DNA from: Clostridia bacterium | GTDB lineage: Bacteria > Bacillota > Clostridia > Oscillospirales > CAG-272 | Length of the DNA stretch: 52,736 nucleotides | Direction: 5' to 3' | Assembly: GCA_017411605.1 (NCBI GenBank) | Contig: JAFQPR010000093.1 | Span: forward strand, 1-52,736 | Part shown: positions 1-52,736 of the stretch, one piece after another | Layout of the letters: every line of letters starts with the position of its first letter | Position numbering within the stretch: position 1 is the first letter of the stretch | The notes under the pieces: generated by a model | Seen by the model: only the letters and a program-made list of their open reading frames with translations | What the model was told of the DNA's origin: nothing | The model's database searches: none | Program-made: the position numbers and the translations under genes

Positions 1-57
1 GCTTAATTCCTTAATAATTGGAAGTAATTCACTTACTTTTTGGTATTTTCTTGCCAT
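1..57 (-). CDS. Transposase orfA, N-terminal fragment (partial)
   Basis: ATG at 57-55 is preceded on the minus strand by GGAGG. Nineteen codons are visible (MARKYQKVSELLPIIKELS) before the window ends. The start resembles the MARKY/KKxxxLLP opening of small helix-turn-helix orfA proteins that precede the DDE orfB in IS3-like elements of Firmicutes. The family call rests on this short stretch and on the terminal structure next to it, so it is tentative. Confidence 0.5.
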   Translation of the reverse strand, partial: MARKYQKVSELLPIIKELS

Positions 58-65
58 AACAAAAA

Positions 66-111
66 CCTCCTATGGTAGCAACTTTATTCTACCATAGGAG
101 GCTCTTTTTTT
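66..111. terminator. Bidirectional hairpin that also hides the transposase RBS
   Basis: A perfect 13-bp inverted repeat (66-78 and 89-101) with a 10-nt loop. On the plus strand it is followed by CTCTTTTTTT, a classic intrinsic terminator. On the minus strand the distal arm contains the AGGAGG of the transposase gene, so transcripts reading in from outside would fold the RBS away. Such protection from impinging transcription is known for several insertion sequences; applying it here is inference. Confidence 0.65.
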
Positions 112-142
112 CAATTGTCCGTTTTTTACGGACTTGTGCACA

Positions 143-502
143 ATGAAAAGAATCATTTCCACCCTTCTTGTATGCGTTCTTCTTGTAGGTTGCGTAGTTG
201 CGATGGCTTCTTGCAGCAAGGTTTCCGAATCTTATGCAGAAAAGATCAACAAGGCAGCAGAGAAAGATGAGCATTACACCGTTGATAAGGTTCTTGACGA
301 TCTTGGCGATGAGGCTATTGATGATTTCTATAGCTCTCTTCTTAAGTCCGGCATAATTATTGCAGTTAAGGGTTGCGAAAATTATGACGAGATCGAGGAC
401 AAGTGGGATGACGGTAAAGAAGTTAAAGGTATCGTAATTACTATCGCAGGTGGCAAGGCAATTAAGGCTGAGTACCGTGTAATTACCGATAAGGATAAAT
501 AA
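143..502 (+). CDS. Small secreted lipoprotein of unknown function, 119 aa
   Basis: Starts MKRIISTLLV with a hydrophobic signal peptide and a lipobox ending MASC (Cys24); LVGC at Cys17 is a less likely alternative. The -1 serine matches the lipoproteins at 4478 and 20924. The mature part is about 95 residues, lysine-rich and acidic, with no recognisable domain. An upstream in-frame TTG at 134 lies inside the IS terminus and is not credible. No ribosome binding site is visible before the ATG because the IS end abuts it, so expression may be lost. A terminator hairpin follows at 514-541. Confidence 0.75.
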   Translation: MKRIISTLLVCVLLVGCVVAMASCSKVSESYAEKINKAAEKDEHYTVDKVLDDLGDEAIDDFYSSLLKSGIIIAVKGCENYDEIEDKWDDGKEVKGIVITIAGGKAIKAEYRVITDKDK

Positions 503-513
503 TCATCCTAAAT

Positions 514-545
514 AAAAAGGGAGTTGCAAAACTCCCTTTTTATTT
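514..545. terminator. Intrinsic terminator between convergent genes
   Basis: Perfect 11-bp stem (514-524 and 531-541) with a 6-nt loop; the arms are A-rich and T-rich, so it can act in both directions. It ends the lipoprotein gene and overlaps the stop codon of the minus-strand gene at 540. Confidence 0.8.
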
Positions 546-713
546 TGTGCTTTCCGTAATCAAAATCATTCTTTTTCCAATTTTTGTGACGTAGTCTATT
601 GTATGCTTGGTTCCTTTTGAAGAGCCATCCCAAATTATCAAGGCTATATCGCAAAGCTCTACCATTTTTTTATTACGCTTAAGCGGGGCAGCCTTTCCGT
701 AAAGATATTTCAT
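540..713 (-). CDS. Truncated SLOG/DUF2493-like protein remnant, 57 aa
   Basis: The ATG at 713-711 follows GGAGG by 5 nt and is preferred over the in-frame ATG at 752. The peptide carries APLKRNKKMVELCDIALIIW and DGSSKGTKHTIDY, the C-terminal half of YspA-like SLOG-fold proteins of about 130 residues. The N-terminal half with the glycine-rich nucleotide-binding loop is absent, and no matching frame was seen upstream. It is probably a decayed remnant, although the good RBS and an upstream TATAAT-like box leave room for a short functional protein. Confidence 0.55.
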   Translation of the reverse strand: MKYLYGKAAPLKRNKKMVELCDIALIIWDGSSKGTKHTIDYVTKIGKRMILITESTK

Positions 714-869
714 AAGCACCTCCGAGTGGTCTATAAACCTTATAAAATACATAATGTTTACTATATTATAGCATATAACAATTAAATTGTAAATAAGGTA
801 AAATATTTTTGTTGATAATATTATAAGCTATAATCAACATTTATGATGCATTTCAATTTCGGAGGCAAT

Positions 870-1106
870 ATGGTAGAGAGTCAATATAAAATGAATTTAA
901 TAAAAATAGGGTTAAAAATTGCTTATTACAGAAAGCTTCAAGGGATGACGCAGGAGGAGCTTGCGGAGGCTTGCGATTTATCCTCCGGTTATGTTTCGCA
1001 GCTTGAAGCGCCGAATTGCTTTTTCTGTCCCTCGCTGAAAACTTTATTTAACATCGCGGAAGTTCTCGGTACTACGGTTTCTAAGCTTACGGATATAGAA
1101 GATTAA
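870..1106 (+). CDS. XRE-family helix-turn-helix regulator, 78 aa
   Basis: A single Cro/C1-type HTH domain: KIAYYRKLQGMTQEELAEAC, then SSGYVSQLEA as recognition helix, then FNIAEVLGTTVSKL. The start ATG at 870 has GGAGG 5 nt upstream; the in-frame ATG at 843 lacks an RBS. It binds DNA and most likely regulates transcription of itself or neighbours. No operator or partner is evident; it stands alone between two terminators. Length and layout fit stand-alone one-domain XRE proteins. Confidence 0.85.
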   Translation: MVESQYKMNLIKIGLKIAYYRKLQGMTQEELAEACDLSSGYVSQLEAPNCFFCPSLKTLFNIAEVLGTTVSKLTDIED

Positions 1107-1143
1107 TAATATATGTTTTTGCGTTAAAGCTTTAAAAAGCATC

Positions 1144-1200
1144 ACTATAATACAAAACGAGAGCAGCACTCCTAAAGCTACTCTCGTTTTGTATTATAGT
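1144..1200. terminator. Long perfect inverted repeat between convergent genes
   Basis: A perfect 20-bp inverted repeat (1144-1163 and 1181-1200) around a 17-nt loop lies between the XRE gene and the convergent membrane protein gene. It contains AAAACGAGAG/CTCTCGTTTT, so T-rich arms exist in both directions. A bidirectional terminator is the simplest reading. Confidence 0.7.
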
Positions 1201-1213
1201 AATTAAGTTTTGA

Positions 1214-2173
1214 TTATTCAGTAACCGTAACTTCCTCTTTTGCATCCTCCGCGGCTGCTTCAGCGACGAGCGCTTCTGCTTCTTTTGCGGCATCGGATTT
1301 TTTTGTTTTTGAGGAAATGAATGCGCAAACCTTAGCCCATAGAAGCTTAACGTCGGAAACGAAGCTCTTGTGGTCAAATATAAGACTGATAAGGAAGCAA
1401 AGGAAGGGAACTATGAGATAAACGGGAACTATCAGCCAGAACCAAGGCCAATACTTTTCCTGCCCTGCGTATTCACCGACGGGAATCGTCTTGAAGAATT
1501 TAGGACAGAATGCCGCGAGGAAATCTCCTATCGCATCGTCCGTTCCGGGTCCCCATATATACGAGCTGTTCTTATAGTTGATATCGAAGAAGTCCGTATT
1601 ATCACGCAGAGGAATAAATCCGAGCTCGGACTGGAAGATCTGGTTGAGCATAATGAAGAGCATCAAGCAGAGAAGTCCCGTAGGCGCGGAGTAGATCTTC
1701 TTGTAAGAAATCTTATGATGCTTAAAGAGCACCATAAGAAGCGGTACTGCGAGAAGCATCCAGTGGTGGAAGTAGAATCTTATAATGTCAAGCTGCTCAC
1801 CGAGCTGATCTCCCTTCGCCAGAGGCTCCTGGGGATAGAAGAGCGCGATAAGTCCGCTGATAACGCCTATGTAAAACATATAGTTCTTAACCTTCTCGTT
1901 CTTCATAAAGAACATAAAGGGGAAGAGAGCTATATTCGCGCCGCATATATTTACGAACCACGAATCTCTGAGCATTCTCGCCTCATCGGTAGAGTATGGC
2001 GGATAGTATACCTTTGTGAAGTGAGCTATAAGACCGAGCACGAGAATTGAAAACAGAACTGCCTTCTGTATCTTAACGCTCTTATTACGTAAAAGAAAAT
2101 AAAGTCCCGTAGTAATTCCGCCGAGCAGTAGCAGCCAGAAGAAATACCAACCGTTAAACATTCCAATAATCAT
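1214..2173 (-). CDS. YwaF/TMEM164-family integral membrane protein, 319 aa
   Basis: A multi-spanning membrane protein with about seven hydrophobic segments. Family features are the first-loop YYPPYSTDEARMLRDSWFVN, then ICGANIALFPFMFF, and HHWMLLAVPLL, typical of the YwaF (TIGR02206) family. The function of this family in bacteria is not established. The C-terminal ~35 residues are a charged Ala/Glu-rich cytoplasmic tail. The ATG at 2173 has GGAGA 8 nt upstream. The gene is monocistronic; the convergent hairpin at 1144-1200 ends it. Confidence 0.8.
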   Translation of the reverse strand: MIIGMFNGWYFFWLLLLGGITTGLYFLLRNKSVKIQKAVLFSILVLGLIAHFTKVYYPPYSTDEARMLRDSWFVNICGANIALFPFMFFMKNEKVKNYMFYIGVISGLIALFYPQEPLAKGDQLGEQLDIIRFYFHHWMLLAVPLLMVLFKHHKISYKKIYSAPTGLLCLMLFIMLNQIFQSELGFIPLRDNTDFFDINYKNSSYIWGPGTDDAIGDFLAAFCPKFFKTIPVGEYAGQEKYWPWFWLIVPVYLIVPFLCFLISLIFDHKSFVSDVKLLWAKVCAFISSKTKKSDAAKEAEALVAEAAAEDAKEEVTVTE

Positions 2174-2380
2174 AAAAAATTCTCCAAAAACGTTTTAAAT
2201 TAACAATAAATTAAAGGGTCATTTTGTCGAATAATTGTTCCAACGTTTATATAATAGCACTTATTAAAATAAAAGTCCCGTTTTTTAAGATTTTTTAAGA
2301 ATGTTTAATAATACTTAATAATTAAAAGTAATAAATAGCATATAAAAAGACGGTTTGCCTGCATTCCGTGAGAAATAAAA

Positions 2381-2495
2381 AGCCTTCTCCTGTGGGAGAA
2401 GGGGGACCACGAAGTGGTGGATGAGGAGTAAGCTTATGCTTGTGCCATCTCATCAGTTACGCTTAACGTGCCGCCCTTCCTCATCGGAGAAGGCT
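2381..2495. repeat. Palindromic dispersed repeat, 115 bp
   Basis: Bounded by the inverted repeat AGCCTTCTCC (2381-2390) and GGAGAAGGCT (2486-2495), with inner complementary blocks such as ACCACGAAGTGGT. It resembles small non-coding palindromic elements scattered through genomes of gut Clostridia, which fold as long hairpins. No coding capacity is seen. It fills the gap downstream of the ABC transporter operon and may end its transcripts. The rest of 2174-2380 is A+T-rich with nothing recognised. Confidence 0.6.
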
Positions 2496-2519
2496 TGTTT
2501 ATTTTAAGTTTTTATATCA

Positions 2520-3263
2520 TTACAATACCTTTGATAAGAATGCGCGAGTTCTTTCCTGCTTGGGATTACCGAAGATCTCCTCGGGTGTACCTTCCTCGAC
2601 GATATAACCGCCGTCCATAAATATAACTCTGTCGGAAACCTCACGGGCAAAGCCCATCTCGTGAGTAACTACGATCATCGTGTATCCCGCCTTGGCAAGA
2701 CCCTGCATAACCTCAAGCACCTCGCCGACCATTTCGGGGTCGAGAGCAGAGGTGGGCTCGTCAAAGAGAATAACGTCGGGATTCATAGAAAGCGCACGCG
2801 CGATAGCAATTCTTTGCTTCTGACCGCCCGAAAGCTGAGCGGGCTTCGCGTTAACGTATGCGCTCATACCAACCTTTTCGATATACTCGCGCGCGATTTT
2901 TTCCGCCTCGTCGCGAGTTCTCTTAAGAACTATCATCTGCGGCTTAACGCAGTTATCAAGCGCGGTCATATTATTGAAGAGGTTGAACTGCTGGAATACC
3001 ATTTCAACCTTGGAACGGTAAGAGGTAAGCTTGATATCCTTACCCTGGATATCCTGACCTTCGTAAAAGATGCTACCGCCCGTGGGCGTTTCGAGAAGGT
3101 TGATGCATCTGAGCATCGTGCTTTTACCCGAGCCCGAAGAGCCGATAACCGAGATAACCTCGCCGCGGTGAACGGAAAGGTTGATGTCACGAAGCACATC
3201 GTGGTCACCGAATGACTTTTTTAAGTGGGAAAGCTCAATAATGGGCTTGTTGTTCTCGTTCAT
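2520..3263 (-). CDS. Polar amino acid ABC transporter ATP-binding protein, 247 aa
   Basis: Cytoplasmic ATPase that powers uptake of an amino acid, probably lysine given the riboswitch upstream. Walker [11 protein letters not shown]-loop FQQFNLF, signature [15 protein letters not shown], Walker [15 protein letters not shown] and switch histidine VVTHE are all intact. Length is typical of the GlnQ/HisP family. AAGGAGG precedes the ATG at 3263, which lies one base after the permease stop, so the two are translationally coupled. It is the last gene of the operon 5353-2520. Confidence 0.93.
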
Positions 3264-3264
3264 A

Positions 3265-4026
3265 TTATTCGCCCTCCTTTATGTGAATTTCGGCTGCAGG
3301 GTCCGATTGCGATCCGCATATGGTGTACGAATCCTTGCCCGCCAGCTTTTTCTCGCATAAGCGAAGAAGTCTTGTAACGGTGTAGGTCATTACGAAGTAC
3401 ATAACGCATATGATAAGATACGTTTCAAAGATAGCCCACGTCATAGACTGTACCTTTCCTGCCATATAGTAAAGCTCCATAACTCCGATAACGTTAAGTA
3501 CCGAGGTATCCTTGATATTAATAACGAACTCGTTGCTGATAGAGGGAAGAATATTGCGGAGAACCTGAGGTATGATAACGTGTATCATAGCCTGCCAGTG
3601 AGTCATACCAACCGAGTATGCGCCCTCAAACTGCCCCTTGTCGATAGAGATTATACCGCCGCGGACGATCTCTGCCATATATGCACCCGTGTTGATAGAA
3701 ACAATAAATATACCTGCGGGAATAAGAGGAAGAGTGGTACCGTTGTTCATAAACGCGTAACCCCAGTATATAACCATCGCCTGAACCATCATAGGCGTTC
3801 CGCGGAATACTTCAACGTATATTGCAATAATGACGTTAACGGTTTTCTGAATATAATAAATGACCTTATTTTTGGAAAGTGGAATAGTTCTCACAATTCC
3901 GGTAAGAAGACCGATAAGAAGACCGATAACAGTACCCGTCAGGGCTATCAGCATCGTATATCCTAATCCGGAGAGCAGATATGACCAATACTTTGAGATA
4001 ATATTGCCAACAGTTTCAAAAAACAT
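3265..4026 (-). CDS. Polar amino acid ABC transporter permease, 253 aa
   Basis: HisM/GlnP-type inner membrane permease with about five membrane helices and the conserved EAA loop ([20 protein letters not shown]), which contacts the ATPase. It forms a homodimeric pore with the ATPase at 2520-3263 and the binding protein at 4478-5353. The C-terminal tail of about 35 residues is polar and not conserved in the family. AGAAAGG precedes the ATG. A 451-bp gap with a repeat and a hairpin separates it from the binding protein gene, probably lowering permease expression relative to the binding protein. Confidence 0.9.
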
Positions 4027-4149
4027 TATAATTAACCTTTCTAGTTATTTAAATTTGCGGAAATGATCGTTTTTTGCAAATAATAATTTGCTATTTACCG
4101 CAAAACAGCCCTAGACGGGCAAGGGATTTAGAGCGGAAATCCTTGGCTG

Positions 4150-4372
4150 ATAATCAAACGCAAACGAGTCTGTGCTCGCACAAGCGAGGCGCGTGCAGAT
4201 TGCTATGCGAGCGCAAATTTGTAATTTGCACGGTGCATAGCACCAAATGCGCAGTATGCGCATTAGCTCGCAAATAGTACGAGCGAGAGGCGTACAAAGG
4301 TACGCCGAGCGAGGAAACGAGGATAAAATAAAAAACTATGCAAAATGGAAGAATCCATAGGATTTCAACATT
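4150..4372. repeat. Dispersed palindrome-rich repeat inside the operon
   Basis: Non-coding, rich in inverted repeats (GAGGCGTAC/GTACGCC at 4287-4305). The part from 4281 to 4372, including GAAGAATCCATAGGATTTCA, resembles 22105-22191 and its copy in the tandem repeats, so these belong to one repeat family. It lies between the binding protein and permease genes. Outside it, 4027-4149 shows nothing recognisable. Confidence 0.5.
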
Positions 4373-4389
4373 GATTCCTTCAAATTTCC

Positions 4390-4442
4390 AAAAAGTACGG
4401 TAGAGGTACTGCAAACAACAATGTCTCTACCGTTTTTTATTT
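4390..4442. terminator. Hairpin after the binding protein gene
   Basis: Inverted repeat ACGGTAGAG/CTCTACCGT (arms near 4398 and 4425-4434) flanked by T-runs in both directions. It follows the binding protein gene on the minus strand and could partly terminate the operon there, a common way to make more binding protein than permease. Confidence 0.55.
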
Positions 4443-4477
4443 GATTACGCCTAAATGACGTAGCCCCTAATTTTGTT

Positions 4478-5353
4478 TTATGCCTGCTTCTTATAGATAA
4501 TTACAAGGTTTGAGTTATAGTAGCAGTTAGTGAAGTCAACCTTTTCTTCTCTCTCTGCTGTGGGGCTCATACCTGCGATAATTCCATCGTATGTGCCTGC
4601 GTTAAGACCGGGGATAAGGCTATCCCATTCAACAGCGTGAATCTCAAGCGCCATACCGAGCTCTGCTGCGATATACTTTGCGATCTGAACGTCGTAGCCG
4701 TTAGCGTAGAGGTTGGAGCCGTTGATCTTAACTGCGCCGTTAGCATCATTTGTCTGAGACCAGTTGAAGGGCTCGTAAGCGCACTCCATGGCGATCTTAA
4801 GAGTACCGTTTGCAGTCGAAGTATTATCGGAAACGAGAACAAGTGCTTCGGTAAGTGCGGTTTCGGGAGCTGCACTCATCTTAACGACCTGCTCCATAAG
4901 AGCGGAACGAGTGTCGGAAGAGATAGCGTCGATAATTGCGTTAACGCTTGCAACGTAACTGCTGCCGGTCTTGAAAGCAACTGCGATACCGGTATCTGCA
5001 TCGGATGCGGTGAAGCCTGTGGTGTTATTCTTAAGAGGAATGTAATCAAGTCCCTCGTTCTGAGCAACAACGGAGAATGCGGTGGGCTCTTCTGCTACGT
5101 ATCCGTCAATAGTGCCTGCCTTGAGGGCAACGAGAAGCTGATCGAAGTCGGGGAGCTCTTTAACGGTTACGTCCTTGGTCTGGGACTCAAGCGCCTGAAG
5201 GTGGAATGTGCCTGTCTGAGCGGCTATCGTTGCACCCTTAAGATCTTCAAGCTTTGTTACGGTCGAGAGATCAACCTTTTCTTTGTTGTTGCAGGAAATG
5301 AGTGCTCCGCAGAGCATAACGAGTGTGAGGACAAGTGCGATAATTCTTTTCAT
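4478..5353 (-). CDS. Lysine-type solute-binding lipoprotein with permuted lobe order, 291 aa
   Basis: Family 3 solute-binding lipoprotein (signal peptide MKRIIALVLTLVMLCG, lipobox LISC). Ordinary members begin with the ligand-contacting block xPFxW...GYDVxIAK...IxGMSPTxER and continue with LEDLKGxxIxxQxGT. Here the order is reversed: LEDLKGATIAAQTGTFHLQA starts at about residue 35, and AMECAYEPFNW, GYDVQIAKYIA and GIIAGMSPTAEREEKVDFT come at the C-terminus. This is a circular permutation of the Venus-flytrap fold. The ATG at 5353 has GGAGA 4 nt upstream; the frame extends further only across the riboswitch. Lysine as ligand is inferred from the riboswitch. Confidence 0.88.
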   Translation of the reverse strand: MKRIIALVLTLVMLCGALISCNNKEKVDLSTVTKLEDLKGATIAAQTGTFHLQALESQTKDVTVKELPDFDQLLVALKAGTIDGYVAEEPTAFSVVAQNEGLDYIPLKNNTTGFTASDADTGIAVAFKTGSSYVASVNAIIDAISSDTRSALMEQVVKMSAAPETALTEALVLVSDNTSTANGTLKIAMECAYEPFNWSQTNDANGAVKINGSNLYANGYDVQIAKYIAAELGMALEIHAVEWDSLIPGLNAGTYDGIIAGMSPTAEREEKVDFTNCYYNSNLVIIYKKQA

Positions 5354-5405
5354 GGTTTCTCCTTTTGCCGCCTTTTGCGGCATAATAAAATAATTATTTA
5401 AAACT

Positions 5406-5433
5406 AAAAAGGTCGAAGCAAGTGCTTCGACCT
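5406..5433 (-). terminator. Riboswitch expression-platform terminator
   Basis: On the minus strand AGGTCGAAGC-ACTT-GCTTCGACCT forms a 10-bp hairpin followed by TTTTT. It lies between the lysine aptamer and the start codon at 5353, so lysine binding is expected to favour termination here. Confidence 0.85.
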
Positions 5434-5469
5434 GATAAAAGCAAAAATATATATGCTTAAACTTCAATC

Positions 5470-5640
5470 GAATATAGCACTCCACAGAACCCTGTGACAG
5501 TCGTACGGATATTTTCCGTGCGCCCAACAAAAAGCCTCTTAAACGACCTTTTATTTCGGCGGAAATACCTTTCACCTATCCATCAATCAACGTTTAAGCG
5601 TCTTTGGATCGGATACTTTTTATTACCGCGCCTCTAATTC
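5470..5640 (-). promoter_or_regulatory. Lysine riboswitch (L box)
   Basis: Read on the minus strand, the leader shows the L-box landmarks in order: TTAGAGGCGCGG, GTGAAAGG, CCGCCGAA, TTGGGCGCAC, GACTGTCACAGGG and GTGGAGTGCTAT. P1 can form from GAATTAG (5640-5634) with CTATATTC (5477-5470). The length of about 171 nt matches known aptamers. A terminator follows at 5433-5406. It assigns the transporter downstream to lysine uptake. Confidence 0.9.
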
Positions 5641-5670
5641 TTTGACTCGACTATTCAGTTTTATGCAGTT

Positions 5671-5699
5671 ATTATAGCACCCGTTTTATGCATTGTCAA
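5671..5699 (-). promoter_or_regulatory. Consensus sigma-A promoter of the lysine transporter operon
   Basis: TTGACA (5699-5694), 17-bp spacer, TATAAT (5676-5671) on the minus strand, a perfect match to consensus. Transcription should start near 5664, just before the lysine riboswitch. Confidence 0.92.
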
Positions 5700-5772
5700 T
5701 ACCTTTTTGAAATTTTTTTGAAATAATTTTTCGGGGTATTGTAAATGCATATCAAAATGCGAAAAAGGTGCG

Positions 5773-6339
5773 TCAGAATATCTTTTTGAGGATTGCGTCG
5801 ATCTTTTCTAAGATATCCTCCTCTGTTGTATGATTATCCTTGAAAGCGGAAATCAGAAGAGTTGCAATTCCTCCGTTAATAAAGCTCGAGAAGGTTTCCG
5901 CATCGGTAGGGAAGGGCGTGCCCGAGTGAATCTCATCCTCAAGATGTTTTTTGAGGGATTCATGCGTGCAGCTCGTGATGATATCGAACATAACGGGAAA
6001 AGCGTTGCTGTTCAAAATATTCTTAAGTATCTCGGGACGCGCGTTAAGATAGGCGATTATTTCCTTAACAAATATAATTATGTAATTGGTGGTTGAAGCT
6101 GACTTCGTACGTGCGCTTACCTTTTTATCTATATTCGTAAGTATGATATTGACGAGATTTTTAAAGAAGTCATACTTATCGTCAAAGTGCTTATAGAAAG
6201 TAGCGCGCCTGACCTCTGCCTTTTCGCAGAGGTCAAAAACGGTTATCTCGTCAAAGGAAACAGTCTTCATCATCTCGCCGAAAGCAACCGTAAGCTTATT
6301 ATACGTCTTAATTACTCTTAAATCGATCTTTTTGTCCAT
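5773..6339 (-). CDS. TetR/AcrR-family transcriptional regulator, 188 aa
   Basis: N-terminal TetR HTH (VSFDEITVFDLCEKAEVRRA followed by TFYKHFDDKYDFF) at residues ~24-60 and an all-helical C-terminal ligand/dimer domain of the TetR_C_7 kind. The ligand is unknown. It lies about 200 bp downstream of the YhaN-like gene, after a terminator, so it is probably transcribed on its own; no efflux pump is next to it. Length is typical. Confidence 0.88.
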   Translation of the reverse strand: MDKKIDLRVIKTYNKLTVAFGEMMKTVSFDEITVFDLCEKAEVRRATFYKHFDDKYDFFKNLVNIILTNIDKKVSARTKSASTTNYIIIFVKEIIAYLNARPEILKNILNSNAFPVMFDIITSCTHESLKKHLEDEIHSGTPFPTDAETFSSFINGGIATLLISAFKDNHTTEEDILEKIDAILKKIF

Positions 6340-6471
6340 TTTCTTCCCTTATAAAATGCAGTAATCAAAATCATTTATATAAATTCTAAAGGATAAAAAG
6401 AAAAAAGTCAAGTGTCAATTAAATTTTTATTAATTAAAAATTATTAAATCTGCAAAAGGCGGTTAAATAAA

Positions 6472-6532
6472 AACTGCTATCAAAGAAACGAATCTCGCAA
6501 AACTTGTGCGAAAGTGCTCCTTGATGGCAGTT
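6472..6532. terminator. Terminator after the yhaN-like gene
   Basis: 12-bp stem with one wobble pair (6472-6483 and 6521-6532) and an inner TCGCA/TGCGA stem. On the minus strand it is followed by TTTTATTT, closing the operon 10927-6543; on the plus strand by CTTTTTC. Confidence 0.7.
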
Positions 6533-6542
6533 CTTTTTCATA

Positions 6543-9023
6543 TTATTTAGCTTTCCTTGATTTTGAGCAGGTAAAATAGAATATCTGCCTCTTATCAGAA
6601 AGCTTTTTCATAACCGAAACGGCGCGGTCGATGTGTCTATCGTCAAATGCGATAAACGGATCGTCCAGAATAAGCGGGGGCAGCTCGTCCTCGTAAAGAG
6701 CATCTATAAGCGAAAGGCGTATAGCAAGCGAGTGAAGATCGCGCGTTCCGCGGCTGTAAGCCTCAGCCTGCCTTGATTTTCCGAGGTCGGTCTTGCTAAC
6801 GGTGAAGGACGTATCCATAGTAAACTCACCGCATTCCTCATCGATAAGTGTTACGTATTTTTTAAAGCCCTGACGCGTTTTGTCAAGATATTTTGCCGTC
6901 ATACTGTCCCTTGCGGCAGCGAGAATGTCCTTTGCACGATTTATAACTCTGAGGTTATCAAGATAGATTTCAACCGTTTCATTCTTCTCATAAAGCCTCT
7001 CTTCGATCTCGTCTATTTTTTCTGTCTCGGAGAGTGCTGCGTTATAGTCAAGAACGAGTCGGGATTTTTCTCGTTCGGCAGCGATAAGCTCCTCGTCAAC
7101 CTCGGCAAGCATTTCCTTGAAATTAAGCGAAGTGGGAAGCTCGTCGGGCAAAACTGCTGTGGCTTCGCTTATTCCGTGGGATTCCGCAAAGCGCTTAGCA
7201 TCATCTCTGCGCCTTGAGAGGGAAGAGCGCAAAACGTCAAATTCTGCAAGATTTCGTCTTATCTCTCCGATAGGATCCGGAGTTGTTGTTTTAAATAAAG
7301 AAAGGAAGGAATTAACGTATTCGTGTAGCTTCTTTATCTTTTCTCTTTCAGCTCCGCGCTCACCGTCACGTTCGCGCTCGTATTCAAGAAGAAGCATATA
7401 TCTCTGGTATTTTCTTGATATATCCGCCGTAGCTTCATTGAAGGTAAGGGCGTCGGTCCTCGGGAATTTTGATAAGAAGTCCCGAATCTCTCTTTCTGTG
7501 CGCAAAATAGATGCCTCAAGCAGAGCGATACCTTCCTCGTTTGCGCCTGCTTCAGCCAAGGCAGCATGGTAGAGGTCAAGCTCGGAACGCATGGAAATGA
7601 GTAAGGAAATCGGATTATTATCCGCAAGCGGGCGGTTATAGACTCTCATAATGAACTGCAAAGCAGCAGCATTCGCTTCGGATGCCGAACGCGCTCGTTT
7701 CGGTATAAATAAAGCGAAAATGCCAATAATTATTAGCAAAACGCCCGGAATTGCAGATCCGTAATAAGCAACCTCTGATATTCCTTTACCGAGAGTGAGT
7801 CCAAAGACGAGGAGTAATGCTCCTATTATGGCGAGCAACGCGCCGATTCCGCGATATGATCTGTTTTTCGTTGTGGCTGAGCCGATAGCCATTGTGTGTC
7901 GGTCTATCTCCGCGTAAGTAGGCTCTTCTGCAAACGGAGATTTAACAGCCTTTGATGCCTCCCTTTTCGCGAAGAGAAGATTTTTGTCCTCCGCGAGCCT
8001 TTGAGCCTTCGTGCTCATCGCCTGGCATTCCTCGGCGCTCGTTCCCGAGGCAAAGAATGCTGAAAGCTCGGCAAGCTCTCTGTTCTCGGATATAGAAGCG
8101 AGATTTCTCTCTATTCTGCGAAGCTCGGAGTAGCTTTCGGCAACCGAGGCAATCTCGGCATTAGTGGGTATCTTCCTTTCAAAGAAGGACATTAGCTCCG
8201 CCTCGCGTCCCTCGTCTATCCTGAGTGCGCCGAGCATCTCGGAATACTGCACCTCGTAGCCTCGCTTCTCGCGCGCAAGCATCTCGCGTCTTTCATCCTC
8301 GAGAATCTTCTGTTTTTTAAGCTTTATCTCGTTAATCTTTTCCGAAATTTTTGAGGTCTCCTCTGCAACAGTGGTAAGACTCTCCTTTTTTGCTCTGAGT
8401 CTTGCAAGCTCATCCTCAAGCTCGCTTATATCACGTCTTGCGTCGGCAATCTCTCCCGCGCCGCCCTTCTTCTGATAGAAGCGGCGTCTGTCCTCAAGAA
8501 GCTTTATCGCCTCGTCAAAGCCGCCGATGTCACCCTCTGTTCCAACGAGATTTGAGAGCTTTGCGGAGATAGTCGGGTTAGTGTTCTTACCCGAAAGGTT
8601 TTTCTCGGAGAGGAATACCGTTCTTTCAAATCCGTCGGAGTCAATACCGAAAAGCGATTCTCCGAGAGGCTCTTCAAAGTCGGAGCAGACCGTACCCGTG
8701 TCAAGATCGTAAAGAGTAAACGTATCGTCGGACGCCTTTTGGCCGAAGCTTCTTTCAACTCTGTAATTCTTATCTCCGATACTGAACGCGAGCCAGCCGC
8801 CGAACGCGCCGCCCTGCCAAGGCGTGTATTTCTTTCTGTCATTCTCGTCAAGACTGTGGCGCCTTGTTTCATCAAAGCCGTAAAGCATGGTTTTAATGAA
8901 CACGGTAAGGGTCGTTTTTCCAAATCCGTTGTCCTCGACGAAGTGATTTAAGCCGTCGGAGAAGCTTTTCTGATACTTTGAGAGCTTACCGAAGTTTTCA
9001 ATATATAATTCTCTTATTACCAT
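6543..9023 (-). CDS. yhaN: YhaN-like SMC/Rad50-type ATPase, 826 aa
   Basis: Partner of a SbcD-like nuclease. N-terminal ABC half with Walker A EDNGFGKTT (residues ~32-40), C-terminal half with YSRGTRDLHSLAIRLSL (signature-like) and Walker B LPPLILDDPFIAFDD. Between them lie long charged coiled-coil segments. Unlike SbcC/Rad50, the centre has two hydrophobic segments (near GIGALLAIIGALLLVFG and IPGVLLIIIGIFALF, about residues 400-455), suggesting a membrane hairpin as seen in YhaN proteins. AGGAGG lies 10 nt before the ATG; the gap to yhaO is 15 bp. A role in DNA end processing is inferred. Confidence 0.85.
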   Translation of the reverse strand: MVIRELYIENFGKLSKYQKSFSDGLNHFVEDNGFGKTTLTVFIKTMLYGFDETRRHSLDENDRKKYTPWQGGAFGGWLAFSIGDKNYRVERSFGQKASDDTFTLYDLDTGTVCSDFEEPLGESLFGIDSDGFERTVFLSEKNLSGKNTNPTISAKLSNLVGTEGDIGGFDEAIKLLEDRRRFYQKKGGAGEIADARRDISELEDELARLRAKKESLTTVAEETSKISEKINEIKLKKQKILEDERREMLAREKRGYEVQYSEMLGALRIDEGREAELMSFFERKIPTNAEIASVAESYSELRRIERNLASISENRELAELSAFFASGTSAEECQAMSTKAQRLAEDKNLLFAKREASKAVKSPFAEEPTYAEIDRHTMAIGSATTKNRSYRGIGALLAIIGALLLVFGLTLGKGISEVAYYGSAIPGVLLIIIGIFALFIPKRARSASEANAAALQFIMRVYNRPLADNNPISLLISMRSELDLYHAALAEAGANEEGIALLEASILRTEREIRDFLSKFPRTDALTFNEATADISRKYQRYMLLLEYERERDGERGAEREKIKKLHEYVNSFLSLFKTTTPDPIGEIRRNLAEFDVLRSSLSRRRDDAKRFAESHGISEATAVLPDELPTSLNFKEMLAEVDEELIAAEREKSRLVLDYNAALSETEKIDEIEERLYEKNETVEIYLDNLRVINRAKDILAAARDSMTAKYLDKTRQGFKKYVTLIDEECGEFTMDTSFTVSKTDLGKSRQAEAYSRGTRDLHSLAIRLSLIDALYEDELPPLILDDPFIAFDDRHIDRAVSVMKKLSDKRQIFYFTCSKSRKAK

Positions 9024-9038
9024 AAATTCGCATCCTCC

Positions 9039-10109
9039 TTATTCGTCGAACGCCTCGCCTGCAAGAGCAGAGAGTCCGCAGTGTATTATCTTTTCCTTCT
9101 CTTCGTCTGTGAGTGTTTCGTCTGCGAGGCAGAGTCTTATAAACTCACCCTTGAGTGATTTATCAAATCTGTAATCCTCGGCTCTTGTCAGCAGCTTTGA
9201 GGAATCCTTAATCTCGAAGTAATAGAATTTTTCCGAAAATCTGTCTGTAAGGAACGCCTTATCGCATCTGAGCTCAAGCTCGCGCTCACCGATAAAATTA
9301 ACACGGATAAGGTGTTCCGAGCCGATATCTGCGGTTGCCTCCGCGATTCTTCGCTCAACGTCAGTCGTTCTCAGCGCACCCGTGATATCAACGTCGGTTA
9401 TGTAAAGCTTTCTTTTTGCGAAGGGAACGAATCTGTGTCTGACTCCGCCCTCATCGCAAGATATGAGTGAGAATCCCATCTCGCCCACCTCGTCAAAGCC
9501 GCGTCCCTCGGGTGTTCCCGAATAGACTGCAACCCCGCGTCTGTCTATCGGTGTCTTCCCGTATGTGTGATAGTGACCGAGAGCCATATAATCGATATTT
9601 TTGTCAGCCGCATCGGTAAGCCCTATTACGCCGCCCGCGGCAGATCTGTCGCGCAGCTCTCCGTGGAGAACGACGATGTTTTTGTCATATGGAGAGAGTC
9701 TCAGAGTATCAAACATATCCGCAGCCGTTTCGCTCCTTCCGACCAAGGTGGTATCACCAAGCTTATAGTACGTCCAATCCTTGCCGAAAAAGATAAGATT
9801 TTTCGGCAGCTGCTCGCCCGAGGCGGCAAGAGCATCGCGCTCGTGATTTCCGGGGAGATAGAAGAAGGTCATAGCTTCGGCTCTTTCAATTATAGCGAGA
9901 AGCGAGTCAAGCTCACGGCGCGTTATCTTTTCCGTATCGAAAAGGTCACCCGCGATTATCATTGCGGATGCGCCCATATTCATTCCCTCGCTGCACATAC
10001 GAAGGAAGCTTTGCGTAAGCTCGCGCCTTCTTGACGCAACCTTCGAGGAGGGGAGTCTTGAGGTGAGCTTTGACGCGAGATGTATATCCGAGGTGTGTAT
10101 AATTTTCAT
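9039..10109 (-). CDS. yhaO: YhaO/SbcD-like metallophosphoesterase (DNA exonuclease), 356 aa
   Basis: Calcineurin-like phosphoesterase with all metal-site motifs: HTSDIHLA, AGDLFDTE, LPGNHER, VVLHGEL and LGHYHTYG. This order and the C-terminal capping region match YhaO/SbcD-type DNA repair exonucleases. It probably works with the ATPase encoded 15 bp downstream. Its ATG overlaps the stop of the AraC gene by 4 bp (ATGA), so translation is coupled to that regulator, which is unusual company for a nuclease. Confidence 0.9.
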   Translation of the reverse strand: MKIIHTSDIHLASKLTSRLPSSKVASRRRELTQSFLRMCSEGMNMGASAMIIAGDLFDTEKITRRELDSLLAIIERAEAMTFFYLPGNHERDALAASGEQLPKNLIFFGKDWTYYKLGDTTLVGRSETAADMFDTLRLSPYDKNIVVLHGELRDRSAAGGVIGLTDAADKNIDYMALGHYHTYGKTPIDRRGVAVYSGTPEGRGFDEVGEMGFSLISCDEGGVRHRFVPFAKRKLYITDVDITGALRTTDVERRIAEATADIGSEHLIRVNFIGERELELRCDKAFLTDRFSEKFYYFEIKDSSKLLTRAEDYRFDKSLKGEFIRLCLADETLTDEEKEKIIHCGLSALAGEAFDE

Positions 10110-10927
10110 CGTTTTTCGTCCCTTCTGTATTCTGTCGGTGTGATCTTATATTTTGCGGAAAATACCTTCGAGAAGTATGATTGGTCGGAGAATCCGCACT
10201 CGAGCGCAACCTCGTTTATCGTGGTATTTTCATTTTCGAGCATTTTCTTTGCGCGCTCAAGTCGCATATTCGTGAGGTATGAATTGATAGTAGTTGAAAA
10301 TTCCTTCTTGAAAGAGGAGAGAACTGTAGATTTTGAATACCCTATCGCATCGCAGATATCCTTGATGCTTATCCTGTCTGTGTAATTTTCACTTATGTAT
10401 CTCATAGCGAGCTGACCGACCGTGGCCTTTGAGCCCGTAACGGCATTGGATAGAGTCAGATAGCTTGCGCAGATAGTCATTATCTTAACGTAGGACTCAA
10501 TCATATTATGTTTAACGGAGGGAATAGCGGCAGAAATTTCTCTTGCTTCGAAATCCACCTTACCTAATTTTGCAAGCGCGAGAAGCATAGGGTCGATTCC
10601 TTCGCCCTCGACTCTGACTTGCCCCATCATCAAAAATCCCGTAAGCGCTCCGAAATTGTATAGGGGACTTACTGCCTCGACGAGATTGTGGTGGCACTTG
10701 TATATAATAGGCTCGCCCGTTTCAAGCACCTGCTCGCACGCGCGCCTGTCGCAAGCGCGGCAAAGCTCGTATTCACGAGCGCTTGCTTTATGTAAGAAGC
10801 TGCAAAACTCGAGCTTCTCCTCAGGGTACGCCGCTATCTCTTCAAAATTTGTATTGTGAAGTGAAACGCGGAAGCCCGAAATATTGTAAAGCTCCTTAAG
10901 CGTTGAGGTTATTTTTTCTTTATTCAT
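10106..10927 (-). CDS. PocR-domain AraC-family regulator, 273 aa
   Basis: N-terminal PocR sensory domain with the cysteine-rich stretch EYELCRACDRRACEQV and a MGQV segment, followed by a C-terminal AraC HTH pair (ISIKDICDAIGYSKSTVLSS and TTINEVALECGFSDQSYFSK). PocR domains are thought to bind small organic ligands. The ATG at 10927 has GGAG 7 nt upstream; the in-frame ATG at 10966 lacks one. It is divergent from the amino-sugar kinase gene, and two TACTATT direct repeats stand just before that gene's promoter, so it may control amino-sugar use. Confidence 0.88.
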   Translation of the reverse strand: MNKEKITSTLKELYNISGFRVSLHNTNFEEIAAYPEEKLEFCSFLHKASAREYELCRACDRRACEQVLETGEPIIYKCHHNLVEAVSPLYNFGALTGFLMMGQVRVEGEGIDPMLLALAKLGKVDFEAREISAAIPSVKHNMIESYVKIMTICASYLTLSNAVTGSKATVGQLAMRYISENYTDRISIKDICDAIGYSKSTVLSSFKKEFSTTINSYLTNMRLERAKKMLENENTTINEVALECGFSDQSYFSKVFSAKYKITPTEYRRDEKR

Positions 10928-11012
10928 AAAAACTCCGTTTGCTTTGCGAATGAAAATTAATCTCATAACGTCGCAAATCCAAGCTCAATTTGTAAAAATG
11001 TTCAGCAAAATG

Positions 11013-11039
11013 TACTATTCTACAAAATATTATACTATT
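11013..11039 (+). promoter_or_regulatory. Candidate AraC operator: direct repeat TACTATT
   Basis: TACTATT at 11013-11019 and again at 11033-11039, 20 bp apart (two helical turns), ending 5 bp before the -35 box of the kinase promoter. This is the usual geometry of an activating AraC-family site. Assignment to the PocR-AraC protein encoded divergently is inference. Confidence 0.45.
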
Positions 11040-11044
11040 TTCCC

Positions 11045-11073
11045 TTGCAATTGTCAATATAATATTTTAAAAT
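11045..11073 (+). promoter_or_regulatory. Promoter of the ROK-NahK/nagB operon
   Basis: TTGCAA (11045-11050), 17-bp spacer, TAAAAT (11068-11073). The -35 is imperfect, consistent with need for an activator. Start codon follows at 11115. Confidence 0.65.
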
Positions 11074-11114
11074 ATAAATGTAATTTGACAAAAAGAGCCG
11101 AAAAGAGAGAAGAT

Positions 11115-13178
11115 ATGAAGTACTGTATAGGCGTAGACCTTGGCGGAACTACCGTTAAGGTTGGTTTTGTGAATATAGAAAATGCGGAAATATTAGTGTC
11201 GGGCTCGATACCTACGAGAGCGCCGCGCGCGGCGGAAAGCGTTGCCACAGATATAGTGAAGCTGATACGCCGACTTGCGTCGGACTCGGGATACGCTATG
11301 GAGGGCGCGCTCTGGATAGGCGTTGCCACCGCGGGTATCGTAAAAAACGGCACCGTTCTCGCGGCAACCAATCTCGGCTGGAATAACGTTCCTCTCTCAA
11401 TGCTCCTCTCGAGGATGACGGGTATGCAGGTCTACCTTGCCAACGATGCGAACGCCGCGGCATACGCGGAGGCGCTCTTCGGAGTAGGCGAGGGAAAATC
11501 AACTCTCGTTGCGCTCACTCTCGGTACGGGTGTCGGTGGCGGAATAGTTATAAACGGCAAGATATTCGACGGATTTAACGGCTTTGCTGCAGAGATGGGG
11601 CATATGATAATCAATTCGGGAGGCAGAGAATGCGGCTGCGGCAAGCGCGGCTGCCTTGAAGCCTACGCATCCGCAACGGCTCTGGTTAAGGAGAGCCGCC
11701 GCGTTATGAACCTCTATCCCGACAGTAAGATGTGGGAGCTTGTCGGTCACGATGCGGATAAGGTCACTGCGAAAACGCCATTTGATGCGGCAAAGGCAGG
11801 CGATTACGCCGCGCTCTCTGTAATCGACGATTTTATAAATAACCTCGCCTACGGTATATCAAACGTAATAAATCTCTTCCAGCCCTCTGTGCTGTGTATA
11901 GGAGGCGGAATATCCGCGCAGGGAGATGCGCTTATGATACCGCTCAGGGATAGGGTGTCGAGACTTTCCTTCGGCAGAAAGAATATAAGGACGAAGGTAA
12001 CCGTCGCAAGATTCAGAAACGATGCGGGCATCATAGGAGCGTCTATGCTCGGCTTGCAGGAAAAGGACAAAGAGAATATGAGTATTGCGGAAAAAATTTC
12101 CGAAAACTTTAAAATAGAGGGCGAGGTCGTATGCTCTGTGCCGTACGGAAACGGACACATAAACGATACCTTCCTAATTACAACGCGTGTTAACGGCGGT
12201 GAGAAAAAGTACGTTCTCCAGAGAATAAATAAGAACGTATTTAAAAATCCCGACCTTCTTATGAAGAATTTTGCTCTCGTTACGGAGCATCTTGCAAAGA
12301 AGATAAAGGCTACGGGCGGAGACCCGAAAAGAGAGACTCTCAATCTTATCAAGACATTTGAGGGCTCGGATTATTACGAGAGCCCCGAGGGTGATTTCTG
12401 GAGAATGCTCGTATATGTCACGGGCAGTAAGTGCTACGACAAGGTGGAGGAGCCCGCGCAGTTCTACGAGAGCGCCGTTGCCTTCGGTAATTTCCAGCGC
12501 TTGCTTGAGGATTTCCCGGCGGAAACGCTCCATGAAACAATACCTAACTTCCATAACACGCCCGATAGATTTAAAAATCTTATGGCAGAGGTCGAGCGCG
12601 ATAGCTTCGGCAGACTTTCGGAGGTTATGGCAGAGGTCGAGTTTGCTCGAGCAAGAGAGGAGTTCGCAGGTACTCTTGAAAGAGAGCACGCGGCAGGCAG
12701 ACTTCCCTTAAGAGTTACGCATAACGATACGAAGCTTAATAACATTCTCTTTGACGAGCAGACCGATAAACCCGTATGCGTGGTAGATCTTGACACTATT
12801 ATGCCGGGGTATTCCGTCAACGATTTCGGTGACTCGATACGCTTTGGCGCATCGACTGCGGCAGAGGATGAAAGAGATCTTTCCCTCGTTAATTTTGATA
12901 TCGGGCTCTACGAGCTTTACGTAAAGGGCTTTATCGAGGGTACGGGCAATTGCCTTACCGAGGGAGAACTGCGGATGCTGCCCGTCGGCGCTATTATGAT
13001 GACCCTCGAGTGCGGAATACGTTTCCTTACCGACTATCTTGCAGGTGATACTTACTTCAAGACAAGCCGCCCGAAGCAGAATCTCGATAGATGCAAAACG
13101 CAGTTCAAGCTTGTTTCAGATATGGAAGCAAATCTTGATAAAATGCACGAAATTGTAAATAAATATGCTCAAAAATAA
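11115..13178 (+). CDS. ROK sugar kinase fused to NahK-like N-acetylhexosamine kinase, 687 aa
   Basis: Residues 1 to ~320 are a complete ROK kinase: phosphate loop DLGGTTVKVG, NDANAAAYAEALFG, LTLGTGVGGG, and EMGH followed by zinc site CGCGKRGCLE. Residues ~325-687 are an aminoglycoside-phosphotransferase-fold kinase like NahK (N-acetylhexosamine 1-kinase): GHINDTFLI, catalytic THNDTKLNNILF, metal site VVDLDTIMPG and NDFGDSIRFG. One kinase would make 6-phosphates, the other 1-phosphates. The reading frame is open across the junction; an ATG at 12078 behind AGGAC could allow separate expression of the second kinase. The start at 11115 lies after the promoter; the open frame extends upstream without an RBS. 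nagB follows 20 bp on. Confidence 0.88.
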   Translation: MKYCIGVDLGGTTVKVGFVNIENAEILVSGSIPTRAPRAAESVATDIVKLIRRLASDSGYAMEGALWIGVATAGIVKNGTVLAATNLGWNNVPLSMLLSRMTGMQVYLANDANAAAYAEALFGVGEGKSTLVALTLGTGVGGGIVINGKIFDGFNGFAAEMGHMIINSGGRECGCGKRGCLEAYASATALVKESRRVMNLYPDSKMWELVGHDADKVTAKTPFDAAKAGDYAALSVIDDFINNLAYGISNVINLFQPSVLCIGGGISAQGDALMIPLRDRVSRLSFGRKNIRTKVTVARFRNDAGIIGASMLGLQEKDKENMSIAEKISENFKIEGEVVCSVPYGNGHINDTFLITTRVNGGEKKYVLQRINKNVFKNPDLLMKNFALVTEHLAKKIKATGGDPKRETLNLIKTFEGSDYYESPEGDFWRMLVYVTGSKCYDKVEEPAQFYESAVAFGNFQRLLEDFPAETLHETIPNFHNTPDRFKNLMAEVERDSFGRLSEVMAEVEFARAREEFAGTLEREHAAGRLPLRVTHNDTKLNNILFDEQTDKPVCVVDLDTIMPGYSVNDFGDSIRFGASTAAEDERDLSLVNFDIGLYELYVKGFIEGTGNCLTEGELRMLPVGAIMMTLECGIRFLTDYLAGDTYFKTSRPKQNLDRCKTQFKLVSDMEANLDKMHEIVNKYAQK

Positions 13179-13198
13179 GCAGAGAAGAGGTAACGCTA

Positions 13199-13957
13199 AT
13201 GAAAATCTTTTATTCTAAGACTAAAGAAGAAGCAGGAAAAAAGGCAGCAGGTAGCTTTGCTGCGGTACTTAAAAGCAAACCCGATGCGGTTCTCGGACTT
13301 GCAACGGGATCATCTCCCGAGCCTATGTATCTTTCACTTGCGGAAATGTACAACGCGGGCGAGGTGTCATTCGCAAAGGCGCGCAGCGTAAACCTTGACG
13401 AATACGTGGGGCTCTCTGCCGATCACGATCAGAGCTACGCTTATTTTATGAGAAAGCATCTCTTCGATAAGGTGGATATTGATCTCGCAAATACAAATCT
13501 GCCGAACGGTCTTGCTACCGATTATGCCGCAGAGTGCGCTCGCTACGATGCGCTCTTCGATTCCTTCGGCGGCACCGACCTTCAGATACTCGGTATCGGA
13601 CTTAACGGACATATCGGCTTCAACGAGCCCGCTGATGAGTTCACCAAGGGCACGAACGCGGTAAAGCTTACCGAGTCCACCGTTAAGGCAAACTCGAGAT
13701 TCTTCGCATCAGAGAGCGACGTTCCCACTATGGCATTCTCTATGGGTATCGGTCAGATAATGCGCGCAAAGAAGATAATCCTTCTCGCAAACGGCAAGGC
13801 TAAAGCGGATATCCTCGAGACGGCTCTCTTCGGTAAGGTAACGCCGAGCGTTCCCGCGTCTATCCTTCAGTTTGCCGCTGACGTTGAGGTATACGCAGAC
13901 GAGGACGCGCTTTCGGTTATCATCGAAAAGCACGGCAAGGACGCTGTAATATACTGA
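13199..13957 (+). CDS. nagB: Glucosamine-6-phosphate deaminase NagB, 252 aa
   Basis: Converts glucosamine 6-phosphate to fructose 6-phosphate and ammonia. Motifs VLGLATGSSPEPMY (phosphate loop), VNLDEYVGL (catalytic Asp) and LGIGLNGHIGFNEP (catalytic His) are intact; length is typical of the short Firmicutes form. AGAGG precedes the ATG. With the fused kinase upstream it forms an amino-sugar operon that feeds hexosamines to glycolysis. No NagA deacetylase is in the window. Confidence 0.95.
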   Translation: MKIFYSKTKEEAGKKAAGSFAAVLKSKPDAVLGLATGSSPEPMYLSLAEMYNAGEVSFAKARSVNLDEYVGLSADHDQSYAYFMRKHLFDKVDIDLANTNLPNGLATDYAAECARYDALFDSFGGTDLQILGIGLNGHIGFNEPADEFTKGTNAVKLTESTVKANSRFFASESDVPTMAFSMGIGQIMRAKKIILLANGKAKADILETALFGKVTPSVPASILQFAADVEVYADEDALSVIIEKHGKDAVIY

Positions 13958-13988
13958 AATTAAACCTACCTTTACCTTTAAACCCGCA

Positions 13989-14026
13989 AAAGAGGTTTTA
14001 TTGAACAAAAATGCCTCTTTGTGTTT
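13989..14026 (+). terminator. Weak terminator after nagB
   Basis: AAAGAGG (13989-13995) and CCTCTTT (14014-14020) form a 7-bp stem followed by GTGTTT. Short stem and broken T-run make it weak. Confidence 0.45.
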
Positions 14027-14066
14027 AGTATTTATGACGAAAAATAGCAGTAAAGGATAGTTTTCA

Positions 14067-14095
14067 TTGACAAGTCTTTCGTTATATAGTAAAAT
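14067..14095 (+). promoter_or_regulatory. Sigma-A promoter of the metalloprotease operon
   Basis: TTGACA (14067-14072), 17-bp spacer, TAAAAT (14090-14095). Transcription should begin near 14102, giving a leader of about 185 nt before the first start codon. Confidence 0.8.
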
Positions 14096-14101
14096 AAAAG
14101 T

Positions 14102-14283
14102 GTAAGTACGTATACGTGTTTTTGACATTGCGGTAGATTTGATACGTACAGACTTAAAGTTACTTTCAGCCGACGGAGCTTGCTTAATTATAAACTGCAT
14201 CGGTGAACATTTTAATAGAAACAAAAAAGCGCATAAGACCGTCGGTATTGTACCGCCCATCTTATGCGTTTTTTATAGGAGGA
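14102..14283 (+). promoter_or_regulatory. Structured leader with terminator just before the RBS (attenuator of unknown signal)
   Basis: Three structures are visible: an 8-bp perfect stem (14106-14113 with 14142-14149); CCGACGG at 14170-14176; and a terminator with a 9-bp stem (14230-14238 with 14260-14268), an inner CGGTA/TACCG hairpin and six T's, ending immediately before AGGAGG at 14277. CCGACGG is exactly complementary to CCGTCGG at 14239-14245, inside the terminator, so an alternative antiterminating fold is possible. No known riboswitch class was recognised. Confidence 0.6.
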
Positions 14284-14286
14284 ACT

Positions 14287-14358
14287 ATGGAGCCATTTTT
14301 TATTCTAATGTGTCTGTTTGTTGTCCGTGTTATTTTTAGAAAGGTAGGTTTTATATGA
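14287..14358 (+). CDS. 23-residue hydrophobic leader peptide
   Basis: ATG at 14287 sits 4 nt after AGGAGG. It encodes MEPFFILMCLFVVRVIFRKV plus three residues, and its TGA (14356-14358) overlaps the ATG of the metalloprotease (14355) as ATGA. This suggests translational coupling. The peptide is hydrophobic with three basic residues near the end and could insert in the membrane. It is short, so function is uncertain, but the RBS and overlap are exact. Confidence 0.5.
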   Translation: MEPFFILMCLFVVRVIFRKVGFI

Positions 14359-17189
14359 AGAAAATAAAAGGGTATTTTATAAAGGTTGTTACAATTTTAG
14401 TTACATTATCCATATTGTTATCTTTTTCAACGATTTCCGCTTTTGCTGACGTGTCCGATGAAGAAGCACTGACTCAACCGGTAGAAAATTCGCAGTTATC
14501 AATAACGGTTGAAAATGGAGAATCTGTGCCCGTTATAGAAAGCGGTGAGATTATACGAAGTGAAAATCGTACTCTCACAGCCGTATTTGATAAAACTAAA
14601 ATCTTAAAGAACGAAGAAATCAAAGTCACTTTTGATAAAACCGATGTGAAAAATTATTATTATGAATCTGATGGGGTGACAATTGTCGACACTCCGGGTT
14701 CCGAAATGACTTTTGAGATTTTGTCGGTAGAATCTGAGCTTGGTAAAGTTGATTTTTATGCTGATTATGGTGACGGAGAGTTAGTTAAAAGCTCAATATA
14801 TACATATTCAGACGGTGATGTCGTTTATGTAAGTGATATTTCGCAAGATCAAGCGTGGTATGATTGTATGGCGGAGAAATATGATAAAGGGCTTTTATCT
14901 TTAGAAGAATTTCAGGACGAATACGATGATTTCACAAGGCAATATTGTGTTTGTGAGGATGATGATACCAATTTATCCATAGAAACTGACCGGATAATAT
15001 TGGAAAATGAACAAAATACGGTTACCACCACTTCTGAAACAGAGGAAAAAATAACAGTTAGTGGCAGAATAAGTTGGGACATATCTGGCAGTGTAAATTT
15101 ATTACCAATGCGTCAAACAAAAATTGAGTTGCGAGATGATCAGCTTGTGGGTTCTCGGTTGATAGCTACTACATATACTGACACAAACGGAGAATTTTAC
15201 TTTGAAATCGATGGTACAAGTGAATGGTATTATCTTGAAAATGATGGGTTGGATTTGTTTATTAGGTGGTATACTACGAGTTCAACGTTTGAGGTTGGTG
15301 CTGATTGGGCATTTCATGAGTATTCCTTTACTTCAAACATTCAAGAAAATATATCACCGGGAAGTTCTATTAGTTTTTATAAATACTCTACTTATAATGT
15401 AAGTATGTCCGGATGTAAAGCAGTATATATTCAACAAGGCATGGTATTAGCCCAGCGCTTTGCGCTTTCAATGGGAATGAATACCAATAATTTTATTCAC
15501 GTCGCTTATCCCGGTTCAGATATAACAATAGATTTAAATAATGACGGAAATCCTGACATTTTAAACCTATCAATTGCAGATTCGGCATTCTGTTGGGGAA
15601 ATGTGGCTAACAATTGTTTTTCCGCAATTGGACTTAATAAATGGAATGATATTGATACGATAACTCATGAATACGGTCATTTCGTAGAGAATTCTATAGG
15701 CACATACGGTTTAACTCTAATAGATTTTATAATTTATAAAGCAGAGCATACTGGAGTAGAGGAAATGTTTACTGAAAAAGGGAATAAGGCCTTTGCAATG
15801 GAATTGGTATGGTCTGAAGCATGGGCTACTGCGTTTTCCCAAATTGCTCAAGAAATATATTCTTCTGATTACAGCGGATTGCAAAATATTGCGGATAGAT
15901 ATTTTGAAGGTTTCGATTTAGAAAACGAAACACCTGGCGTTAATAGTAGCGAATTTCAAGAGATAGCAGTAACAGCATTTTTATACGATTTGTATGACGG
16001 TGGAGCTGCTGAAACTTTTGATACCATATCTCTTTCACCACAGAATTGGTGGAACTACACAACGAGAGCAAATACTAAAAACTTAACAGATTTTATGAAT
16101 GTTATAGATAGTTACTATTTTTCAATAAGATCTCAAATTGGTGCTATTATGAGCAATTACGGTATTTCTCCGGATCTTTTTGTGGTAACAAATTATATGG
16201 GTGTTTCGGAAATGAAACCGCCGGAGTTAACATGGTTTCCGGGTGGGAGCTCAGCGCATCCTAATAATATGTTTGAAATAGTCTTTTATGATGCTTTAGG
16301 TTATTTAATAGCAAAAGCACCTGCTTTTACTAAAAATGTAGGGTATAATGATAGAATTAATTATACTGTTCCTTCCGATGTATGGGAAGATGTTCTTTTG
16401 AATACTAATATTATTGGTAATGAGAGTGTGGTTAATATTTCTGTCAAAACTTATAGGGTAGATAATATTACAAGTGGTCCATATTATTCAAGTCATATAA
16501 ATTTGGTTTTTGATAGAAATATTACAATGAACATCTCTTCAAGGAATAGATACACAGAGAGAGTAGTAAACATTCCACAGGGAAAATATCGTGATATATG
16601 CGTGACATTTGAAACAGGTGGAGTAAATATTATTCAAACATTTGGTACAAAAGATACATTTATCTATTTATATAATGTGCAAGGTCAGTTGCTAAAAACA
16701 AACATGGACAGTGGTTACGGAGATAACAGTTTGTTCTCTTATAACTTTGCTTCCGACACATTTTATATTATCAGACTTGAATTTTTTATGATAGGTGAAC
16801 AAGGTGATACGCGGCTTGCGATTACTCCAAGCGCAGATAGCTTCACTAGGTACGAAGCATTTGATAATGTAACTAATTTTGGCAGTTTTTACAGCGGTTC
16901 TACCTTGTATTATGATTCAATGATATTTACTTATACATCAAATACTACCGAAACAGTGACGTTTACAACCGATGCTTCATTTGATACATATTTATACGTT
17001 ATAGACCCTACGTCTGTTGAGTTAATTTCAACGGTACCAGGAAGTGATTCCATGTATAATGATGACGGTGGAGGTAATCGTAACGCAAGAATACAAAAAA
17101 ACATATCAGCAAATATTGATTATTTGATTATTGCTACGGCATATAATCCTTCGTCGGCGAGTGGTAATATTACAGTCCATTTTGAATAA
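14355..17189 (+). CDS. Secreted zinc metalloprotease with C-terminal PPC-like domains, 944 aa
   Basis: Sec signal peptide ending about residue 32 (ISAFA). Residues ~220-330 look like a beta-sandwich domain (VSGRISWDISGSV). The catalytic part has DTITHEYGHFVENSIG, an HEXXH zinc site, and about 50 residues later WSEAWATAFSQ, whose glutamate could be the third ligand (gluzincin pattern). The tail from about residue 730 holds two beta-sheet domains resembling bacterial pre-peptidase C-terminal (PPC) domains, with DTFIYLYN and DTYLYVID cores. No LPXTG or SLH anchor is visible. Codon use is clearly A+T-rich compared with neighbours. Substrate unknown. Confidence 0.75.
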   Translation: MKKIKGYFIKVVTILVTLSILLSFSTISAFADVSDEEALTQPVENSQLSITVENGESVPVIESGEIIRSENRTLTAVFDKTKILKNEEIKVTFDKTDVKNYYYESDGVTIVDTPGSEMTFEILSVESELGKVDFYADYGDGELVKSSIYTYSDGDVVYVSDISQDQAWYDCMAEKYDKGLLSLEEFQDEYDDFTRQYCVCEDDDTNLSIETDRIILENEQNTVTTTSETEEKITVSGRISWDISGSVNLLPMRQTKIELRDDQLVGSRLIATTYTDTNGEFYFEIDGTSEWYYLENDGLDLFIRWYTTSSTFEVGADWAFHEYSFTSNIQENISPGSSISFYKYSTYNVSMSGCKAVYIQQGMVLAQRFALSMGMNTNNFIHVAYPGSDITIDLNNDGNPDILNLSIADSAFCWGNVANNCFSAIGLNKWNDIDTITHEYGHFVENSIGTYGLTLIDFIIYKAEHTGVEEMFTEKGNKAFAMELVWSEAWATAFSQIAQEIYSSDYSGLQNIADRYFEGFDLENETPGVNSSEFQEIAVTAFLYDLYDGGAAETFDTISLSPQNWWNYTTRANTKNLTDFMNVIDSYYFSIRSQIGAIMSNYGISPDLFVVTNYMGVSEMKPPELTWFPGGSSAHPNNMFEIVFYDALGYLIAKAPAFTKNVGYNDRINYTVPSDVWEDVLLNTNIIGNESVVNISVKTYRVDNITSGPYYSSHINLVFDRNITMNISSRNRYTERVVNIPQGKYRDICVTFETGGVNIIQTFGTKDTFIYLYNVQGQLLKTNMDSGYGDNSLFSYNFASDTFYIIRLEFFMIGEQGDTRLAITPSADSFTRYEAFDNVTNFGSFYSGSTLYYDSMIFTYTSNTTETVTFTTDASFDTYLYVIDPTSVELISTVPGSDSMYNDDGGGNRNARIQKNISANIDYLIIATAYNPSSASGNITVHFE

Positions 17190-17204
17190 AAGAGGTAAAC
17201 GGGT

Positions 17205-17912
17205 ATGACATGGTTTGAAAAAATATATGCTGTAATAAAGGGTCTTTTTATAGCTGTATATGTAGTTTTTGGGGTAATTTTTTCTTCAATACAATCCTTA
17301 TATAATACAGCTAAGTACGACGTTTTGGGATTCGAAAGGCCGCCCATTACCGTATTTTCATCGGGATCCAGTCAACTAGGTATGATTAGCTTTTCCGACA
17401 GTGGTATGCAAAGGATATTAGTCGAATCTGATAAAGATTTATTTGATATTGATGACGTGAGTTTGGAAGTAAAGTACGGCACCTATTTAATAGATGAAAA
17501 GGAAAAGTATGAAAACAAATATTATGATAATGATTTTTTTGCTCTTTACGCATGCGAAGAAAAATATCAGTATGGAATTGCAAGTATCGACATAAACGAT
17601 TACAAGTCGATTCCTAATTGGTACTATTTGTTTGAAGTACCTATGGGAGTAGCTTTTAAGGAAGAATATAGTTTTGATCTGAAAGGTTTGTTTAAAAAAA
17701 TTGAGTATCAACGCAGAGTTACCATAAAAATTCCAAAGGAGATTTTCAGCGAAGAAAAAGGTGTTTTTTATCTCAAGTTTATGCCCCTTGAATATTACGG
17801 CGCCGGTTTAAGTAATTCATTCGGCCATGGTTACTCGTATGACGTACGGTTTTCTTATGAAAAGATGGGTGAAAATACGGTTGATCTATTCTTTAGAAAT
17901 GAAGATCGTTAA
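17205..17912 (+). CDS. Membrane-anchored protein of unknown function, 235 aa
   Basis: One N-terminal membrane helix (residues ~8-30, GLFIAVYVVFGVIF) and then a soluble domain rich in aromatic and acidic residues (YENKYYDNDFFALYACEEKY). No family was recognised. It lies 15 bp after the metalloprotease, with AGAGG before its ATG, and shares that gene's A+T-rich codon use, so both likely entered together and may act together at the cell surface, for example as an immunity or anchoring partner (inference). Confidence 0.65.
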   Translation: MTWFEKIYAVIKGLFIAVYVVFGVIFSSIQSLYNTAKYDVLGFERPPITVFSSGSSQLGMISFSDSGMQRILVESDKDLFDIDDVSLEVKYGTYLIDEKEKYENKYYDNDFFALYACEEKYQYGIASIDINDYKSIPNWYYLFEVPMGVAFKEEYSFDLKGLFKKIEYQRRVTIKIPKEIFSEEKGVFYLKFMPLEYYGAGLSNSFGHGYSYDVRFSYEKMGENTVDLFFRNEDR

Positions 17913-17990
17913 GACTTCGTTATAAAATATAATCCTTCGTCTGCAAAGGTACATATTTTGTTTTATTTTGAATATTTCTATATATCAAAG

Positions 17991-18028
17991 AATGCATAGC
18001 GGAGTCATTTTTCCGCTATGCATTTTTT
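17991..18028. terminator. Strong terminator between convergent operons
   Basis: Perfect 12-bp stem (17991-18002 and 18013-18024) followed on the plus strand by TTTTTTG. It ends the metalloprotease operon and faces the end of the mgl operon. Confidence 0.88.
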
Positions 18029-18035
18029 GCATTTA

Positions 18036-18188
18036 TTAAGCTCCCGTAGCGACTGCGAACACAAGGAAGAGAACGAGCAGCGCCGAGAGCGTTATAACGA
18101 TAATATCAGCGCCGCGCTCGGTGAGCTTTATTCCGTCGTAGATGTTTTTCTTTTCAGTTTTGTTTTTTTCGTTTTTTGTTTCGTTCAT
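18036..18188 (-). CDS. Small single-helix membrane protein, 50 aa
   Basis: Not listed as a long ORF. It encodes a charged N-terminus (MNETKNEKNKTEKKN), then GIKLTERGAD and a hydrophobic helix of about 22 residues (IIVITLSALLVLFLVFAVA). It is the last ORF of the mgl operon before the terminator. The RBS is weak (AAGG close to the ATG). The clean amphipathic-plus-helix pattern supports coding; a role in the galactose transporter is only a guess from position. Confidence 0.5.
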   Translation of the reverse strand: MNETKNEKNKTEKKNIYDGIKLTERGADIIVITLSALLVLFLVFAVATGA

Positions 18189-18288
18189 AGCCTTTTTCGC
18201 TACCCTTTCCCGAGATAAGCTCGGAGAGCCAAGCTTTCATATTTTCAAACGCTTTTTTCATTTTCTTCGTAATTTTTTCGCTTTTCAT
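18154..18288 (-). CDS. Small basic ORF after mglC, 44 aa
   Basis: Starts 5 nt after the mglC stop (MKSEKITKKMKKAFENMKAW) and overlaps the 50-aa ORF by 35 nt in another frame. It is lysine-rich with an amphipathic first half. No good RBS. It may be translated by coupling with mglC and pass ribosomes to the next ORF, or may be spurious. Confidence 0.3.
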   Translation of the reverse strand: MKSEKITKKMKKAFENMKAWLSELISGKGSEKGYERNKKRKKQN

Positions 18289-18293
18289 CGCTT

Positions 18294-19409
18294 TCACTTT
18301 CTCGCAAGATATTTTCTCATATCAATAGCGCAGGCAAGAAGAATTATCAAGCCCTTTATTATATAGAGCAGATTCTGATCGACGGAGAGGAAGTTAAGAC
18401 CTACGAAAATGATCTGCAAAAGAAGAACACCGATAACGATACCGCCGATCTTACCCGTACCGCCGACGAAGGAAACTCCGCCGATAACGCAGGCGGCAAT
18501 GGCGTCGCTCTCGTAGTTGAGTCCCGTATACGAAGCCGCCGAGCCTATTCTCGCGCCCTCGATAAATCCCGTTATCGCGTACATTATACCCGCAAGGACG
18601 AAAACTCCTATGACAGTAAGGAATACGTTAACTCCCGAAACGTTTGCCGCCTCTTCGTTCGAGCCTACGGCAAACATATTTTTACCGAAGGTCGTTTTAT
18701 TCCATATTACCCACATAACCGCCGTGAGAATAACGGAATAAAGAACGTATTTGGGAATAGCGATACCGCCAACCTTGAAAAGAGGTCCTGCGATAAAGTC
18801 AAGATATTTTCCGTCAAGTCCCGAGAGCGTCTGACCGCCGTTCGAGCCTATCTGCAGGAAAAGAAGTATAAGTCCGTAGATTATAAGCTGAGTCGATAGC
18901 GTTACGATAAACGGATGAAGCTTGAACTTCGCAACGAAAAATCCGTTAACGAAGCCGATAGCCGCGCCGACCAGCACGACCGCGAGTATAACGACGGGGA
19001 TAGGCAGGGGATCAAGCCCCGGGAATATCTTTGACGAATAACCCGCGCTCTGAAGAAATGCGGCTGTGATACAAGCCGTAAGACCTACCGCGCGTCCTGC
19101 CGAAATATCCGTACCCGTAAGAACTATCGCTCCCGCTATGCCAAGAGCTATAGGAAGTCTTGCTGCGGTCAAGGATATTATGTTGATAACCGAAGCGGTC
19201 GAGAGGAATCTCGGCTTCATTATGGCGATAACGATAACTGCGAGAATTATCATTATAAACATTGCGTTATTGAGAAGAGTGTCGACTATCTTCTTCCTCT
19301 TATCGTCACGCGAAAGCGAGTTGAATTCTTTGAATTTATCCTTAACGTTGTTTCCCATACCGTGAAAAGCACCCGCTATTTTTTCTCGGTAGCTTTTGTT
19401 TTCTTCCAT
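18294..19409 (-). CDS. mglC: Galactose-type ABC transporter permease MglC, 371 aa
   Basis: Branched-chain-permease-fold sugar permease with about ten membrane helices. Diagnostic stretches are LTGTDISAGRAVGLTACITA, VAKFKLHPFIVTL, GSNEEAANVSGVNV and FIEGARIGSAAS, all typical of MglC/RbsC. The N-terminal 45 residues form a charged cytoplasmic extension common in Firmicutes versions. It follows mglA by 25 bp. Together with MglA and MglB it imports galactose or related sugars. Confidence 0.92.
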   Translation of the reverse strand: MEENKSYREKIAGAFHGMGNNVKDKFKEFNSLSRDDKRKKIVDTLLNNAMFIMIILAVIVIAIMKPRFLSTASVINIISLTAARLPIALGIAGAIVLTGTDISAGRAVGLTACITAAFLQSAGYSSKIFPGLDPLPIPVVILAVVLVGAAIGFVNGFFVAKFKLHPFIVTLSTQLIIYGLILLFLQIGSNGGQTLSGLDGKYLDFIAGPLFKVGGIAIPKYVLYSVILTAVMWVIWNKTTFGKNMFAVGSNEEAANVSGVNVFLTVIGVFVLAGIMYAITGFIEGARIGSAASYTGLNYESDAIAACVIGGVSFVGGTGKIGGIVIGVLLLQIIFVGLNFLSVDQNLLYIIKGLIILLACAIDMRKYLARK

Positions 19410-19434
19410 ATAAACTCCTGATATGATTTGAGAT

Positions 19435-20934
19435 TCAGACGTATTTTGCAGCGAGGCTCATTATTTCCTCTTGCGAGGCCGAGGGCTCGACCGTACCCGC
19501 AAGTCTTCCGCCCGACATTACCATAATTCTGTCGCAAAGGCCGAGAAGCTCGGGCATCTCGGATGAAACGAGTATAACTCCGCATCCGCGCTCCGCAAGC
19601 TCGCCGATAAGCTGATATATCTCGTATTTTGCTCCGACATCAATTCCTCGGGTCGGCTCGTCGAGCAAGAGCACCGTCGGCTCGGTGAGAAGCCACCTCG
19701 CGAAGATAACCTTCTGCTGATTACCGCCCGAGAGCGAGCGTATTTTCGTTTCCTCGCTCGGCGTTTTTATATTGAGCCGCTTTATATATTCCTTCGTCTT
19801 TTCGTTCATCAGTCTTTTCGAGAGCAGAGGCCCGCGCAAAAACGATGAGAGCGAAGAGATGACCGTGTTTTCCCTTATACCGAGAATGCCGAATATACCT
19901 GCCGAGCGGCGCTCCTCTGTGACGAACGCAAAGCCGTTTTTTATAGACTCGCGAGGGTTATCGTTCCGTATTTTTTTGCCGTCGAGGAAAAGCTCGCCGC
20001 TCTTCCTCGTTGCCGTGCCGAAAATATTCTCAAGCAGCTCGGTACGCCCCGCGCCGTCGAGCCCTGAGATACCGAGTATCTCACCGCGGTGAAGCGTAAA
20101 CGAAACGTCGGAGAGGTGAGAATATTCGGCGCTGATACCCCGAGCTTCCAAGAGCGGCTTGCCGATATTCCTTTTTCTCTCGGGATACCTTTCGGTAAGC
20201 TCGCGCCCGACCATAAGTCTGATTATCTCATCGGTCGTGATGCTTTTCGCATCGCGCGTCGCGATATGCACTCCGTCACGCATAACGGTGACCTCGTCGG
20301 AGATGCGGAGTATCTCTTCCATCTTGTGAGAGATATAGATGATACCGCACCCGTCAGTCTTGAGCTTTTCTATAATGGCAAAAAGCTTTTCCGCTTCCTC
20401 TCCGTTAAGTGAGGACGTCGGCTCGTCAAAAACGATAACCTTCGCGTTATACGATACCGCCTTCGCTATCTCTATCATCTGACGCTCGGAAACGGACATT
20501 CGCTCCATCTTCATCTCGGGGTCTGTATCAATGCCGAGTGAGAGGAGCACTTCCTTCGTTTTTCTTATCATCTCGCGCGTGTTTAGGAAGGGAAGTGACT
20601 CTACGTACCTTGGAAATCTGCCGAGCCACATATTTTCGGCAACGGTGAGCTTCAGCGCCTGATTTAACTCCTGATGCACCATCGCAACGCCGTGATTTAA
20701 GGCATCCTTCGAATTCTTGAACTCTACCGCTTCACCGTCGAGGTAGATTTCACCCGAGTCTTTTTCGTAAACGCCGAAAAGACATTTCATAAGCGTGGAT
20801 TTACCCGCTCCGTTCTCGCCCATAAGCGCGTGCGTTGTGCCGCCCTTCAGCTCGAAGGATACGTTATTCAGCGCACGCACTCCGGGAAAGCTTTTCGAGA
20901 TGTTCTCCATACGGAGAAGAACGTCATTTTTCAT
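19435..20934 (-). CDS. mglA: Galactose-type ABC transporter ATP-binding protein MglA, 499 aa
   Basis: Sugar importer ATPase with two fused nucleotide-binding domains. The first has GENGAGKST, VSERQMIEIAKAV and VIVFDEPTSSL; the second has a degenerate GLDGAGRTEL loop but an intact LSGGNQQKVIFARWL and LLLDEPTRGIDVGA, as normal for MglA/RbsA. Length is typical. Its ATG overlaps the end of mglB by 11 bp, so translation is coupled. Confidence 0.95.
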   Translation of the reverse strand: MKNDVLLRMENISKSFPGVRALNNVSFELKGGTTHALMGENGAGKSTLMKCLFGVYEKDSGEIYLDGEAVEFKNSKDALNHGVAMVHQELNQALKLTVAENMWLGRFPRYVESLPFLNTREMIRKTKEVLLSLGIDTDPEMKMERMSVSERQMIEIAKAVSYNAKVIVFDEPTSSLNGEEAEKLFAIIEKLKTDGCGIIYISHKMEEILRISDEVTVMRDGVHIATRDAKSITTDEIIRLMVGRELTERYPERKRNIGKPLLEARGISAEYSHLSDVSFTLHRGEILGISGLDGAGRTELLENIFGTATRKSGELFLDGKKIRNDNPRESIKNGFAFVTEERRSAGIFGILGIRENTVISSLSSFLRGPLLSKRLMNEKTKEYIKRLNIKTPSEETKIRSLSGGNQQKVIFARWLLTEPTVLLLDEPTRGIDVGAKYEIYQLIGELAERGCGVILVSSEMPELLGLCDRIMVMSGGRLAGTVEPSASQEEIMSLAAKYV

Positions 20935-22003
20935 TATTATCGGCAGCGTCCTGAGTATAAGGCGCGTAAGGTATATTAACTCTCCAATTACCTACGACGT
21001 TATCCTTATCAATAGTATCGAAATGCGACTTTGCGCTGAGCATATTCTGCGCAACCTTCACGATAACGTCTGCCATACCCAAGGCATCCTGCTTGATAGT
21101 ACCCGCCATAGAGCCATCCTTTATCTTGGATACCGCGCCCTCGGTTGCGTCAATACCGAAAACGGGTATGGTCTTGCCGCCCGATTTGTTGTAGCCTACC
21201 TCTTGGAGAGCCGAGATCGCGCCGAGCGCCATTTCATCGTTGTTGGCTATTACGAGCTCAACCATATTACCGCCCTTCTCACTGTGAGCTGAGAGGATAG
21301 TCTTCATATAATCGTTTGCCGCCTGAGCAGACCAATTTCCGCCCTGGTCAACGAGGTATTTACCGGTGTTTTTAGAATCGTAAAAGACGAGTCCCGCCTT
21401 GCCCGCATCGGTGAGTATCTTGTTTGCATCCAGAGCGCCAAACTTCGTTCGCGCCTCAGCCTCGGCGTTGCCCTGCTCACCCTTGAACATAACGTAGGAT
21501 ATCTTACCGTCACCGTTCAGGTCGTAGTTCGCGTAATTTTTCAATATATAGTTACCGATAAGCTCACCCTGCATATGACCCGCCATCTCATAATCGGTGC
21601 CGACGAAAACGCACTTATCATAGCTCGAAACGACCTCTTCGCTGACAGAGCGGTTAAAGAATATTACGGGGATATCCGCCGCGCGGGCTTTACCGATAAC
21701 CGTCTTTGCGGCATCGTCCGAGCCTGTGTCAACTATATTGACGATAAGCAAGCGAGAGCCCTTTGCAATGGCGGTATCAATTTGCTCGGTCTGCGTCGTC
21801 TGATTACTGTTCGCATCATAATTATTGTAGTCAAGTCCCGCGGTCTTCAGCATTTTATCAATAGAGGAACGAACGGTCGAAATGTACGTATCACTGTAGG
21901 TATAGTAGAATACAGATATCTCGCCCTCACCCTTACCGCCGCACGAGGTAAGGCAGAATAGCAAAGAAGCTATAACAAGAAGCAGACAAATTATTTTTTT
22001 CAT
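20924..22003 (-). CDS. mglB: Galactose/glucose-binding lipoprotein MglB, 359 aa
   Basis: Periplasmic-binding-protein-type-1 fold lipoprotein; signal peptide MKKIICLLLVIASLL with lipobox LTSC. The calcium loop DLNGDGKISYVMFKGEQGNA followed by EART is the hallmark of the galactose/glucose-binding protein, and ANNDEMALGAI and GIDATEGAV are conserved hinge and ligand regions. GGGAG lies 8 nt before the ATG at 22003; an upstream in-frame ATG at 22045 lacks an RBS. First gene of the mglBAC operon. No promoter was found with confidence, as the upstream DNA is the tandem repeat. Confidence 0.93.
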   Translation of the reverse strand: MKKIICLLLVIASLLFCLTSCGGKGEGEISVFYYTYSDTYISTVRSSIDKMLKTAGLDYNNYDANSNQTTQTEQIDTAIAKGSRLLIVNIVDTGSDDAAKTVIGKARAADIPVIFFNRSVSEEVVSSYDKCVFVGTDYEMAGHMQGELIGNYILKNYANYDLNGDGKISYVMFKGEQGNAEAEARTKFGALDANKILTDAGKAGLVFYDSKNTGKYLVDQGGNWSAQAANDYMKTILSAHSEKGGNMVELVIANNDEMALGAISALQEVGYNKSGGKTIPVFGIDATEGAVSKIKDGSMAGTIKQDALGMADVIVKVAQNMLSAKSHFDTIDKDNVVGNWRVNIPYAPYTQDAADNNEK

Positions 22004-22048
22004 ATTTGATCTCCCTTCGATCTCAGTAGGCTGTCTCAAATGCATTTT

Positions 22049-22494
22049 GTGACATCCTCGCCTTGGGGATAGGCAGATTTAGGCGAGAATCGTTGTTTCT
22101 CAAGGCGTGAGGCGTACGAGTGTACGTCGAGCCTTGAGAGGCGCGGTAGAAAAAATCCATAAAAACGGAAGAAATTCGTAGAATTTCAACCTTTTATTGT
22201 CTCATTTATATTTTTTGTTCAGTTGAAGGTTGTTTTTATACCCTCTTAGGATTTTTTCGGTCTCGTCAAATGTGACATCCCCGCCTTGGGGATAGGCAGA
22301 TTTAGGCGAGAATCGTTGTTTCTCAAGGCGTGAGGCGTACGAGTGTACGTCGAGCCTTGAGAGGCGCGGTAGAAAAAATCCATAAAAACGGAAGAAATTC
22401 ATAGAATTTCAACCTTTTATTGTCTCATTTATATTTTTTGTTCAGTTGAAGGTTGTTTTCATACCCTCTTAGGATTTTTTCGGTCTCGTCAAAT
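22049..22494. repeat. Two tandem 223-bp near-identical repeats
   Basis: Copy 1 spans 22049-22271, copy 2 22272-22494, and a third begins (GTGACATCCCC) before diverging at about 22505. Copies differ at only a few bases. Each has a long hairpin (TCTCAAGGC/GCCTTGAGA around GAGGCGTAC/GTACGTC) and a tail GAAGAAATTCNTAGAATTTC, and part resembles 4281-4372. No ORF. They fill the mglB upstream region. Confidence 0.9.
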
Positions 22495-22556
22495 GTGACA
22501 TCCCCGGCATAACTGTATTTTTTTCAAACTTTCCGTATTTTATTCAGGTAGTTTGC

Positions 22557-22585
22557 TTGCAAAAGGGAGAATTGTATGATAAAAT
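22557..22585 (+). promoter_or_regulatory. Promoter of the FAD-dependent protein gene
   Basis: TTGCAA (22557-22562), 17-bp spacer, TAAAAT (22580-22585). It supports the GTG start at 22617, because the longer open frame would begin before the transcript does. Confidence 0.65.
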
Positions 22586-22616
22586 AAATTCAGAACGAAA
22601 AAAAGGAGGCAAGGCT

Positions 22617-24212
22617 GTGATTAAAACCGATATAACCGTAGGTATAAATTATAATACCGAAGCAATTAAAGATTCTATATGCAGAGCTTTGCCCGTTTCG
22701 CGCGAAGAGATCGGCGAAATCAGAATTTTAAAAAAGACTCTAAAAATTGAAAAAGAAAAATATTTTGCGCTCTCGCTCGGTATAGAGTTTTCACCCGAGA
22801 GGGAAGCGGGGCTTCTAAAAATGAGGAAAAAGGTTTCTCACTGTCCCGATTATGATATGAAGCTCCCCGAGGTTAAGAGCGCCGCGCCCCCCGTAATTGT
22901 CGGCGCAGGTCCTGCGGGACTCTTTGCGGCGCTCACCTTAGCCGAGTCGGGACTCTCTCCGATAGTTCTTGAGCGCGGTGAGCGTGTCGAAGAAAGACGT
23001 AAAAGGGTGTCGTTATTCTTTACCGAAAAGGAGCTTGACCCCGAGTCGAATATTCAGTTCGGTGAGGGCGGCGCGGGCGCTTTTTCCGACGGTAAGCTTA
23101 AGGTCGGCGGTATGGATAAATATAAGTATAAGGTGCTCCGTGAGTTCGTCGCGGCGGGCGCACCCGAGGATATTATATATACCGTTGGCGCGCACCTCGG
23201 AACGGATAAGCTACCAAGCTACGTTAAAAGAATAAGAGAAAAGATAATATCTCTCGGCGGTGAATTTATCTATCGGGCAAGGGTTACGGAAATAGAGAAT
23301 AAAAACGGCTCCGTTACGGGAGCTGTATACGAAAAGGACGGCAAAAAAGAGAGGATAGACACCGACCGTGTCATTTTAGCAACGGGACATAGCGCCAAGG
23401 ATAGCTTTGAGATGCTGAAGAGGATGGGAGTTCCGATGGAGGCTCGCGGCTTTGGTATCGGCGTTCGCCTCGAGCATAAAAGAGAGTATATAAACGAGCT
23501 GATACTCGGTGAAGCCGAGCCGCCTTGCGAGATCGGAAGTGCAAGCTATCATTTGGTCACTCACCTTCCTTCGGGCAGGAGCGTGTATAGCTTCTGTATG
23601 TGTCCCGGGGGAACTGTCGTTGCGGCGGCAAGCGAGAGCGGCGGTATCGTAACTAACGGTATGAGCGAGGAGGCGCGTCTTGCCGATAACTCAAACGCAG
23701 CGATCCTCGTGTCTGTAACTCCCGCCGACTTCGCTTCGGATGACGCACTTGCGGGACTTGAGCTTCAAAGAAAAATAGAGCGCGCGGCGTTCCTTTCTGC
23801 GGGCGCGGATTATACCGCTCCCTCGCTCGAGCTCGATTGTTTTATGAAAAATGATAAGCCAAGGCTTTCAAAATCCGTCGAAGCAAGCTACCCGTGCGGA
23901 GTTTTACCCGTATCGGCTGAGGATTATCTCCCGACCTTTGTTACCGATTCAATAAGAGCCGCTATGCTTGACTTTGACGATTATCTTCGCGGCTTCTATT
24001 GCCCCGAGGCTCTTATCACGGGCGCGGAAACGCGCTCCACCTCGCCTATAAGAGTTATAAGGGACGATAACTTCGTATCCGCAACCCTTTCGGGACTTTA
24101 TCCGATAGGCGAGGGCGCAGGCTATGCGGGCGGTATCGTTTCCTCGGGAGTTGACGGCGTCAGATGCGCGGAAAGAATTATTCTCGAGCTTCTCAAGAAA
24201 AGCACCAATTAG
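22617..24212 (+). CDS. FAD-dependent dehydrogenase-like protein (COG2509), 531 aa
   Basis: Rossmann FAD-binding motif VIVGAGPAGLFAALTLAESG at about residue 94, then the family stretch NIQFGEGGAGAFSDGKL and a C-terminal YPIGEGAGYAGGIVSSGVDG typical of COG2509 proteins of about 530 residues. An N-terminal ~90-residue domain (ITVGINYNTEAIKDSICRAL) precedes it, as usual in the family. The reaction is not established. Start GTG at 22617 has AGGAGG 7 nt upstream. A terminator follows at 24251. Confidence 0.88.
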   Translation: MIKTDITVGINYNTEAIKDSICRALPVSREEIGEIRILKKTLKIEKEKYFALSLGIEFSPEREAGLLKMRKKVSHCPDYDMKLPEVKSAAPPVIVGAGPAGLFAALTLAESGLSPIVLERGERVEERRKRVSLFFTEKELDPESNIQFGEGGAGAFSDGKLKVGGMDKYKYKVLREFVAAGAPEDIIYTVGAHLGTDKLPSYVKRIREKIISLGGEFIYRARVTEIENKNGSVTGAVYEKDGKKERIDTDRVILATGHSAKDSFEMLKRMGVPMEARGFGIGVRLEHKREYINELILGEAEPPCEIGSASYHLVTHLPSGRSVYSFCMCPGGTVVAAASESGGIVTNGMSEEARLADNSNAAILVSVTPADFASDDALAGLELQRKIERAAFLSAGADYTAPSLELDCFMKNDKPRLSKSVEASYPCGVLPVSAEDYLPTFVTDSIRAAMLDFDDYLRGFYCPEALITGAETRSTSPIRVIRDDNFVSATLSGLYPIGEGAGYAGGIVSSGVDGVRCAERIILELLKKSTN

Positions 24213-24250
24213 TTTTTTTGTCAAAAATGTTCAATTAAATAAATAAATAA

Positions 24251-24284
24251 AAAGCGGACTTTCAATTGCGAAAGTCCGCTTTTT
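24251..24284. terminator. Bidirectional terminator
   Basis: Perfect 12-bp stem (24251-24262 and 24271-24282) with A/T-rich flanks in both directions, between the convergent FAD protein and M29 peptidase genes. Confidence 0.88.
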
Positions 24285-24318
24285 GTAAATAATAGTTATA
24301 AAAACTTTATATTATTAA

Positions 24319-25542
24319 TTAAAATGCCCACTCGCCGTTCTCGAAAATCTCATGCTCCTTACCATTCTTATCAATACCGATAATGGAAAGATCACGAGTT
24401 CCGATCATGAAGTCAACGTGGCTTACAGAGTCGTTGATGCCCATCTTATGAGCCTCGTCATCGGTATACTTCTCGAAGTCGCGAAGGACGTTTGTAAAGC
24501 CCATACCTACCGCAAGGTGGCACGCCGCATTCTCATCGTAAAGAGTGTTGTAGAAGAGAACGCCGCTTTGTCTTATAGGAGAGGAGTAGGGAACGAGAGC
24601 GCATTCTCCGAGGTAGCAAGCGCCTTCGTCAATAGAAAGCATCTCTTTCAGAAGCTCGCCGTTCTTTTCAGCGCCCGACTCAACTACCTTGCCACCTTCA
24701 AACTTCATCCAGAAGTTTTCGATGAGCTGACCGCCGTAGGAGAGAGGAAGAGAGGAATAAACGATACCCTCAGCCTCGCCCTTCATAGGAGAGGTGAAGA
24801 CCTCTTCCGTGGGTATGTTCGGATTGAAGTAAACGCCCGAGAGCGTGGTATCACCGCCGCCGCAGAAGAGAGCCTCGGGGATAAGACCGACCGTAAGATC
24901 GGTTCCGTTTGCCGAGTGATAAACCAGCTTTCTGAGCTCAAGTGAGTTGATGTAGTCGCATCTTTCCTTAAAGTTCTTGTTGTGCTTATCCCACTCGGCA
25001 ATAGGATCGTCGTAAACGCGCGAGGTATCGAGAATAGCCTCCCAGAGCTTTTCAATAGCGGTAGATGTTCTCATACCCGGGAATACTTTTTTTGCCCATT
25101 CGGGACCGGGAACACCCGCGATGCACCACTGATAGCGGTTTTCCATCTGACGTCTGATAGGCTTTATAGCGAGAGCTCTCGCGGACCTTGCCTTTGCGTA
25201 CTTCTTCTGATTGATGCCCTTAAGACCGTCGGGGTCCTCTGAGGTGAGGTATATCTTCGCGGGGAGAACGTCGAGCTGATGCTCCCATTTTTTCATTATC
25301 CAATCGTCAATCGTTGCAAGAGTCTTTGAACTCTGGTATCTGATAGCGAGCTTCTCAAGCGGCTGATAGCTCCAATCGACGTTGACCTTCTTTGCGCCGA
25401 GCTTATAGCACTCCTCGACGAGTATTTTTACGAATTCGGGCTGATCAAGCTCGGCGGAGATTATGACCTCCTGACCCTTCTGTATATTCGCGCCCTGCTC
25501 TGCGATGAGCTTCGCATATTTTCTGAGTCTTGTTTTATTCAT
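24319..25542 (-). CDS. M29-family metal-dependent aminopeptidase, 407 aa
   Basis: Cytoplasmic peptidase of the AmpS/PepS family that removes N-terminal residues from peptides. Expected metal ligands are visible: Glu in NIPTEEVFTSP, Glu in LGECALVP, His in ACHLAVGMGF and His/Asp in SHVDFMIGT. Length matches the family. It lies 25 bp downstream of pepD on the same strand, so the two form a peptide-degrading pair. A terminator lies beyond its end. Confidence 0.93.
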   Translation of the reverse strand: MNKTRLRKYAKLIAEQGANIQKGQEVIISAELDQPEFVKILVEECYKLGAKKVNVDWSYQPLEKLAIRYQSSKTLATIDDWIMKKWEHQLDVLPAKIYLTSEDPDGLKGINQKKYAKARSARALAIKPIRRQMENRYQWCIAGVPGPEWAKKVFPGMRTSTAIEKLWEAILDTSRVYDDPIAEWDKHNKNFKERCDYINSLELRKLVYHSANGTDLTVGLIPEALFCGGGDTTLSGVYFNPNIPTEEVFTSPMKGEAEGIVYSSLPLSYGGQLIENFWMKFEGGKVVESGAEKNGELLKEMLSIDEGACYLGECALVPYSSPIRQSGVLFYNTLYDENAACHLAVGMGFTNVLRDFEKYTDDEAHKMGINDSVSHVDFMIGTRDLSIIGIDKNGKEHEIFENGEWAF

Positions 25543-25567
25543 TTTAATTCTCCTTATTTAAGAATAT

Positions 25568-26992
25568 TTATATTTCCTTTAAAACGTTAATGAGGTAATC
25601 CCATACCCTTGCGGTGGAGCTTATGGAAAGATGCTCCTCGGTCGTATGGATATCGTAGTTATCGGGGCCGAGGGAGATGCAGTCAAGCCCCTCTATCTTA
25701 TCGGAAAAGATACCGCATTCAAGTCCTGCGTGAATAGTGATGATCTTAGCCTCTTTGCCGTACATTTCATAGAATACTCTGCAGGCAATCTCTCTTATAT
25801 GCGACTCTGCTTTATATTCCCAAGCGGGGTATTCGCCTCTCGTGGAGATAGCCGCTCCGTTTCTCTTTGCGATAGCGCGCAGGTTTTCGATAAGATCCGC
25901 CTTGGCATCGGCCTTCGCGGAGCGCACGGAAACCGTCATATGGAATACGCCGCCCTCGAGTCTGACGATACCGATATTCTCGGAGCTCTCGGGGAGTCCC
26001 ACAATCTCACGGCTCATAGCGATAACGCCCGATTCGGTTTCGTTGATAATAGCAAGCGCGGTGTCGCTCGACGCCTTGTCAAGCAAAGGTTTATCGAAGC
26101 TGACAGCTTCAAGCGTGAGGGTTACGCCGCCGTCGGTGTCACGGTATTCCTTCTTGTATTCGGCATCTGCCGCACGTACGACAGAAGCTACGTCGGAGTC
26201 CGAGGTGAAATATGCCGTGCATTCTCTCGGAATAGCATTGTCGGCATTTCCGCCGCATATGTCCGCTATGCGCACGTCGGAAATAGAGCCGAGCACCTTT
26301 GCGAGAAGCTTTATCGCGTTAGCTCTGCCTCGGTCGATCTCAACGCCGCTGTGTCCGCCGAGAAGACCCGATACGGTGAGCTTATACTGCTTGCCGCATC
26401 CGCCTGCGGTATTTACGGGAAGGGTGATATCGTTTCTCGCGCCGCCCGCGCAGCCAACCGTAAAGATGCCCTCGTCGTCGGAGTCGATATTTATCATTAT
26501 CTTACCCGAAAGCACCGACGCGTCGAGCGCGCCCGCGCCTAAAAGACATATCTCCTCGTCCGAGGTGAAAAGGCACTCGAGCGCAGGATGCTGAGTAGTA
26601 TCGGAGTCGAGAAGTGCTAAGCAGTAAGCAACGGCAACGCCGTCATCTCCGCCGAGCGTCGTTCCGCGCGCCCTGAGGAAATCTCCGTCGCGAAAGACCT
26701 CGAGGCCCTCTGTCAGCATATCCTTGCTCAAGCTCGGGAGCTTTTCCGCAACCATATCGGTGTGTCCCTGAATAATAACGGTGGGGCGCTCCTCAAAGCC
26801 AGCCGTTGCAACCTTCTTTATAACTACGTTATCTGCCGCGTCGCGGTAGTATTCAAGTCCGCGAGCCTTCGCAAACTCTACGAGATAATCCGCGATAGGC
26901 GCGGTATTGCCCGAGCCGTGAGGTATTCTCGATATCTCGAGAAAATATCCGAATACGGCTTCGGCGTTTTTATAATCGCTGAAATCTATCAT
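25568..26992 (-). CDS. pepD: Aminoacyl-histidine dipeptidase PepD (M20C), 474 aa
   Basis: Dipeptidase with the two-metal site of M20 enzymes: GHTDMVAEK (His and catalytic Asp), TTLGGDDGVAVAY (bridging Asp), LFTSDEEICLLGA (catalytic Glu), NIDSDDEG and a late IHAGLECGIF histidine. Start ISRIPHGSGN is the usual PepD opening. Length is typical. AAAGGA precedes the ATG. It is divergent from the M18 gene at 27203 and co-directional with the M29 gene. Confidence 0.94.
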   Translation of the reverse strand: MIDFSDYKNAEAVFGYFLEISRIPHGSGNTAPIADYLVEFAKARGLEYYRDAADNVVIKKVATAGFEERPTVIIQGHTDMVAEKLPSLSKDMLTEGLEVFRDGDFLRARGTTLGGDDGVAVAYCLALLDSDTTQHPALECLFTSDEEICLLGAGALDASVLSGKIMINIDSDDEGIFTVGCAGGARNDITLPVNTAGGCGKQYKLTVSGLLGGHSGVEIDRGRANAIKLLAKVLGSISDVRIADICGGNADNAIPRECTAYFTSDSDVASVVRAADAEYKKEYRDTDGGVTLTLEAVSFDKPLLDKASSDTALAIINETESGVIAMSREIVGLPESSENIGIVRLEGGVFHMTVSVRSAKADAKADLIENLRAIAKRNGAAISTRGEYPAWEYKAESHIREIACRVFYEMYGKEAKIITIHAGLECGIFSDKIEGLDCISLGPDNYDIHTTEEHLSISSTARVWDYLINVLKEI

Positions 26993-27145
26993 ATAATATT
27001 CCTTTCGTCAAAATGGGGCATCTTATGCGTAAAGCACGCGCGCGCTTGCCGCGGCTCGTTACGTGACATACGCAAATAGCCTCTATTCTATAAATTGGTC
27101 ACTTCTATATTTTATCTTATTTTTTTTGTAATTTCAACAGTAAAG

Positions 27146-27174
27146 TTGACTTTTATCAAAAAAAGTTGTAAAAT
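27146..27174 (+). promoter_or_regulatory. Promoter of the M18 aminopeptidase gene
   Basis: TTGACT (27146-27151), 17-bp spacer, TAAAAT (27169-27174), 29 bp before the ATG at 27203. Confidence 0.75.
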
Positions 27175-27202
27175 AATTAAAAAACTATTGTATGGAGCAA
27201 TT

Positions 27203-28474
27203 ATGAAAAAAGATATTAAAGAACTTTGCGAGTTTTTGAAAAAAGCTAAAACTCAGTATCACGCGGTAAGCGAGATAGCTCGGGTGCTTGATGCTGAAGG
27301 CTTCGTAAGACTCTACGAGCACGAGCCGTGGGAGCTTGAAATCGGCGAGCTATATTACGTTGTCCGCGACGGCTCGTCACTCATAGCCTGGAGAAATACC
27401 TTCGGCGGCTTTATGATATCAGCGGCTCATACCGACTCGCCCTGCTTCAGAGTGAAGGGCAACGTTCAGACGGGCGCATACGTCAAGCTCGATACCGAAA
27501 AGTACGGCGGTATGATAAATTATACCTGGCTCGATAGACCCTTGACTGTTGCAGGCAGACTTGCCTTGAAAACCGAAAAGGGCGTAATTATGAAGCTATG
27601 TGATATCGGTAAGACCGAGGTAGTTATACCCAGCCTTGCGATACATATGAACAGAACGGTAAACGACTCATTGAAGCTCAACCCTGCAGTTGACCTTCTT
27701 CCTCTCGCATCGCTTACGGGCGGAGCGGATATATTTGAGCTTGCCGCAAAGTCGGTAGGCGCGAAAAAAAACGAGATCGTATCCCACGAGCTTTTCCTCG
27801 TATCTGCGGAAGAGCCGAGAGTATTCGGCGCGTCGGATGAGTTCCTTCTCTCGCCAAGACTTGACGATCTGTCGTCGGTATACGCGGCATTTGAGGGCTT
27901 CCTCGGAATGGATGCGGGACTCGCAACGCCCGTATTCGCAGTCTTCGATAACGAGGAGGTAGGCTCGGAAACGAAGCAGGGCGCAGGCTCGACCTTCCTC
28001 CGAGATACGCTTCGCCGCATCTCGGAGAGCGAGGAGCATTATCTTGAGCGCGTCGGCTCATCCTTTATGATCTCGGCGGACAATGCTCATGCGGTCCATC
28101 CCAACCACCCCGAGCTTGCGGATAAAAATAACGCCCCCACTCTTGGCGGAGGTATAGTTATAAAGTATAACGCAAATCAGCGCTATGCAACGGACGCTCT
28201 CTCCGACGGACTTCTTCGCCGTATAGCAGAGAAAGCGAACGTTAAGCTTCAGACCTATTTCAACAGAGCGGATCTTCCCGGCGGCTCGACTCTCGGCTCG
28301 ATCTCCGATACGAGAGTATCTGTCGCAACTGTGGATATAGGACTCCCTCAGCTCGCGATGCACTCGGCAAACGAAACTATTGCCATAGCAGACTATGCCG
28401 AGATGAGAAAGCTCTTCTCCGAGTTCTTTGCTGCAAACCTCGTTATTGAAAAGGACTTTATCAGCATCTTTTGA
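27203..28474 (+). CDS. apeB: M18-family aspartyl aminopeptidase, 423 aa
   Basis: Dodecameric zinc aminopeptidase of the ApeB family. Metal and catalytic residues appear in SAAHTDSPCFRVKG, SPRLDDLSSVYAAFEG, FDNEEVGSETKQGAGS, SADNAHAVHPNHPELAD and the late MHSANETIAIAD. The ATG at 27203 follows GGAG and lies behind a good promoter; the open frame extends upstream but before the promoter. With M29 and PepD it makes three peptidases in a row, fitting growth on peptides. Confidence 0.94.
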   Translation: MKKDIKELCEFLKKAKTQYHAVSEIARVLDAEGFVRLYEHEPWELEIGELYYVVRDGSSLIAWRNTFGGFMISAAHTDSPCFRVKGNVQTGAYVKLDTEKYGGMINYTWLDRPLTVAGRLALKTEKGVIMKLCDIGKTEVVIPSLAIHMNRTVNDSLKLNPAVDLLPLASLTGGADIFELAAKSVGAKKNEIVSHELFLVSAEEPRVFGASDEFLLSPRLDDLSSVYAAFEGFLGMDAGLATPVFAVFDNEEVGSETKQGAGSTFLRDTLRRISESEEHYLERVGSSFMISADNAHAVHPNHPELADKNNAPTLGGGIVIKYNANQRYATDALSDGLLRRIAEKANVKLQTYFNRADLPGGSTLGSISDTRVSVATVDIGLPQLAMHSANETIAIADYAEMRKLFSEFFAANLVIEKDFISIF

Positions 28475-28559
28475 TTTTTCTTAAAACGTAAACTGTTTGT
28501 TCATTGACCAAAAATAACAACTCGAATAAACTTTACCCTAAATTTGCTTTCGGGGTTTA

Positions 28560-28595
28560 AAAGGGGGACCCCTGCGACAAGTCCCCCTTTATTAT
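28560..28595. terminator. Bidirectional terminator
   Basis: 10-bp stem (28560-28569 and 28581-28590), G-rich core with T-rich flanks on both strands, between the convergent M18 and trmO genes. Confidence 0.85.
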
Positions 28596-28606
28596 CGTTT
28601 ATCTAT

Positions 28607-29278
28607 CTATCTGACTGCAACGTCTGTAACCGTAAGCAGATTATTCTCGACATTGAAGGAGATTTCATAGTCTGCGAAGGAAAACGTATAAATCCTATCT
28701 CCGTCTGCAATATAAGATGGGCGCGGATCGTCTGCGAGTAAGCGAACGAGGCTCTCCCGCTTACCCGTGTCAACTTTTGCGAGTAGCTCCTCGGGAAAGT
28801 CCACGTCAAGCAAATAACCTTTAACCTCATCCGCAAAACCGCACACGGCATCGGGGTGAGAGTCTGTAAACGAGAGATACGGCTTGATGTCATAAACAGG
28901 CGTACCGTCAAGCAGGTCAGCGCCGCTTACTATGAGCACTGTCCCCTCGTCAGCAGTATCCAAAATCTCAAGCAGCCTCACCGAGGATAGTCCAATCGGG
29001 TTGGGTCTGTATGGGGAGCGTGTTGCAAAAACACCCATTCTCTTGTTTCCGCCGAGCCGTGGCGGGCGGACGGTAGGAGAGAAGCCAGCACGTTTAGCCT
29101 CGGAAAACTCCCATATAAGCCATAGGTGGGAATAACCCTCAATTCCGCGCAGAGCCTCTTTAACTCTGTATTCGGGCTCGAAAACTATCCTCGACTTGAA
29201 GCTGTCAAGTATCCCGCTTTGGCGCGGAATACCGAATTTTTCTTTAAAATCGTTTCTTATCCTTGCGATTATCTTCAT
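28607..29278 (-). CDS. trmO: TrmO-like tRNA (N6-threonylcarbamoyladenosine-37) methyltransferase, 223 aa
   Basis: TsaA/TrmO family enzyme that uses S-adenosylmethionine to methylate t6A37 of tRNA. Motifs FGIPRQSG, GYSHLWLIWEFSEA, FATRSPYRPNPIGLSSV and YDIKPYLSFTDS are conserved, followed by the C-terminal ~60-residue domain of the long form. Its ATG directly abuts the TAA of the tautomerase gene (no gap). Confidence 0.93.
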   Translation of the reverse strand: MKIIARIRNDFKEKFGIPRQSGILDSFKSRIVFEPEYRVKEALRGIEGYSHLWLIWEFSEAKRAGFSPTVRPPRLGGNKRMGVFATRSPYRPNPIGLSSVRLLEILDTADEGTVLIVSGADLLDGTPVYDIKPYLSFTDSHPDAVCGFADEVKGYLLDVDFPEELLAKVDTGKRESLVRLLADDPRPSYIADGDRIYTFSFADYEISFNVENNLLTVTDVAVR

Positions 29279-29623
29279 TTAGAAGTTTTCTCCCGCAAAG
29301 CCCCAATGCTCGCATTCCTCGTATTTGACGTAAATTCTGTCGCTCTGAACACTAAGTGTCTTCGAAACCGAGTCGCAAATAGCCCGTGTCAGCTTGTCGT
29401 AGACCTCATTTGTCGTGCTGCCGAGAAGCTCAACGTTGATATACGCCGTATCCGCATCTGCATTTCCGCCGAAAGCCATTCTGCATCCGTCTGTGAAATT
29501 AAGCATAAGCCATCTCTCGGTCTTGCCGGGAATAAGGGTGATTATCTTTCCGAATTCAGCTCTTAATATAGCTTCCTTGTCATCTGAAATTTTTGCGGTT
29601 GTTTTTAAATCAATAAAAGGCAT
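29279..29623 (-). CDS. MIF-like tautomerase-superfamily protein, 114 aa
   Basis: Small trimeric-type tautomerase: Met-Pro start (Pro2 becomes the catalytic base after Met removal), central MLNFTDGCRMAFGGNADADT and YVKYEECEHWGFAGENF, which match the macrophage migration inhibitory factor/phenylpyruvate tautomerase family. Length is exact for the family. AAGGAGA precedes the ATG. It lies 49 bp after the folT-folC gene. Its substrate in bacteria is unknown. Confidence 0.87.
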   Translation of the reverse strand: MPFIDLKTTAKISDDKEAILRAEFGKIITLIPGKTERWLMLNFTDGCRMAFGGNADADTAYINVELLGSTTNEVYDKLTRAICDSVSKTLSVQSDRIYVKYEECEHWGFAGENF

Positions 29624-29672
29624 TACTTTTCTCCTTTAAGTATAAATCTTGAATAACTGTAAACAAATATTG

Positions 29673-31478
29673 TCAAATCTTCAACTTTTTGCATTCTTCG
29701 AAGTCTTTATAGAGATATAAAGAGCCGCAAACAACGACGAGATTACCTTGCATAAGAGCATACTTGTATGCATCGGATATCTCATCAAACCACATACCCT
29801 CAAACCCGAGCTTTTTCGCCTTTGTTGCGAGCTCGGACGCGCCCATGGCACGCGGATTGTCCTTGACTGTTGTATAGATAAACTTAGTGTTGTTTTCGCT
29901 GAGCATCTTAAGCGACTCGTCAATCTCCTTGTCCTTCATGCAGGCGAAAATAACCGTCTTGTCAGCTTTACCGAAATAGCGTTCAAGAGAAGCGGTGAGC
30001 GAAGCAATTCCGTTCTCGTTGTGACCGCCGTCATAAATAACTGTCGGATTTTTGCGGATAACCTCAAAACGCGCAGGATTTTTTGCTCTTGAAATTCCTC
30101 GTCTGATAAAGCCTTCTTCGATGCCGAGCGCCTTTGCTGCAAGAACGGCGAGCGCGGCGTTTTCAATCTGGTGATAACCCGAAATGCCTGTCATAAGCCT
30201 GTCAAGACCTCCGAGTGAGAAGCATTCGTGCGTGCCGCTCACGTATAGAGAAACGGGCTTTGCAACCTCGAGCGAGCAACCGTTTTCCTCAGCAGCAGCG
30301 CGAAGAACTTCCATAGCCTCCGGCTCCTGCTCAACCGTTATAACCGCACCCGTTCGCGAATTTTCTTTGATAATACCTGCTTTTGCTTTTGCTATTTCTG
30401 CAATAGTGCTACCGAGATAACCCGTATGGTCGATACCGAGGCGCGTTATTATCGCGACCTCGTTGGCTTTAATAACGTTGGTCGCATCGAACTCACCGCC
30501 AAGACCAACCTCAAGAACAACGTAATCGCATTTTTGCTCAGCAAAATAAACGAAAGCGGCAGCCGTCCATATCTCAAATTGTGTCGGAGGAACGGTTAAC
30601 TCATCCTCGACGCTTTTTGAAATAGGCTCGATCAAACCAAGAATCCTCGAGAGGTCTTTGTCGGAAATATCAGCGCCGTTAATGCTTATTCGCTCGTTAA
30701 CGCGGATAAGGTTGGGGGAGATGTATTTTCCAACCGTGTACCCTGCCTCTTCGAGTATGCAAGCAATGTTTGCGGACGTTGAGCCCTTGCCGTTAGTACC
30801 GGCTATATGAATAAATTTTAATTTGTCCTCGGGGTGACCTAAATGGTCGAGCATCCTTGAGATGCGCTCAAGCCCCGGAACGGTAACAGCCTGAAAGCTG
30901 TTGGCGTATGATTTAAAATCAGACGTATTCATTTTATTCACCGTTTTTATGAATTTTTTTGATATCCTATCCATTTGCTCCTTAAGCAGCCTGATGAAAA
31001 GATAGAAGGTTACGGCACGAAGCAAGAAATTGACAGCTCCGTTTATCGCTCTCGTTGCAAGTGTGAACTCCCACGTCCAGTCATACATAAAAACGAATAT
31101 CGGCGACTTCAGGAGAAAATCAATAACTACCGCGACTGAGCCGAAGCAGAGAAGTATCGAGGGAAGAGAGATCTTCTTCTTATGGAAGAATAAACCGAAT
31201 ACTGCGCCTGTTGCAAATTGGCAAAGTGAGATCCAGACGTTTGGCGCGTAACCCGAGAAGAGCGAGCCGATAACGTCGGCGACCAGATATCCGAGCCCCG
31301 CGTAAAGAGGACCCAGCATATACCCGACGAATGCTATGGGCAGAAAACCAAATTCAAATCGAAAGGGAGTACCCTCGGGAGAAAATCCGACGAATCTGCA
31401 AAGCACCACCGACATCGCCACCATAACCGAGGTAACCGTGAGAGCGAATATTTGATTATTTACTTTTTTCTTTAACAA
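29673..31478 (-). CDS. FolT-FolC fusion: ECF folate transporter S-component plus folylpolyglutamate synthase, 601 aa
   Basis: Residues 1 to ~180 are a six-helix ECF S-component like FolT (FRFEFGFLPIAFVGYMLGPL, GYLVADVIGSL). From residue 183 a complete FolC follows: ATP loop HIAGTNGKGSTSA, SPNLIRVNERI, VLEVGLGGEFDATN, ITRLGIDHTGYLG and VIYDGGHNENG. FolC adds glutamates that trap folate in the cell, so fusion joins uptake to trapping. The best start is TTG at 31478, 9 nt after AGGAGG; the longer frame only crosses the leader. An ATG at 30932 (residue 183) could also start FolC alone. It sits behind a THF riboswitch. Confidence 0.88.
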   Translation of the reverse strand: MLKKKVNNQIFALTVTSVMVAMSVVLCRFVGFSPEGTPFRFEFGFLPIAFVGYMLGPLYAGLGYLVADVIGSLFSGYAPNVWISLCQFATGAVFGLFFHKKKISLPSILLCFGSVAVVIDFLLKSPIFVFMYDWTWEFTLATRAINGAVNFLLRAVTFYLFIRLLKEQMDRISKKFIKTVNKMNTSDFKSYANSFQAVTVPGLERISRMLDHLGHPEDKLKFIHIAGTNGKGSTSANIACILEEAGYTVGKYISPNLIRVNERISINGADISDKDLSRILGLIEPISKSVEDELTVPPTQFEIWTAAAFVYFAEQKCDYVVLEVGLGGEFDATNVIKANEVAIITRLGIDHTGYLGSTIAEIAKAKAGIIKENSRTGAVITVEQEPEAMEVLRAAAEENGCSLEVAKPVSLYVSGTHECFSLGGLDRLMTGISGYHQIENAALAVLAAKALGIEEGFIRRGISRAKNPARFEVIRKNPTVIYDGGHNENGIASLTASLERYFGKADKTVIFACMKDKEIDESLKMLSENNTKFIYTTVKDNPRAMGASELATKAKKLGFEGMWFDEISDAYKYALMQGNLVVVCGSLYLYKDFEECKKLKI

Positions 31479-31596
31479 AATAAAATACCTCCTTGGAACA
31501 GATTTACATCTCGTGTCACAGGAGGCAGCATAGCGGCGAGAGCCGCAAAGAATAAAATGGCGCTCTGCCAAATATTCTGCAATATTATTCCTTCGA
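31479..31596 (-). promoter_or_regulatory. RBS-hiding hairpin region of the folT-folC leader
   Basis: Between aptamer and start codon, GCCTCCT is followed about 20 nt later by AAGGAGG, the RBS. Pairing of the two would block translation. Another hairpin GCGGC/GCCGC lies just upstream. Translational control by the riboswitch is inferred; no clear T-run terminator is present. Confidence 0.5.
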
Positions 31597-31722
31597 AACA
31601 GTGGGATGCGGAAGATAAACCGTAGAGCAAAAGGCGAAAGTAATCTTGCCCGAATGCTCACTTCGTCCCTGCGGCAACTCCCCGTCCGCAAAGCACTGAA
31701 ACGCTTACCGTCCTACTCTGTT
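31597..31722 (-). promoter_or_regulatory. Tetrahydrofolate riboswitch
   Basis: Minus-strand leader with THF-aptamer landmarks in order: AGAGTAGG, AGCGTTTCAGTGC, ACGGGGAGTTGCCGC, GGACGAAG and GCATCCCACTG. Ends AACAG (31722-31718) and CTGTT (31601-31597) can close P1. It precedes a folate transporter gene, where this class is usual. Identified by eye; not verified by a covariance model. Confidence 0.75.
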
Positions 31723-31734
31723 ATGTATAAAACT

Positions 31735-31763
31735 ATTTTATCACAAAACGCAGAGGAAATCAA
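31735..31763 (-). promoter_or_regulatory. Promoter of the folT-folC operon
   Basis: TTGATT (31763-31758), 17-bp spacer, TAAAAT (31740-31735) on the minus strand. Transcription would start near 31728, right at the riboswitch. Confidence 0.75.
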
Positions 31764-32155
31764 TATTAATTTAAAAAAATATAACAAATCTTTTATTTGT
31801 AACGGAAAAAAAGAAAAACAGCTTAAAAAATTGCTTCTTGCGTAAGTATTTTGCTCATAATTTTATTGAATATGAAAATATGATTTTCAGCTTGGAAATC
31901 CATCAAAAATAGCGGGAAATGTTGTATAAATCAAAGATTTTTAAAATCACGGTGCAAAAAAATGCTTAGCTTTTTACGCGTTATCGAAAAGTATCAAAAA
32001 TGCTCAAAAAATGGTATTTATCAAAGTAAAAGCTCCCAAAAACAAAGGATAAAAATGTACTTTTATCAAAAATATCCGTTTAAATAATTATTTTTTTAAA
32101 AATCCGTAGATTTATACGTATTATCGAAAATACTCTGTAAAAGTCTATGAAATGC
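31764..32155. other. A+T-rich non-coding stretch with repeated ATCAAA-type motifs
   Basis: No ORF with coding character was found between the folT-folC promoter and the exoA promoter. Seven same-strand copies of ATC(A/G)AA(A/G) occur between 31901 and 32130 (31902, 31930, 31983, 31993, 32020, 32065, 32123). Their spacing is irregular. They may be protein sites or simply reflect composition. Confidence 0.4.
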
Positions 32156-32184
32156 TTGAAAAATAAGGATTTTTCTGCTAATAT
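32156..32184 (+). promoter_or_regulatory. Promoter of exoA
   Basis: TTGAAA (32156-32161), 17-bp spacer, TAATAT (32179-32184) with a TGC extension just before the -10; 36 bp before the ATG. Confidence 0.65.
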
Positions 32185-32219
32185 AATATTGTAAAAAACT
32201 TAAATGAGGTTATTATAAA

Positions 32220-32969
32220 ATGAAGTTTGTTTCATGGAACGTTAACGGCTTTCGCGCCGTTTTGGGAAAAGGCTTTGCTGATGTTTTTTCTTCTCTCGAT
32301 GCGGATTTCTTCGCCCTTCAGGAAACTAAAATGCAGGAAGGACAGGCAGAGTTCGCTCCCGAGGGGTATTATAGCTATATGACTTACGCCGAGAAAAAGG
32401 GATATTCGGGTACCGCGATATTTACGAGGCGCGAGCCGCTTTCCGTAACCTACGGCATTGAAGGAAAGCACACTGACGAGGGAAGAGTCATAACCCTCGA
32501 ATACGAGGATTTCTATTTCGTTTGCGCTTACGTGCCAAACGCGCAGGACGAGCTTAAAAGGCTTGACTACCGTATGGAGTTTGAGGACGATATGCGTAAC
32601 TATCTCATAAAGCTTAACGAGAAAAAGGGTGTAATTTACACAGGGGACTTAAACGTTGCGCACGAAGAAATTGACATTAAGAACCCAAAAGCAAACCGCG
32701 GTAAGGCAGGCTTCTCCGACGAGGAGCGCGCAAAGATGACCGAGCTTCTATCATCGGGATTTTCGGACAGCTTCAGAAAACTTTATCCGGATACCGTGCT
32801 TTACTCGTGGTGGTCGTACCGTTTCCGAGCAAGAGAGAATAACGCCGGCTGGCGTCTTGACTATTTTCTTGTGTCAGACAGTCTTATGGAAAAGGTAAAC
32901 GATTCCAAGATCCATACAGAAATAATGGGTAGTGATCATTGCCCCGTTGAGCTTGACATTAATATTTAA
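32220..32969 (+). CDS. exoA: Exodeoxyribonuclease III / AP endonuclease, 249 aa
   Basis: Base-excision repair enzyme that cuts at abasic sites. All motifs of the Xth/ExoA family are visible: FVSWNVNGFRA, DFFALQETKMQ, YTGDLNVAHEEIDIKNP, WRLDYFLVS and IMGSDHCPVELD (catalytic Asp-His). Length is typical. GAGG lies 10 nt before the ATG. Monocistronic, with a promoter at 32156 and a terminator at 32975. Confidence 0.96.
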   Translation: MKFVSWNVNGFRAVLGKGFADVFSSLDADFFALQETKMQEGQAEFAPEGYYSYMTYAEKKGYSGTAIFTRREPLSVTYGIEGKHTDEGRVITLEYEDFYFVCAYVPNAQDELKRLDYRMEFEDDMRNYLIKLNEKKGVIYTGDLNVAHEEIDIKNPKANRGKAGFSDEERAKMTELLSSGFSDSFRKLYPDTVLYSWWSYRFRARENNAGWRLDYFLVSDSLMEKVNDSKIHTEIMGSDHCPVELDINI

Positions 32970-32974
32970 AAAAT

Positions 32975-33046
32975 CTACCGACAGTGGTAAAATAGCTGAA
33001 AGCCAATGCTTTTCAGTATCAAAATCCACTGTCGGTAGGTTTATTT
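32975..33046 (+). terminator. Terminator after exoA
   Basis: Perfect 13-bp stem (32975-32987 and 33026-33038) enclosing a second stem CTGAAA/TTTCAG, followed by GTTTATTTTTTATTTTT. Confidence 0.85.
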
Positions 33047-33104
33047 TTTATTTTTATTATGATATAATAATATTACGAATATTTAATTACAGTGAGGTTA
33101 CCTT

Positions 33105-34313
33105 ATGGATTCTAAAAGCATAGGTAAGACTATTGCTTCTCTGCGGAAGAAAAGCGGAATGACGCAAAGTGAGCTTGCCGAGCGATTAAACGTTAGTAAT
33201 AAGGCTGTCAGTAAATGGGAAAACGGTCAAGGCTATCCCGATATATCGCTTTTCCCGTCGCTTGCGGCGCTTTTTGGAGTATCAATCGACTATCTGATGC
33301 TTCAGAAGAAGGGCATTGCGGTAGCAGGCAATATTGTTACCGATATAGTGAAAAGCATTGAGCGATATCCGGATGCGGGAACTCTCGTCAATATATCCTC
33401 ATTTGCGCCCGCAATAGGGGGCTGTCCTCCGAACGTCGGAGTTGATCTTATGAAAATAGACCCCCACCTTTCGGTTTACGCATACGGAAGGGTAGGCACC
33501 GATGAAAACGGAAGATTTATATTATCGAAGCTCGCCGCCAACGGAATAAATATTGACGGTGTGGTATATTCAAAGGATCAGCCCACGAGCTTTACTGACG
33601 TTATGAGCGTTCCCGGCGGAGAGAGAACCTTCTTCCACGTCAGAGGCGCAAATGCGGAGTTTTCTCCCGAAGATATAAACGTTAAGGCGCTTAACTGCGA
33701 TATACTTCATATTGGATACATACTTCTTCTTGATAAGTTTGATGCCCCCGATCCGGAATACGGAACCGTTATGGCGAGATTTTTAAAGGAAGTTCAGGGC
33801 GAGGGAATACTTACCTCGGTCGATATGGTCAGTGACAGCGCGGGTAATTACGGCGCAAAGGTGCTGCCTTCGCTTAGGTATTGCGATTATCTCATAATAA
33901 ACGAGCTTGAGATATGTGAGATTTTCGGACTTTCTCCGAGACGGGAGAACGGTGAGATAAATAAAGAGAGCATCATCCTCGCGATGAATAAAGCCGCGGA
34001 TGCGGGCGTTGCACGCAAGGTAATCGTTCACGCAAAGGAGATAGGCTTCATCCTTGACGCAAAGTCGCGCGAGGCATCGTTTGTTAATTCTCTTAAGATA
34101 CCCAAGGAAGAGATAAAGGGAAGTGTTGGCGCGGGAGATGCATTCTGCGCGGGCTGCCTTTACGGACTCTATCATCATTACAGAGATCAGCAGATACTCG
34201 AATTCGCATCTGCCGCCGCGGCGTGCAACCTCTTTGCCGCAAATTCGATAGACGGTATGCGCTCGGCAGATGAAATCGCCGAGATCGCAAAAAAATACGG
34301 CAGATTACCTTAA
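33105..34313 (+). CDS. HTH (XRE) domain fused to PfkB-family sugar kinase, 402 aa
   Basis: Residues 1-65 are an XRE helix-turn-helix (KKSGMTQSELAERLNVSNKA, VSKWENGQGYPDIS). The rest is a complete PfkB/ribokinase fold: GGCPPNVGVDLMKI near the start, and the anion-hole motif GSVGAGDAFCAGCLYGL with catalytic Asp at about residue 345. It would phosphorylate a sugar or sugar phosphate and may also bind DNA, so flux and transcription could be linked. GAGG precedes the ATG. The aldolase gene follows 31 bp on, suggesting 6-phosphofructose/tagatose-type metabolism (inference). Confidence 0.9.
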   Translation: MDSKSIGKTIASLRKKSGMTQSELAERLNVSNKAVSKWENGQGYPDISLFPSLAALFGVSIDYLMLQKKGIAVAGNIVTDIVKSIERYPDAGTLVNISSFAPAIGGCPPNVGVDLMKIDPHLSVYAYGRVGTDENGRFILSKLAANGINIDGVVYSKDQPTSFTDVMSVPGGERTFFHVRGANAEFSPEDINVKALNCDILHIGYILLLDKFDAPDPEYGTVMARFLKEVQGEGILTSVDMVSDSAGNYGAKVLPSLRYCDYLIINELEICEIFGLSPRRENGEINKESIILAMNKAADAGVARKVIVHAKEIGFILDAKSREASFVNSLKIPKEEIKGSVGAGDAFCAGCLYGLYHHYRDQQILEFASAAAACNLFAANSIDGMRSADEIAEIAKKYGRLP

Positions 34314-34344
34314 AAAACGATAATTTGAAAGGAAAACAGATAAA

Positions 34345-35193
34345 ATGCTTGCAAATCTTAACGACGTATTATTTGACGCGCAAAAAAACAAATATGCGGT
34401 AGGTCTTTTCAACACTACCGATACCGATATGCTGGAGGCGGTTATCTCGGCGGCAGAGGAGCTTCGTTCACCCGTTATCATAGGTACTGCGGAGGTGCTT
34501 CTCCCTTACGGAGAGCTCAGCCTTATCGCTCCCTCGCTGGTTGAAGCGGCGCGCCGCGCAACCGTTCCCGTGGTAGTTCACTATGACCACGGCTTAACCT
34601 TTGAGCGCTGCCTCGAGGCTATGAAGCTCGGATTTACCAGCGTTATGTTTGACGGATCGGCAAACGACGTCGAGGAAAACCTCAGAGCTACCCGTGAGAT
34701 AGTAAAGATCGCCCATACTCTCGGAGTTACGGTTGAGGGTGAGATAGGTCACGTAGGCCAGGCTGATAGCTCGGATAACGAGGTTACGGATATGTATACT
34801 ACGCCCGAGGAGGCGATCTCCTTTGTTGAAAACACGGGCGTTGACGCTCTTGCTATCGCGATCGGCACGGCTCACGGAGCATACAAAACCAAGCCTAAGC
34901 TTGATATTGGCAGACTTCAGAAGATCAGAGCGGCTCTCGATACGCCGCTTGTGCTTCACGGAGGCTCGGGACTCTCGGACGATGACTTCAGGGATACGAT
35001 AAAGTACGGTATCGCAAAGGTGAATATCTTCACCGATCTTTGTGTTGCGGGCGAGGTGGCAATGAAGGAGAACGTTACTGACGGAACTCGCGGAATGTAC
35101 GGTTATCTCGAAGCAAGACGAGCTAAGGTCGAGGCGATGAAGGGAGCGGTAAAGAAAAAGATGCTTCTGTTCGGCTCGAACGGAAGAGCATAA
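34345..35193 (+). CDS. Class II ketose-bisphosphate aldolase, 282 aa
   Basis: Zinc aldolase of the Fba/GatY/KbaY group, which splits fructose- or tagatose-1,6-bisphosphate. Motifs: VVVHYDHGLTFE (catalytic Asp and first zinc His), VEGEIGHVG, AIGTAHGAYK and LHGGSGLSDD (later zinc His residues and phosphate site). Length is typical. AAAGGA precedes the ATG. Together with the HTH-PfkB kinase upstream it makes a two-step phosphorylate-and-cleave unit. Fructose versus tagatose specificity cannot be told from the sequence. Confidence 0.93.
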   Translation: MLANLNDVLFDAQKNKYAVGLFNTTDTDMLEAVISAAEELRSPVIIGTAEVLLPYGELSLIAPSLVEAARRATVPVVVHYDHGLTFERCLEAMKLGFTSVMFDGSANDVEENLRATREIVKIAHTLGVTVEGEIGHVGQADSSDNEVTDMYTTPEEAISFVENTGVDALAIAIGTAHGAYKTKPKLDIGRLQKIRAALDTPLVLHGGSGLSDDDFRDTIKYGIAKVNIFTDLCVAGEVAMKENVTDGTRGMYGYLEARRAKVEAMKGAVKKKMLLFGSNGRA

Positions 35194-35359
35194 CGTTTAA
35201 AGTGTTATGACAAAGGATAGAAGTTCAAAATATATGTTTTACAAAAAAACATAAAAAAGTCAACTTTAATATTAAAATAGAATAAGAAATAAGGGGAAAG
35301 CCGTGATAGTATTAGATTACCGATACAAAAGGAGTTTTAAAAGCGTGAAAAACAATTTC

Positions 35360-35389
35360 TTGACTAGTGAATGTTTATTATGCTATAAT
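35360..35389 (+). promoter_or_regulatory. Promoter of the first giant surface protein gene
   Basis: TTGACT (35360-35365), 18-bp spacer, TATAAT (35384-35389) with a TGC just before the -10; 57 bp before the ATG. Confidence 0.8.
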
Positions 35390-35445
35390 TAATTTATTAT
35401 TAAAAGTATAATTTATAAAAAATAAACAAAAAGGAGAAAAGAACG

Positions 35446-38400
35446 ATGAAAAAGACTAAATTGATAGTTGCTCTCGCGGCTTTGCTCTGCCTGCTTGTTT
35501 CAATGCTTGCGGTTCATACGTTTGCGGCAGACGGCTCGGTGAGCTACGGTGGTCTTGCTTTAAGCGGCGGTACAGATGACGTGACGGGCAACAAGTTTGG
35601 TATGGATTCTTATCAGACCTGTAAGGATGCCGACGTAATTCCCGTAACGCTTGAGGCATGGGTGTACGTTCCTGCATCGCTCGAGGGCGAGGCGCTCGGA
35701 ACTCTTTACGGTAATTATTGGACATCTTCAAAGTACGGTATGGCGTACATTAACTGGGAGATAGCGAAAAACGCTACTCCGAAGCTTGTATGGAACAGCT
35801 CGCTCGACGGAGAAAACTATGACGTAACCTTCAGCGAGTCGCAGCTTCCCACGAATGCGTGGACTCATCTCGCGATCGTTTACAACGGTGATACGGGTGT
35901 TGTATCCTGCTACGTAAACGGAACGCTTACAGAGGAGAAATACTATTATCCCGCGATCGACCCCGATGTTCTTGAGCTTCCGATGATGATCGGCAGTGAT
36001 ATCAGAACGATGAATACAAACTATTTCAAGGGTGAGATAGGAGATATAACGGTTTATTCGGACGTAAGGACTGCCGACGAGATCGGCGCGGACTGCTCAA
36101 AGGGAATGGATATGACCGCAGCCGAGGCAGATCTCTCGAGCGCTATATGCTATTACGATATAGACTCCGACGATATCGGTAAAAATATAGCCGATGAAAG
36201 CGGAAACGGCTATGATATCATATATAGCAAAGCATGGCTTACCGAGGCTGAAATGGAAGCTATAAGAAGCGCATCGGGCTTCAAGCCTTCGTATTCATTC
36301 GCAGTTATGGGTGATACTCAGATGCTGGCGGATTATTATCCCGAAAAGATGCCCGTGCTTTATCAGTGGATCGTGGATAATGCCGCCGCGGATAAAAAGA
36401 ATATCAAATTTGCTATCGGTCTTGGTGATATCACCAACGATAACGGAAGAGATGACAGATATGAGTATGACGAAGCGAATAAGGTGTACTATAAGGTCAG
36501 CACCACTGCCGACGGTAGTGCGCCCTATACTCAGTGGGACGTTGCGTACGATGCGATAACTCTTCTTGACGGAAAGGTCCACTACGCTCTTGTAAGAGGT
36601 AATCATGACGTATATTCCGGTTATGACGGCGTAAGACTTGAAGGCTTCAATTCGCATTTCGAGAATTCCGAGTGGTTTACCGCGCAATTTACCGCAGAGA
36701 ACGGCGGTGGACTTTATACTACGGGTCCCGACCCCGTTACGGGTTATAGGGTATCGTATGCAAATACGTATCAGACACTGACGGTAAATAATACGAATTA
36801 TCTGTTCTTGAATCTCGACTGGAGAATAACCGCGGATATCGTGAACTGGGCTGAGCAGGTTCTTAAAGCTCATCCCGACCATAGTGTTATAGTCAGCACG
36901 CACTCTTATCTTAACGCTGACGGAACTACCGAGGACCTTGGAGATCCTACTCCGAGAGGCAGCTATAACGGAGACGTTCTTTGGGATATTCTTTTCTCGA
37001 AGTATGCGAACGTCAAAATGATCCTTTCGGGACATATAGACAGCGAAACGATAGTAACCAATCAGGTTAAGGGTGATAACGGAAACACAGTTACAGAGGT
37101 TCTTATCAATCCTCAGGGCTTTGACTCAAAGCTCGGCGGAACCGCTATGATAACGATGTTCTATTTCAATGAGAGCGGCGATGAGATATTTGTTGAGTGG
37201 TATTCGCCGACAAAGGATAGGTATTACAGAAACCTTAATCAGTTTGTAATAGATCTTGATGCTGATATTGAAAAGAATGCGGAGTCCGCTTGGGACGGAG
37301 CAACCACTGCCCAGCCTTCAGGCTCGGGAACCGAGGCTGATCCTTATCTTATAGCAACCGCGGAAAATCTTGCGTGGATCAGCACGAAGATCACCGATGG
37401 CGGAGTATCCTTCGCAGGTAAATATTTCAAGCAGACGGCTGATATCGACCTTTGCGAAAACGTATTCACGTCTATTGGAAGCTATTATATAAGCTCATCC
37501 AATATGGCGGCGTTTGGCGGTATTTACGACGGATGCGGCTATTCAATAAAGAACGGAACAATAACCGGCGGTAAGCTTATAACAAGCACGAATAGTCCCG
37601 CCCCCGAGCGTTACTTCAATTACAGCGAGGGCTACGGTCTGTTCGGTGTGATCTACGGCGCGACGATCAAGAATATCGTTCTTGATGACGTTCAGGTGGT
37701 AGGCAGAGGCGCAACGGGCGCGATAGTAGGTCGCGCGGCTGCTCCCGAAATAACGGATACCGCGCTCGCGGGATTCAACTCGATAGTTGGCTGCGAGATC
37801 ACCGATACTGTTAAAATAGTTACTCTTCTTCCTAATAACGGCGGTTCTGCTCCTACCTCGTTTGACGATGGACTAAGAGCGGGACGAGTAGGCTCCGTCT
37901 GCGGTATGGCTTACTCCGCGTACATTAACGGCTGTACTTCTGCGGCAGAGTTCAGTCTATCGGGCGATTTCACGCTTGCGGGCGGTATAGTCGGAACAGC
38001 GGGACTTAACAGCAGAATAGAAAACTGCGCGTTTTTAGGCGGTATGACTCTTGCCGAGTGCGCATCGGGACTCGTTTCCTATCTTGGCGGTATAGTCGGT
38101 GCCGTTTCTCCTTCCGAGAGCAGCGCAGACCTGATGGGAACAAGGCTTGATATAAGCGGTATTCTTTATATCGGCAACTGTTATAACAGCGGCTACTTCA
38201 GCTATATCGGCGGTGAGGTGACTTCCGACGTTTATTACGGCGGTATCATCGGCTTCTGCGGAGATCTGGCTGACGTCGATGACGATAATATAACGTATCC
38301 CTACCTTATAGAAAATTGCTATAACCTTTATGAAAAGACAAAAGAGAATTCCGCGCTCAACGTTGCGGGACTTGTTGGTTATGCAACCGCAGGCGAAAAG

Positions 38401-41400
38401 ACTCTTTACGTAAAGAACAGCTATTCGGTGGCAGTTGATGCAGCCGATGGCGAGAGCAACGAATATAAATTCGCAGCGGGCTCTACCGTGATCGACGGAC
38501 TTGACGCCATTGTTGCCGAGAATTGCGGAACTCTTGCCAAGGCCGATATGAGCGGCTACGTTTCATCTATTGATGCGAGCATTGCATCTGTCAAGGCAAA
38601 CGGTGTGGCTCTTAATTGGAAGGTCGGCTCGGGCGCTCCTTCGGGAACGGCTGCTGAGGGACTCAAGTATCTTGACGTTGCAAGCAATGTATACTATGTA
38701 TATGAGAGCGGCGCATGGACTGCCGTTAGGAATATTGCAATAACCGATAGCTCGCTTGAAACCGAATACGGCACGATTCCGAACAAATATGCAACCAACA
38801 CCATTGTAGTGTTTATCAAATCGGGTGACTCGTACACTTGTGTCGGAGGTTATGACACTCTTACCGATGCGGTCAATTGCGTTGTAAACTCAAAGTATAA
38901 TCTTCCGTTAGATCCTAATGCTGAGGGCGTTGTTTATTTCAGAGCTGACGTTACGACGAAGAGCAACGTAAGCGGTAACCTCGGATACAACGTCGGAACT
39001 GTAATATTCGATCTTGGCGGTCATACTCTGACTCAGGCAAACAGCGAGCCTATTTTCAGGGGCTATTCGAAGTATATGAACGGAGTACCCGATAGCCATC
39101 CCGACATATATTATCTTCCCGGTTACTACGTAATCAGAAACGGAGGTATCGTTCTTGATACCGACGGACTATTCTACTTCGGTACTGACGGATCTGCATA
39201 CAATAATTATACGGGACCTGCTCCCTACGAAGTGAAAACCTTGGATTGGACGCTTGACGGAGTTAACGTATCTCTTGCCAGAGATGCGACTCTTACAAGC
39301 CTTATCGGAAGATACAAAGAGCATACGGATCATAAGGTAGATAAGCCTACGCATTTTAATCTTACTATCAAGGAAAACTGCGTGCTTGATATAACCTATG
39401 CTCCGGAAAACTTCGTTCTCTTCGATGCGTTTGACCCTATCACAGATGGTATGATAAACAGCGTATCCTACAACACTGACTCTATCGTAAACGTTGAGGT
39501 CGGCGCTTGCGACGTTATCGCGGCAAACGATGAGTTCATACTCCATAAAATAAATCCCGATAATAGCTCGTCGGTAACATATACAGAGGATGCAAGCGGT
39601 AATTATCTTAACCTTAATATTGGCGGTACGGAGTATAATCACGAGGATCTTTATACTCCTTACGGATACATAGATATCGATTATATCGACGTTGCTTCAT
39701 ATCCTGTTATCGAATTCAGCTATTCTAATGGTAATTACACTTGCTATAAAGCATATACGAACCTTGGAGATGCGCTCTCGGGTAACGGCGGCGCAAGAAT
39801 TCGTTGCAGAGATGAGGGAACGCTTGCCGTAGTTTATCTGCGTGACGACGTTACTCTCTCCGCTGCCATAAGCGGTAATATGGGCTTCATCTGCGGAACG
39901 ATGGTTATCGACCTCGGCGGAAATACCATTACTCAGACAGGCAGCGCGCCTATCTTCAAGGCGTTTGCAAAGTATGACGGTTCGCGTATCGGAAACTCTA
40001 ACTTCAAGCTTATAAACGGTAAGATCGAGCTTACGAGTCATAGCTTGTTCTACGTAGGTCTTGAGGGTACAGCTTATGCTAACGATATCACCCACGTGAA
40101 GAACGTTAACTGGACTCTTGATAATCTGACTCTTACGGTAGGCTCGGGCGTTACGAACGTATTTACGGAGTATTCCGAATACGGCTCTAATACAAACGAC
40201 GGCAGAGAGATGATATTTAATCTCACCATAAACGATAACTGTGTTATTGATATGAGAAACGCTGCCGCAGGCGCACTTCTCTTCGGCGCAAACGATCCTA
40301 ATATAAAGAATACCGCAGGTACGTCAACGTGCTATACCGATTCAAAGGTAAACATCAACGTCGGGGCTTGCAGTATACTTGCAACGAGCGGTAATGACCC
40401 CGCATGGGTTTCCGTAAACGAGGATAACGGCTCATCCGTAACCTTCACCAAGAATGCTAAAAATGAGGGAACTACCGTAACGGTCGGTGACGTGACCTGC
40501 ACTTACGAAAGTCTTTCTACACGTTACGGATACGTTCCTCTTAAGTATGCGGCTTATCCTATCGCCGAGTTCAAGCTTGAAAACGGTAAATACGTATTTA
40601 ACAAGGGCTATGCTTACTTCAACGAGATATCTTCAGTAAACGGACTTTGCAGATCTGCAGATGCGAAAGCTGTTATCTGCCTCAGAGAGGATATCAAAAC
40701 TTCCAACTACACCGGAAGCGCATCTTACGTATCCGGAAATCTTTGCTGGAATATGGGTACGGTTATAATAGACCTCAACGGTCACACGATTACTCAGGAT
40801 GCTCCTAACCCCATTCTGAGAGCTTACGCAAAGCACGTCTCGGCAACTGTGATGTCGGAGTCGGGAAAATTTGAGATCATTAACGGAAATATCATTCTCA
40901 ACTCATACGGAATATTTGACGTCGGCGCAGAGGGATCGGCTTATCAGAGCTCAACCCTGGATAAAACTCTCTATTGGACTTTTGATAATATCAATATCTC
41001 ATTCGGTAAGGGCGCAACCGTAAATTCACTCCTGCAATTCACGGAGAAGCTTAAGGTTGCTCGTACCATGGGTATGAATGTGACTATAAAGGAAAACTGC
41101 GTAATCGACCTCGAGAACGCTCCCGCAAACTTCCTTCTCTTTAATGCAAACGAGACAACGTCTGCGTATACAGAATCCGTTGTAACCTTCAACGTTGAAG
41201 GCGCGAAGATAATCGGCGGTGACAATAGCTTCAAGTGGGCTGACGTTCACGCAAGCAACGGATCATCGGTAGCATTCGTTAATTCCGATAACGGATACGT
41301 TCAGCTTGAGCTTCCTGGCGAAGCAGCTTCTCTTCTTGATACTTCCGTCGTGTTCAAGAGCTCAAATGGCGCGGACCTCACGCTCGTTAAGATCTCCGAG

Positions 41401-42285
41401 GGAGAGGAGACCACCGTTTATACTCTTGCTCCCGCAAGCATAAAGAGCTTCGTTCCAAAGATGAGCTTAACGCTTGACAGAAATCTTATAATGAACGCGT
41501 ATATACCTGTTAATAACCTACAAAAGTTTACATTTGACGGTATTATTTACGATAATCTTGCTTCGCTTGCAGATAAGAAGGTAACTCTTGATGACGGTAA
41601 TGACTACTATCTCATCACGCTTTCTCTCGATGCAAAAGAAGCGGCAAGAACGGTTAAGCTTACAGCAACCGTTGATATTGAAGGCAAGAGCGCTACGGCA
41701 ACCTTCACCTTTAGCATACCCAAGTATGCAGAGAAGCTTATCGCGAGCGAAAACGGAACAGAGGTAACACTTATCAAGGACGTGCTTCAGTATATCCGCG
41801 CTGCATACGCCTACTTTGGCACGAACGATACCGAAGCTATATCAAAGATAAATGCTATCCTTGGTGACTATTCAGCGAAGCCCACTGTCGAGGGCGACAC
41901 TGCGGCAACTGCAAAAGGCTTCAAGTCTGTGACCTTTATTCTTGACGGAACTCCTTCGATGAGATTCTATCTCGCAGACGGCAAGTCCGCATCGCAGTAT
42001 AAGTTCTATATAGGCGAAAAGCAGCTCGGCGTAGAGGTATCCGCAGACGGAACTTACGTTGATATAGACGTTTACGCATACGCACTCTGTGAAACTGTAA
42101 ACGTAAAGGTTGACGGTAATGACGCGGGCAGCTTCCATATCAACGCGTACTACGCATTCGTCAGCGGCACGGGTGAGAATTCTTACACGGGTGCGGACAA
42201 AGAAGCTCTTACCGCTCTTACCGAGTGCTTCTGGAAGTATCTGCAGAGCGCGAGAGCGTACAGAGAATCGGTTATTGAAAACTGA
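35446..42285 (+). CDS. Giant secreted LamG-metallophosphoesterase-beta-helix protein, 2279 aa
   Basis: Sec signal peptide to about residue 28 (LAVHTFA). Domains: LamG-like sandwich (~37-225); calcineurin-like phosphoesterase (~285-610) with FAVMGDTQ, GLGDIT, RGNHDV, STHSY and SGHIDS; GLUG-like repeats (~626-1000; GGIVGTAG, AGLVGYAT); three tandem ~290-residue repeats starting near 1105, 1401 and 1690, each with YG-I/Y-P-x-Y, a DLGGHTLTQ-type strand and ENCVID-type turns, suggesting parallel beta-helix; then a C-terminal domain (~1964-2279; PKMSLTLDRNLI, KDVLQYIRAAYAYFG, WKYLQSARAYRESV). No LPXTG, SLH or dockerin was seen. The last GHxH histidine is Asp. AAGGAGA precedes the ATG. Confidence 0.85.
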   Translation: MKKTKLIVALAALLCLLVSMLAVHTFAADGSVSYGGLALSGGTDDVTGNKFGMDSYQTCKDADVIPVTLEAWVYVPASLEGEALGTLYGNYWTSSKYGMAYINWEIAKNATPKLVWNSSLDGENYDVTFSESQLPTNAWTHLAIVYNGDTGVVSCYVNGTLTEEKYYYPAIDPDVLELPMMIGSDIRTMNTNYFKGEIGDITVYSDVRTADEIGADCSKGMDMTAAEADLSSAICYYDIDSDDIGKNIADESGNGYDIIYSKAWLTEAEMEAIRSASGFKPSYSFAVMGDTQMLADYYPEKMPVLYQWIVDNAAADKKNIKFAIGLGDITNDNGRDDRYEYDEANKVYYKVSTTADGSAPYTQWDVAYDAITLLDGKVHYALVRGNHDVYSGYDGVRLEGFNSHFENSEWFTAQFTAENGGGLYTTGPDPVTGYRVSYANTYQTLTVNNTNYLFLNLDWRITADIVNWAEQVLKAHPDHSVIVSTHSYLNADGTTEDLGDPTPRGSYNGDVLWDILFSKYANVKMILSGHIDSETIVTNQVKGDNGNTVTEVLINPQGFDSKLGGTAMITMFYFNESGDEIFVEWYSPTKDRYYRNLNQFVIDLDADIEKNAESAWDGATTAQPSGSGTEADPYLIATAENLAWISTKITDGGVSFAGKYFKQTADIDLCENVFTSIGSYYISSSNMAAFGGIYDGCGYSIKNGTITGGKLITSTNSPAPERYFNYSEGYGLFGVIYGATIKNIVLDDVQVVGRGATGAIVGRAAAPEITDTALAGFNSIVGCEITDTVKIVTLLPNNGGSAPTSFDDGLRAGRVGSVCGMAYSAYINGCTSAAEFSLSGDFTLAGGIVGTAGLNSRIENCAFLGGMTLAECASGLVSYLGGIVGAVSPSESSADLMGTRLDISGILYIGNCYNSGYFSYIGGEVTSDVYYGGIIGFCGDLADVDDDNITYPYLIENCYNLYEKTKENSALNVAGLVGYATAGEKTLYVKNSYSVAVDAADGESNEYKFAAGSTVIDGLDAIVAENCGTLAKADMSGYVSSIDASIASVKANGVALNWKVGSGAPSGTAAEGLKYLDVASNVYYVYESGAWTAVRNIAITDSSLETEYGTIPNKYATNTIVVFIKSGDSYTCVGGYDTLTDAVNCVVNSKYNLPLDPNAEGVVYFRADVTTKSNVSGNLGYNVGTVIFDLGGHTLTQANSEPIFRGYSKYMNGVPDSHPDIYYLPGYYVIRNGGIVLDTDGLFYFGTDGSAYNNYTGPAPYEVKTLDWTLDGVNVSLARDATLTSLIGRYKEHTDHKVDKPTHFNLTIKENCVLDITYAPENFVLFDAFDPITDGMINSVSYNTDSIVNVEVGACDVIAANDEFILHKINPDNSSSVTYTEDASGNYLNLNIGGTEYNHEDLYTPYGYIDIDYIDVASYPVIEFSYSNGNYTCYKAYTNLGDALSGNGGARIRCRDEGTLAVVYLRDDVTLSAAISGNMGFICGTMVIDLGGNTITQTGSAPIFKAFAKYDGSRIGNSNFKLINGKIELTSHSLFYVGLEGTAYANDITHVKNVNWTLDNLTLTVGSGVTNVFTEYSEYGSNTNDGREMIFNLTINDNCVIDMRNAAAGALLFGANDPNIKNTAGTSTCYTDSKVNINVGACSILATSGNDPAWVSVNEDNGSSVTFTKNAKNEGTTVTVGDVTCTYESLSTRYGYVPLKYAAYPIAEFKLENGKYVFNKGYAYFNEISSVNGLCRSADAKAVICLREDIKTSNYTGSASYVSGNLCWNMGTVIIDLNGHTITQDAPNPILRAYAKHVSATVMSESGKFEIINGNIILNSYGIFDVGAEGSAYQSSTLDKTLYWTFDNINISFGKGATVNSLLQFTEKLKVARTMGMNVTIKENCVIDLENAPANFLLFNANETTSAYTESVVTFNVEGAKIIGGDNSFKWADVHASNGSSVAFVNSDNGYVQLELPGEAASLLDTSVVFKSSNGADLTLVKISEGEETTVYTLAPASIKSFVPKMSLTLDRNLIMNAYIPVNNLQKFTFDGIIYDNLASLADKKVTLDDGNDYYLITLSLDAKEAARTVKLTATVDIEGKSATATFTFSIPKYAEKLIASENGTEVTLIKDVLQYIRAAYAYFGTNDTEAISKINAILGDYSAKPTVEGDTAATAKGFKSVTFILDGTPSMRFYLADGKSASQYKFYIGEKQLGVEVSADGTYVDIDVYAYALCETVNVKVDGNDAGSFHINAYYAFVSGTGENSYTGADKEALTALTECFWKYLQSARAYRESVIEN

Positions 42286-42346
42286 AAGGAGGAGTGATTA
42301 ATGCAGAATTCAAAATGCAGAATGCAGAATGAAAAGAATGAATTAG
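42275..42346 (+). repeat. 72-bp identical block, copy 1 (end of giant gene and start of peptide gene)
   Basis: These 72 bases match 49257-49328 exactly and cover the giant gene's last codons, the AGGAGG and the first 15 peptide codons. Flanking DNA has diverged more, so recent duplication or gene conversion is likely. The block includes tandem AATGCAGAA units. Confidence 0.9.
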
Positions 42347-42480
42347 CGGTTATGAGTTATATAGCTCCCGAGCTTGAAGTGATCGGGCTTGACGCGAAGG
42401 ATATCATCACTACCTCGCCGGGTACAGAAACAACACCAAAGGAAGATAACGACGGTATCTGGGACTTCGATTTAGGTTGA
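42301..42480 (+). CDS. Small acidic peptide paired with giant surface protein, copy 1, 59 aa
   Basis: Starts 15 nt after the giant gene's stop with GGAGG 9 nt upstream. Sequence: MQNSKCRMQNEKNELAVMSY, then IAPELEVIGLDAKDIITTSP, then GTETTPKEDNDGIWDFDLG. The same gene follows the second giant protein (49283). The copies differ by several synonymous changes near the 3' end yet keep the peptide sequence except for A16V, M18V, K33M and F56L, so it is translated and under selection. There is no signal peptide; it is acidic with one Trp. Function unknown; a secreted or modified peptide, assembly factor or tag are possibilities. Confidence 0.75.
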   Translation: MQNSKCRMQNEKNELAVMSYIAPELEVIGLDAKDIITTSPGTETTPKEDNDGIWDFDLG

Positions 42481-42525
42481 TTTCAATCTAATCAAGAATC
42501 ACTAATTTAATATCCATAAAGCAAA

Positions 42526-42557
42526 AAGGCTTACCCGATTAATGTTGGGTAAGCCTT
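42526..42557. terminator. Terminator between peptide gene and AraC gene
   Basis: Perfect 11-bp stem (42526-42536 and 42547-42557). The T-run is better on the minus strand (TTTTT after the stem), so it chiefly ends the AraC gene; on the plus strand a run is lacking. Confidence 0.75.
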
Positions 42558-42627
42558 AAGCTTTGGCAAAATTGTAAATAATAGTGTTCATATTATGGGA
42601 AAATGTTGATGATTAAAAAAAGCAACG

Positions 42628-43452
42628 TCATAAAATAGCATCGTTCGTAACGATCTTCTTAGGGTAAAACATACGGTATTCGTTTGGCGTGTATCCCGTA
42701 AGCTCCTTGAAGCTTCGGTAAAAGCTTCGCTCGCTTCCAAAGCCGCACTCGATAGCAATGTCGACTACCGTTCTGTCGGTATTCTTCAAAAGATGTCTTG
42801 CGGATTCAAGGCGTAGCATTGATAGGAGAGTAGTAAAACCGAATCCTGCCGCGCTGTTGATGCATCTTGAGAGATATTTTTCGTTGTATCCGAGTGCGGC
42901 TGCGGTTTTGGAGATAGTGATACGCTCGCTTTTATGAGAATCAACATACGTTATAACCTTGCTTAAAACGTTATCGTCTACGTGCTTTTCAACGAGCGGT
43001 ACGTTATTGGAATAGTCGCCGATAATATTGTATAAAAAGCCTTTTACCTTGTAAAGTGTCAGGGTATCCGTACGTACCGTATCTAAAAAAGCCGCATATT
43101 CACCGATATTCAGAGGGAATACCGAGCGCTCGCCCGTGTTCTTCTCGTTGGGCGCGAAAAAGGATTGAATAAGCGAAGGTAAAAAATTAAATCTGAAGTA
43201 TTCCGTTCCCTCGGGTCTGTCGTATGCGTGGGATTGGAAAGGGAAGAGGAGAGCGCACTTCCCCGCGGGAATCTTCTCGGATTCCTTACCTAGCACGTGC
43301 AGAGTCAATTCTCCCGACGTAACTAAGAGAAGCTCTGCGGAGGGATGAATATGAAAGTGCATTTTGCATTCTTCGACGTTTCCAAGTAAAATACTGTGCT
43401 CTTTTGCGCTAAAAGAGGTGGAAATTTCCTGTAAAGTATTAAAATATTTCAT
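42628..43452 (-). CDS. AraC-family regulator with cupin domain, 274 aa
   Basis: N-terminal cupin/AraC-binding domain (CKMHFHIHPSAELLLVTSGE and LFPFQSHAY) and C-terminal double HTH (ITISKTAAALGYNEKYLSRC and RTVVDIAIECGFGSERSFYR, ending FKELTGYTPNEYR). It senses a small ligand, usually a sugar. It lies between the two giant surface protein genes and is divergent from the second. Three GGCATA motifs lie in the intergenic region, so control of the giant gene is likely. AGGTAGG precedes the ATG. Confidence 0.9.
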   Translation of the reverse strand: MKYFNTLQEISTSFSAKEHSILLGNVEECKMHFHIHPSAELLLVTSGELTLHVLGKESEKIPAGKCALLFPFQSHAYDRPEGTEYFRFNFLPSLIQSFFAPNEKNTGERSVFPLNIGEYAAFLDTVRTDTLTLYKVKGFLYNIIGDYSNNVPLVEKHVDDNVLSKVITYVDSHKSERITISKTAAALGYNEKYLSRCINSAAGFGFTTLLSMLRLESARHLLKNTDRTVVDIAIECGFGSERSFYRSFKELTGYTPNEYRMFYPKKIVTNDAIL

Positions 43453-43478
43453 AAAAACCTACCTTTATGTAACCTTCT

Positions 43479-43545
43479 GGCATATATCATACCATATAAT
43501 GGCATAAGTTGTCAAGACGGTTATGCTATAATTAAATCGGGCATA
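43479..43545. promoter_or_regulatory. Candidate AraC sites (GGCATA repeats) and extended -10 of the second giant gene
   Basis: GGCATA occurs at 43479-43484, 43501-43506 and 43540-43545; the first two are 22 bp apart. TGCTATAAT (43524-43532) is an extended -10 for rightward transcription, with the second motif at the -35 position and no good -35 box. This fits a promoter that needs an AraC activator (inference). Confidence 0.45.
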
Positions 43546-43633
43546 CACGCGTTTTATTATTAGTATGTATAAACGATACGTGGCTTTTGTATCATTCTGA
43601 TTAAACAAATTAAGTTTTAAAAGGAGAATGGAA

Positions 43634-46600
43634 ATGAAAAAGAGAAGAATTTTGGTAATTGCTCTCTCGTTGGTGCTCTTTGTAGGACTTGCGATCTGCG
43701 CTTCGCTTTCGGTTTTTGCGGATAGCGCCGTTACAGAGTCAAGCTGGATAGCTGCACCGAAGAAAGCATTGGTAAAGTGCGCAGGTGAGGGCTGCGATCA
43801 CAAGGAATGTGATTACGTATATTCCTTCGCGGTTATCGGCGATACGCAGAACCTTAATATCTATGACGTCAATAATAAGACGGAGCATATGAAAGGACTA
43901 TACAATTGGATACTTGCTAATAAGGATAGCAAGAATATTCAGTACGTTATGGGACTTGGAGATATTACTCAGGCTTATTACAGAGGATACCAGAGCGGTG
44001 TCTGGGAGGAGGAATGGGTAAACGCCAAGGAAGCGATCTCCTTGCTTGACGGAAAGATTCCATATTCTCTCGTAAGAGGTAATCACGATATTACAGCAGG
44101 CTTTAACGGAGCATTCGGTGTAGGTAATAAGTATTATACCGACCTTGCAGCACTCGCTGCGACAAAGGACAGCGTAGATGAAAACGGCAGACCTATGGCA
44201 GGCTTCCTAAACGCGGATAAAATTGAGGATACCTACCGTAAGGTAATCATAGGTGATCATAAGTATATAATTTTCACGCTTGATTGGCATCCGACCGAGG
44301 AGTGTCTGACCTGGGTTGATACGGTACTTGCCGAGAACTCCGACTATCAGGCAATAATTACCATCCACTCGTTCATAACCCGTGACGGTACGATAACGGA
44401 CGACTACGAGGATACCTTCCCATATGAAAACCTTACGGGTACCCGCCCCAACTGGGAAGAGGTTTCAGCGTCGGGCGGTAACGTTTTCCCGAAGGTTCTC
44501 TGGGAAAGCGTACTCTCAAAGCATAAGAACGTTGAGATGATCCTCTGCGGTCATATAGATGAAGACGATATTATAACGACTCAGCTTGAGGGTGAAAACG
44601 GCAATACCGTTACCGCAATGCTGATCAACCCTCAGACGATAGACAGCACGGTTGAGCCTGTTGGTATGGTTGCTATGTTCTACATCTCGGCGGACGGCAA
44701 GGTTATGAACGTTGAGTACGTTTCAACCGTAAGAGAGGCTGCGAATAAAAACGCTTATCTCGGCAATCAGAATCAGTTTGAGGTTCGCCTTGATTATACC
44801 GTATCCGAAACGAATAACGGATGGACAGAAACTCCTCACGGCAGTATTCTGACCGAGATTTATAACGCATATCCCTTCCACGTCCTTATGGACGATGACT
44901 CGGACGAGAGCACGGATGCATTCCTCTTTGGCAGCTATTCGAGCTGGGAGGAAACGCTCAAGGCTATTCACGATTTCTGCGGCAACTCAAGACCTTCATC
45001 ACATAAAAAGATGAAGACCTATTACGTAGTTATGTCGAAGGACTACACCGATACGTATGTCGGCATTCACGATAACCGCGCCGCGTATAACTTGGGCAAA
45101 ACCGTTCTCGATCTTAACGGAAAAACGCTGACTCTGGCTTCTACTGACGGCGTATTTCTTCCGTTCTACGTAACTTCGAGTGGAAAATATCCGAAATTTA
45201 CAATCACGAACGGAAATATTGATATTACGGGCAAGGTTAAGCTCGTTGCGCTCCAGAGCGGATCAGCTGCTCAGGGGGAAACCGGTACGCTTGAGCTTTC
45301 CGATCTTAATATCACGTATTCTTCGACCGCAACCGCAACGCCATTGATCACAACTTATAACGGTTCCGGCACGGGAAGCTACGTTGACTTTAAGATTTCG
45401 AACTGTAATATAGATTCGTCTGCCGTAAACGGCGCTATGACGCTGTTCGGTCTTAACGATACTAATAATAACAACCACGTCGCATTGAATATAACGGGCG
45501 GTAGCATCAAGGGCTCAACCTCGGCTGACACAACAGTTTTCGCACTCAATAACCTATCGGATAAGGTTACCTTCACTAAGGATTTGGGCGGTAATTATAC
45601 GACCTTGACATTTGCTGACAACGCATCCTTTGACGGCGTGTTCTATTCCGACGTAAAAGATACTTATCTTGAGTTTGGCGCGCCTGTTGCCAACGGAGAT
45701 TCCTACGTTTATTCTCTTGAAAAGTCGGGAGCCGTTCTCACGGATTACGGAATTATTCCCGAAAGCGCAACCTCGTATCCCTTCGTGCTCTTCAAGAACG
45801 GCGAGATGATCCACACATCTTCTGATTGGAATACACTTATTAATACCGACTTTAAAGGCACGGCAAATTATCAGTCGGGATGCACGCTTCTACTCAGAAA
45901 GGATTACAGTACAAGCAGCTCTACGGGTAGCCCCTCTTGGTTCGCTCGCATTGATGACTTGACTATAGACCTCGGTGGAAACACGTTTACCCGCGGCTCG
46001 TATCATATGTTCCAGCTTATGGGAACAGAGTCAACCGCGCACTCCACTTCCTTCAGAATAATCAACGGAACGATTGCAACGGGAAGCAGTACTGCACCCG
46101 TAGTATTCAATAACGCAGATTCTAATACCAATACCGATACGTTTGACGTCACATTTGACGGTGTTAAGTTTGACCTTAGCGCTTCGGTTACAGGAAGTCA
46201 GGGAATTTTAGTATGCTTCGGTGACGGTATTGAAAAGGGAGTTGATGCTAATATAACACTCAACGATTGCACGATCTATCGCGGCTCGTCAACGAGAAAA
46301 ATGACACTCTTTGCACTTATCGACGAAAAAGAGGGCAAGGTTAACAACAAAACAGACGTTAACGTAGTAATCAACGGAGGAGAACTTGTCGCGGATACTA
46401 TGTCAGGCATTACTCTTGCGACCTATAGCCCTGCAAGAGAAGGTATGACCGCCTCTGCGGACAGTCTTTCGTTAGGTAAGGGAAGTGACGGTAAATACCT
46501 TATAGCAAAGCTTCCCGCATCTTATACCGTCCCTACGACTACGTATGCTTTGCTTGACGGCAATTACGCTGTTGGAAAGGATTCGGATGACGGAACTACT

Positions 46601-49267
46601 GCATATTGCAGCTTCAATAAGCTCACCACTCCTTACGGTGACGTTTCAGCAAAGTATGCATCTATTGTAAATTATCCGTTTGCGGTATTCTATAACGGCG
46701 CATTCGTAGAAGCATTTGGCTCTTATAATAAGGCTATCGGCAAAGCCGTAGCTCTCATAGATACCGATGCAGAGGTTGCGATATGCGATACGGCGTACGT
46801 AGTACTCAGAAGTAATTTTGTTGCTACAGATAACGGATATTTCTCGGGAGCGAGAGGAAAATTGATAGTTGATCTTCAGGGATACACTATCAGCTCCTCT
46901 ACTGCGGCTCTTGCGAGCATCAGTTGGAATTATAACTCCATAACCGACGAGGCTGCTGTGGAGAAGTATCTCAGCTACACCTCGAATATCACGTTCAAAA
47001 ACGGTACTATCAAAAATGACAGATCGGGACTTCCCATCATCGCGATAGACCAGACGAACGGAAGCGCAACGACAGTTCCGAGCGCTACCGCAAAGAAGCT
47101 TTACTACGGATTTGAGAACGTGACCTTCAGAACGGCAAGTCAGCCTATTTTACACAACTATGACAAGACGACCTCTCACGGACTTGAAGTAACAGTTTTC
47201 GCGAAGAATTGTACCTTTGACTTTACGGGCGCTACCGAGGGCGTAGCAATGATCTCGCTCTTTAACAAACTCGTTAAAGCAAATATTGAGCTCGTCGGAT
47301 GCGACGTTATCGCAAGCAAGCTTGATAGCTTTAACGTTTATAAGATCGGCTCTGACGATACTGCAAAGATAACCAAGGGTGATAACGGTGTTTATATGAC
47401 CGTAACACAGTCGACCGAGGCTCTCCCGACCACAGTATATAATTTGTCCGACGGCGGAAGCGCATCCTTCTATCTCACGTCAAGCGCAGGCGGAAAATAC
47501 GTTTATGATCTTGGCGCTGATGAGTTTATAGACGGTTATGGCACTATCCCTGCTCAGTATACCAACAAAGAGACCTATCCCGTAATTCTTTTCGATAACG
47601 GCTCCGCGACAGGATATACGACAATAGCAAATGCTTATGCAGCATTATCTGCGACAGGGGATTATACAATTCTTATCAGAAGAGACGTAATTAAGGATAG
47701 CAATAAGGGATTAAGCACCTTCAGAGGAAATCTTACTATTGACCTTGACGGACATACGCTGACGGTAACTCTTGGCGGAAACTATCTTATCGATATAACG
47801 CTAAGTGACGTAGGCGCGGGCGCATCGGCAAGCTTTAGCTTTAAAAACGGTACGCTTAAGAAGGAAGGCGGACGCGGTCATATTCTCTATAACTACAATG
47901 CAAGCTTAAACGGAAGCGCAAATTATAGGTTTGATTTCGATAGCGTAACGTTCGTTTCAACAGACTCTACATATACACCTAACGTAGTATTCAATACATG
48001 GGAAAACGGATTTGACAACGCAACCGTTGCGGCAAGCGATTATAAGCTTGTTGCAAACTCAACCTTCACGGACTGCGTATTTGATTTCGCAAGCTCGATT
48101 GACGGAGCGGTAATGCTTCCTCTTAACCATAGCAGTAATACTAAGGACAGAGTCGTGCATAACGTTACCGTTAACGGCGGAGTTGTTCTTGCCGATAGCG
48201 CATCTGACTTTGCAGATAGATTTGTCAAGCTTGACGGTAACACGAATGGCAGAGCGGATTCTATCACCTTCGCAAAGGCAAACGGAGGTAATTACACGGC
48301 GCTTGTTCTTCCTTCGGGAACGGAAGCTCCCACCGCAGAGTATAACGGACTTGTATTCGTTAAGATATCCGATAACGAAACAAACGTGACTTACAGACTT
48401 AGACCCGCAGAATTTGCAGATTTGAATTATGCACCTAAGATGAGCCTTACTCTTGATAGAAATCTCGTTTTGAATGTATATATTCCTGTTAACTGCACAC
48501 AAGAGTTTACATTAGACGGTGTAAAATACACAGATTTTACCGCCTTTGACGGTAAAACGGTCGAATTTGAAGGAGCTATGTATTATCTTGTATCGGTAGA
48601 GCTTTCGGCAAAGGAAGCGGCAAGAATTGTAGCTCTTGAAGCAACCGTAAAGGTTGACGATAAGACCGCTACCGCAACGTTCACCTTCTCCACCGTGACT
48701 TATGCTGAAAAGCTTCTATCCGATTCTGCTATCACACAAACGGAAAAGACGCTTGTCAAAGACGTTCTTCAATACATCAGAGCCGCATATACCTACTTCG
48801 GTACCGAAGATGCCGAGCAGATGGCAAAAATCAACACGCTTCTCGGTGACTACGTATCTAAACCCACGGTAGAGGGAAGCGACGCATCCGATACGACGGG
48901 AATGAAGAGCGCGACTCTCGTTCTCTCGGGCAAGCCTAGCATCAGATTCTATCTTGCCGACGGAGCGAATGCATCGGCATATAAGTTCTACGTTGGCGGA
49001 AAAGAGGTTAACACTATCGTTTCCGATGACGGAACATACGTTGATATAGACGCTTACGCATACGCGCTTTGCGAGACCGTGACCTACACGATTGACGGTA
49101 ATGACGCGGGCAGCTTCCATATCAACGCGTACTACGCCTTCGTTAGCGGCGCGGGTGAGAATTCTTACACGGGCGCAGATAAAGCCGAGCTTACAGCTCT
49201 TACCGAGTGCTTCTGGAAATATCTCCAGAGCGCAAGAGCGTACAGAGAATCGGTTGTTGAAAACTGA
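43634..49267 (+). CDS. Giant secreted metallophosphoesterase-beta-helix protein, 1877 aa
   Basis: Paralogue of the protein at 35446 lacking LamG and GLUG parts. Sec signal peptide (ALSLVLFVGLAICA, end near residue 30), phosphoesterase (~58-390; FAVIGDTQ, GLGDIT, RGNHDI, TIHSF, CGHIDE), four tandem ~300-residue repeats starting near residues 399, 700, 996 and 1296 (YG-I-P...YPFVLFKNGE, TIDLGGNTFTRGS), and the shared C-terminal domain (~1570-1877; APKMSLTLDRNLVLNVYIPV, SARAYRESVVEN). Start ATG at 43634 has GGAG 7 nt upstream; the ATG at 43628 is too close to it. The 59-aa peptide gene follows 15 nt later. No known anchor signal is visible. Confidence 0.85.
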   Translation: MKKRRILVIALSLVLFVGLAICASLSVFADSAVTESSWIAAPKKALVKCAGEGCDHKECDYVYSFAVIGDTQNLNIYDVNNKTEHMKGLYNWILANKDSKNIQYVMGLGDITQAYYRGYQSGVWEEEWVNAKEAISLLDGKIPYSLVRGNHDITAGFNGAFGVGNKYYTDLAALAATKDSVDENGRPMAGFLNADKIEDTYRKVIIGDHKYIIFTLDWHPTEECLTWVDTVLAENSDYQAIITIHSFITRDGTITDDYEDTFPYENLTGTRPNWEEVSASGGNVFPKVLWESVLSKHKNVEMILCGHIDEDDIITTQLEGENGNTVTAMLINPQTIDSTVEPVGMVAMFYISADGKVMNVEYVSTVREAANKNAYLGNQNQFEVRLDYTVSETNNGWTETPHGSILTEIYNAYPFHVLMDDDSDESTDAFLFGSYSSWEETLKAIHDFCGNSRPSSHKKMKTYYVVMSKDYTDTYVGIHDNRAAYNLGKTVLDLNGKTLTLASTDGVFLPFYVTSSGKYPKFTITNGNIDITGKVKLVALQSGSAAQGETGTLELSDLNITYSSTATATPLITTYNGSGTGSYVDFKISNCNIDSSAVNGAMTLFGLNDTNNNNHVALNITGGSIKGSTSADTTVFALNNLSDKVTFTKDLGGNYTTLTFADNASFDGVFYSDVKDTYLEFGAPVANGDSYVYSLEKSGAVLTDYGIIPESATSYPFVLFKNGEMIHTSSDWNTLINTDFKGTANYQSGCTLLLRKDYSTSSSTGSPSWFARIDDLTIDLGGNTFTRGSYHMFQLMGTESTAHSTSFRIINGTIATGSSTAPVVFNNADSNTNTDTFDVTFDGVKFDLSASVTGSQGILVCFGDGIEKGVDANITLNDCTIYRGSSTRKMTLFALIDEKEGKVNNKTDVNVVINGGELVADTMSGITLATYSPAREGMTASADSLSLGKGSDGKYLIAKLPASYTVPTTTYALLDGNYAVGKDSDDGTTAYCSFNKLTTPYGDVSAKYASIVNYPFAVFYNGAFVEAFGSYNKAIGKAVALIDTDAEVAICDTAYVVLRSNFVATDNGYFSGARGKLIVDLQGYTISSSTAALASISWNYNSITDEAAVEKYLSYTSNITFKNGTIKNDRSGLPIIAIDQTNGSATTVPSATAKKLYYGFENVTFRTASQPILHNYDKTTSHGLEVTVFAKNCTFDFTGATEGVAMISLFNKLVKANIELVGCDVIASKLDSFNVYKIGSDDTAKITKGDNGVYMTVTQSTEALPTTVYNLSDGGSASFYLTSSAGGKYVYDLGADEFIDGYGTIPAQYTNKETYPVILFDNGSATGYTTIANAYAALSATGDYTILIRRDVIKDSNKGLSTFRGNLTIDLDGHTLTVTLGGNYLIDITLSDVGAGASASFSFKNGTLKKEGGRGHILYNYNASLNGSANYRFDFDSVTFVSTDSTYTPNVVFNTWENGFDNATVAASDYKLVANSTFTDCVFDFASSIDGAVMLPLNHSSNTKDRVVHNVTVNGGVVLADSASDFADRFVKLDGNTNGRADSITFAKANGGNYTALVLPSGTEAPTAEYNGLVFVKISDNETNVTYRLRPAEFADLNYAPKMSLTLDRNLVLNVYIPVNCTQEFTLDGVKYTDFTAFDGKTVEFEGAMYYLVSVELSAKEAARIVALEATVKVDDKTATATFTFSTVTYAEKLLSDSAITQTEKTLVKDVLQYIRAAYTYFGTEDAEQMAKINTLLGDYVSKPTVEGSDASDTTGMKSATLVLSGKPSIRFYLADGANASAYKFYVGGKEVNTIVSDDGTYVDIDAYAYALCETVTYTIDGNDAGSFHINAYYAFVSGAGENSYTGADKAELTALTECFWKYLQSARAYRESVVEN

Positions 49268-49328
49268 AAGGAGGAGTGATTAATGCAGAATTCAAAATGC
49301 AGAATGCAGAATGAAAAGAATGAATTAG
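49257..49328 (+). repeat. 72-bp identical block, copy 2
   Basis: Exact copy of 42275-42346 spanning the end of the giant gene, the AGGAGG and the start of the peptide gene. Confidence 0.9.
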
Positions 49329-49462
49329 TGGTTGTGAGTTATATAGCTCCCGAGCTTGAAGTGATCGGGCTTGACGCAATGGATATCATCACTACCTCAC
49401 CGGGTACAGAAACAACACCAAAGGAAGATAACGACGGAATTTGGGACTTAGATCTCGGTTAA
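49283..49462 (+). CDS. Small acidic peptide paired with giant surface protein, copy 2, 59 aa
   Basis: Second copy of the gene at 42301: same length, spacing and RBS. Differences are A16V, M18V, K33M and F56L, plus silent changes in codons for Ala32, Ser39, Gly52, Ile53 and Leu58 and a different stop codon. Met18 has become Val (GTG), and no RBS precedes it, so translation from the first ATG is favoured. The conserved part is PELEVIGLDAxDIITTSPGT and DNDGIWDxDLG. Confidence 0.75.
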   Translation: MQNSKCRMQNEKNELVVVSYIAPELEVIGLDAMDIITTSPGTETTPKEDNDGIWDLDLG

Positions 49463-49475
49463 TAACCTAATTTAA

Positions 49476-49530
49476 CTGTGCCGTAGAGTGATAAATACGC
49501 GCTTCGCGGCACAGAAATTTTGTTTTTCTT
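49476..49530 (+). terminator. Probable terminator between peptide copy 2 and third giant gene
   Basis: CTGTGCCG (49476-49483) and CGGCACAG (49507-49514) form an 8-bp stem with an inner CGCGCTTCGCG-like fold, followed by AAATTTTGTTTTTCTT. The third gene's RBS lies 30 nt on; no separate promoter was identified with confidence, so read-through may drive it. Confidence 0.55.
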
Positions 49531-49558
49531 AAGTTTAACTATTAAAGGAGAAAACGTA

Positions 49559-52500
49559 ATGAAAGCATTTCGCATAAGGAAAATAGCAACAGTCGTTTTC
49601 GTTCTTTTTGCTGTTTTGATCTCACTTGTTTTTGTTCTTGATTCTGCGGCTGCAGAGGCAGAGAATGACGTTGCGGTGGGCAGTAAGGGCGAGATCGACG
49701 TGTGGCTGATCGCAGGTCAGTCAAATGCGGTTGGCTTTGGAAGTGACGGCTTGTCGGCGCAATATCTTGAAGACAAAAGATATACCGAGGGATTTGATAA
49801 CGTTCTTTTCTGGGGTAAGTATGAATCAACGTACAATCCCGAGGCTTTCGTTCCCGTAACGGTTGGACTTGGAAAACAGTCCGCGACGAACACAACTACC
49901 GTAGGCGCTGAGATAGGAATGGCGGCGGCACTTGACGGTAACGGAAGAATGAATGCGATAATCAAACGTGCTGTCGGTGGGTCTTACCTTTATCCGACGA
50001 CTTATAGCACGGTATCACAGAATTCGGGTACGTGGACGTCCCCATCTTATTTGGAAAAGTATTCGATAGATACCGAGGGAAATAAGCTCGGTAACCTCTA
50101 CACAGAATTTATACAGACCACAAAAGACGGAATAGATATGCTTATTGCCGACGGTTATACTCCGGTCATTAAAGGTGTCTGGTATATGCAGGGTGAGGCG
50201 GAAACGCCGACCCAGCTTTATGCAGATGCATACGCGGAGCTTCTGACTATGCTTATCGGTGATATGCGAGAGGATCTCGGAGAGATAGTCAACAAGGATC
50301 TTTCAAACCTTCCGTTTGTAATGGGAAAAATAACGAGAAACCCCGAATATGATATTCCCGAATTCATAGATACGGTAACCGCTGCTCAGTTAAGCGTTGC
50401 TTCAGCCGTTGCGAACGCTTATATAGTTGACACAACGGGAATGCCGCAGATAGACGGATGGCATTATACCGCCGATTCTCAGCACGAGATTGGCGTTCAA
50501 TTTATAAACACCGTCATCAATTCGTCGGGTAAATACAGCGTTACCGCAAGCGGAACGGGTGTGAGTCTTAGCGGCGGCGGAGCAAAATCGGTAGGAGATG
50601 AGGTGACCGTTACGTTTACCTCGCTTGAGGGCTATGAGTTATCATCCGTTGCTATGAAGGTCGGCGCGGGGGAAGCCGTTGACATTACGGGCGCTCTCGT
50701 ACAGGACACAGAAAACCTTAGCGTTTATTCGTATACGTTCGTTATGCCCACAGGCAACGTTGCGTTTGAGATAAATGCTACGGACCTCAATGCGGAATCA
50801 ACCGAATACGGTCTTATTCCTTCGATGTTTACGGATGCTGAGAAATATCCCTTCATTCTCTTCAAGAGCGGAGAATTTGTTTACGCCTTTGATGATTGGT
50901 GCGATTTTGTAAACAGTAACAGTATCGCGGGCTGCACTTTGCTTCTTAGAAGAGATTACGATACTACGGAGTCCTCGGGAAGCCCTTGGGCGCTTTGCCA
51001 TAGCGACGAACTCACTATAGACCTCGGAAACCATATCTTCACTCGCGGAATGTACCATATGTTCCAGTGCCTTGGCAGAGATGAGAAGGTATATACCTCA
51101 ACTATAACGGTTAAAAACGGAACTCTCAAGTCTACGTTCTCATACGTTAACGCATCGGGTACAACGACGGGAGCATCTCCACTTGTCGTTTTCAACAATT
51201 CCGCAAGCTCAACAACCGTTGATAAGTTTAACTTTATTTTTGACGGAGTAACCTTCGACGTAAGCTCGGGCAGGGGTATTGTGGCAAGCTTCACAGACGG
51301 AACGTGCGGTACTGACAATACGATAACGCTTAATAATTGCACGATATACAGAGGAGCATCCACCTCGGCTATGACTCTTTTCGCTCTTGCGGAAACGAGT
51401 GGTAATAAGAATGACATTAAGGTTACTATAAACGGCGGTAAGCTTGTCGCTGATACTCTTTCAAAGCTGACCTTCGCTACGTATGACGTTGAGCGCGAAG
51501 CGGGAGAGGGAAGTCCTGACAGTCTTACGCTTAACACAGACTCAAGCGGTAATAAATTTACCGTCGAGCTTCCTCTGAGTGCCGGAACGCCCACGCAGAT
51601 GTTTACCTTCACAAAGGGCGGATATGCAGCCGTAAAGCTTTCGGATGACGGCACAACCGCAAAGTATACTCTCGAATATCTCGGCACTCCATATGGAAAT
51701 ATAGACGTTAAATACGCGTCTGCAGCCGATTATCCGTTTGTATTATTTAAAAACGGAGCTGTACTGACCGCATTCTCTAACTGGAAGACGTTTATTGATT
51801 CGACGATGTATAATTCCGCAGATTACAAGACGGGATGCACGCTCCTGCTTCGCAGAGATTACAGCACGTCAGAGGCATCCGGCAACCCGTGGGCGCTCAG
51901 CTATATCAAGGATATTGTTATCGACCTTGGCGGAAACGTATTCACCAGAGGAAATAACCATATGTTCCAGGCTTACGGTCATGGAAATGCAGCCGGCAAT
52001 ACATCGATAAAAGTAATAAACGGTACTCTTAAGGCTAAGTTCTACAAGGACAACGGAACTACATCCGCAACTCCTCTTATCGTTTTCAATAACTCTGCCG
52101 ATTCGACCGCAGACGACGCCTTTGCATTCACCTTCGAGGGCGTTACCTTCGACGTAAGCGAAGGCAGAGGAATCGTCGCGTGCTACACCGACGGTACGTA
52201 TGGCACTAAGAATACGATGATTCTTAATAACTGTACTATATACAGAGGCACGTCAACTTCGTCTATGACTCTCTTTGCACTTACCGAATCAAGCGGAAAC
52301 AAAAATGACGTTAATATCATTATTAACGGCGGTAAGTTTGTAGCAAATTCTTTCAGTAAGCTTACTCTTGCGACCTTCAGTGCGGAAAGAGAGGCAGGAA
52401 AAGGCTCACCCGATAGCTTGAAATTCGGCGCATACAACGGAAAATACGTAAGCTTTGTTACGAAGAGTGGTAATGCCGCTCCTTCTTATAGCTTTGTGAC

Positions 52501-52736
52501 CGTGAACGGCTCGCAGGTTTCGTTTGCCGACGTCAGCACTAGTGAGAATGCGATATATCAGCTCGGCGAGGATATAAAAACCGATTACGGTTATATCCCA
52601 TATGCTTACAGTAATATAGATAATTGCCCCGTTATCATATTCAAAAACGGTACGTATTACGGAAACAATACGGTATTCTCTGCTGCATATAGTACTGCAA
52701 TAGGACAAACGGGTGATAGCGCGGATACAGTAGTGA
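49559..52736 (+). CDS. Giant secreted SASA/SGNH esterase-beta-helix protein (partial, no stop in window)
   Basis: ATG at 49559, AAAGGAG 7 nt upstream; the frame stays open to the window end (1059 codons). Signal peptide (VVFVLFAVLISLVFVL), then a SASA-type carbohydrate acetylesterase (~45-330): WLIAGQSNAVGFG with nucleophile Ser, WYMQGEAET, and DGWHYTADSQHEIG with the catalytic His. A short Ig-like module (~335-400; GYELSSVAMKVG, YTFVMPTGNVAF) follows, then repeats of ~295 residues starting near 413, 707 and 1007, homologous to those in both upstream proteins (YPFVLFKNG, LLLRRDYSTS, DLGGNVFTRGNNHMFQ). It likely removes acetyl groups from host or plant glycans. The C-terminus is unseen. Confidence 0.85.
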   Translation, partial: MKAFRIRKIATVVFVLFAVLISLVFVLDSAAAEAENDVAVGSKGEIDVWLIAGQSNAVGFGSDGLSAQYLEDKRYTEGFDNVLFWGKYESTYNPEAFVPVTVGLGKQSATNTTTVGAEIGMAAALDGNGRMNAIIKRAVGGSYLYPTTYSTVSQNSGTWTSPSYLEKYSIDTEGNKLGNLYTEFIQTTKDGIDMLIADGYTPVIKGVWYMQGEAETPTQLYADAYAELLTMLIGDMREDLGEIVNKDLSNLPFVMGKITRNPEYDIPEFIDTVTAAQLSVASAVANAYIVDTTGMPQIDGWHYTADSQHEIGVQFINTVINSSGKYSVTASGTGVSLSGGGAKSVGDEVTVTFTSLEGYELSSVAMKVGAGEAVDITGALVQDTENLSVYSYTFVMPTGNVAFEINATDLNAESTEYGLIPSMFTDAEKYPFILFKSGEFVYAFDDWCDFVNSNSIAGCTLLLRRDYDTTESSGSPWALCHSDELTIDLGNHIFTRGMYHMFQCLGRDEKVYTSTITVKNGTLKSTFSYVNASGTTTGASPLVVFNNSASSTTVDKFNFIFDGVTFDVSSGRGIVASFTDGTCGTDNTITLNNCTIYRGASTSAMTLFALAETSGNKNDIKVTINGGKLVADTLSKLTFATYDVEREAGEGSPDSLTLNTDSSGNKFTVELPLSAGTPTQMFTFTKGGYAAVKLSDDGTTAKYTLEYLGTPYGNIDVKYASAADYPFVLFKNGAVLTAFSNWKTFIDSTMYNSADYKTGCTLLLRRDYSTSEASGNPWALSYIKDIVIDLGGNVFTRGNNHMFQAYGHGNAAGNTSIKVINGTLKAKFYKDNGTTSATPLIVFNNSADSTADDAFAFTFEGVTFDVSEGRGIVACYTDGTYGTKNTMILNNCTIYRGTSTSSMTLFALTESSGNKNDVNIIINGGKFVANSFSKLTLATFSAEREAGKGSPDSLKFGAYNGKYVSFVTKSGNAAPSYSFVTVNGSQVSFADVSTSENAIYQLGEDIKTDYGYIPYAYSNIDNCPVIIFKNGTYYGNNTVFSAAYSTAIGQTGDSADTVV

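Follow-up and report, generated by a model that had tools for sequence, protein, structure and literature searches.

Linear Polyphosphorylated Peptides (LPPs) are RiPPs published from Bacilli in May 2026 (Nat Commun), the described gene set being lppAKBSDN of Paenibacillus alginolyticus (PMC13381572). According to the main text of that report, each cluster holds one to three precursors whose N-terminal region is conserved while their C-termini vary, the leaders follow the consensus YxxPxVLxHQxIxFETxxS, with S3 of LppA at Y+18, and the role of the products is stated as unknown. A second described group, the phosphorylated (and glycosylated) lasso peptides of the paeninodin/pseudomycoidin type, is made with a B1-type RRE, a K kinase and an N nucleotidyltransferase, as far as the accounts in PMC8498205 and PMC5067487 go.

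The window, by which we mean the whole 52,736-nucleotide stretch of Clostridia DNA that was analysed, contains two complete genes for giant secreted proteins, and the small gene behind each most likely encodes a precursor from which a modified peptide is made, with phosphorylation as the probable modification. The features are as follows.

35360..35389, + strand: promoter-like site before giant 1, TTGACT-18-TATAAT (11/12 matches; such sites in the region number 23 against 23.8 by chance, which is not above chance)
35446..42285, + strand: giant secreted protein 1, 2279 aa, with a signal-peptide-like N-terminus and Laminin_G_3 and Metallophos domains
41593..42282, + strand: shared C-terminal domain (CTD) of giant 1 (E 5.8e-95)
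42286..42300, + strand: 15-nt intergene of copy 1, with the ribosome binding site AAAGGAGGAG, read directly
42301..42480, + strand: copy 1 of the putative gene for an LPP-type precursor, a peptide of 59 aa (from the ORF, family matches and leader/tail layout)
42301..42408, + strand: presumed leader of copy 1, up to a predicted cleavage point (from the YxxP motif, the acid at Y+14 and comparison with LPP as given in the main text of PMC13381572)
42358-42360, 42367-42369 and 42400-42402, + strand: leader residues Y20, P23 and D34 of copy 1
42415..42417, + strand: near-invariant Ser39 of copy 1, candidate phosphorylation site
42418..42477, + strand: genome-constant tail of copy 1, presumed main part of the core (from tail comparison)
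43628..49267, + strand: giant secreted protein 2, 1879 aa, with a signal-peptide-like N-terminus and a Metallophos domain
48569..49264, + strand: CTD of giant 2 (E 7.3e-96)
49268..49282, + strand: 15-nt intergene of copy 2, with a ribosome binding site identical to that of copy 1, read directly
49283..49462, + strand: copy 2 of the putative gene for an LPP-type precursor, likewise a peptide of 59 aa (from the ORF and comparison with copy 1)
49397-49399 and 49400-49459, + strand: Ser39 codon and tail of copy 2

Direct reading agrees with the earlier note that both 59-residue genes lie 15 nt behind a giant gene and share their ribosome binding site, the sequence AAAGGAGGAGTGATTA-ATG being common to the two, and the peptide genes are probably co-translated with the giant proteins. 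The note's further statements, that the peptide has no signal peptide and matches no family familiar to its author, were also upheld: nothing rose above the Pfam or NCBIfam cut-offs, and the PDB held no convincing relative.

Across the family the peptides consist of a leader, YxxPE-[IL]-E...D-[IV]-I-T-T-S (consensus YxxPExEIIxLxxxDIITTS), followed by an acidic tail with a Trp near its end. Leaders were placed with a pattern that required Tyr/Phe and an acid at Y+14, which 103/110 profile matches fitted; among the 96 distinct leaders so placed, the first position is Tyr in 88 and Phe in 8, Y+3 is Pro in 76, Y+5 is hydrophobic (L/I/V/A/F/M) in 88, Y+18 is Thr in 51 and Y+19 is Ser in 87. The family thereby shows the YxxPx[hydrophobic] start of LPP leaders, and it has in common with them the Y, the P, an acidic residue at Y+14 and a Ser, here displaced downstream by one position; the full LPP consensus is not matched. 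Three details of the leader run against an LPP assignment, as the main text of PMC13381572 describes that class: the candidate Ser stands at Y+19, not at Y+18 as in LppA; D-I-I, in D-[IV]-I-T-T-S, replaces the FET of FET-xxS at the leader end; and Thr is frequent at Y+18, whereas the LPP kinase did not accept Thr. The usual small-residue rule would place cleavage directly after the invariant Ser; this idea was dropped because LPP cleavage occurs two residues before the modified Ser (PMC13381572, main text).

The window's own genome encodes a single HprK-like kinase (C26:6300-7001, E 1.4e-74), a discrete RRE of the PqqD family (C80:14903-15178, PF05402 E 1.3e-13) with a weak sequence match in the PDB to the RRE TfuB1 (E 0.003), an adjoining SipW-like signal-peptidase homolog on C80 whose NCBIfam match to signal peptidase I is below cut-off, and an NTP_transf_5 transferase on C70 (PF14907, 126 bits against a cut-off of 31.2). 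The set is thus scattered, and within the stretches looked at no peptide lies beside the kinase, RRE or transferase. Two further ORFs with weak PqqD matches were set aside; we take one to be a SCIFF maturase and the other to be L7/L12. In several relatives, by contrast with this scatter, the genes form an operon in the order peptide, HprK, PqqD, S24/S26, (ABC), (NTP_transf_5), the ABC transporter being identified by Pfam in the operons L119 and L217 and by position in the others. The motifs GxSMxP, HR, GD and E are invariant in 41/41 distinct sequences of the Ser-His protease, in line with the key residues S29, H68 and D93 of LppS (PMC13381572, main text).

The kinase is found in 67/75 peptide-positive but only 19/220 peptide-negative genomes of the order (Fisher 1.9e-39, not corrected for phylogeny), and PqqD in 26/28 peptide-positive against 13/31 peptide-negative genomes among 59 relatives. 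Among the matches listed, 15/125 peptides, from 13 genomes, have a kinase gene no more than 5 kb away, where 0.62 would be expected for 2-Mb genomes. A recognised peptide is present in 17/58 cassette loci of relatives (7/38 + 10/20), many of these chosen for having one, and was not recognised in the other 41/58. Eight of the 75 peptide-positive genomes have no kinase at cut-off, three of them (G108, G144, G312) at least 90% complete; G289 has 10 peptides and no kinase match, and 19 genomes have a kinase and no peptide match. Such kinase-less peptide genomes and peptide-less cassette loci, together with the scattered cassette of the own genome and its tail, more constant than its leader, stand against an LPP reading.

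HPr-rel-A and SynChlorMet cassettes differ in gene content from the peptide cassette. Two of three scanned kinases are weakly similar to the ATP-binding part of these systems (TIGR04352, TIGR04249), with all matches far below the curated cut-offs.

A YxxP leader, a PqqD RRE, an HprK-like kinase and an NTP transferase are also parts of paeninodin-like lasso clusters, as PMC8498205 and PMC13381572 describe them in the portions bearing on this comparison, and the own genome assembly is 81.8% complete, so that a classical lasso precursor whose cyclase is absent just from this incompleteness deserves consideration. We regard it as highly improbable, and rejected it because B2 and the cyclase are missing: in the own genome no B2 (PF13471) exceeds its cut-off, the best match having E 0.09, and the sole PF00733 match there (24.1 bits, cut-off 21) covers 48/354 positions and falls in an ORF that we take for the ATP-binding portion of GMP synthase. 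Within the order PF13471 exceeds its cut-off in 8/295 genomes, just one of which (G043) is among the 86 that are kinase-positive, with PF13471 at 235723 and the kinase at 952044; at E<=1e-3 the figure is 5/86. The place of B2 is taken by the signal-peptidase-like protease, no macrolactam synthetase C was found in the own genome, and, unlike the peptides of the paeninodin/pseudomycoidin type as PMC8498205 and PMC5067487 present them, the tails in the window have no C-terminal Ser.

Since kinase, RRE, protease and transferase together correspond to the published LPP set, the best reading of the peptides is as precursors of the LPP type. The likeness extends, going by the main text of PMC13381572, to the lack of a cyclase and to a capsule-type gene neighbourhood, and the ABC transporter of the relatives may correspond to the MsbA-like exporter of LPP clusters. 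We put at roughly 0.77 the probability that the peptides are LPP-type RiPP precursors, phosphorylated, freed of their leader and exported as the tail, and that they are dispersed, mostly behind CTD giants, with the modification genes elsewhere. What we computed in support comprises selection acting on the protein, gene content, co-occurrence, co-localisation of the genes in relatives, the conserved catalytic residues of the protease and the CTD linkage; RRE binding, phosphorylation, cleavage, export and a joint function with the giant protein are predictions. The earlier note's suggestion of a modified or exported peptide accordingly gains ground, through a YxxP leader of the kind found in RRE-bound precursors and through the association with kinase, RRE and protease genes. 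In the mechanism that we propose, the discrete PqqD-type RRE would bind the N-terminal leader (YxxPExEII...D) and present the substrate, the HprK-like kinase would phosphorylate the Ser that is almost invariant in D-[IV]-I-T-T-S, and the SipW-like protease would cut off the leader inside this segment or immediately ahead of it; the NTP_transf_5 enzyme would probably decorate the phosphate, and the ABC exporter would release the acidic tail. Some 30 dispersed genes would supply the precursors; where the gene upstream of one is visible, it mostly encodes a CTD giant.

A tblastn search of the own genome with the peptide gave 32 matches at E<=10, the best 25 of them at E<=1.7e-11, and a profile search gave 34 at E<=1e-3, contig-end fragments counted in; these figures are well beyond chance expectation and exceed the LPP clusters' number of precursors. 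Twenty-four of the copies carry an almost constant tail, (S)PGTETTPKEDNDGIWDFDLG, whose silent sites are nonetheless nearly saturated: 24 distinct DNAs encode 10 protein variants, with mean pS 0.72 and pN 0.04 over 276 pairs, pN being biased low because copies were selected through their protein pattern and pS being unaffected. The earlier note had concluded, from silent changes in the 3' halves of the two window copies, that the peptide itself is selected; these halves do show several silent changes and few residue differences, and the wider comparison sustains the conclusion. DNA right behind the tail is only 29% alike among the copies in an ungapped comparison. Mobile or repeat DNA was excluded as the source of the similarity, since the copies have nothing in common past their stop codons and the silent sites of the tail are near saturation. 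In RiPPs the leader is usually more constant than the tail; here the reverse holds, and one product is encoded some 25 times.

Tails that are constant inside a genome differ between genomes (G000/G029 against G005), which, with export presumed, would suit a signal or a label of the species: many loci would make a single constant peptide, specific to the species, that is released with secreted enzymes and sensed by kin. We consider this very unlikely, given that in G014 and G031 the tails vary from copy to copy.

The CTD, for which we found no match in Pfam or the PDB, is directly followed by a peptide in 20/34 copies in the own genome (0.04 expected). The earlier note's claim that a peptide follows each giant stands for both complete giants of the window; it does not extend to the remaining 14/34 CTD copies, two of which are internal to ORFs that do end before a peptide (C62, C95), and a third giant-type gene, from about 49560 onward, runs off the contig end. 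This linkage, the identical 15-nt coupling at both window genes and the occurrence of TETT-type tails behind the close form of the CTD in 25/26 cases having an upstream ORF would also fit an accessory peptide that stays unmodified and, as a small subunit, chaperone or assembly factor, binds the CTD of the giant with which it is co-translated. We judge that unlikely: the conserved leader has the character of an RRE-type motif, relatives have the peptide linked to genes for kinase, RRE and protease, and the tail is conserved far beyond the CTD, which is 44-66% identical to the first copy in 11/13 copies and 36-37% in two. Peptides of this family also follow unrelated proteins, among them, in G014 and G031, proteins of ~415 aa whose start is not signal-like, so that restriction to CTD giants was rejected and the earlier proposal of a giant-specific chaperone or secretion adaptor found no support. 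Within the LPP-type reading we offer, tentatively and as rather doubtful, a role as dedicated companion of giant extracellular proteins, in which one species-specific, phosphate-modified tail from 25-30 loci would be produced in step with the giants and would couple the CTD to the polysaccharide coat by phosphopeptide display or anchoring.

The earlier note had thought the system undescribed. Its enzyme set is already known as LPP biosynthesis (PMC13381572), whose main text, supplements aside, does not contain the words clostridi-, oscillospir-, giant, surface or secreted; our literature search found no dispersed, giant-linked form. The unusual features here are the dispersed precursors, a tail that in some genomes is steadier than the leader, and the tight giant linkage. 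Since individual precursor genes can be assigned to one definable class of giant secreted proteins and to one CTD, the question of LPP function becomes testable, as whether modified peptide and giant come together at the surface, and the presence of some 30 copies, the majority with almost one and the same tail, is a clue to the purpose of such peptides. Further genomes with the peptide, whose absence the earlier note had named as a refutation, are plentiful: 28/59 relatives and 75/295 genomes surveyed in the order, own genome included in both counts, which suggests that gene sets of the LPP type extend far outside Bacilli. Damaged or cut copies also exist, with a partial tail in L141 and others truncated by contig ends.

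The peptides of the window are best read as precursors of the LPP (Linear Polyphosphorylated Peptide) type in an unusual layout. Both peptide genes, whose positions and length of 59 residues we confirm from the earlier note, lie 15 nt 3' of a giant gene and carry an identical ribosome binding site, and, as that note had supposed of a peptide outside known families, nothing in Pfam or NCBIfam matched above cut-off. The region reads as follows:

29673-31691 (-), open frame that on reading resembles a fusion of a folate ECF transporter S component with a FolC-type folylpolyglutamate synthase
33105-34313 (+), ORF that on reading resembles a fusion of an XRE-type DNA-binding domain with a PfkB-type sugar kinase
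35446-42285 (+), giant of 2279 aa with a signal-peptide-like start, a Metallophos domain and additionally a Laminin_G_3 domain
42301-42480 (+), peptide copy 1
43628-49267 (+), giant of 1879 aa with a signal-peptide-like start and a Metallophos domain
49283-49462 (+), peptide copy 2
49560-52736 (+), third giant-type gene with a signal-like start, which runs off the contig end, its 3' flank lying outside the window

The start of the third giant-type gene would, by its motif, be SGNH/sialate-esterase-like. The additional N-terminus MQNSKCRMQNEKNE of the window copies contains a short DNA repeat, ATGCAGAATGCAGAAT (42315-42330 and 49297-49312). In own-genome loci totalling 327 kb this repeat is seen 9 times, on each occasion where a peptide copy begins; the loci of two other genomes, G029 (placed in the same genus as the window) and G005, lack it.

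In the genome that holds the window (2.80 Mb, 81.8% complete), copy 1 as a tblastn query returned 32 matches at E<=10, and a peptide profile returned 34 at E<=1e-3. The N-terminal halves of these peptides differ in sequence and in length. Most copies have a near-constant tail, (D)IITTSPGTETTPKEDNDGIWDFDLG, and a few (loci L026 and L028-L030) have tails of another kind. Copies were picked through a protein pattern, which lowers pN; on this footing the own-genome tails have a mean pS of 0.72 and pN of 0.04 (24 distinct tail DNAs, 276 pairs), and tail pN/pS is 0.06 in G029 (11 copies) and 0.05 in G005 (7 copies). In the own genome, pN/pS across the 13 codons preceding the tail pattern is 0.61, and the DNA 3' of the tails is 29% alike, that is, unrelated. 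Silent sites are near saturation while the residues stay constant, and therefore we agree with the earlier proposal that the peptide itself is under selection. The G005 tail is also constant but different (INSQGNNDNTVGIWELPLNWDL), and in G014 and G031 tails vary from copy to copy. A broken duplicate, a partial second tail (PKEDNDGIWDFDLG) immediately following a full copy, is seen at locus L141 (9916-10053, -).

The 96 distinct leaders, placed by a Tyr/Phe and an acid near Y+14 (a pattern that 103 of 110 profile matches fit), follow the motif Y-x-x-P-E-[LI]-E-[IV]-[IV]-x-[LF]-x-x-x-D-[IV]-I-T-T-S; 87 of them have the Ser at position Y+19. A Trp occurs among the last 12 residues in 65 of 86 distinct tails. 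Because one family member gave a weak NCBIfam match to a lasso leader (E 0.07), we searched for an RRE; according to PMC12710340, YxxP is the motif bound by lasso-type RREs. The own genome has a single PqqD-family ORF over cut-off (contig C80:14999-15175), with a signal-peptidase-like ORF directly 3' of it. In relatives the PqqD gene often lies in an operon of peptide, HprK-like kinase, PqqD, S24/S26 protease, NTP_transf_5 and sometimes an ABC exporter; in the own genome kinase and NTP_transf_5 are present but separated:

L217 operon, giant of 1677 aa - peptide - 339 aa protein - kinase - PqqD - protease - ABC - NTP_transf_5
L218 operon, 1123 aa - peptide - kinase - PqqD - protease
C26:6300-7001, own-genome kinase, adjoining a Wzz/AAA_31 protein
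C70, own-genome NTP_transf_5, adjoining ORFs that read as polysaccharide genes

A Wzz-type gene neighbours the kinase in three further genomes, G029, G023 and G034 (scoring just below the Pfam cut-off in the latter two); in G016 and G300 such genes adjoin other members of the cassette. The protease residues GxSMxP, HR, GD and E are kept in 41 of 41 distinct sequences. The cluster at L182 (5902-10726, G048) may be a hybrid between LPP-type and radical SAM maturation: it combines PqqD, HprK-like kinase, a signal-peptidase-like protease and a YxxP precursor whose core contains Cys with a transporter-like ORF and one reading as a radical SAM protein. At L216 (7875-8384, -, G328) two adjacent peptides have Cys in their tails and lie next to genes for kinase, PqqD and protease.

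Of 295 genomes sampled evenly from the order, the own genome being one of them, 75 have the peptide and 86 the kinase, with both in 67, the peptide only in 8 and the kinase only in 19 (Fisher 1.9e-39, uncorrected for relatedness). In the 59 nearest genomes, the kinase is found in 27 of 28 peptide-positive genomes vs 13 of 31 others, and PqqD in 26 of 28 vs 13 of 31. A kinase gene is no more than 5 kb away from 15 of the 125 listed peptides, spread over 13 genomes, against an expectation of 0.62. Against the link, the kinase was not found in peptide-positive G108, G144 and G312 (each at least 90% complete), nor in G289 (81% complete) despite its 10 peptides.

That the peptides are lasso precursors we reject. 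In the own genome PF13471 stays below its cut-off, and the single PF00733 match above cut-off covers 48 of 354 positions and falls in what reads as a GMP synthase ORF; PF13471 is over cut-off in 8 of the 295 genomes, just one of them (G043) kinase-positive. Any PF13471 match at E<=1e-3 occurs in 5 of the 86 kinase-positive genomes (G043, G058, G126, G146 and G287).

For the LPP-type reading, PMC13381572 (20 May 2026) describes LPPs from Bacilli with the gene set lppA-K-B-S-D-N, the same set as assembled here, in clusters with 1-3 precursors each that are frequently in capsule loci. There, the kinase LppK phosphorylates Ser3 of the LppA core repeatedly and refuses Ser3Thr, the SipW-like LppS (S29, H68, D93) cuts after T-1 only with the RRE LppB, LppN is silent, and the final product and role are stated as unknown. 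In LppA the YxxP Tyr occupies position -16, which puts the acid E-2 at Y+14, as in the present family, and Ser3 at Y+18, vs Y+19 here. The Y+19 Ser would be the likely modified site, and the leader would be cut near D-I-I, give or take one residue; modification, cutting and export are suggested by gene content and the published model. Our confidence is slightly lowered because a recognised peptide is present in only 17 of 58 cassette loci examined from relatives, and many of those 17 were chosen because a peptide had already been seen.

The giants have in common a C-terminal domain (CTD) of ~230 aa that matches nothing in Pfam or the PDB. In the own genome a peptide lies within 200 nt downstream of 20 of 34 CTD matches (0.04 expected), and 14 have none within that distance. 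Complete own-genome ORFs upstream of peptides have a signal-like start in 9 of 10 cases; 9 further ORFs are cut, and 11 peptides, several at contig ends, have no visible upstream ORF. TETT-type tails have a close CTD upstream in 25 of the 26 cases where an ORF precedes the peptide; among other tails the CTD is close in 2 (one of these truncated at a contig end), weak in 7 and absent in 57. The G031 peptide at L032, behind a close CTD, likewise carries a TETT..GIW tail. A domain-plus-peptide module inherited by common descent explains this association no less well than binding would. But most CTD copies are only 44-66% identical to the first and two 36-37%, whereas the tails are almost constant, so what the tail answers to is shared across the cell, for example the modifying enzymes or a receptor. 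That the tail acts jointly with the giants or a polysaccharide coat is a guess, prompted by the layout of the genome but not proven by it.

Not every peptide partner is giant or secreted: by a crude predictor, only 6 of 11 complete upstream ORFs in G014 and 3 of 7 in G031 have a signal-like start. A family of ~415 aa proteins without one precedes many peptides (L199 6014-7276, -; L188 6118-7347, +; similar in G014 and G031); the one member scanned had no Pfam match, and on reading a similar stretch lies inside larger lipoprotein-like proteins at L193 and L198. Four successive giant ORFs with divergent CTD copies and no peptide match directly behind (37044-53788) form a row on own-genome contig C80, which also holds the RRE and protease genes.
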